Assembly: GCA_019635575.1 (NCBI GenBank)
Contig: JAHBZF010000002.1
Coordinates: 77,144 to 110,732, forward strand
DNA from: Pseudolabrys sp.
GTDB lineage: Bacteria; Pseudomonadota; Alphaproteobacteria; Rhizobiales; Xanthobacteraceae
Reading direction: 5' to 3'
Length of the DNA: 33,589 bases
Under the pieces are notes generated by a model. It saw nothing but the letters and a program-made list of their open reading frames with translations, was not told the origin of the DNA and did not search any database. Shown here one piece after another: positions 1 through 33,589 of this stretch. A program made the translations under genes and the position numbers. Within the stretch, counting starts at the first letter, position 1. Each line of letters opens with the position of its first letter.

Positions 1-320
1 CCGGTCTCGACGGTCCAGGTCGGCATGGCGATGTTCTCGGCCACCGTCAGGTCGCCGAAGACCTCGCTCTCCTCCGGCGAGAAGCCGATGCCCATGCGCG
101 CGATCTCGTAAGGCCGTTTGCCGATGAGCGGCACGCCTTCAAACTCGATCGCGCCGCCACGCGGCTTGCGCGAACCCATGATGCTGCGGAACGTGGTGGT
201 CTTGCCCGCGCCATTGCGGCCGACGAGACAAACGATCTCGCCCGCCTTCACCTCCAGCGATACCCCGCGCAACACCGGGCTGCCCTGAATATCGACGACG
301 AGATCACGCACCGACAGCAT
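1..320 (-). CDS. livF: LivF-type ABC transporter ATP-binding protein (partial, C-terminus beyond window)
   Basis: About 106 N-terminal residues of a cytoplasmic ATPase of a branched-chain amino acid-type (HAAT) ABC importer. I translated the minus strand from an ATG at 318-320. It begins MLSVRDLVVD and carries a Walker A motif GRNGAGKTTT, followed by the LivF-like stretches IGFSPEESEVFGDLTVAEN. The signature motif, Walker B and C-terminus lie outside the window to the left. The start overlaps the end of livG by 17 bases, as expected for translational coupling in a livHMGF operon. The substrate is unknown; relatives carry branched-chain amino acids, amides, urea or aromatic acids. Confidence 0.9.
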   Translation of the reverse strand, partial: MLSVRDLVVDIQGSPVLRGVSLEVKAGEIVCLVGRNGAGKTTTFRSIMGSRKPRGGAIEFEGVPLIGKRPYEIARMGIGFSPEESEVFGDLTVAENIAMPTWTVET

Positions 321-1080
321 GAGCGCCTCTGCGTTTTCCGACGATGGTTTCCAGAATCAAGGGATCGGCGAAGAACTTGTCCGGCGGCAGATCGGCCAGC
401 ACCTTCCCCTCCGACAGCGCCATCACCCGATGCGAATAGGCGGAGACGAGATCCATGTCATGTTCGACCAGGATAATCCCCTCGACGCCCGCAGCTTTCG
501 CCGCCTTCATCAGCGTTTCCATGATGCCGTGCTTCTCGGCGGTGGAAACGCCGGACGTCGGTTCGTCGAGCAGGATCACCTTCGGATCGAGCGCGAATGC
601 CGAGGCGACGTCGAGCAGCTTCTTCTCGCCCTGAGAAAGATTGGCGGCGAGTGTATCGAGCCGCGCCTCCAGCCCGAAGATGCGCGCGATCTCCCGCGCC
701 TTGTCCTGAATCGGCTTGTCGCTCGCCACCGCGGACAACAGTGACCAGCGCCGCTGCCGCCGCGAGATGACCGCGATGGCAAGGCTTTCCCGCACCGTCA
801 GACGCGGAAAGATCTGGATGAGCTGGAACGCGCGCGCGAGCCCGAGTTCGGCCAGCAGCACCGGCCCCTGTCCGGCGATCGTCTTGCCCTGAAAGAACAC
901 TTCGCCGTCGGTCGGTTGCAACAGGCCGGTGAGCAGATTGACCAGCGTGGTCTTGCCTGCGCCGTTCGGCCCGACGATCGCCAGCACCTCGCCGGCGGAC
1001 GCCGTCATGCTGACGCCATCGAGCGCGCGGAACGGGCCGAAGGATTTTCCGACCCGGCGGGTTTCCAGCAGCACGGTCAT
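304..1080 (-). CDS. livG: LivG-type ABC transporter ATP-binding protein
   Basis: A 258-residue ATPase that pairs with LivF to power a HAAT-family importer. Walker A (GPNGAGKTT) is at residues 37-45, the ABC signature region reads LSQGEKKLLD, Walker B reads VILLDEP and the switch histidine is in LVEHDMDLV. Length and motif order are normal for LivG. The ATG at 1078-1080 is chosen because it overlaps the livM stop by four bases (ATGA) and gives the usual N-terminus; a longer frame upstream runs through livM and is not credible. It is the fourth gene of the operon that starts with the binding protein at 4268. Confidence 0.93.
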   Translation of the reverse strand: MTVLLETRRVGKSFGPFRALDGVSMTASAGEVLAIVGPNGAGKTTLVNLLTGLLQPTDGEVFFQGKTIAGQGPVLLAELGLARAFQLIQIFPRLTVRESLAIAVISRRQRRWSLLSAVASDKPIQDKAREIARIFGLEARLDTLAANLSQGEKKLLDVASAFALDPKVILLDEPTSGVSTAEKHGIMETLMKAAKAAGVEGIILVEHDMDLVSAYSHRVMALSEGKVLADLPPDKFFADPLILETIVGKRRGAHAVGA

Positions 1081-2039
1081 GCCTGCCTCCGTCCGTGCGC
1101 GCGCCACAGGTCGAACAGACCCATGATGCCGCCCGGCAACCCGATCACCACCAGCGCCAGGATCGCGCCCAGCACGAAGCGCCAGTATTGCGTCAGCGAT
1201 TGCAACTGATCCTGCAAAATGGTCAGCGCCAGCGCGCCGACGATCGGCCCGAAGAAATTGGCGAAGCCGCCGAGCACGGTCATGAAGACGAGATGCCCGG
1301 AATGGGTCCAGTGCACCAGCTCCGGATCGGCAAGGCCGACGCGGAAGGCAAGGATCGCCCCGCCGGCGGCGCCGAAGCCGGCGGAGATGATAAAGGCGAC
1401 AAGCCGCATGCGATGCACATGCACGCCGAGATATTCCGCCTTGCGGGCATTGTCGCGCAGCGCCTGCAACTGCAAGCCGAACGGCGAATGCACGATGCGC
1501 CACATCAGCAACGTCGCCAGCACGGTGAGCGCGAGACAGTAATAGTAGAACGGCCCCGACAGCAGTTCGATCTTGTTGTAGCTGTCGAATTCAAGACCGA
1601 GGATGTTCATGCGCGGCACGCGCATGCCGCTGTCGCCGCCGGTCAAATCGTAGAACTTGAACAGGAAGGAATGAAACAGCATGCCGAAAGCAAGCGTCAG
1701 CATGCCGAAGAAGATGCCGGTATAGCGAACGCAGAGAAGGCCGATCGGCACGGCAATCAGCATCCCGCCGATCATCACCCCAAGCAGCACCAGTTCGAAC
1801 GAGCGGATGCCATAGGTGCCGGCCAGGATCGCCGCGCCGTAAGCGCCGATACCGAGGAACATGGCATGGCCGAACGACAGCAGCCCGGCATAACCGAACA
1901 GCAGGTTGAAGCCGAGCAGCGCGATAGCATAGGCGAAGAACGGGATCAGCAGGTTGACGTAATAAGGCGGCGCGACCAACGGCAGGGCCGCAAAGACAAG
2001 GGTCGCCAATACGGCAAGGGCGAGTGGAAAGGGTTTCAT
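1077..2039 (-). CDS. livM: LivM-type ABC transporter permease
   Basis: A 320-residue inner-membrane permease of a branched-chain amino acid-type ABC importer. The protein is almost entirely hydrophobic helices and has the family stretch GYAGLLSFGHAMFLGIGAYG near residues 50-70, with EAA-like loop sequence later. It begins with ATG, and its start overlaps the livH stop by four bases, so the two permeases are probably translated in a coupled way. LivM forms the channel heterodimer with LivH. Length is typical. Substrate cannot be inferred from the permease. Confidence 0.92.
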   Translation of the reverse strand: MKPFPLALAVLATLVFAALPLVAPPYYVNLLIPFFAYAIALLGFNLLFGYAGLLSFGHAMFLGIGAYGAAILAGTYGIRSFELVLLGVMIGGMLIAVPIGLLCVRYTGIFFGMLTLAFGMLFHSFLFKFYDLTGGDSGMRVPRMNILGLEFDSYNKIELLSGPFYYYCLALTVLATLLMWRIVHSPFGLQLQALRDNARKAEYLGVHVHRMRLVAFIISAGFGAAGGAILAFRVGLADPELVHWTHSGHLVFMTVLGGFANFFGPIVGALALTILQDQLQSLTQYWRFVLGAILALVVIGLPGGIMGLFDLWRAHGRRQA

Positions 2040-2917
2040 GTGGTTTGCGTCCCGAACAATCCGGTCGGCCGGAACAGCAGAACCGCGATGACGATGACGT
2101 AAATCGCCAGCACCTCGAACTCCGGATAAATGACAACGGCCAGCGCGCGGATGAGACCGACGATCAGAGCGCCGGCAAGCGCGCCGCGCATCGAGCCCAG
2201 CCCGCCGATGACAACGACGGCAAACGCCTCGATCACGAATTCGATCGCCATGTCGAGCGACGCCGCCGCGGTCGGCACCACCAGCGCACCGGCCACGGTG
2301 CCGAGCACGGCGCCGGCGGTGAACACCACCGAATAGACGCTGCGCACGTTGACGCCGAGCGCCTCCGCCATTCCGCGATTTTCCGCGGTGGCGCGCAGCA
2401 GCCGGCCGTAATTCGTCTTCTGCAGGAAGGCGCCGACGCCGACGGCAGCGAGGATCGCGGCGAGGATCACCAGCAGATTGTAGACCGGGACGCTGAAGTC
2501 ACCCAGGCGCAGCGTGCCGTAAATGAGATAGCCATTGTCGAGCGAGCGCGGATTGGCGCCCCAGAAGAACCGGAACACGTCCTGGAACATCAGCACCAGG
2601 GCGAAGGTCAGCAGCAGCGCGAAGCTTTCATCGCGGCCGTAGACCGAGCGCAGCAACCGCTCGATCGGCGGCCCGATCGCGCCGAGCAGAATGCCGGCGA
2701 GGATCAGCACCGGCAGCATCAGCCAGTGCGGCACACCATGCATCTCAGCGAGCGTCAGGAAGGTGATGCCGAAATAGGCGCCCAGCGCGTAGAACGAGCC
2801 GCACGCCAGATTGACGATCTTCTGCACGCCGAACACGAGCTGGAGCCCGGCTGCGACGAGGAAGAGAACGGCGGCGTGAAACACGCCGCCGATCAGGATA
2901 GTGGCGAATGCCGACAT
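2036..2917 (-). CDS. livH: LivH-type ABC transporter permease
   Basis: A 293-residue inner-membrane permease, partner of LivM. The N-terminal helix is followed by GLQLVFGVQKIVNLACGSFYALGAY, the position of the LivH signature G(x)N(F/L)AHG. Here the usual histidine-containing AHGE/AHGA is ACGS, a modest deviation also found in distant HAAT permeases. The C-terminal GGLGSMRGALAGALIVG is the conserved EAA-type loop that contacts the ATPases. It lies 55 bases downstream of the binding-protein gene and overlaps livM by four bases. Confidence 0.92.
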   Translation of the reverse strand: MSAFATILIGGVFHAAVLFLVAAGLQLVFGVQKIVNLACGSFYALGAYFGITFLTLAEMHGVPHWLMLPVLILAGILLGAIGPPIERLLRSVYGRDESFALLLTFALVLMFQDVFRFFWGANPRSLDNGYLIYGTLRLGDFSVPVYNLLVILAAILAAVGVGAFLQKTNYGRLLRATAENRGMAEALGVNVRSVYSVVFTAGAVLGTVAGALVVPTAAASLDMAIEFVIEAFAVVVIGGLGSMRGALAGALIVGLIRALAVVIYPEFEVLAIYVIVIAVLLFRPTGLFGTQTT

Positions 2918-2972
2918 TCAGACCGCTTGCGTCAGTTCAGTTGTGAACGGATCGGATGAGATCAGACATTGA

Positions 2973-4268
2973 TCAGATGTTGAATTTGGCGGTCTCGATC
3001 CACTTCCAGAAATCCGCCCCTGCCGGCTTCTGCAGATCGGGCGAATACATCGTATCGAAATTGTCCTGAAGCGTGACGAAGTCGTACTTGTTCTTGTGCG
3101 TGCTGAGGCCCTGCACATAGGTCTGATCGGCGATCTTGTCCTTGCGCCACGAGCCCTTGCCGCCGAGGCTGTCGACGTTCTGGCCGATCATCGCCTGCGC
3201 GATCTCGTCCTGCGTCGGCCACGATCCGCCCTTGGCCTTCATCGCCGCCTCGACCGCCTGCTTGTAGGACTGCATGGAGAAATAGGCACGGTCGGCTTCC
3301 CAGTTCGGATAGTCGTTGTGGGTCTTGTGGTACCAGGCGACGAATTCCTTCGCGAGCGGGCTCGCCTTCGGATTATCGAAGTACAGCGTGTTGTGACCGA
3401 AGATCATGCCTTCCGGCGTGAACTCCTTTTTCATCAGCGAGTGCTGCCAGCCGGCGCCGGGGAACACCATCTTGGTGCCCTTGGTCAGCTCCGCGGCATG
3501 CGCCTGCTTCATGAACACCGGAAGATCGGCGAACAGCAGCGAGGAGAAGATCAGATCGGGCTTCGCGGCCTTGAGCGCGGCAACCTGGCTCGTCAGTTCG
3601 AGCGAACCGACCTTGACCCACTGCTCGGTGACGACCTTGTGCTCGATCCCGAAGCGCTTGAGCAGCGCGAGGAACGCCGCCTGGTTGTTGCGGCCGTAGG
3701 AATAATCCGGGTTGATGCCGGCGACGGTGACGAACTGGCCCTTCCAGTATTTGATCGCGAGCAGCGAGGCCATGATCGCCTCGCATTCGTTGTCGCAGGA
3801 CCGGAACAGGTATTTCGGGTTGGGCAGCTTCTCGACGACGCCGTCCTGGGTGGTGCCATCCCAATAGATCGTCAGCGCGCGGGCTTCCTCAACCACCGGA
3901 CCGAGCGCAAGGCCGACGCCGGTCGAGATGATGCCCATGGTGCAATCGACCTTCTCCTGCTGCACCAGCTTGGAGAAACGTTCGATCGTGTCCTTCGGCG
4001 AGGTCTCTTCCTCGATCACCAGTTCGACCTTGCGGCCGCCGATGCCACCCGCCGCGTTGAACTTTTCCATCGTCCACTGCGAGGCGCGAATGCCGTTTTC
4101 GCCCGGACCGGCGGCAACACCGGAGCGCGGCGCGAGAATGCCGATGCGCAAGGGTTTGTTCTGCGCGATCGCCGGCGCGAACACCTCGCCGGTAAATACC
4201 TGGCCGGACGCGGCGAGCGCCCCGACAGCGGCGGCAGACTTCAGCAGTTTGCGACGTGTAACAGACAT
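2973..4268 (-). CDS. ABC transporter periplasmic binding protein, Peripla_BP_6/LivK-type
   Basis: A 431-residue extracytoplasmic receptor and first gene of the liv-type operon. The N-terminus has a twin-arginine-like signal (MSVTRRKLLKSAAAVGALAA) ending around APAIAQ, so it may be exported folded. After it comes the type I binding fold typical of amide/aromatic-acid receptors: PLRIGILAPRSG, then the FSKLVQQEKVD and GIISTGVGLALGPVVEEA region and GRNNQAAFLALLKRFG. Length is slightly above LivK (about 370) and matches the larger family of receptors for urea, short amides or aromatic compounds. It sits next to a cupin and an FCD GntR regulator, which hints at a catabolic ligand. Ligand not identifiable. 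Confidence 0.9.
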   Translation of the reverse strand: MSVTRRKLLKSAAAVGALAASGQVFTGEVFAPAIAQNKPLRIGILAPRSGVAAGPGENGIRASQWTMEKFNAAGGIGGRKVELVIEEETSPKDTIERFSKLVQQEKVDCTMGIISTGVGLALGPVVEEARALTIYWDGTTQDGVVEKLPNPKYLFRSCDNECEAIMASLLAIKYWKGQFVTVAGINPDYSYGRNNQAAFLALLKRFGIEHKVVTEQWVKVGSLELTSQVAALKAAKPDLIFSSLLFADLPVFMKQAHAAELTKGTKMVFPGAGWQHSLMKKEFTPEGMIFGHNTLYFDNPKASPLAKEFVAWYHKTHNDYPNWEADRAYFSMQSYKQAVEAAMKAKGGSWPTQDEIAQAMIGQNVDSLGGKGSWRKDKIADQTYVQGLSTHKNKYDFVTLQDNFDTMYSPDLQKPAGADFWKWIETAKFNI

Positions 4269-4355
4269 CGTTTCCCTCCCTCAGGCCGCGCGTGCGGCAC
4301 CATTGAACCGGGACCGCTTGTTGCGGCTTCTCCGGTTTAGACGTTTCCCAGGTTA

Positions 4356-4365
4356 TGATATATCA
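4356..4365. promoter_or_regulatory. Perfect 10-bp palindrome upstream of the liv-type operon
   Basis: TGATATATCA lies 88 bases upstream of the binding-protein start, in the 233-base gap between that gene and the cupin gene. The rest of this gap shows no open reading frame that I would call a gene. The palindrome is a reasonable operator or promoter-core candidate, but it is short and AT-rich and has no second copy that I could find in the gap. Weak call. Confidence 0.3.
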
Positions 4366-4501
4366 GTGGAATGTCAGCGCAAGACCAACCGGCAGCGCAG
4401 ATGCCGCAGCCGGGCCGCGACCCGCCCCCGTGAGGAGCGGGCCGCACTGCACGCCGCATGTCGCGGAGCAAAACCCGCACCGCAACATGGCCGCGCGAAT
4501 T

Positions 4502-4987
4502 TCAGTATTCGGTCGTTTCTTCTTCCAGCTTCTTGCGCTGGGTCAGGTTGAAACGGCCGTCATAGATCGGCGCCTTGCGCGTCGTCGGGCCCATATACTG
4601 CACGTAGAGAATGGTGCCGCCGGTCTTGGTCGTCAGCGCATATTCGTAATGCGGATCGGGATGGAAGATCATGCTGCCGACGCCGTAGGTCTTCCCGTTG
4701 ATCAGAAACTCGCCCTCCAGCACGTACCAGATCTGCGCGAACCAATGGTTGTGCAGCGGATGGCCGGAGCCGGGCTCGTAACGAACCAAGCCGGCGTTGG
4801 GAATCGTCGGATCCTCCGCCGTCGGATGGAACAGCATTTTCGTCGTCTGGCCTTCATAGCGCAGCAGCGCCCACCCCTGTTCGTCGATATGCCGCGCCTG
4901 CATCGGCTGATGCGCGGGGGTCAGCGGGCCGCCCTCATCGCCCGGCAGCTTCTGTTCGGTCTTCGGTTGCGTCGCCAGTGCGGTCAT
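4502..4987 (-). CDS. Cupin-domain protein
   Basis: A single-domain cupin of about 161 residues. The first cupin motif is visible as GSGHPLHNHWFAQIWYVLEGEF (residues roughly 73-95), giving two His and downstream Glu as metal ligands. Motif 2 is the GSMIFHPDPHYEYAL region with further histidines. Cupins of this size are often small dioxygenases, isomerases or ligand sensors; the exact reaction cannot be read. I chose the second ATG (4985-4987) because GGGGAG sits six bases in front of it; the first ATG (4991-4993) directly abuts that ribosome site. The gene is divergent from a GntR regulator and upstream of the liv-type operon on the same strand, so it may act on the transported compound. Confidence 0.75.
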   Translation of the reverse strand: MTALATQPKTEQKLPGDEGGPLTPAHQPMQARHIDEQGWALLRYEGQTTKMLFHPTAEDPTIPNAGLVRYEPGSGHPLHNHWFAQIWYVLEGEFLINGKTYGVGSMIFHPDPHYEYALTTKTGGTILYVQYMGPTTRKAPIYDGRFNLTQRKKLEEETTEY

Positions 4988-5005
4988 CACCATCTCCCCT
5001 GTGCA

Positions 5006-5043
5006 AATGGTATCCCATTCGATGACAAACGTATCCCGTTGTC
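5006..5043. promoter_or_regulatory. Two GTATCC-containing dyads between cupin and GntR genes (candidate operator)
   Basis: The divergent gap holds AATGG-TATC-CCATT (5006-5019, 6 of 7 pairs matching) and GACAAACGTATCCCGTTGTC (5024-5043, imperfect dyad). Both share the core GTATCCC(A/G)TT, repeated at 5010-5019 and 5031-5040, exactly 21 bases apart (two helix turns). TGGTATCCCA differs by one base from TGGTATACCA, and GGTATA repeats are the known target of the FCD-family regulator NanR. The neighbouring FCD GntR protein is therefore the likely ligand. No reporter or footprint evidence. Confidence 0.5.
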
Positions 5044-5138
5044 AAGCCTCACCGGCCTGGCCGCGGAGCCGTGGCACGGACGCCGATTTGTGAGTAGATT
5101 GCCGCGAATTTCCTGTTCGCGGCTGCTGCCCTTTCCGA

Positions 5139-5843
5139 ATGACCATCAAAACCAAACGCAAAAAACCCGCCCCCCGGCAGCGCACGCGCACCTCCGTCGA
5201 TATCGCCGAAGACATCCTTCACGACATCCGGACCGGCCGCCTCGCGCCCGGCGACCATCTCAGCCAGTACCAACTGGCGGAGATGTTCTCGACCAGCCGC
5301 ACGCCGATCCGCGAAGCCTTACGGTTTCTCGAGGCACGCTCGGTCATCAGCCTGACGCCGTCCGGTCGGGCAAAAATCAAAGTGCCCACGCCCAAGACCG
5401 TGCGCGAAGCATTCCAGATTCGCGCCGAGTTGGAGGGCCTGGCGGCCGAGCTCGCGACCAACTGGCTCACGGCGGACGAACTGAAAACGCTGCAGGGGCT
5501 ACAGGCGAAATATGCCGACGCGCTGCGCTCGACCGCCGGCAACGGCAAACCGAGCGCGTGGCTGACCTATAACGAGCAATTTCACGCCGTGATCAGCAAG
5601 GCGAGCCAGAACGATCGGCTGGTCGGGCTGATCGACGAAATGAACAAGGACGTGATCGGCATCATCCTCAGCTATGCCGCGCAGATCCCCTATCACCTGA
5701 TGGAAGAAAACATCGCGCAGCACGAGGACATCCTCGCCGCGCTCACTAAACGCGACAGCGCGGCCGCGAAAGCGGCGATGCGCAATCACATTCTCCGGAC
5801 GACGGACATCTTCCTGACCTGGCTGGAAAGCCAGAGCGGGTGA
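5139..5843 (+). CDS. GntR-family transcriptional regulator, FCD subfamily
   Basis: A 234-residue cytoplasmic DNA-binding protein. The winged helix-turn-helix occupies about residues 18-85 and includes LAEMFSTSRTPIREALRFLE. The FCD ligand domain follows at about 95-225, with the usual metal/carboxylate ligands visible as N and H in YNEQFHAVI, H in AQHEDIL and H in MRNHIL. FCD regulators usually sense a carboxylic acid and act as repressors. It is transcribed away from the cupin gene and probably controls the cupin, itself and perhaps the liv-type operon through the dyads at 5006-5043. The ATG at 5139 lacks a strong ribosome site, so the start is moderately sure. Confidence 0.85.
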   Translation: MTIKTKRKKPAPRQRTRTSVDIAEDILHDIRTGRLAPGDHLSQYQLAEMFSTSRTPIREALRFLEARSVISLTPSGRAKIKVPTPKTVREAFQIRAELEGLAAELATNWLTADELKTLQGLQAKYADALRSTAGNGKPSAWLTYNEQFHAVISKASQNDRLVGLIDEMNKDVIGIILSYAAQIPYHLMEENIAQHEDILAALTKRDSAAAKAAMRNHILRTTDIFLTWLESQSG

Positions 5844-5853
5844 GCAGCCGCGC

Positions 5854-6153
5854 TTAATGCGCCTCGATGGATTGCAGCGCCGTATCGATCTCGGCGCCGG
5901 TCAGCGTCCAGTCGTTGTCGAGATTGGCCACCACCGACTTCATGAACGGCCCCGACAGGCGGATCGCCTTTGACGGGTCGCCGGTGTGTTCGACCAGAAT
6001 GGCGAGCGCGAGCTGCTGCGGGCTGTCGCCCTCGTAGGTCCACTCGAAGCCGTATTTGGTGAACTGCTTGACCTCGTAGTGTTCCGGCAAAGACCGGCCA
6101 TCCACCGTCACTTTCAGCCCATCGATCGTTCGCAAACCTTCAAATGTCGCCAT
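5854..6153 (-). CDS. Small conserved protein, DUF6166-like
   Basis: A 99-residue soluble protein with no signal or membrane segment. The central segment FEWTYEGDSPQQLALAILVEHTG resembles the conserved core of DUF6166 proteins as I remember them; function of that family is unknown. It is the last gene of a minus-strand group, 18 bases after the GntR gene at 6172-6927, and converges with the FCD regulator ending ten bases away. The ATG at 6151-6153 is the natural start. Confidence 0.6.
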   Translation of the reverse strand: MATFEGLRTIDGLKVTVDGRSLPEHYEVKQFTKYGFEWTYEGDSPQQLALAILVEHTGDPSKAIRLSGPFMKSVVANLDNDWTLTGAEIDTALQSIEAH

Positions 6154-6171
6154 GATGTCACGCTGCTGTTG

Positions 6172-6927
6172 TCACACGGATACGGTGGTGCGGGTGAAAG
6201 TCTCGACGTAATCCATCAGCTTGTCGCTGGCCGCCGCGGCCGCCGCGGGATTGCCCTTGGCAATCGCGCGCGCCTGCGCCGCATGCAATCGCGCGCACAG
6301 CGGCAGGTCGGCGGCGACGCGGTAGTGCATGTACCAGTAACGGCGCGCCAACCCCTGGAACAGTTTGGCCGACCGCGCCGCGTATTCGTTATGCGCGGCA
6401 TCGAGCATCAGCGCGTTCATTTCGCGATCGAGCCGCATGAAGGAAATATCGTCGTTGCTGGCCGCCGCGGCATCCATCCCGCGGGCAATACCCTCGAGTT
6501 CCGTGCGCTGTTCCGGCGTCGCGCGTTCGGCGCCGGCCCGGCTCAGCAACCGCTCGATCTCGCGGCGCACCTCCATCAGCAGCAATTGATTGCGCGGATT
6601 GAGATCGGCCACGAGGATGCCCTTGCGCGGCAGGATCGTCACCAGTCCCTGACGCGCGAGGCGCTGCAGGGCTTCGCGGATCGGCGTGCGGCCGAAGCCG
6701 GTCGAGGCCGACAGCGCCTGTTCGGACAGCACCGCGCCGGGCTTGAGCTTCAGCGTGACGATGGCTTCCTCGATCGCGCGGAACGCCTGCTCGGTCAGCG
6801 GCTCGGCGGCGACACCCTCGTCGATGGACCGCTTGGCGGGTCGTTTCGCGGCTTTGGCCACCGGTCGCGTGGTCTGCCGGCGCCGCGCCGCCGTTGCCGC
6901 CGAAAACTGCCGTTCACCACGACGCAT
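6172..6927 (-). CDS. GntR-family transcriptional regulator, FCD subfamily
   Basis: A 251-residue regulator. A basic, Ala/Arg-rich N-terminal tail of about 45 residues precedes the winged helix (LSASTGFGRTPIREALQRLA). An FCD-like all-helical domain follows (MEVRREIERLLSRAGAERAT, then MRLDREMNALMLDAAHN), although the C-terminal histidine ligands are less obvious than in the regulator at 5139, so the ligand pocket may differ. The ATG at 6925-6927 is preferred; it follows the panB-like stop by one base (TGAcATG), which implies translational coupling with that enzyme. An upstream in-frame extension runs inside the panB-like gene. It probably regulates the panB-like operon. Confidence 0.82.
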   Translation of the reverse strand: MRRGERQFSAATAARRRQTTRPVAKAAKRPAKRSIDEGVAAEPLTEQAFRAIEEAIVTLKLKPGAVLSEQALSASTGFGRTPIREALQRLARQGLVTILPRKGILVADLNPRNQLLLMEVRREIERLLSRAGAERATPEQRTELEGIARGMDAAAASNDDISFMRLDREMNALMLDAAHNEYAARSAKLFQGLARRYWYMHYRVAADLPLCARLHAAQARAIAKGNPAAAAAASDKLMDYVETFTRTTVSV

Positions 6928-6928
6928 G

Positions 6929-7882
6929 TCAGATCTGCCTGCGTTTACGCACCATGGCTTCGAATTTCTCATATTCGGCTTCGTTGACGCCATAGGAATG
7001 ATCATCGTCGGGGAAAACCCCCTCCTTCACTTCCCTGACGTACTGCTTGATGCCGTCGACCGCGACCTCGGTGAGCTTGGCGAACCGCTTGGTGAATTTC
7101 GGCTTGAAGTCGGTGAAAACGCCGAGCAGGTCGTAGCAGAGCAGGATCTGCCCATCGGTGCCCGCGCCGGCGCCGATGCCGATGGTCGGGATCGTCAACT
7201 GCTCGGAAATAAGCTTGGCGATCTTGGCCGGCACCGCCTCGAATTCCAGCATGAAACAGCCGGCATCCTCGATCGCGAGGGCATCCTCGAGAATCTTCAT
7301 GGCCGCGTCGGCGGTCCTGCCCTGAATCTTGAAACCGCCGAACATGGCGATGGTGTGCGGCGTGAGGCCGATATGCGATGCGGTCGGAATACCGGAATCG
7401 ACCAGCGCCTTGAGGATATGCGCCTGCGATTTGCCGCCCTGCGGCTTCACAGCGTCGCACAGCGATTCCTGCATGAAGCGCGTCGCGTTCACCAGCGCGC
7501 GATCGACCGTGTTGTAGCTCTGATACGGCATGCAGCCGAGCACGAAGGTATTGGGCGCGCCGCGCCGTACCGCCTGGCCGTGCATCACCATCATGTCCAT
7601 GGTGGCGGGGACGGTGTTGCGGTGGCCGTGGGCAATCATCGCCAGACTGTCGCCGAGCACGGCGACATCGACCCCGGCCATCTCCGCCCATTGCGCGGAG
7701 GTATAGTCCGGCACCGACATGTAACACATCTTCTCGCCGGTCTGCTTCGACTCGCGGATTTCCGTGATGGTGCGCTTCTCGCGCTTCGCCGGCGCCGCAG
7801 GCATTTCCGCTGCCGCTTTGGCAGCAACCTTGCCCTTCGGGGCTGCCGCCTGCGCGGCGGCCGGCTTGTTGGTCTTGGCCAT
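6929..7882 (-). CDS. Ketopantoate hydroxymethyltransferase (PanB)-like protein with altered metal ligands
   Basis: A 317-residue protein of the PEP mutase/PanB TIM-barrel superfamily. An Ala/Lys-rich leader of about 37 residues precedes the barrel, unusual for PanB. Family marks are VAVLGDSL (Asp78), SHIGLTP (His170), FMLEFEAVP (Glu213) and GIGAGAGTDGQ. Of the three Mg ligands of E. coli PanB (Asp45, Asp84, Glu114) only the first is kept: the usual DMPF is CMPY (Cys117) and KLEGG is KPQGG (Gln148), while the lysine (Lys146) is retained. It is thus probably not a pantothenate enzyme but a relative acting on another 2-oxo or carboxylic acid. It is first in an operon with its own GntR gene. The ATG at 7880-7882 is preceded by GGAG; a longer frame runs into the promoter region. 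Confidence 0.75.
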   Translation of the reverse strand: MAKTNKPAAAQAAAPKGKVAAKAAAEMPAAPAKREKRTITEIRESKQTGEKMCYMSVPDYTSAQWAEMAGVDVAVLGDSLAMIAHGHRNTVPATMDMMVMHGQAVRRGAPNTFVLGCMPYQSYNTVDRALVNATRFMQESLCDAVKPQGGKSQAHILKALVDSGIPTASHIGLTPHTIAMFGGFKIQGRTADAAMKILEDALAIEDAGCFMLEFEAVPAKIAKLISEQLTIPTIGIGAGAGTDGQILLCYDLLGVFTDFKPKFTKRFAKLTEVAVDGIKQYVREVKEGVFPDDDHSYGVNEAEYEKFEAMVRKRRQI

Positions 7883-7943
7883 TGGTCGATCTCCGCGGCA
7901 AATCGCTATGCCCCCGGTTGCCGGCGGCTGATATATGTGTCGT

Positions 7944-7971
7944 ATGTTACGGAGCGGTTGCGGCCGGTCAA
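7944..7971 (-). promoter_or_regulatory. Candidate sigma-70-type promoter for the panB-like operon
   Basis: On the minus strand TTGACC (7966-7971) and TAACAT (7944-7949) are separated by 16 bases, about 60 bases upstream of the panB-like ATG. The match is good for an alphaproteobacterial housekeeping promoter. An AT-rich TATATCA/ACATACGACACATA stretch just downstream could hold an operator for the co-transcribed GntR protein, but no clear dyad is visible. Confidence 0.45.
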
Positions 7972-8007
7972 GTCGCCGGAAGTCGTAACAGAGTGACGCG
8001 CACAAAC

Positions 8008-8040
8008 ATGGCAAGAGGAATGGCAAGAGGAGCGGCATGA
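8008..8040 (+). other. Tandem 12-bp repeat forming a duplicated ribosome binding site and 10-codon leader frame
   Basis: ATGGCAAGAGGA occurs twice back to back (8008-8019 and 8020-8031). Read from the first ATG it encodes MARGMARGAA and stops with a TGA that overlaps the ATG of the next gene (ATGA at 8037-8040). The second AAGAGGA also serves as the ribosome site of that gene. Whether the leader is translated is unknown: no ribosome site precedes its own ATG. It may simply be a slipped duplication. Confidence 0.4.
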
Positions 8041-8408
8041 CGGCACTCCATGCGCTGATGGCACTCCCCTTTGCCGCGCTGTTGTTGGCGGCGGCACTTT
8101 ATGTCCTGTCGTTGAGCGGGCACTTTCCGGCCGAGCATCGCGGCGCCGCCCTCCGCGGTGTGGCGGGCATTGTATTGATGGCGTTTACAGCTCTGGTGGT
8201 CGCCGCCGCCGTGATTGGCGGCGTCATCATCGCCTGGTCGAGCCTGCCGTTTGCGGTTCTGGTGATCGCGGCGGGCGCCGGAACCCTCGCCGCCCCGCTG
8301 ATCCTGACCAATTTTCCCGACGCCTTCGTCAACGGACGCGGCGCGCTGATCGCCTTTGCCGTTATGGCTGTCGCTTGCTCCGCACTTCTTTTTTATGGAG
8401 CGGCCTAG
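8037..8408 (+). CDS. Small integral membrane protein, unknown function
   Basis: A 123-residue hydrophobic protein with about four predicted membrane helices (roughly residues 5-27, 42-65, 68-90 and 100-120) and short loops. I do not recognise the family. The start is well supported by AAGAGGAGC six bases upstream of the ATG. It stands alone on the plus strand, divergent from the panB-like operon and convergent with the SDR that ends 12 bases after it. Confidence 0.7.
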   Translation: MTALHALMALPFAALLLAAALYVLSLSGHFPAEHRGAALRGVAGIVLMAFTALVVAAAVIGGVIIAWSSLPFAVLVIAAGAGTLAAPLILTNFPDAFVNGRGALIAFAVMAVACSALLFYGAA

Positions 8409-8420
8409 TCCTGCAGGCCG

Positions 8421-9335
8421 TCAGATCGGATCCCATGCGAAAACGTCCGCCGATCGGTCGAGCGGCGTAAGCGACGGACCGAATGCTCCCTTCAACTGAT
8501 CGGCGAGCTTCTCCGGCGTCCAGCCGTCGGACCGATGGATCGAGCGGATCGGCCGGGTCTGGTTGAACAGGAATATCTCGTTGTTCCGGACCGAGAAGAT
8601 CTGACCGGAAATCCCGTTCGCCGCATCCGCGCCGAGATAAACGACGAGCGGCGCGATCTTTTCCGGCGTCATCTGCTGGAGCCGCGCGACCCGCTGCTTT
8701 TCCGCCTCCGTCTCCGCCGGAATCGAGCCGATCATGCGGCTCCAGGCGAACGGCGCGATGCAGTTGGAGCGAACATTGTAACGCTGCATGTCGAGCGCAA
8801 TGCCGCGCGACAGCCCGACGATGCCGAGCTTGGCGGCCATGTAATTGGCCTGACCGAGATTGCCGATCAACCCGGAGGTCGACGTCATGTGCACATAGGC
8901 GCCGCCATTCTGATCCCGGAACAGACCGGCGGTCGCGCGGCACATGTTGAACGATCCATGCAGGTGCACGGCGATCACATCCGACCAGTCCGACCAGCTC
9001 ATCTTGTGGAAGATGCGATCGCGCAAAATCCCTGCATTGTTCACGACGATATCGACCTTGCCGAAGGCATCGACCGCGGATTTCACGATCGCATCCGCGT
9101 TCTGCGGCTCGACGATGTTCAACGTCGAGGCGATCGCCTTGCCGCCTGCCTTGGCGATTTCGGCCACCACATCCTGTGCCGGACCGGCATCGCCGCCGGA
9201 GCCATCGAGACCCGCGCCGATATCGCAAACGACGACGCTCGCGCCTTCGCGCGCCATCTCCAGGGCGATGGCCCGGCCGATACCGCGACCGCCGCCCGTG
9301 ACAAGAGCTACCTTACCGGCAACAATTCCAACCAT
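8421..9335 (-). CDS. Short-chain dehydrogenase, MFE/3-hydroxyacyl-CoA dehydrogenase-like
   Basis: A 304-residue NAD(P)-dependent SDR. The cofactor motif TGGGRGIG is at about residues 13-20, NNAG at 99-102, and the catalytic set Ser152, Tyr165, Lys169 is intact (YMAAK). The long insertion after the second strand and the tail of about 40 residues beyond the SDR core resemble the dehydrogenase unit of peroxisomal-type multifunctional enzymes, which oxidise 3-hydroxyacyl-CoA. It is the last gene of the operon starting at 16156, so it may perform the hydroxyacyl-CoA oxidation step of that pathway. Confidence 0.85.
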   Translation of the reverse strand: MVGIVAGKVALVTGGGRGIGRAIALEMAREGASVVVCDIGAGLDGSGGDAGPAQDVVAEIAKAGGKAIASTLNIVEPQNADAIVKSAVDAFGKVDIVVNNAGILRDRIFHKMSWSDWSDVIAVHLHGSFNMCRATAGLFRDQNGGAYVHMTSTSGLIGNLGQANYMAAKLGIVGLSRGIALDMQRYNVRSNCIAPFAWSRMIGSIPAETEAEKQRVARLQQMTPEKIAPLVVYLGADAANGISGQIFSVRNNEIFLFNQTRPIRSIHRSDGWTPEKLADQLKGAFGPSLTPLDRSADVFAWDPI

Positions 9336-9400
9336 TCGTGCCTTCCCATGCAGCGGTCGGCAAGCCTGCCACCCGCCGTTTTCTCTTTGCCCGGCCGCAT

Positions 9401-10375
9401 CTACATTTTCAGATTAGCCTTGCGGACGACCTCGGCCCACCGATCGATTTCCGTCCGGATGAACATTCCGCATTCCTCGGGCGTGCTCCAGCGCGCATTG
9501 GCCCCCTGGTCGTGCAGGCGCTTCTTCATATCGTCCGATTGCATGATCTTGACGATCTCACGGTTCAATCTCTGGATGATCGGACGCGGCGTGCCGGCCG
9601 GCGCCACCATCGCAAACCAGGGGCTCGCGACGATGTCCGGAAAACCCGCCTCCTTCATCGACGGGATATTCGGCAGGAAGGCCGACCGCTCGGCACTGGC
9701 CACCGCGAGCGCGCGAACTTTGCCGCTGTCCACATAGGTCGCAAGGGCCGGCAGATTGTCGAAATCCATCTGAACCTGTCCGGCCATCAAATCGACGACG
9801 GCGGGCGCGCTGCCTTTGTACGGAACGGAGACCGCGCTGATGCCGGCCGACATCTTGAACATCTCGGTCAGCAGGTGATGCATCGACCCGATGCTCGGGA
9901 TCGCGATGTTCAGCTTGCCTGGCTGGCTCTTGGCATAGGCCACCAGCTCCGCAACATTCTTCGCGGGAACGGAGGGGTGCACGGCAAGCACGATCGTCAC
10001 GTCCGATATCATCGAGATCGGCGTGAAATCGCGCACCACATCGTAAGGCACCGACGGCACCAGCTTCAACGCGGTCGCCAATGCTCCGCTGTTGCCGAGC
10101 AACAAGGTGTATCCGTCCGCTTCGGACTTTGCGACATAGTCGGCACCGACCAGACCGCCGGCGCCCGCCTTGTTTTCCACGACAAACGACTTGCCGAGTA
10201 CCTCGCCGAGCTTTTGCGCCAGGATACGGGCAACGATGTCGGTCGTTCCACCCGGCGGAAACGGCACCACCAGCTTGACCGGTTTCGTCGGATAACTGTC
10301 GTTAGCGCATGCAGGCTGGATCGCCGCCATCATGATCGAAACCATGAGAGCGGTGATCACTTTCGGAAATGACAT
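9401..10375 (-). CDS. Bug/TctC-family periplasmic binding protein
   Basis: A 324-residue exported receptor of the tripartite tricarboxylate transporter family. A Sec signal ends near QPACA, then comes the family start SYPTKPVKLVVPFPPGGTTDIVAR, followed by VVENKAGAGGLVGADYVAKSEADGYTLL. The Bug fold binds carboxylates (citrate, aromatic or dicarboxylic acids) through backbone contacts, so the ligand cannot be read. It is the second of two tandem Bug genes in this operon. No TctA/TctB membrane subunits are present in the window. Confidence 0.92.
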   Translation of the reverse strand: MSFPKVITALMVSIMMAAIQPACANDSYPTKPVKLVVPFPPGGTTDIVARILAQKLGEVLGKSFVVENKAGAGGLVGADYVAKSEADGYTLLLGNSGALATALKLVPSVPYDVVRDFTPISMISDVTIVLAVHPSVPAKNVAELVAYAKSQPGKLNIAIPSIGSMHHLLTEMFKMSAGISAVSVPYKGSAPAVVDLMAGQVQMDFDNLPALATYVDSGKVRALAVASAERSAFLPNIPSMKEAGFPDIVASPWFAMVAPAGTPRPIIQRLNREIVKIMQSDDMKKRLHDQGANARWSTPEECGMFIRTEIDRWAEVVRKANLKM

Positions 10376-10411
10376 CGCATCCTCCCGAGAACACGCTTTC
10401 AGGTTTGTGGA

Positions 10412-11386
10412 TTATTGCGGCTTGGCGTTCGTCTCCTTGGCGATCTTCGCCCATTTGACGTTTTCGCTTTCGATGAATTTCTGAAATTCCTCCGGCGTGT
10501 TGGCGACCGGATCGAGACCGAGACTCGCCAGCCGTTTCTTCATCTCCGGTGATTTCAGGATCTTGACGATTTCAGCGTTCAGGCGATCGATGATCGGCCG
10601 CGGGGTCTTCGCGGGCGCCAGCACACCATGCCAGGCCACCGCCTCGACATCCGGCAAACCGGATTCCTTCAGCGTCGGAACATCGGGAAGCAGCTCCGTT
10701 CGCGTCGGGCTGCTGACGGCGATGGCGCGGAGCTGATTGCTCTTGATGTAGGGCAGCGCCGACGGAATATTGTCGAACGCGAAATCGGTCTGTCCGCTGA
10801 GCAGATCGACCAGCATCGGCGCACTGCCCTTGTACGGCACATTGGTCCATTGCACGCCGGTTTTGACCCGGATTTGATCGGTGGTCATATGGTGCATGGA
10901 GCCGATCGCCGACAATCCGGCGTTGAGCTTGTCCGGCTTGGCTTTCGCCAGCGCGATCAACTCCTGCACGGACTTGACCGGCAGTGACGGCTTGACGACG
11001 AGCACCAGTGCGCCTGCCGCCGCTTCGGTGATCGGCGCGAAATCCTTCACCGGATTATAGGGCATGTTCGGGAAAAGGCTGACGCTCACCGCCAGCATCG
11101 CCGAATTGCCGAGAACCAGCGTGTAGCCGTCCGGGTCAGCTTTGGCCGCCATGTCATGGCCGACCAGTCCACCGGCGCCCGCACGATTGTCGACGATGAT
11201 GGGCTGCCCCAGCACCTTGGACAGATCGTTGCCAATGGCGCGCGCGAGAATGTCGGTCGTTCCTCCCGCGGGATAAGGCGCAATCAGCCTGATCGGCTTC
11301 GACGGATAGTCACTGGCCAGCACTGCCGATGCTGACAAACCGAAAATGGCGATGAAGACAAACCCCGCGAGCCTTGACCCTATCAT
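10412..11386 (-). CDS. Bug/TctC-family periplasmic binding protein
   Basis: A 324-residue exported receptor closely similar in plan to its downstream neighbour: signal peptide to about SAVLAS, then DYPSKPIRLIAPYPAGGTTD and IIVDNRAGAGGLVGHDMAA. Shared stretches such as SIGSMHHM/SIGSMHHL, VPYKGSAP and TPRPII suggest that the two arose by duplication. The ATG at 11384-11386 is preceded by GGGAGGAA; the longer upstream frame is not credible. It follows the rhodanese gene by 50 bases in the same operon. Probably feeds a carboxylate substrate, or senses it. Confidence 0.92.
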   Translation of the reverse strand: MIGSRLAGFVFIAIFGLSASAVLASDYPSKPIRLIAPYPAGGTTDILARAIGNDLSKVLGQPIIVDNRAGAGGLVGHDMAAKADPDGYTLVLGNSAMLAVSVSLFPNMPYNPVKDFAPITEAAAGALVLVVKPSLPVKSVQELIALAKAKPDKLNAGLSAIGSMHHMTTDQIRVKTGVQWTNVPYKGSAPMLVDLLSGQTDFAFDNIPSALPYIKSNQLRAIAVSSPTRTELLPDVPTLKESGLPDVEAVAWHGVLAPAKTPRPIIDRLNAEIVKILKSPEMKKRLASLGLDPVANTPEEFQKFIESENVKWAKIAKETNAKPQ

Positions 11387-11436
11387 TGCTTCCTCCCAGC
11401 TTGTTTTATTGTTTGCTTGTCGTCGCCCGCGCGCCG

Positions 11437-13002
11437 TTAGGTCTGAGCGCGGGTCAGTTTCGTCTCCCATTCGAGATAGCGCTGCATGCCGGCCACGCCT
11501 TTGGCGTAAGGCGGCAGGATGAAGTCCTTGGGTTCGCCGGCCGAAGGATCGGGCCCCTGCTCAACGGCCAACCCGTCGGCAGCGGCCATTCCCCCCGCCA
11601 GCACCGCGACATCGCGATAGCCAAGACGCTTCAAGGCCAAAGCCGCGAGGAGGGACTGCTGTCCGTCGCGGCAGGTGACGAGCAGCGGCTGGCCGCGATC
11701 AGGCACCAGGCTGGCGATGCGATCCTCCAGCCAACCCCGCGGCAGCCAGGACGCTCCCGCCAGATGACGTTTGGCGAATTCGGTGCTGGTATCGACGTGA
11801 ATGACCCTGGTGCCGCTGTTCACCAGTTGCGCGGCATCCTGCGCGCGAACCGGCGTGATCTGCGCCCCTTCCTCCGCCAGACCGAGAGGCGCGCGGCGCT
11901 GCCTCGCCTTGGTCAGACCGAAGCCAGCATCGGTCCAGGCACCGACGCCGCCTTTCAAGACAGCCACTTTCGGAAAGCCGGAGCGCCGGAGCCAGTAAGC
12001 CGCAATCAGCGCGCGCGTCTCATCGTCATCGACGAACACGACCTGCGCCTGCCGCACCGGCATGAACTCATCGGTCCGCTGAATCGCCAGCGCGCCGGGC
12101 AAGATCGTGAAGCCGTCGATGTGGCCGCTGTCGTATTCGACTGTCTGGCGGACATCGAAGAAATAAACGTTCGACTGGCCCTGATCGCGCTCCGCGAGCC
12201 ACTGCCTGATCTGAGCCGGATCGACAAATGCAGCCCCGACGGATTGAGCCATCTTCAACGCGCGGCCGTGCGCCGCTGCGCGGCCGGCTACGCTCGGTTC
12301 GATCAATCCCTGGCCGCCGCCTTTTTCGAGCGTGCCGTCCGACAGCACCCAACCCATCGTTCCATTTTCGAGCGCATAGACATTCTCCATGCCGAGATGG
12401 CGCAATGTCTCGCAGGCGATGATGCTGCGCGTCCGGCCGGCGCAGTTCACCACCACCGGAACGGAACGATCCTTCAAATCGGGCATGCACAGCCCGACAT
12501 CGAAGCCGGGCGTGCTGAACGCCCCCGGAATTCGCGAGCGGGCGTATTCCTCCGGCGTACGGATATCGCAGACCAGGAATTTCGCGTTGTCCCGCTGCCA
12601 GCCCCGCAATGTCGTCGCGTTGACGCTGGGTGTGTGGTCCTGATCGTGCACATGCTCGCCGAACAGCTTGCTGGGGACATTGCTGCCTTCCGTCAGCATT
12701 TTTCCGGCCTGCCGCCACGCAGCGGCTCCGCCCGCGAGCACCGCGACATCGGTATAGCCGAGCTGCCGCAGCGTCGCGGCGGCGCGTTCCGCGCGTTTGC
12801 CGCCCTCGTCGTAAACGACGATGGTCGTCGCTCTCACCGGGACGAGGTCGGCGATCCGAAATTCGATCATCCGCCGTGGCAGGAATGTCGCCCCGAGAAT
12901 ATGCCCCGCTTCCGCCTCGCCGATCTCGCGCACGTCGAACAGCGCATACGGCGTCTCGGAGCGCATCAGATCGATCAGGGCCTGAACGGCAATCGTTTTC
13001 AT
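11437..13002 (-). CDS. Four-domain rhodanese (sulfurtransferase-like) protein
   Basis: A 521-residue cytoplasmic protein made of four tandem rhodanese modules at about residues 1-105, 125-225, 255-365 and 385-480. Active-site loops alternate: domain 1 has Asp (YDEGGKR, Asp65), domain 2 has Cys187 (NCAGRTR), domain 3 has Asp (VDDDETR, about 325) and domain 4 has Cys444 (TCRDGQQ). Only domains 2 and 4 can therefore form a persulfide; the others look structural, as in two-domain thiosulfate sulfurtransferases. It overlaps the paaK-like gene by four bases (ATGA), so it is firmly part of that operon. A sulfur-transfer or thiol-handling role in the pathway is plausible but unproven. Confidence 0.88.
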   Translation of the reverse strand: MKTIAVQALIDLMRSETPYALFDVREIGEAEAGHILGATFLPRRMIEFRIADLVPVRATTIVVYDEGGKRAERAAATLRQLGYTDVAVLAGGAAAWRQAGKMLTEGSNVPSKLFGEHVHDQDHTPSVNATTLRGWQRDNAKFLVCDIRTPEEYARSRIPGAFSTPGFDVGLCMPDLKDRSVPVVVNCAGRTRSIIACETLRHLGMENVYALENGTMGWVLSDGTLEKGGGQGLIEPSVAGRAAAHGRALKMAQSVGAAFVDPAQIRQWLAERDQGQSNVYFFDVRQTVEYDSGHIDGFTILPGALAIQRTDEFMPVRQAQVVFVDDDETRALIAAYWLRRSGFPKVAVLKGGVGAWTDAGFGLTKARQRRAPLGLAEEGAQITPVRAQDAAQLVNSGTRVIHVDTSTEFAKRHLAGASWLPRGWLEDRIASLVPDRGQPLLVTCRDGQQSLLAALALKRLGYRDVAVLAGGMAAADGLAVEQGPDPSAGEPKDFILPPYAKGVAGMQRYLEWETKLTRAQT

Positions 13003-14414
13003 GAGACGGACTCTTTCGCCGCAGGTTCAACGACGACCAGTTTTGTTTTGGTGGCGGTTCGCTCGAACGTTCCGAACGAGGCAAGCTCGAGCGCGGTCGT
13101 GACGCCGAGATCGCGCCGGATCACTTTCTCGATCGCGTCGCGCATCGACGCTTCGTTCGCCGGATCGATACCGGCGGCGCATTCCGCCCGGACATGAAGC
13201 GGCGGCTCGACTTTCGGTCCCTTCTCGCGCAGCACGATCTGCATCTTGCCGGTGAGTTTCGGCATAAATCCACCGATCACCGATTGCACCGCCGACGGGA
13301 ACAGATTGACGCCGCGCACGATCAGCATGTCGTCGGAGCGGCCGATGATGTCCATGCGGAATCCGGTCCGCCCGCACGCGCAGGGCTGTGTGTAGACGCG
13401 CAGGATGTCGCCGGTGCGATATCGCATCAGCGCGCAGGCCTGCCGGTCGAGATGAGTGAAGATGTATTCTCCCTCGGCCCCCTCGCTCATCTCCTTCAGT
13501 TCGCCGGTCGCGGGATCGATGAGCTGAACCAGGGCGAGGTCCGGTGTGAGCTGATGCTTGCCGGCGCGATGCGCGCAATGCGCAAAGACATTGGGATGCG
13601 CGTCCGATGTTGACGCCCAGTCATAGACATGTCGCGTTCCCCAGACGCGCTCCATTTCGCGCTGGAATGCCGGCAGTTCAAAACCCGATTCGCCGCCGCC
13701 GCAGACCACCCGGAAACCGAGATCCTTGGCTTCCATGCCGAGAATCTCCGGCGCCTTTTCCGCGAGATAGGCGGCAAAGGACGGCGTGCCGATGAATACT
13801 GTCGCCTTCACGTCCCGCGCGATGCTCAACAATCCTTCGGCACGGCGCTCCGCGCCGACCGGCACGTCGACGGCTCCCAGATGCTCGATCGCGGTGCAGA
13901 AAGGGACGCCTGCGTTGAACATGCTCAATGCAAAGCCGTTGATCACACGGTCGCCCGGCCGCACGCCGAACCCCCACAGGCCGCGGCAAATGCTTTCGTT
14001 GCGCTGCGCGATGTCGAATTTGGTGTAGCCCTGGAAGACGGGCTTTCCGGTGGTCCCGGCCGTCGACGTCATACGCACGATACGCTCCATCGGCGCCGCC
14101 TGATGCGACCCGAACGGCGGGTACTCCTCCTGCCCTGCTCGCAGTTCCTGCTTGGTGGTGAACGGAATCCCGGCGAGATCGTCGATCGTGCGCAGGTCGC
14201 CCGGCTTGAAACCGGCGTCATCCAGCTTGCGCCGGTAGAGCCGCGACTGACGATAGAGACTATCGACCTGACGCTTCAGCTTGCGGAGTTGCAAGTCCCG
14301 CATCTGCTCGACAGGCATCGTCTCGATCGGCGCGTTCCAGTACGGCCGCGCGAGATCATCCGTGTCCGAGGGAACATGCAGCTCCGTCACGCCCTGCACC
14401 GCAGCCCTCGCCAA
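12999..14414 (-). CDS. Phenylacetate-CoA ligase (PaaK)-family AMP-forming acyl-CoA ligase
   Basis: A 471-residue adenylate-forming enzyme that activates a carboxylic acid to its CoA thioester with ATP. The P-loop TSTAGTTGKP is near residues 116-125, the YRTGD motif near 332-336 and GRSDDMLIVRGVNLFPS near 358-374; a CACGRTG segment precedes the last, as in PaaK enzymes. Homology does not prove phenylacetate as substrate: PaaK relatives use many aryl and other acids. The apparent start is TTG at 14412-14414, two bases after the flavin reductase stop; GTG codons slightly downstream are alternatives. It overlaps the rhodanese gene downstream. Confidence 0.88.
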   Translation of the reverse strand: MARAAVQGVTELHVPSDTDDLARPYWNAPIETMPVEQMRDLQLRKLKRQVDSLYRQSRLYRRKLDDAGFKPGDLRTIDDLAGIPFTTKQELRAGQEEYPPFGSHQAAPMERIVRMTSTAGTTGKPVFQGYTKFDIAQRNESICRGLWGFGVRPGDRVINGFALSMFNAGVPFCTAIEHLGAVDVPVGAERRAEGLLSIARDVKATVFIGTPSFAAYLAEKAPEILGMEAKDLGFRVVCGGGESGFELPAFQREMERVWGTRHVYDWASTSDAHPNVFAHCAHRAGKHQLTPDLALVQLIDPATGELKEMSEGAEGEYIFTHLDRQACALMRYRTGDILRVYTQPCACGRTGFRMDIIGRSDDMLIVRGVNLFPSAVQSVIGGFMPKLTGKMQIVLREKGPKVEPPLHVRAECAAGIDPANEASMRDAIEKVIRRDLGVTTALELASFGTFERTATKTKLVVVEPAAKESVS

Positions 14415-14416
14415 TC

Positions 14417-14944
14417 TCAGGATAAACGAAAACGATCGGACTGCGCGTAGGCACCCGCGTGGAACAGCAGCGGCGCGCGCTCCTCATGGGCGAAGCGGCA
14501 AACCTCGCCGACGAAGATCGTATGATCGCCCGCCTCGTAGACATTGAGGTTCTTGCATTCGAACCATGCCGCGACGCTGTCGATAATCGGCAGCTTGCTG
14601 ACCGGGCTCGGTGTCCACGAAATGCCGGAAAACCGATCCTCGGTCCTCGCGCTGAATTGCTGCGCGACCGAGACCTGATGCTCCGCGAGAACATTGATGA
14701 CAAAATAGCCGCAGTTGCGGAACGCTTCGTAGGAGCGAGCCGCCCTGCGCAAACTCCACAACACCAGCGGCGGATCGAGCGAGACGGAGGTAAACGAGTT
14801 GGCCGTCAGTCCGGTCAATGCGCCCGTGGCGTCGCGCGTGACGATCGTCGTGACGCCGGTGGCGAATTGCCCAAGCGCGGTGCGCAGATCGCGCTGGTTG
14901 ATCGCCTGGGAGACTGTCTTGCTGGGTTCTGCTGTCATCAGCAC
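14417..14944 (-). CDS. Flavin reductase (HpaC-like, FMN-binding split barrel)
   Basis: A 175-residue NAD(P)H:flavin oxidoreductase. Family marks are LGQFATGVTTIVT, LTANSFTSVSLDPPLVLWSLRR and YFVINVLAEHQVSVAQQF, with the final LLFHAGAY region. Such proteins supply reduced FMN or FAD to a separate monooxygenase. The partner is probably the acyl-CoA-dehydrogenase-fold protein immediately upstream (24 bases apart). The GTG at 14942-14944 is preferred since GAGGA lies eight bases ahead; an ATG two codons later is possible. Confidence 0.88.
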   Translation of the reverse strand: MLMTAEPSKTVSQAINQRDLRTALGQFATGVTTIVTRDATGALTGLTANSFTSVSLDPPLVLWSLRRAARSYEAFRNCGYFVINVLAEHQVSVAQQFSARTEDRFSGISWTPSPVSKLPIIDSVAAWFECKNLNVYEAGDHTIFVGEVCRFAHEERAPLLFHAGAYAQSDRFRLS

Positions 14945-14968
14945 AACGAATGTCCTCTATCTTCCCGG

Positions 14969-16156
14969 TCAGAGGCGCGCGGTCGTATCGAATTCTTGCC
15001 CGAGGTGATACTTGCCGACCGTCGCCGCGGTCTTGTCGAGATTTTCGTGCAAGGTCTGCACCCGCAGATCGCGGAACATGCGCGCCAGCGGCGACTTCGC
15101 GTGGAATGCGCTCGAGCCGGCAATCTGCGCGCCCTTGTCCATGGCGTTCACCGCATTCTCGATGGCACGATGCTTCGCCGTCATCGAGAACAGTTCGGCC
15201 TCTTCGATGCGGCGCATCTTCCAGAGCCAGGCCGCGCGATAGATCAGCCAGCGCACGGAATCGATCCCGATCCGGATTTCGCCGAGACGAAGCTGGGCAT
15301 AAGCGTCCGAAGCCGTGCCACGCTTCGGCAGATAATCGGTCAGATAGTCGAAGATGCCTTCGCTGCCGCCGAGATATTGGGCGGCGAAACCGAGATGGAA
15401 CCGCGCCTGCCAGCGATCGCGCGGAAAAACGCCGGGCGTTCCGATCACGTAGTCATCCGGCACGAAACAGTTGTCGAGCAGGATGTTCGGGCTCACCGCC
15501 GCGCGCATCCCCATCGGATTCCAGGACCCCTCTTCGAGGGTCAGCCCCGGCGTGCCGCGCGGAATACAGAGGCCGATATGCCCTTCGGTCGGGGACATTC
15601 CTTTGATGCCGGCGAAGATCACGTTGTATTCGACCGTATCGGCCAGCGACGCATAATTCTTGGTGCCGTTGACGACATAGCCGCCATCGACGCGCTCGGC
15701 CGCGGTGACGAGATTGTAAAGGCCGCGCGAGGTCCGCCCCGGCTCGCTGCCGGTCGCATTGAGCAGCGCGCCATTCTCGACGACGTTGCCGAGAATGTTC
15801 TTGCGCTGCGCCGGGCTGCAGATCTGATCGACGAGATGCGAACCGTGACAGTGAATGTGGAGCGAATGGGCCGTCGACATGCAGTAGCGCGCCGTCTGCT
15901 CGATCGCGATGATATACAGCAGCGGATCGCGCCCCATCGCGCCGCTGCCGAGCCCCCCGAGATCCTCGGAGACGGTGAGCCCGGCGAGTCCCGCATCGAT
16001 GAAATCGCGCATATTCGCGACGGGCGTAACGGTCTTCTCGTCGTATTCGGCGGCGCGCGGCGCAAAATGCGTTTTGCCGAGTTCCCCGACCAGATCATAG
16101 ATTTCGCGCTGTTTCGGCGTGTAGTCGAAATCCATTCCGATCGTGCGGGCACTCAT
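14969..16156 (-). CDS. Acyl-CoA dehydrogenase-fold flavoprotein, possibly group D flavin monooxygenase
   Basis: A 395-residue protein with the N-terminal helical, central beta and C-terminal helical layout of acyl-CoA dehydrogenases. Motif RDLRVQTLHENLDK (residues 362-375) places Glu371 at the position of the catalytic Glu of medium-chain enzymes. The same motif also resembles the R(N/D)xRTHTLHDPxD signature of DszC-type two-component monooxygenases. The adjacent flavin reductase favours the monooxygenase reading, and retention of Glu favours dehydrogenation; I leave both open. It is the first gene of a seven-gene operon driven by the promoter at 16211-16239. Confidence 0.78.
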   Translation of the reverse strand: MSARTIGMDFDYTPKQREIYDLVGELGKTHFAPRAAEYDEKTVTPVANMRDFIDAGLAGLTVSEDLGGLGSGAMGRDPLLYIIAIEQTARYCMSTAHSLHIHCHGSHLVDQICSPAQRKNILGNVVENGALLNATGSEPGRTSRGLYNLVTAAERVDGGYVVNGTKNYASLADTVEYNVIFAGIKGMSPTEGHIGLCIPRGTPGLTLEEGSWNPMGMRAAVSPNILLDNCFVPDDYVIGTPGVFPRDRWQARFHLGFAAQYLGGSEGIFDYLTDYLPKRGTASDAYAQLRLGEIRIGIDSVRWLIYRAAWLWKMRRIEEAELFSMTAKHRAIENAVNAMDKGAQIAGSSAFHAKSPLARMFRDLRVQTLHENLDKTAATVGKYHLGQEFDTTARL

Positions 16157-16202
16157 CAGTCCAGCTCCACCCTTGTCGTCGCACCTTAGCCGGTTTTCCC
16201 GG

Positions 16203-16214
16203 TTGTCCGGACAA
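16203..16214. promoter_or_regulatory. Perfect palindromic operator TTGTCCGGACAA (site A)
   Basis: A perfect 12-bp palindrome 47 bases upstream of the acyl-CoA-dehydrogenase-fold gene. It overlaps the -10 hexamer of the promoter at 16211-16239, the classic position for repression. Near-copies occur at 19990-20001 and 24298-24309. TTGTnnnnACAA-type dyads are typical of GntR proteins, and a UTRA-type GntR gene ends 95 bases away. Confidence 0.7.
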
Positions 16215-16239
16215 TATGAAAAGCAGAAAAAGGTGTCAA
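16211..16239 (-). promoter_or_regulatory. Strong sigma-70-type promoter of the operon 16156-8421
   Basis: On the minus strand TTGACA (16234-16239), a 17-base spacer and TATTGT (16211-16216) precede the first gene by about 55 bases. The -35 is a perfect consensus and the -10 matches at four of six positions. The -10 shares its TTGT with the left arm of operator site A. Confidence 0.65.
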
Positions 16240-16308
16240 GCTTCCTCCCGGTCCCCGGCGAGGGCTTTCAACCTCGGATTTTGCGGTGTTTCGGGAAGAC
16301 CCGGCGGT

Positions 16309-17166
16309 TCAGCGATTGACCGTCGGATATTCGAACCGGAGATCCATCGAATAGGTGAAGCGGTCGGCGGGCGTGATCGTCCGTCCCACTTCCACGATGA
16401 CTCCGTCCGCGGTCATGTATTGGCGGAGGATCGACAACGCCGGGAAGTTGGGTTTCACCTTGAGCGGCTTGGTGAGGCGGGCCGGTATGATGATCGCACT
16501 GATTTCTTGTTTGATCGCGACCACCTTCACGCCGTAGCGCCGTTCGATCATGGAGAAGATCGGCACTTGCTTCTGGCCGATCTGTTCGGCGATGCCGCGA
16601 AAAGCCGCGTTGATATGAATGGCCGAGTGGGAAATCGGCAGTTCCTGATCGCCCACATAACGCAGGCCTTCGGTCAGAAACCATTGCTCGTCGTTACCGA
16701 CCGGCGGCAACGGGATTTCGGCGTCCGCCGCCTTGATCAGTTTCTTGCGGAGCGGTTCGAGCCGGGTGTTCTGAACATACTGCCAGATGTCGGGGATCGA
16801 ACCGAGCGACAGCACGAACCGGCCGGAGATGTCCTTGTTCTCGACGCGCGTTCCGACGCCCTGATGCCGGGAGACGAGCCCGAGATCGCGCAGCTTTCGG
16901 ATCGCCTCGCGGACCGTGTGCCGGCTGACGTCATAGGTGTCGCACAGCTCGGCTTCCGTCGGCAGCAGCGTTCCGACCGCGTATTGCCCGGAGCGGATGC
17001 CCTCGGACAACAGTTCCGCCAGCGCGAGATAGCGCGGCTGGGCACTTTCGAACGGCGTAAAACCCACGTCAGACGAAGATCCGAGTTTGTCTTTCACGTC
17101 ACGCCAGCCAGTTGAAATCTTGTTCTCTCCGTGGATACGGGATCGGTCGTCACGGGGCAAGTTCAA
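16309..17166 (-). CDS. GntR-family transcriptional regulator, UTRA (HutC) subfamily
   Basis: A regulator of up to 285 residues. The winged helix is at about 43-110 (LCDTYDVSRHTVREAIRKLRDLG), followed by a UTRA ligand domain to the end: LRYVGDQELPISHSAIHI, then a variable core, and EVGRTITPADRFTYSMDLRFEYP. UTRA domains bind small carboxylates, amino acids or sugars. The longest frame starts with TTG (17164-17166); GTG codons at Val24 or Val34 are alternatives, and the start is uncertain. It is last in the CoA-transferase/aconitase X operon, and its likely targets are sites A, B and C (16203, 19990, 24298), perhaps with autoregulation at 17175. Confidence 0.87.
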   Translation of the reverse strand: MNLPRDDRSRIHGENKISTGWRDVKDKLGSSSDVGFTPFESAQPRYLALAELLSEGIRSGQYAVGTLLPTEAELCDTYDVSRHTVREAIRKLRDLGLVSRHQGVGTRVENKDISGRFVLSLGSIPDIWQYVQNTRLEPLRKKLIKAADAEIPLPPVGNDEQWFLTEGLRYVGDQELPISHSAIHINAAFRGIAEQIGQKQVPIFSMIERRYGVKVVAIKQEISAIIIPARLTKPLKVKPNFPALSILRQYMTADGVIVEVGRTITPADRFTYSMDLRFEYPTVNR

Positions 17167-17174
17167 GCCCGAAC

Positions 17175-17196
17175 ATCCCCGGACAAGGGCCTGTCC
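17175..17196. promoter_or_regulatory. Partial operator-like site and hairpin upstream of the UTRA regulator
   Basis: ATCCCCGGACAA (17175-17186) matches the regulon site at 9 of 12 positions. Its GGACA also pairs with TGTCC at 17192-17196, giving a short stem. It lies between the aconitase X large-subunit stop and the regulator start, so it could be a weak autoregulatory site or an intercistronic hairpin. No T-run follows, so it is not a clear terminator. Confidence 0.3.
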
Positions 17197-17208
17197 CGGC
17201 CACCGCCA

Positions 17209-18432
17209 TCAGCCGCGCCAGCGGCCGGCAACCGCCGAATCGATACATTGCGCCAATGACCCGAGCCGGACCCTGACATGATGGCTGGCCGTCAGATAAG
17301 CGATCTTCAACGAATTCGTCGCCAGCGTCCGGCCGGCCGGGATTTCGTCATAGGCGACATGAACGCAACTGTCAGATAGCAGCCTCACGTTCCGCCGTTC
17401 GAGCCTTGCCGCCAGCCCCGAACCCTCCGCCTCCTCCGCGCAGGCACGGTTGACCTGAATCCAGAACCGGACCGTGTCGGCGATGACGCGGTCGCCGAGC
17501 AAATCCGAGATTTCCCGCACCTGCGCGACCGAAGCATGCGGGCAGCCGATCGCCACCACATCCAGCGCCGTATCGTCGGCGGTGTCGTATCGGCGCGCTT
17601 CCCGCGCGAGCGTGGCGGCATCGATCCGGACCACGTCCGCAACATGCCCCGGCAACATGGCATCTGCTCGCGTCGGCGCTTCCGCCGTGACGCCGACGAT
17701 GTGCAGCATCGGCAGCGGCGAGATCGCGGCGAATGCCGCGCAGAATGCCGTCATCTCATCGAGCGTCGGCGTGCGATCGAGTCCCTCGATGACCGGAATA
17801 TGCGCTTCCGCCGCACGCGCCACCGCGCCGCCGAGAAGATTGAACATGTCGGGGCCGCGCACCGGCGTGTCCACCACGATCAGCCGCGTGCCGAACCGAT
17901 TGCGCGGAATGTGCATGCCGTAATGCGCCGTGAGGCCGGTGAGCGCGGAGGCAAGCGCCGTCGCGCCTTCGCGATTGGTGCGGGCGCCGAGCATGCCGTT
18001 GACGTAGGGCGCCGTGGCGGATTCGTTCCAGGCCACCGACGTGTCGCGCTGCGGCGTCACGCCGAGCAGGAAGGGATTGCAGGTAAAGGACGGGGCTGCG
18101 CCCATCGCGAGGCAGGCGTCCGCGATCCGCGTCTGAACGCTTTCCAGATCGCGCAGTTGAGCCGAAGCCCCTGCGGTCCGGCGATCCATCGACAGAATGT
18201 TCAGGGTGGTCGGCACGACAAATCGCCCGCCGCGCGCCGCAAGCGTCTCGAACAACCGCATCCCCGCTTCGCCCATGGAAGCGCCGGACAGCCCCAGATG
18301 CACCGAGTGCACCGGGATGAGACGATCGGCGGCATGGGCGCGCCCAACCGCCACCAGCATGCGCGTTGCAAGCTGGCGGGGCCATCCTTGCGTCCCGTCG
18401 AGCATCTCCTGCTGATGCGCCGTGAGATTCAC
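17209..18432 (-). CDS. Aconitase X catalytic (large) subunit, DUF521 family
   Basis: A 407-residue iron-sulfur (de)hydratase subunit. Recognised from HLGLSGASMGEAGMRLFE and VVPTTLNILSMDRR near the start, NGMLGARTNREGATALASAL near 145-164 and TLATNSLKIAYLT near the end. Three cysteines are in the places expected for the cluster: Cys118 (FTCNP), Cys297 (IGCPH) and Cys356 (SDSCVH). Characterised bacterial relatives dehydrate cis-3-hydroxy-L-proline, and archaeal ones mevalonate 5-phosphate. No proline genes are near, so the substrate is probably a different hydroxy acid. The GTG start overlaps the small-subunit stop (GTGA). Confidence 0.9.
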   Translation of the reverse strand: MNLTAHQQEMLDGTQGWPRQLATRMLVAVGRAHAADRLIPVHSVHLGLSGASMGEAGMRLFETLAARGGRFVVPTTLNILSMDRRTAGASAQLRDLESVQTRIADACLAMGAAPSFTCNPFLLGVTPQRDTSVAWNESATAPYVNGMLGARTNREGATALASALTGLTAHYGMHIPRNRFGTRLIVVDTPVRGPDMFNLLGGAVARAAEAHIPVIEGLDRTPTLDEMTAFCAAFAAISPLPMLHIVGVTAEAPTRADAMLPGHVADVVRIDAATLAREARRYDTADDTALDVVAIGCPHASVAQVREISDLLGDRVIADTVRFWIQVNRACAEEAEGSGLAARLERRNVRLLSDSCVHVAYDEIPAGRTLATNSLKIAYLTASHHVRVRLGSLAQCIDSAVAGRWRG

Positions 18433-18848
18433 GCGTCACCGCTCCGCCGGACAACGACCACGCCGGGCGTCGCGTTCACGTCCACCGCGTCACCCGACTT
18501 GATGTTGCGGATCGGATCGGGCGCCAGTTTGTGCAGCAACGGAACATGGCCCAGAACGGCGCCCGCCGTGACGACCGCATCGGCTTGCACATTGATGATG
18601 GCGATCGGGGCCGTCTTTCGCTCCGCGAGATGAAGCAACCGATAGGAGCCGCTGCTGCTCCCGCTTCCGCTCGGGAAAATCAGCACCCGCCCGGCAACCG
18701 ATGTGCCAAACAAGGGATGTCCCGGCTGTCTGACGATGCCCGTTGCCGCATCGACCAGACTGAGCGCCAGATCGGTATCCGTGACCAGAGCCGTTCCGCT
18801 GACCCGGCCCTCGACCAGACAATCCCCCTGAAACACGAGCGTCGTCAC
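18429..18848 (-). CDS. Aconitase X swivel (small) subunit, DUF126 family
   Basis: A 139-residue partner of the DUF521 protein, corresponding to the mobile swivel domain that closes over the active site. The mark is VAGRVLIFPSGSGSSSGSYRLLHL, with the serine-rich loop at about 60-68 expected to contribute an active-site residue. In many organisms this domain is fused to the large one; here it is separate and precedes it. Start is GTG, overlapping the CoA-transferase stop by four bases, and its stop overlaps the large-subunit start, so the three genes are translationally coupled. Confidence 0.9.
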   Translation of the reverse strand: MTTLVFQGDCLVEGRVSGTALVTDTDLALSLVDAATGIVRQPGHPLFGTSVAGRVLIFPSGSGSSSGSYRLLHLAERKTAPIAIINVQADAVVTAGAVLGHVPLLHKLAPDPIRNIKSGDAVDVNATPGVVVVRRSGDA

Positions 18849-19948
18849 GGAGACTGCTCCAGCAGCGCGTTCGCCTCGCCCAGCAACGGAACGTCCCGCG
18901 TTCCTGCCGGAAGCCGAACCGCATCCGCCATCGGCAGAGGCAGAGCCGGCATCGCCTGCCCCTGAGCGGCAAGGCGAAGGTCGCCGTCAGCGAGACCGGC
19001 CGCAGCCTCCTGCATGGTTTTCACCACGGAACAGCAGATGTCGTGCGTTTCAAACAGTCGCTGCCAATGATCGGCATCGTGGCTGGCGATGATCGCGGCG
19101 ACCGCCTCGATCGTTGTCGCCGGATGGGCGCGATCGTCACGGTCGTCTTCCGGCAATCCGATCAGATCGCAGAAGCCTCGCCAGAATTTTTCCTCGAGCG
19201 CACCCACCGCGATGAAGCGGCCATCTCTGGTCCGATAGTGCCGATAGCGCGCCAGCCCGCCGGTGATCGCATCGGCATTCGGCTGCGGCCACGATCCATC
19301 ACCCAGCCCACGCGCCAGCGCCCAGTAGCCGAGTGGCGCAAGATTGTCCGCCATCGCGATATCGAGAAAACATCCGGTCTCGCTTCTCTCGCGCTGCATC
19401 AGCGCCAGCAGGACGTTGATCACCAGCGGATAGGAGCCGCCGACGAGATCGGCGATCGGCCCCGGCGGCAATGGCGGCACACCGTCGGCCCCGACGACCA
19501 GCGATGTGATGCCGCTCTCGGCCAGATAGTTGAGATCATGCCCCGCTCGTTGCGAGCGGTCGCCGTGCTGGCCATAGCCGGTCAGCGAACAATAGATGAT
19601 CCTCGGATTGAGCGCGCGAACCGCATCGTAACCCAACCCGAGACGGGCCATGACGCCCGGCCGGAACTGTTCGACCAGGACATCGGCGGCCGCCAGCAGC
19701 GGCGTCAATCGCGCGACCGCGCCGGGCGCCTTCAGATCGATCGCGATACTGCGCTTGCCGCCGTTCAGCATGGCGAAGCTGGCGCTGGCCGCGCCGAGCA
19801 CGGGCCGCCGATGACGCATCTCGTCGCCGGCCGCCTCGCGCTCGATCTTGATCACCTGAGCGCCGGCTTCCGCCAGCATCAGCGTTGCAAGCGGGCCGGG
19901 CAGCAACGTGCTGAAATCGAGAACTTTAATTCCGGCAAGCGGAGTCAT
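18845..19948 (-). CDS. Class III (CaiB/BaiF-family) CoA-transferase
   Basis: A 367-residue enzyme that moves CoA from a donor thioester to a carboxylic acid. Family marks are LAGIKVLDFSTLLPGPLATLML at the start, GDEMRHRRP, NGGKRSIAIDLK and LVEQFRPGVMARLG. The catalytic aspartate is probably in FLDIAMADN (after about residue 170). Start is the ATG at 19946-19948, preceded by AGGA six bases upstream; the frame open further upstream begins at a TTG with no support. It opens an operon with both aconitase X subunits and the UTRA regulator, and is divergent from the citryl-CoA-lyase-like gene, with operator site B between. It probably activates the pathway acid. Confidence 0.9.
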   Translation of the reverse strand: MTPLAGIKVLDFSTLLPGPLATLMLAEAGAQVIKIEREAAGDEMRHRRPVLGAASASFAMLNGGKRSIAIDLKAPGAVARLTPLLAAADVLVEQFRPGVMARLGLGYDAVRALNPRIIYCSLTGYGQHGDRSQRAGHDLNYLAESGITSLVVGADGVPPLPPGPIADLVGGSYPLVINVLLALMQRERSETGCFLDIAMADNLAPLGYWALARGLGDGSWPQPNADAITGGLARYRHYRTRDGRFIAVGALEEKFWRGFCDLIGLPEDDRDDRAHPATTIEAVAAIIASHDADHWQRLFETHDICCSVVKTMQEAAAGLADGDLRLAAQGQAMPALPLPMADAVRLPAGTRDVPLLGEANALLEQSP

Positions 19949-19968
19949 CGGCGATCCTGCGGCGACGC

Positions 19969-19974
19969 TTGACA
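19969..19974 (+). promoter_or_regulatory. Consensus -35 hexamer TTGACA before the lyase-like gene
   Basis: TTGACA lies 73 bases upstream of the plus-strand ATG at 20047. The expected -10 region (about 19991-19998) falls inside operator site B, where the sequence is a poor TATAAT match. The promoter may be weak or activator-dependent, or its -10 may be non-canonical. Confidence 0.35.
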
Positions 19975-19989
19975 GGAAATACAAGCAAG

Positions 19990-20001
19990 TCGTACGGACA
20001 A
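19990..20001. promoter_or_regulatory. Operator site B, TCGTACGGACAA
   Basis: It differs from site C (24298) at one position and from the perfect palindrome of site A (16203) at two. It sits in the 98-base divergent region between the CoA-transferase and the lyase-like gene, so a single bound regulator could control both directions. Confidence 0.6.
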
Positions 20002-20046
20002 CAGGATAACTGGACTAGCACGCGCTCCGCAAGCCGAGGACCCAGC

Positions 20047-20832
20047 ATGAGCCAGCAAAAAACCGATATCCGCTCCGACATGGCGTGGAGCACGGCCGAC
20101 CGGATCACCGTGCGCGGCAGGGATTTGCCGTCGCAGATTCTCGGCAAGCTCAACCTTGGCGACGTCGCGTTTCTCGAATTGACCGGCCGCCTGCCGAGCG
20201 CCGCGGAATCCGCCGTCTTCAATGCGATCGCCGTCACGCTGGTCGAGCATGGCATCACACCCAGCGCCTTGGCGACGCGCATGACCATCCTCGGGGCACC
20301 GGAGGCGATGCAGGCCGCGGTTGCCGCGGGTCTGTGCGGCCTCGGCAGCGTTTTCGTCGGCAGCACGCAGGGCGCCGCCAAGATTCTCCTCGCCGCATTG
20401 CCGACGCGCGATGCGCCCGGCGATCTCGATCGGATCGCCGGCGAGATCGTCGCCGATCATCGCGCCCGCAAGATCACGATCCCCGGCATCGGCCATCCGA
20501 TCCACAAGCCAATCGATCCGCGCACGCCGCGCCTGTTCGAGATTGCCGAGGAGCACGGCTTCAAGGGCCGCTATGTCGAACTGATGACGCTGATCGCGAC
20601 GCATGCGGAAAAGGCGTCAGGCAAATCCCTGCCCGTGAACGCGACCGGCGCTCTCGCGGCGTTATGTTGCGAGCTCGGATTGACGCCGCAGATGTGCCAG
20701 GGCATCGCCGTGTTCGCCCGCGCGATCGGACTGGTCGGCCACATCGTCGAGGAAACCAGCCGCCCGATCGCCGCCGAAGTGTGGCATCGCATCGACGCCG
20801 AAGCGACCCGGCACGTCCGGCCGGAGACCTGA
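20047..20832 (+). CDS. Citryl-CoA lyase-like protein (short citrate synthase fold)
   Basis: A 261-residue protein of the citrate synthase superfamily, similar in size to citryl-CoA lyase and the C-terminal lyase part of ATP-citrate lyase. Expected activity is retro-Claisen cleavage of a citryl-CoA-like ester to acetyl-CoA and an oxo acid. IPGIGHPIHKPIDPRTPRLF (residues 145-164) retains the central histidine (His150) and DPR. The NVDG motif carrying the catalytic Asp in classical members reads NATG (Thr200), and the PxHGGA histidine motif reads STQGAA, so it is a divergent member. Start ATG has GAGGA six bases ahead. It converges with the SDR nine bases away. Confidence 0.82.
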   Translation: MSQQKTDIRSDMAWSTADRITVRGRDLPSQILGKLNLGDVAFLELTGRLPSAAESAVFNAIAVTLVEHGITPSALATRMTILGAPEAMQAAVAAGLCGLGSVFVGSTQGAAKILLAALPTRDAPGDLDRIAGEIVADHRARKITIPGIGHPIHKPIDPRTPRLFEIAEEHGFKGRYVELMTLIATHAEKASGKSLPVNATGALAALCCELGLTPQMCQGIAVFARAIGLVGHIVEETSRPIAAEVWHRIDAEATRHVRPET

Positions 20833-20841
20833 CACCGGCCT

Positions 20842-21624
20842 TCAGATCGAAACCGTCCCGCCCCCGTCAACCGCCTGGATCGTGCCGGTGATATAGCCGG
20901 CCCGATCCGACAGCAGATACGTCACCGCATCCGCGATCTCCTGCGGCAGCCCTTTGCGGCCGATGGGAACGATGTGCGGCGCGCGTGTCGACACCGCGCC
21001 GCCGGCCGTCACCGCATCCGTCGAGGCCGCAATCTTGTCGAACCGCTCGCTCTCGATCGGTCCCGGCGCGACCGCGTTGATCCGGATATTGTGTTTCGCA
21101 TAGATGTCGGACAGACCTTTGGTCAGCACATGCACGGCGGCATTGGCGCTGCAGCCCGGAAGATGCGCCGGCGTCGGCTGCCGGCCCCCGCGCCCCGAAA
21201 TATTGACGATCCGTCCGTAGCGTTGCTTCACCATCGCCGGCAGAACGGCGCGAAGCGTGCGCATATAGCCCATGAACTTGGCCTGCAGCACGGTCTCCCA
21301 ATCGTCGTCGGTCAATTCAAGAAAATCGCCGAATGTCGAGAGCGCGACCGAATTCACCAGGATATCGATGCGGCCGTGCCGCTGCAGAATCTGCGCCGCG
21401 GCCCGATCCACGTCATCGCGCCGCGACAGATCCGCCGGAACGATATCGGCCGGTTTGCCGCCACCCTCTCCGATCGCGCGCGCTGTCTGCTCGAGCGATG
21501 GCCGCGTCCGGCCGGTCAGGACCGTCACGCAGCCTTGCGCCGCGAGCGCGCCGGCGATGGACGCGCCCAGGGCTCCGCCCGCGCCGGTGATCCACGCAAT
21601 CTTTCCGTCGAGTCCATAATCCAT
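20842..21624 (-). CDS. SDR-family protein lacking the YxxxK catalytic pair
   Basis: A 260-residue Rossmann-fold SDR. The cofactor motif TGAGGALG (13-20) and the tail GYITGTIQAVDGGGTVSI are normal and Ser143 is present. The active-site segment reads LPGCSANAAVHVLTKGL, placing Gly157 and Asn161 where Tyr and Lys should be; NNAG is NSVA. It may be an SDR with different chemistry or a non-catalytic binding partner. It is the third gene of the operon starting with the acyl-CoA-dehydrogenase homologue at 24225, 18 bases after the PrpD-like gene. Confidence 0.85.
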   Translation of the reverse strand: MDYGLDGKIAWITGAGGALGASIAGALAAQGCVTVLTGRTRPSLEQTARAIGEGGGKPADIVPADLSRRDDVDRAAAQILQRHGRIDILVNSVALSTFGDFLELTDDDWETVLQAKFMGYMRTLRAVLPAMVKQRYGRIVNISGRGGRQPTPAHLPGCSANAAVHVLTKGLSDIYAKHNIRINAVAPGPIESERFDKIAASTDAVTAGGAVSTRAPHIVPIGRKGLPQEIADAVTYLLSDRAGYITGTIQAVDGGGTVSI

Positions 21625-21642
21625 GAGACTATGAGTCCGTTA

Positions 21643-23019
21643 TCAGGCGGAGCGACGCTCCTGCGCCGGAACGCCGGCGAGACCGCTCCAGAATGCCGAC
21701 ATGTCGTCGAGCTGGTCCAGCGCATCGATGCGGCCGAGCAAGGCCCGCGCCTGCGCCGCCGACAGCGGCGCAACGCCACGCGAGAAGCAGTCCAGCGCCT
21801 TGGCGGTGAGATCGGCGTCCGACATCGGATTTTCCGGGCTGCCGGGCAGATCGAGGATGGTGCGCGTCAACCGTCCGGACGGCGCGGTGAACGACACCGT
21901 ACCCCCCAGTCCGGCGCCCTCCTGGCTCTCGTCGATGAGCACCTTGACGGCATGCGCTAACTTGATCGCCGCCGGATCCCGCGCCGCGGACGCTTCGAGA
22001 TCCGCGAGCCCGAGATGGCCGCGCAACATCACGCTGGCAACCGAATACTGGGCGCTGAATTGCGCCGCGACCAGCGGGTTGCTGCCCGGATCGTATTTGG
22101 CGCCGACCAGCCGCGCCATATAGGGCGAGATGGTCACTTCGATATCCTTGATCTGCGAGACATCGAGCTTGTTCTCGTGCATCAACTGCAAGGCCGCCTC
22201 CGCCGGCGCATGGTTGCAGCCGCAGCTCGGAAACTTCTTCAAGGTCATGTTGAGAACTTCGTAGCGCCGCCCGAGATCGCGCGTGACGACGGCCGGGTCG
22301 CCGTTCTCGTACATGGCGTAGAAGCCGCACTTTCCTTCGAAGACGGCGCGCGGCGCGCTGGTCTCGTATCGGGCCAGCAGCGCGGAGAATACCGCGTCGC
22401 GGGCCGCGATCGCGGACTGCGTTCGCTTCATCAGCGTCTGCTCTATCGCCGCCTGCTGCGTGCCGCCGCATTGGGCCAGCGCCGCGCCGATGGAATTGCA
22501 AACCCCCTCACGATCGAGCCGCAGCACCTTGGCGGCGGCGGCGGCGGCCGCGAGCACGCCGTGCATCGAGGTGTAGAACCAGCCGGAATGATCGGTCGTC
22601 GCCATGCCGAGACGGCAATGCAGTTCGACGCCCAAAGCCAGGGCGGCCAGGAATTCCTTGCCGCTCCGCCGCTCGCGTTCCGCCAGAGCCATCACAGCGG
22701 GCATCACGACGATCGGCGAATGCGCCAGTCCGCCCAGATGCAGGCAGTCGAAATCCAGCGCCGCCGCGCTGACGCCGTTGAGAAACGCGGCCTGAGCGGC
22801 CGGCGCCCGGCCGCCAAATCCCCAGAGCACGGCATCCGGCCGGCCGGCTTCGTCGGCCACCATCCGGTGCATGTTCTCGACGCCCGGCGCGGTCGTTCCT
22901 GCCCAGGCACAGGCCAGCGTGTCGGCCGCCATCCGCTTCGTCGCGGCGATCACATCCGGCGGCAGATCGTCAAAATTCGTGGCAAGACAAAAATCGGCGA
23001 GTTGCTCCGCGAGCGTCAT
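21643..23019 (-). CDS. MmgE/PrpD-family protein
   Basis: A 458-residue cytoplasmic enzyme of the 2-methylcitrate dehydratase / cis-aconitate decarboxylase / iminodisuccinate epimerase family. Marks are the N-terminal helical domain, NGVSAAALDFDCLHLGGLAHSP (residues about 80-101) and the K(F)PSCGCNHAPAEAAL segment near the start of the C-terminal lid. Reaction type (dehydration, decarboxylation or epimerisation of a tricarboxylate-like acid) cannot be decided. An alanine run near residue 160 comes from a GGC repeat and is unremarkable. It is the middle gene of a three-gene minus-strand operon. Confidence 0.9.
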   Translation of the reverse strand: MTLAEQLADFCLATNFDDLPPDVIAATKRMAADTLACAWAGTTAPGVENMHRMVADEAGRPDAVLWGFGGRAPAAQAAFLNGVSAAALDFDCLHLGGLAHSPIVVMPAVMALAERERRSGKEFLAALALGVELHCRLGMATTDHSGWFYTSMHGVLAAAAAAAKVLRLDREGVCNSIGAALAQCGGTQQAAIEQTLMKRTQSAIAARDAVFSALLARYETSAPRAVFEGKCGFYAMYENGDPAVVTRDLGRRYEVLNMTLKKFPSCGCNHAPAEAALQLMHENKLDVSQIKDIEVTISPYMARLVGAKYDPGSNPLVAAQFSAQYSVASVMLRGHLGLADLEASAARDPAAIKLAHAVKVLIDESQEGAGLGGTVSFTAPSGRLTRTILDLPGSPENPMSDADLTAKALDCFSRGVAPLSAAQARALLGRIDALDQLDDMSAFWSGLAGVPAQERRSA

Positions 23020-23061
23020 GACAGCACTCCGTTCCTTGCGCTGCGCGCGAGCAGCGAATCC

Positions 23062-24225
23062 TCAACCGCCGTCGCCGCGAATGGCGGCAAACTCCTTGCC
23101 CAGCAGTTCCTTGATGGCGATGATCTTCATGATGTTGATGGTGCCGCCGGTGAACAGCAGCGCCATCGTGTCGCGCATGCGGCGCTCGACCGAGCATTCC
23201 TTCAGATAACCGTTGGCGCCATACATCTGCAGGCACGCGGTGATGGCATCGACCGACGACGTGACCGAATACCATTTCGCCATCGTCGCCTGCATCGCGG
23301 GGTTCTGTCCCACCACGCTCATCCACAGTCCCTTGTAGGCCATCAACCGGCAAGCCTGGATGCGCGTGTAGTGTTCGATCAGCGGAAAGCTGACGCCCTG
23401 ATACATGCCGATCGGCCGTCCGTAGACCACCTTCTTCTTGACGAACGCGACGGTGTCATCGAGCACCTGCTGCGCCGAGCCGATGGCGTTGAGCGCCGAC
23501 AGACAGCGCGACACGCCCCAGCGGGCATAAAGCAGCTTTTTTCCCTCGGTTTTCGAGCCCAGCACGTTCGCCTGCGGCACCCGGACATTCTTGAAATGAA
23601 CGATGCCGAGCTGGTGGCCGCGCGCGCCCATCTCTTCCATCTGTTCGCACGAGATGCCCGGCGCGTCGGCGGGCACCTTGATGAAAGCGATGCGCGGCTT
23701 GTTGGTGCCGTCGCCCTTCACCCAGGCGGTGACGCCCATATAGGTCGCGCCCGGCATGATGCTGACATGAATCTTGCGGCCGGTGATCAGAAAGTCGTCG
23801 CCATCGACCACAGCTTCGGTCTGCATGTTGGTGACGTCCGATCCCGCATCCTCTTCCGAGGTCGCGATCGATAAAAGATTTTCGCCGCGGAACACCTTGC
23901 GGACGACATCGTCGCCCCAGCCCGGAATCAGGGTCGCCATGGTGTTGTTGACGGAGCAGATCAGCGCGCAGCTCGTATCGACGCGGCCAAGTTCCTCGAT
24001 GCAGATGCCGAGCGTGATATAATCCTTGCCGTGACCGCCCATTTCCTTCGGAGCGGCCAGGCCGATCAGTCCCGCTTTCCCCATTTTCGGGATGATGTCG
24101 TGCGTCGGCAACTGCTCGACGTCATCCCATTCCTTGACGTAGGGCGCGATTTCCCGCTGGGCGAAGTCGCGGACATAGGCGCGAAACTCTTCCTGTTCCG
24201 GCGAAAAATTGAAATCGAGAGACAT
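23062..24225 (-). CDS. Acyl-CoA dehydrogenase homologue without the catalytic glutamate
   Basis: A 387-residue flavoprotein of acyl-CoA dehydrogenase fold, with LLSIATSEEDAGSDVTNMQTEA (FAD-binding region) and YGANGYLKECSVERRMRDTMAL near the C-terminus. Measured from Arg351-Asp352, the position of the medium-chain catalytic Glu is Gly360 (FTGGT instead of YEGT). The alternative Glu site of isovaleryl-CoA-type enzymes is Ser239. It therefore probably does not perform ordinary alpha,beta-dehydrogenation; acyl-CoA desulfinases and some reductases in this fold also lack the base. Start is the ATG at 24223-24225, which gives the family-typical MSLDFNFSPEQ; a TTG further upstream is less likely. It heads an operon with PrpD and the SDR. 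Confidence 0.88.
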   Translation of the reverse strand: MSLDFNFSPEQEEFRAYVRDFAQREIAPYVKEWDDVEQLPTHDIIPKMGKAGLIGLAAPKEMGGHGKDYITLGICIEELGRVDTSCALICSVNNTMATLIPGWGDDVVRKVFRGENLLSIATSEEDAGSDVTNMQTEAVVDGDDFLITGRKIHVSIMPGATYMGVTAWVKGDGTNKPRIAFIKVPADAPGISCEQMEEMGARGHQLGIVHFKNVRVPQANVLGSKTEGKKLLYARWGVSRCLSALNAIGSAQQVLDDTVAFVKKKVVYGRPIGMYQGVSFPLIEHYTRIQACRLMAYKGLWMSVVGQNPAMQATMAKWYSVTSSVDAITACLQMYGANGYLKECSVERRMRDTMALLFTGGTINIMKIIAIKELLGKEFAAIRGDGG

Positions 24226-24297
24226 TCCGGGACCGCCTGCCGTTGCTTCCGTGGGTGGCCGCAAGATGGGGTCCGGGGCGAAGGATTGTCAAGAAAT

Positions 24298-24309
24298 TTG
24301 TACGGACAA
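24298..24309. promoter_or_regulatory. Operator site C, TTGTACGGACAA
   Basis: One mismatch from the perfect palindrome of site A and one from site B. It lies between the divergent acyl-CoA-dehydrogenase-homologue operon and the Bug/MaoC operon, 73 bases from the first start and 79 from the second. A weaker half-site, CTGTCCGGAGTT, follows at 24330-24341. Confidence 0.6.
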
Positions 24310-24387
24310 CCAGATATCCGTTGAAATGGCTGTCCGGAGTTGGCTACGATCCTCCGAAAATAAGCATCGACCTTGGGAGGAAACGCC

Positions 24388-25377
24388 ATGCCAGTTCGCC
24401 CGACCCGTCGCAGTGTCGTGACATCCCTGCTGACGTTGCCGATGCTCGGCCGCGCCGCACCGGCATGGTCCAGCACGAGCGAGCCCTATCCGTCGAAGAC
24501 GATCCGCATCATCGTTCCGTTTCTGGCCGGCGGCGCCGCCGACATTGTCGCGCGGGTCGTCGCGGAAAATCTCAGCAGGATGCTGGGCCAGCCGGTGATC
24601 TGCGACAACCGGCCCGGCGCCGGCAGCAATATCGGCACCGAGCAGGCGGCAAAATCGCCGGCCGACGGTTACACGCTGTTGATCCAGGGAAACCCGCTCG
24701 GCTCGAACCAGTTTTTGTACAAAACGATCGGCTACGATCCGCTCAAGTCATTCGCGCCGATCGCCATGCACTATCGGGACTTCAACATCCTCATCGTGCA
24801 TCCGACGTTTCCGGCGAATTCGGTCAAGGACATTATCGCGCTCGCCAAGCAAAAACCCGGCGAGCTGACATTCGCCTCGTCCGGCAACGGAACATCGACG
24901 CACCTTGCCGGCGAGTTGTTCAACCAGATGGCGGGAACGAAGATCGTGCACGTCCCCTATCGCGGCGTGCCGCCGGCCGTGACCGACGTGATGGGCCAGC
25001 AGGTGAACATGATGTTTGCCGGCTACGGCGTAGTGTCCGGCCTGATCAAGGAAGGGAAACTGAAGGGCCTCGCGGTCACCGGCAGCCACCGGCTCAAACA
25101 GGCGCCCGATGTGCCGACCGTCGCGGAAACGCTCCCCGGCTTCGACGCGACAACCTGGACCGGACTGTTCGCGCCGGCGGGAACCCCCGAGCCGATCATC
25201 AAGCAACTGAACGCGGCCGTGAACGAAATCCTGCAACGGCCCGAGATCCGGCACGACCTGGAAAAGCGCGGCTTCATCACGGAAATCTTCACGCCCGAGC
25301 GGGTCATGCAGGAGGTCATGCGCGACATCAGGGTCTACGGTGACGTGATCAGAAAAACCGGGGCCACCCTGCAATGA
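24388..25377 (+). CDS. Bug/TctC-family periplasmic binding protein
   Basis: A 329-residue exported receptor. The N-terminus MPVRPTRRSVVTSLLTLPML has an RR pair before the hydrophobic stretch, so Tat export is possible. Then come EPYPSKTIRIIVPFLAGGAADIVAR and ICDNRPGAGSNIGTEQAAKSPADGYTLL, typical of Bug proteins. It is less similar to the two tandem Bug proteins at 9401-11386 than they are to each other. Start is the ATG with GGGAGG seven bases ahead. It is co-directional with the MaoC gene 40 bases downstream. Confidence 0.92.
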   Translation: MPVRPTRRSVVTSLLTLPMLGRAAPAWSSTSEPYPSKTIRIIVPFLAGGAADIVARVVAENLSRMLGQPVICDNRPGAGSNIGTEQAAKSPADGYTLLIQGNPLGSNQFLYKTIGYDPLKSFAPIAMHYRDFNILIVHPTFPANSVKDIIALAKQKPGELTFASSGNGTSTHLAGELFNQMAGTKIVHVPYRGVPPAVTDVMGQQVNMMFAGYGVVSGLIKEGKLKGLAVTGSHRLKQAPDVPTVAETLPGFDATTWTGLFAPAGTPEPIIKQLNAAVNEILQRPEIRHDLEKRGFITEIFTPERVMQEVMRDIRVYGDVIRKTGATLQ

Positions 25378-25417
25378 ACAGCCGGGGCGTTCCATTTTCA
25401 GCGAAACCGGACATCGC

Positions 25418-25873
25418 ATGATCGAGGTCGACACCCCTGCCGAACTGGCCGCTCATGCCGGACAAGAGCTGGGCGTGGGAGATTGGCTTCTTGTCGATCA
25501 GGAGCGGATCAACGGTTTCGCCGACGCGACCGGCGATCATCAATGGATTCACGTCGATGTGGAGCGCGCGGCCCGCGAAGCCCCCGGTGGCAAAACCATC
25601 GCGCACGGCTATCTGACGCTGTCGCTTCTCCCCCTTCTCTCGCAGACGGTCTTCAAGATCCGCCGGCGCAGTCGCGGCATCAATTACGGCACGGACAAAG
25701 TTCGTTTCATTTCTCCCGTACCGTCCGGTTCGCGCATTCGCGCGCGGCAGACATTGCTGTCCGCCACGCCGGTCGATGGCGGATACCGTTTCGTCTACGA
25801 GGCGACCGTCGAGATCGAGAAGCAAGAACGGCCGGCCTTGATAGCGCAGACGATTTCGATTGCCTACGCGTGA
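25418..25873 (+). CDS. MaoC-family (R)-specific enoyl-CoA hydratase-like protein
   Basis: A 151-residue hot-dog-fold hydratase. The catalytic motif is FADATGDHQWIHVD with Asp40 and His45, the pair used by (R)-hydratases to add water to enoyl-CoA esters; it is followed by TIAHGYLTLSLLP, which is also conserved. Length is normal for the single-domain form. It is second in a plus-strand pair with the Bug receptor under site C. In a polycarboxylate pathway it would hydrate an unsaturated acyl-CoA before cleavage. Itaconyl-CoA hydratase belongs to this same broad family. Confidence 0.9.
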   Translation: MIEVDTPAELAAHAGQELGVGDWLLVDQERINGFADATGDHQWIHVDVERAAREAPGGKTIAHGYLTLSLLPLLSQTVFKIRRRSRGINYGTDKVRFISPVPSGSRIRARQTLLSATPVDGGYRFVYEATVEIEKQERPALIAQTISIAYA

Positions 25874-25890
25874 TGCCGGGTGCGGCTTGT

Positions 25891-25909
25891 GCGCGTCAGG
25901 ACAACGCGC
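25891..25909. other. GC-rich hairpin between convergent genes
   Basis: GCGCGT (25891-25896) and ACGCGC (25904-25909) form a perfect six-base-pair stem with a seven-base loop in the 51-base gap between the MaoC stop and the end of the czc operon. No T-run follows on either strand, so it is at most a weak bidirectional terminator. Confidence 0.3.
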
Positions 25910-25924
25910 GGCGGCGACACGCAA

Positions 25925-26296
25925 TTAGATTTTGAATTTGGCCTGACCGGATTTTCCGGCTGTGGTCTTGATCATCAGGACAACGTTAGATCCAGGAGCA
26001 ACGGCAGCCTTGATTCCACCCTTGAGCTGATTGCTGCCGAGCGGCTCCAACTTTACGGTGTCTTTCTGTGTTCCCGCCGTGATGAGAGCAGAGGCGGAAA
26101 ATCCAGAGGTCGGCACCGGTTTCCCCGCCTCATCCGTCACATAGACGATGATATCGCTTCCGGCGGTAACGAGTTCAACGTGTACTCCGGCAACATCCTC
26201 CATCGGACCGCCATTGGGGCCCTTGTGATGGGCATGCTGCGCCAGCGCGGGCGACACCATCATCACCAGTGCGATCAATACAGCTTTTATCATCAT
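25925..26296 (-). CDS. Small periplasmic protein at the end of the czc operon
   Basis: A 123-residue exported protein with a clear signal peptide (MMIKAVLIALVMMVSPALA) followed by an His-rich start of the mature chain, QHAHHKGPNGGPMEDVAGVHVEL, and a beta-rich remainder. I do not know a characterised homologue. The His cluster and its place 22 bases behind czcA suggest periplasmic metal binding as an accessory to the pump. The start is the first of two adjacent ATG codons, with GGAG eight bases ahead; the longer upstream frame overlaps czcA and is unlikely. Confidence 0.75.
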   Translation of the reverse strand: MMIKAVLIALVMMVSPALAQHAHHKGPNGGPMEDVAGVHVELVTAGSDIIVYVTDEAGKPVPTSGFSASALITAGTQKDTVKLEPLGSNQLKGGIKAAVAPGSNVVLMIKTTAGKSGQAKFKI

Positions 26297-26318
26297 CGCG
26301 TTCGCTCCTCTGTTTCGA

Positions 26319-30548
<4,230 letters not shown>

Positions 30549-30552
<4 letters not shown>

Positions 30553-31820
30553 CGAGCTTGCCCCCTCGTCAAGCGAAGCGGCGCGCCAATAAGCCCTTCG
30601 ATGGTCGCCAGCGACGTGTGAAAACTCAGAAGTGCCTCTAGTTCACGCAGGGATGCCTCAACCATGCTGCGTTGAGCATCGAGCAATTCGAGAAGCGTGA
30701 ATCGTCCTTGCCCGTAACCGCTCTCAAGCGCATCGACCGCACGACGGGCGTTGGGCAGCGCGGAGCTGCGAAGAATCTCGATCTCGCGTTCAGCCCCGCT
30801 CAATGTCTCGTAGGCACGGCCCAGCGTCAGAAGAAGGGTCGAGCGAGCCGCCGAACGGTCCGATTCGACTTTCAAACGCTGCTCGCGCGCGGCTGCAATA
30901 TTTCCGAGGTTCTGATCCCACAGCGGAACGACAGCGGAAACACTCACCCGAGCCGCGTTGTCATTGGTCTCGCGAAAATGACGCCACGCCACGCCGGCCC
31001 GCAAATCCGGCACCGGTTTCAGGCGGGCCGATAGAAGCTCGGCATCCGCCTGCACGCGGAGAGCGCTGAATCGAGCAAGCTGCGGGTTGGCATCGAGCGC
31101 GCCGCGGATTGCTTGAAAGGATACCGGGCGTCCGGTCCCGCCGAGATTCCCGCTGACCTGGCTGTAGTCGGGAGCATTGCCGCCCATCAAGGTCGCGAGT
31201 TCGAGACGCGCGGTCGCAAGAGTCGTTCTCGCTCTTTCGCGATCGGCGCGCAGCAGATCGATCGCGATCTGGGCGCGCGCCGTCTCGGCGGGCGATGAGG
31301 CACCCGCTTCGACGCGCCGTTGAAGCAACGGGGATACTCTCTGGAGCGCCGCAATTTGCGTATCGTAGATGGCAATACGGCGCTGCGCCGCCAACACGCT
31401 GTAGAACGCAACCGCGGTATCCGAGATGATTTCGAGCCGCACGGCGGCGCGTTGCCAACGCGCCACATCAAGCTCGGCATTTCCGACGGCGATTCGCGCT
31501 TCGCGTTTGCCGCCGAGCTCGATGAGCTGGCTCAACTGCAGCGTGGTCTCGGCCGATCTGGTTCCGCGATAGTCGCCGGACCCGATTGCATTATCGAGAT
31601 CGAACGAAACGTCCGGATTGGGAATTGCGCCCGCTTGCTGCCGCCTGCCGGCCGCGATTCCAATGTCTCGCTCGGCGCTGGTAAGGCGCGGATTGTTGTT
31701 GACCGCCCGCTGCACAGCGCGCGTGAGCGTCAGCGATCCCGACTGCGCGAACGCGCCGGGGCAGGTAGCGAACAGGAGCGCAGACGCACTCGCGACAGCG
31801 ATGAACGGCCGAAAAGACAT
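30549..31820 (-). CDS. czcC: CzcC-type outer-membrane efflux protein (TolC/OEP family)
   Basis: A 423-residue outer-membrane channel. A Sec signal (ASALLFATCPGAFA) is followed by the OEP domain repeats: LTRAVQRAVNNNPRLTSAERD, IGIAAGRRQQAGAIPNPDVSF, and in the second half RAYETLSGAEREIEILRSS with GYGQGRFTLLELLDAQRSM. The order C-B-A and spacing match czc operons elsewhere. The start is an ATG 68 bases downstream of the small Cys/His protein gene. Confidence 0.92.
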
Positions 31821-31888
31821 GATATGACCTGGACAAATGCGACATGCGCCGCCGGAATCTCCGGCGGCGACGCGTGTATTTTGTCAGG

Positions 31889-32215
31889 TCAGGATCGTGG
31901 AGGAGGACCGTCTGCGATATCAGCGACAGCCGTCAACGGCAGCGCGACCTGCTCCGGAACGGCGGAGAGCGCCCGCATGAGGCCGACGTCGTAGCTCACG
32001 TCGATCGCAACAGTCGAACAGGTATGACAGTGGGCCGCGTGAGCGATTTTACCGGCGTCGCCGGCGTCGGTTGGCGTGTCAGCGGAAACCATCGTCACCG
32101 CTGCCGCAGCCGCAGGATTGGCAATGTCAACGTGATGCTGGACAAAGTGGCCGAAGGTGACGAACAGAAACGCGACCGCACTCAGGCTCAACACGAGCCG
32201 ACGCAGCCTCGTCAT
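31889..32215 (-). CDS. Small exported Cys/His protein (DUF2946-like) leading the czc operon
   Basis: A 108-residue protein with a positively charged start (MTRLRRLVL), a hydrophobic signal or anchor, then a mature part with HHVD and a HCHTC motif followed by a Pro-rich C-terminal end. The length and HCHxC motif resemble DUF2946 proteins, which often sit beside copper or czc genes, though the match is from memory. Start ATG at 32213-32215 gives the best signal; a TTG further upstream is less likely. Being first in the czc operon, it may sense or hold metal in the periplasm. Confidence 0.65.
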   Translation of the reverse strand: MTRLRRLVLSLSAVAFLFVTFGHFVQHHVDIANPAAAAAVTMVSADTPTDAGDAGKIAHAAHCHTCSTVAIDVSYDVGLMRALSAVPEQVALPLTAVADIADGPPPRS

Positions 32216-32290
32216 CACTATTCGCCTGGTCGACGGCACCGTCACCAAAACCCCGGCTCATGCTTCGCAGCCATTGTGCGACGCCGAAAG

Positions 32291-32324
32291 ACTTAATGTG
32301 GCAGCCCCCGCTCCGTCAAGGAGC
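32291..32324 (-). promoter_or_regulatory. Candidate promoter and overlapping inverted repeat for the czc operon
   Basis: On the minus strand TTGACG (32314-32319), a 17-base spacer and TTAAGT (32291-32296) lie 75 bases upstream of the first gene. The -35 sits inside a perfect inverted repeat GCTCC-N5-GGAGC (32310-32324), a plausible operator. The -10 match is mediocre. Confidence 0.45.
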
Positions 32325-32354
32325 ATCGGCTCACTTTGCTGTCAGCGGTTCCAA

Positions 32355-32371
32355 GCGTAACACTGTTACGC
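32355..32371. promoter_or_regulatory. Perfect dyad GCGTAAC-N3-GTTACGC
   Basis: A 7+3+7 perfect inverted repeat in the 266-base gap between the CDF gene and the czc operon, about 36 bases upstream of the candidate czc -35 box. It is likely a regulator-binding site, perhaps for a metal-responsive activator; no regulator gene is present in the window. Confidence 0.45.
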
Positions 32372-32379
32372 AATCTGAG

Positions 32380-32397
32380 CGTTGTTTTAGAACAACG
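32380..32397. promoter_or_regulatory. Perfect dyad CGTTGTT-N4-AACAACG
   Basis: A second perfect 7+4+7 inverted repeat eight bases from the first dyad, still upstream of czc and 85 bases past the CDF stop. Read on the minus strand it could alternatively be a weak terminator for the CDF gene, but no T-run follows the stem. Confidence 0.4.
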
Positions 32398-32481
32398 ACG
32401 AGCTCTGAAAGCTAGCGGGCAAAGACTTATTGGTCCGGCTTTTCACAATCGAGTTCGAGGCGTCTCGCACGGGCCAATTTG

Positions 32482-33462
32482 TTAAAACAGCAGTTTGGGC
32501 TCTGCCTTTTGCAAAGCAGCATCTTCAATCTGAATCGTCACATGTTTCAGCCCGAAGTTTAACTTCAGCGATTCTTGAGCTGACGCCAAAATCTCGCGCG
32601 CTGCAGCCATATTAGCGACCACAAGGTGACCGCTCATCGCATCAGCACCGGAAGTAATCGTCCACACATGCAGATCATGCACATCGACAACACCCGGAAT
32701 CTCTCGGAGCTTGGTCTCCAGCAAAGTAACATCTATTTCCGCGGGCGTTCCCTCCATCAGAATGTGAAGAGCCTGCTTAAGCAGGATCCAAGTGCGCGGC
32801 ACAATAAACAAGCCAATACCCGCGCCAATGATGGGATCAACAAGCCGCCAGCCCGTCCAGACAACGACGGCTGCGGCAACGATAACGCCCAGTGAGCCGA
32901 GCATGTCGGCGAGGACCTCGAAATACGCCCCTTTGACGTTTAGACTTTCCTGCGATCCAGCCGAAAGCATTCTCATGCTGACGAGATTGACGATCAGACC
33001 AGCAACGGCCACGGCGAGCATCGGCCCTCCGATGATTTCCGGAGGACTCAGAAATCGCTGATACGCCTCGTAGAGGATGTAGATCGTCAACAACAGCAGA
33101 ACGACGGCATTTGTCAGAGCCGACAAAACCTCCATACGAATGTAGCCAAAGGTGTTTTGTGGTGTTCTCGGTCGCTCACCAAATTTGATCGCGATCAGCG
33201 CCAACGCCAGACCTCCAGCATCGGTCAGCATATGCGCCGCATCCGCGAGGAGTGCCAAGCTGCCTGTCCACAAGCCACCCACGACCTCGACGGCCATAAA
33301 CGTGGTCGTGAGCGCCAAAGCAGCATAGAGCCGCTTTTTATGCCGCCCGGCTGCGGTTCCTGACGCAACGTCTCGACTTTTGTTTGGGTCAGCGTCCGAG
33401 ACCATATCAACCACATTGATACCAGCGTGGCTTGCAGTTGCCGCGCAGGAACTCCGCGGCAT
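32482..33462 (-). CDS. CDF-family cation efflux protein (CzcD/ZitB-like)
   Basis: A 326-residue inner-membrane cation/proton antiporter of the cation diffusion facilitator family. Six helices are visible, with the TM2 motif HMLTD (His77, Asp81), the loop TPQNTFGYIRMEVLSALTNA and a C-terminal cytoplasmic domain (VDVHDLHVWTITSGADAMSGHLVV). At TM5 the usual HxxxD is ExxxD (Glu182, Asp186). The His-rich loop common in Zn exporters is missing. The ATG at 33460-33462 gives a hydrophilic tail of about 40 residues; a second ATG 19 codons on (33403-33405) is possible. It is likely to share metal export with the czc pump. Confidence 0.9.
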   Translation of the reverse strand: MPRSSCAATASHAGINVVDMVSDADPNKSRDVASGTAAGRHKKRLYAALALTTTFMAVEVVGGLWTGSLALLADAAHMLTDAGGLALALIAIKFGERPRTPQNTFGYIRMEVLSALTNAVVLLLLTIYILYEAYQRFLSPPEIIGGPMLAVAVAGLIVNLVSMRMLSAGSQESLNVKGAYFEVLADMLGSLGVIVAAAVVVWTGWRLVDPIIGAGIGLFIVPRTWILLKQALHILMEGTPAEIDVTLLETKLREIPGVVDVHDLHVWTITSGADAMSGHLVVANMAAAREILASAQESLKLNFGLKHVTIQIEDAALQKAEPKLLF

Positions 33463-33565
33463 TTACAGCCGCACGTCATGCAGGATGCGAATCTATCTGG
33501 CCACGCCGCGACTGCTTCGCAACCACGTCCGCGTTATCCAAAACGATCTATCGATTTGAAAATAT

Positions 33566-33589
33566 TGGCGCGCCCGAAGAGATTCGAAC
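33566..33589 (-). tRNA. tRNA 3' end (partial), probably tRNA-Arg
   Basis: Read on the minus strand the last 24 bases give GTTCGAAT (T-arm/loop), CTCTT (T-stem), CGGGCGC (acceptor strand), G (discriminator) and CCA. The acceptor and discriminator match tRNA-Arg genes of the GCGCCCG...CGGGCGCGCCA type. The rest, including the anticodon, lies beyond the window. The 3' end points toward the CDF and czc genes; the 103 bases between show no gene. Confidence 0.75.

Follow-up and report, generated by a model that had tools for sequence, protein, structure and literature searches.

Does one stretch of Pseudolabrys DNA encode an undescribed pathway for the breakdown of a polycarboxylate, and if so, with what chemistry? 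The window (the whole stretch of 33,589 nucleotides that was analysed) belongs to a bacterium known from assembled DNA alone. The original prediction had drawn from it a scheme with the logic of itaconate degradation, in which a PrpD-family protein and aconitase X (AcnX) feed a CoA-transferase, a MaoC hydratase and a citrate-synthase-fold lyase, yielding acetyl-CoA and an oxo acid.

Gene content and a shared operator-like element

Pfam and NCBIfam profile scans detected every gene named in that scheme where it had been placed, with all Pfam matches above the curated cut-offs: the AcnX large subunit (17209..18432, minus strand; 359 bits) and small (swivel) subunit (18429..18848, minus; 89 bits), a protein of family III CoA-transferase fold (CaiB; 18845..19984, minus; 293 bits), a citrate-synthase-fold protein (20047..20832, plus; 72 bits; 20047 is the likely start within an ORF of 19969-20832), an MmgE/PrpD protein with two domains (21643..23019, minus; 199 and 86 bits) and a MaoC hydratase (25418..25873, plus; 76 bits). 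A TctC/Bug receptor (TctC3; 24373..25377, plus) had been covered under the term Bug receptors. Overlooked within the same interval were an acyl-CoA dehydrogenase-family protein (ACAD; 23062..24264, minus) and a short-chain dehydrogenase (SDR2; 20842..21624, minus).

An adjoining set of seven genes, all on the minus strand and identified by profile scans, had also been overlooked. It encodes SDR1 (8421..9335), relatives of which (58-60%) adjoin the gene for the citrate-synthase-fold protein in some further genomes, two further TctC/Bug receptors (TctC1, 9401..10375; TctC2, 10412..11470), a four-domain rhodanese-like protein with a Cys-containing CAGRTR loop in one domain (11437..13002), a PaaK-like acyl-CoA ligase that is probably the CoA-activating enzyme (12999..14414), a flavin reductase (14417..14944) and, adjoining the latter, an acyl-CoA-dehydrogenase-fold protein that is probably a flavin monooxygenase (14969..16156). 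Of the relatives of this monooxygenase (34% and 40%), that on pAtK84c adjoins a taurine-type receptor and that of B. multivorans is flanked by TauD-type dioxygenases. Together with the regulator gene described below, both sets form an island of 17 genes (~17 kb, 8.4-25.9 kb of the window) in five presumed transcription units.

All three presumed promoter regions of the island carry the element TTGTCCGGACAA or a near copy of it, none of them assigned to a strand. The first, TTGTCCGGACAA itself (16203..16214), is a perfect palindrome located 47 bp upstream of the monooxygenase operon; the second, TCGTACGGACAA (19990..20001), has two mismatches to it and lies between the divergent genes for CaiB and the citrate-synthase-fold protein; the third, TTGTACGGACAA (24298..24309), has one mismatch and separates the ACAD gene from the divergent TctC3 gene. 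In the 3.83-Mb genome the exact palindrome is present a single time, inside the island, and two of the seven genomic sites with at most one mismatch fall within the island, compared to a single such site for the reversed pattern used as a control. The last gene of the CaiB-AcnX operon encodes a GntR-family protein with a UTRA domain (16309..17166, minus; Pfam GntR and UTRA), which is likely the regulator acting on all three copies, as predicted from the sequence.

The element was detected again in a genome from another family (G363), on a 32-kb contig that encodes AcnX, MaoC, an ACAD, a transferase-type and a racemase-type CaiB, an SDR, PrpD, a PaaK-like ligase and a GntR-UTRA protein (37% to that of the island). 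Three of the four sites with at most one mismatch in G363, both exact copies included, fall on this contig: one precedes the MaoC-ACAD-CaiB-CitE-CaiB-SDR genes, a second marks the 5' end of the PrpD-PrpD-ligase genes and the third, an exact copy, that of an oxidoreductase set with OYE-, DAO- and sarcosine-oxidase-like genes. As the reversed pattern gave seven sites in G363, more than the four of the operator itself, it is the clustering alone that supports an operator there. The lyase of this contig is of the CitE type, in place of the citrate-synthase-fold protein of the window. The idea of a jointly controlled unit with an exchanged lyase is thus supported.

The operator common to the three presumed promoter regions suggests that the island genes probably act together, and the island looks built for the uptake and breakdown of a branched organic acid under joint control. 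The reading that we prefer, with confidence and doubt about evenly balanced, is a variant of CoA-dependent branched-acid catabolism, inducible and controlled by the GntR-UTRA protein through three copies of one operator.

Active-site residues compared with the itaconate pathway

One of the closest published counterparts is the itaconate/methylsuccinate cluster of Cupriavidus necator and Pseudomonas aeruginosa described in 2025, comprising Ict, Ich, Ccl, Mcd and Msi (PMC12290011). The comparison was made against a Paraburkholderia copy (L107) recognised by its gene content, not against the C. necator proteins. Both clusters have members of the CaiB, MaoC, acyl-CoA dehydrogenase and MmgE/PrpD families plus a lyase, whereas AcnX, the PaaK-like ligase, the monooxygenase and the rhodanese are extra in the window. 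Identities to L107 were 32% for CaiB, 26% for ACAD and 24-28% for PrpD, compared to 58% between SDR1 and an SDR adjoining the L107 copy and 34% for GntR-UTRA. The MaoC protein corresponds to Ich by family; its closest solved relative is Rv0130 (140 bits), and its Asp/His motif is kept.

The other four families depart from their counterparts at the active site. For alpha-methylacyl-CoA racemase, the residues His126, Asp156 and Glu241 are given in PMC12682127. The window CaiB carries all six racemase residues that were compared (Arg85, Arg91, His126, Asp127, Asp156 and Glu241), whereas the presumed Ict of L107 has Tyr at 126 and His at 241. Its best solved match was likewise a racemase (MCR, 176.7 bits), with a modest lead over a CoA-transferase (162.6 bits) and moderate sequence similarity. 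The name CoA-transferase is right for the family and probably wrong for the activity, against which the racemase bases speak.

The citrate-synthase-fold protein belongs to the NCBIfam 'citryl-CoA lyase' subfamily PRK06224.1-5 (342.8 bits, cut-off 193). Its AlphaFold2 model (pLDDT 91.6) was best matched among solved structures by the citryl-CoA lyase 6hxp of Hydrogenobacter thermophilus (Foldseek, TM 0.78), with which, as with the citrate synthase homology module of ATP-citrate lyase, it has the fold in common. Three conserved catalytic residues, His, His and Asp, are described for citrate synthase and citryl-CoA lyase (PMC6386500). Only one His of these is kept in the window protein, with Phe and Thr at the positions of His274 and Asp375, and across this protein and its relatives of at least 55% identity (61 of 61 rows) these two positions are Phe and Thr (rarely Tyr, Pro). 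The equivalents of His320, Arg329 and Arg401, which bind the hydroxyl and carboxylates, are kept, as is the Asn preceding the lost Asp. A canonical cleavage of the citryl-CoA type is thus spoken against by the active site, and Ccl, a CitE-type (S)-citramalyl-CoA lyase, is of another fold.

In the ACAD, TGG stands where a YEG motif is expected (PMC8360864), with Gly and Ser at both known positions of the catalytic base, whereas the presumed Mcd of L107 has the Glu; these residues speak against a normal alpha-beta dehydrogenation. Similarly, PrpD keeps Asp88, His99, Lys198 and Lys266 and has lost His85, His150 and Tyr145, whereas all seven are present in the presumed Msi of L107, an enzyme defined by six dicarboxylate residues and a catalytic Tyr. 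This variant pocket speaks against a canonical 1,4-dicarboxylate substrate. As several island enzymes, the citrate-synthase-fold protein above all, are without the catalytic residues of their families, some of the chemistry here is probably new, and the steps assigned to ACAD and the citrate-synthase-fold protein, neither of them canonical, may not be the ones they run.

The itaconate-like scheme as first drawn is therefore unlikely: its five-part outline resembles the published cluster, and the retained His and Arg residues of the citrate-synthase-fold protein would fit it, whereas its detailed chemistry conflicts with the residues of CaiB, the citrate-synthase-fold protein, ACAD and PrpD. 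The scheme draws some support from G363, where AcnX is paired with a CitE lyase, with a transferase-type CaiB besides the racemase-type one, and with an ACAD carrying a GEG motif, listed for methylsuccinyl-CoA dehydrogenase in PMC8360864.

Related loci and other substrates

Of the 80 loci retained for the citrate-synthase-fold gene, many of them on short contigs, only L036, from a near-identical genome, also has the full set as first drawn. The original prediction had named a lack of joint conservation elsewhere as evidence against it; within the loci sampled the exact set is not common, yet sets that overlap with it are seen again in G363 and in Variovorax, so this objection is half true.

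In Variovorax sp., a cluster on plasmid 4 of strain SRS16 and plasmid 3 of PBL-E5 has the ligase, monooxygenase, ACAD, PrpD, SDR, rhodanese, flavin reductase, TctC and racemase-type CaiB in common with the island. On the SRS16 plasmid, the relatives were monooxygenase 65%, ligase 62%, ACAD 58% (also with TGG), TctC1 50%, SDR2 48%, PrpD 46% (also without His85), rhodanese 36% and flavin reductase 35%, along with a CaiB with the full racemase set, MaoC and thiolase. The cluster differs from the island in its IclR regulators and thiolase and in the absence of AcnX and the citrate-synthase-fold gene from the 31-kb stretch examined; both may thus serve a separate branch. No operator match was found in the SRS16 plasmid stretch examined, and no published description of the cluster in a literature search. 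Outside the own genome, the monooxygenase was not found in searches of 295 genomes (E <= 1e-70) and of 319 genomes (E <= 1e-75), nor was ACAD in a search of 288 genomes (E <= 1e-75).

The shared monooxygenase, reductase and rhodanese could alternatively point to an organosulfur acid, the first two oxidising sulfur, the TGG-type ACAD eliminating sulfite in the manner of 3-sulfinopropionyl-CoA desulfinase and the rhodanese handling sulfur. That desulfinase also is without the Glu, with an AGG motif (PMC8360864), the rhodanese is conserved in Variovorax with the CAGRTR loop in one domain of both, and the taurine-related neighbourhoods of the monooxygenase relatives would fit. However, the NCBIfam model for the desulfinase gave ACAD 164 bits against a cut-off of 600 and ranked below three other dehydrogenase models, and no homologues of rhodanese or monooxygenase were listed in the G363 stretches examined, making this substrate quite improbable.

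If the substrate were instead an N-methylated or heterocyclic acid, for instance one derived from hydroxyproline, AcnX would act near the activity known for bacterial AcnX, dehydration of cis-3-hydroxy-L-proline (PMC5144071). The operator copy at the oxidoreductase set of G363 suggests a nitrogen compound there. The window AcnX has two subunits, the catalytic Ser, Glu and Lys and the archaeal-type pattern of three cluster Cys in common with known AcnX, all of them residues expected of mevalonate 5-phosphate dehydratase (Ser on the small subunit, the others on the large one), but its hydroxyproline landmarks are replaced by Gly, Leu and Ser, with Gly for Asp203 and Leu for Tyr534. As oxidases of the OYE, DAO or sarcosine-oxidase type were also absent among the window proteins scanned, this substrate is very unlikely. 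Finally, a patchwork of unrelated catabolic genes brought side by side by chance, for which the complete set in just two near-identical genomes would speak, is hardly believable, as the rare operator marks each of the three presumed promoter regions and recurs in G363, and as overlapping sets are present in G363 and Variovorax.

Proposed route and meaning

For the preferred variant of branched-acid catabolism, we infer the following route as the most likely. The Bug receptors would import the acid, AcnX would dehydrate a beta-hydroxy acid and PrpD would perform enolate chemistry (epimerisation or dehydration) adjacent to a carboxylate. The CoA ester would be made by the PaaK-like ligase, not by the CaiB protein, which would epimerise an alpha-branched CoA ester. 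Beta-oxidation-like steps could then involve the dehydrogenase-fold protein, MaoC and the SDRs, and the citrate-synthase-fold protein would cleave a C-C bond, without the classical His and Asp, in a tertiary 3-hydroxyacyl-CoA or a related ester. The monooxygenase/reductase pair and the rhodanese may act on a peripheral group.

AcnX islands were found with three different lyase folds: citrate-synthase type in the window, CitE in G363 and HMGL in another genome (G477). A broader reading, tentative and rather unlikely as a whole, takes these three islands as instances of one principle: the citrate-synthase-fold protein of the window and its relatives would be a large clade without classical His/Asp catalysis and, alongside the CitE and HMG-CoA-lyase types, a third family of C-C lyases that evolved independently to act on tertiary 3-hydroxyacyl-CoA esters, and bacterial three-Cys AcnX would feed such pathways by dehydrating HOOC-CH2-C(OH)(CH3)-R acids. 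This substructure is common to mevalonate phosphate, citramalate and hydroxymethylglutarate.

If true, this would give a testable role to the bacterial two-subunit AcnX types left open in PMC8184944, where types IIc-IIf, to one of which the window enzyme perhaps belongs, are called functionally uncharacterised. It would also mean that widespread genes annotated as 'citryl-CoA lyase' probably do not run that reaction in the known way. Likewise, the bases of CaiB-family proteins should be checked before calling them CoA-transferases. The rare operator, which accompanies a largely similar set of pathway genes in two families, can serve to locate such pathways and to induce them.

Gene layout and candidate operator of the island

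All genes named in the original prediction, which had them acting together in one pathway, were found where it placed them, although it omitted those of an acyl-CoA dehydrogenase-family protein (ACAD) and of a short-chain dehydrogenase (SDR2). On the minus strand lie the genes for the large and the swivel (small) subunits of aconitase X (AcnX) and for a CaiB-family protein, with a GntR-UTRA regulator downstream and coding overlaps of 4 bp between CaiB and the small AcnX subunit and between the two AcnX subunits. The citrate-synthase-fold protein is encoded on the plus strand, ACAD, PrpD and SDR2 on the minus strand, and the TctC/Bug receptor TctC3 and MaoC on the plus strand. An adjoining minus-strand set that looks like a single operon encodes a probable monooxygenase of acyl-CoA-dehydrogenase fold, a flavin reductase, a PaaK-like CoA ligase, a four-domain rhodanese, two TctC receptors and a second short-chain dehydrogenase (SDR1), giving a total of 17 genes (about 8.4-25.9 kb) in a source assembly of 3.83 Mb with 84% completeness and 5.4% contamination. 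No Rfam family was detected in the window at the gathering threshold.

Downstream of SDR1, positions 6929-8038 encode a homologue of ketopantoate hydroxymethyltransferase that, at 369 aa, exceeds the typical length of this enzyme. On the other side the island is adjoined, at 26319-33462, by genes for an AcrB-family pump, membrane-fusion and outer-membrane proteins and then a cation-efflux protein, a metal efflux-like block.

An operator-like palindrome, TTGTCCGGACAA, was located at 16203..16214, 47 bp upstream of the monooxygenase gene, with near copies in the divergent regions between CaiB and the citrate-synthase-fold gene (19990..20001, two mismatches) and between ACAD and TctC3 (24298..24309, one mismatch). 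Judged by layout, five presumed transcription units would have their promoters in these three regions. Allowing two mismatches, the window holds five sites, the other two falling within genes, compared to a mean of 1.0 and a maximum of 4 in 60 trials of first-order random sequence. The exact palindrome occurs only once in the entire source genome, inside the island, and at up to one mismatch there are seven sites, two of them in the island, against one for a reversed control pattern. A sigma-70 promoter scan gave two sites versus 2.0 expected, so that the one overlapping the first operator copy is by itself no evidence. Thus, the shared sequence suggests that the island genes form one regulon under a candidate operator and probably function together.

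Recurrence of the gene kit in other genomes

Among 385 genomes of the class, the best AcnX relative outside the source genome (43%) was found in G363, a 4.0-Mb genome from another family. Four operator sites at up to one mismatch were detected in this genome and three of them, both exact copies included, are on the 32-kb contig that carries AcnX; as the reversed control pattern gave seven sites, more than the operator's four, the weight rests on the clustering and not on the number. The first site is 44 bp upstream of MaoC, followed by ACAD-CaiB-CitE lyase-CaiB-SDR, and the second is at the 5' end of PrpD-PrpD-PaaK-like ligase-amidase. The third, an exact copy, is at the 5' end of an OYE/DAO/sarcosine-oxidase-alpha-like set (L179:11739-18558), suggesting a nitrogen compound as a substrate of that G363 regulon. 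For the second and third sites the called reading frames cross the site, and the true starts were set after it using domain matches. A GntR-UTRA gene with 37% identity to that of the window adjoins the operator-bearing sets, and the G363 PrpD proteins have a different pocket type from the window's. Therefore, the operator in G363 goes together with the greater part of the gene kit seen in the window, a CitE-type lyase replacing the citrate-synthase-fold protein, which is the lyase exchange originally proposed. This recurrence is the best support for the original idea and, together with the shared operator, makes co-function of the genes probable.

Conservation was also followed through the citrate-synthase-fold protein, a search for which gave 87 relatives, 80 of them retained as loci, many on short contigs in which missing neighbours are weak evidence. 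Homologues of AcnX, the window-type MaoC, rhodanese and flavin reductase were each present in one of the 80 loci, in every case the near-identical L036 (95-100% identity across the portion of the island covered). Homologues of ACAD, CaiB and PrpD were detected in 26, 29 and 22 loci, respectively, none of them reaching 45% identity outside L036. The next citrate-synthase-fold relatives (55-66%) have varying sets of neighbours, among them AMP-ligases, CaiB, PrpD, ACAD or SDR genes. Four of the 80 loci (L044, L083, L088 and L103) have an SDR1 relative (58-60%) adjoining the citrate-synthase-fold gene, and so do L151 and L152, both of the Roseobacter-type plasmids opened out of 114 matching plasmid records; in the Paraburkholderia caffeinitolerans locus L107, the SDR1 relative lies in another operon of the same locus.

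These two plasmids, L151 and L152, from Roseibium and Paracoccus, carry at about 1.9-15 kb a long gene set in which the citrate-synthase-fold gene (61-62%) and SDR1 (58%) are accompanied by acyl-CoA carboxylase, HMG-CoA lyase, AMP-ligase, ACADs and MaoC; its content resembles that of pathways for the breakdown of leucine or of terpenoid acids. Of 25 listed plasmid rows, 23 name an SDR at the match. L107 (4720-20166) carries a thiolase-SDR-ACAD-MaoC-citrate-synthase-fold set in the same locus as a presumed itaconate/methylsuccinate cluster; by gene content, this second set looks like a complete cluster of that kind with a GntR-UTRA gene and the SDR1 relative.

Counterparts of the monooxygenase, ligase, ACAD, TctC1, SDR2, PrpD, rhodanese and flavin reductase, with 65 to 35% identity, are encoded on plasmid 4 of Variovorax sp. 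SRS16, AcnX and the citrate-synthase-fold gene being absent from the 31-kb stretch, and PBL-E5 plasmid 3 has the same annotated gene order. Searches for orthologues of the monooxygenase (295 genomes of the order at E <= 1e-70; 319 of the phylum at E <= 1e-75) and of ACAD (288 genomes of the order, E <= 1e-75), and for AcnX (398 genomes of the phylum, E <= 1e-60), matched the source genome only.

Active-site residues of the island enzymes

The citrate-synthase fold is correct (AlphaFold2 pLDDT 91.6; TM 0.78 to the Hydrogenobacter citryl-CoA lyase 6hxp). PMC6386500 gives citrate synthase three conserved catalytic residues, His, His and Asp, and for ATP-citrate lyase PMC10115795 reports the Asp as essential, its role being debated. 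In all 61 rows at >=55% identity, the window included, the first His is replaced by Phe (59) or Tyr (2) and the Asp by Thr (60) or Pro (1), with no change at the second His or at either Arg; 5 of the 80 loci were excluded from this count (stops or short). His and Asp are kept in six distant relatives and in 6hxp. Over 106 rows the residue pairs were FT 68, VS 14, FV 8, HD 7, IS 3, YT 2, HT 2, FP 1 and FA 1, so two non-canonical rows (HT) retain the first His. A tree built from 66 rows separated the 7 with HD from the other 59 with support of 100/99, the program flagging long branches. Membership of the canonical citryl-CoA lyases was rejected because of the replaced His and Asp positions, despite an NCBIfam subfamily score above cut-off.

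The window CaiB has all six racemase residues compared, as given in PMC12682127. This full set is shared by the second CaiB of G363, by that of Variovorax and by the cluster of four to which the near-identical copy belongs (L036, L103, L105 and L115). His126 and Glu241 are missing from the L107 protein presumed to be a transferase, from the first of the two G363 proteins, from the CaiB of the AcnX locus L129 and from 8 of 8 rows drawn from a 16-member cluster of other CaiB neighbours. In the window ACAD the two positions known to hold the base are Gly and Ser (motif TGG), the motif in the Variovorax copies is TGG and SGG, and a Glu at one of the two positions was seen in the reference, L107, L103, L128 and the cluster-3 controls. 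Families without this Glu, according to PMC8360864, include isovaleryl-CoA dehydrogenase (base elsewhere), 3-sulfinopropionyl-CoA desulfinase, benzylmalonyl-CoA dehydrogenase and two others.

In the window PrpD, Asp88, His99, Lys198 and Lys266 are retained and His85, Tyr145 and His150 are lost, among residues that, according to PMC12290011, bind the shared dicarboxylate. The presumed Msi of L107 retains all seven; His85 is also missing in the Variovorax and pAtK84c relatives. On plasmid pAtK84c (L154:13352-17233) this relative (38%) has as its neighbours an annotated F420-dependent reductase, a receptor of taurine type and a relative of the monooxygenase (34%).

A simple itaconate or methylsuccinate cluster was rejected, since the residue tests fail for the citrate-synthase-fold protein, CaiB, ACAD and PrpD. 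Likewise, the predicted CoA-transferase activity, canonical cleavage to acetyl-CoA plus an oxo acid and polycarboxylate class of substrate are wrong or unproven, given the full racemase set of CaiB, the two replaced catalytic positions of the putative lyase and the altered PrpD pocket.

Aconitase X types and proposed pathway

Compared with landmark residues from PMC8184944, the window AcnX retains three Cys plus the equivalents of Glu292, Lys530 and Ser70, and those of Asp203, Tyr534 and Cys71 are replaced. Sampling of the class gave 44 AcnX matches: 19 have the Asp203 type, 17 belong to a Met-Cys-Asp-Ala type without hydroxyproline landmarks, 6 carry a third Cys (window, L128, L129, L157, L177 and L178) and 2 fit none of these; Cys508 was seen in the window, L128 and L129. 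A further AcnX of the source genome, one of the Met-Cys-Asp-Ala kind, is encoded on contig 90 (L146:4540-8178), beside a GntR-UTRA gene and TctC receptors.

Neighbours were screened by tblastn, using few query proteins, in stretches 8 to 19 kb long. A CaiB and a single lyase were found near the three-Cys AcnX of the window (citrate-synthase type), L128 (CitE) and L129 (HMGL); as the L129 CaiB lacks the racemase bases, these islands differ in CaiB too. Neither CaiB nor a lyase of the three kinds was detected in the fetched stretches of L157, L177 and L178, which counts against the generalisation that three-Cys AcnX feeds tertiary-ester C-C lyases. The different pocket type of the G363 PrpD proteins and the two citrate-synthase-fold rows (HT) with the first His in place also weigh against such a general scheme. 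In the other 38 loci this screen gave a CaiB homologue in three and such a lyase in none.

From protein family and from the residues, which like the operator sequences are directly observed, we infer each step of the pathway. Uptake by the Bug receptors, as predicted, is a reasonable guess. Free acids would be handled by AcnX and PrpD before the CoA steps, and the PaaK-like ligase, whose closest solved relatives are phenylacetate-CoA ligase and 2-hydroxyisobutyryl-CoA synthetase, would form the CoA ester. An alpha-branched ester may then be epimerised by CaiB, hydrated and oxidised by MaoC (closest solved relative, Rv0130) and the SDRs, and cleaved by the citrate-synthase-fold protein, whose role in Variovorax may fall to a thiolase that is encoded there. 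A hydroxy acid branched at the alpha or beta position is the probable substrate; as the PrpD pocket is altered, it may have a single carboxylate or more than one.

No description of such a lyase or of the module, and no study of the clade to which the putative lyase belongs, was found among the open-licence PMC papers listed. The island is alike in design to the itaconate/methylsuccinate cluster but not a member of it; it is best read as a variant pathway of a known sort, and central to it is a large clade of citrate-synthase-fold proteins.
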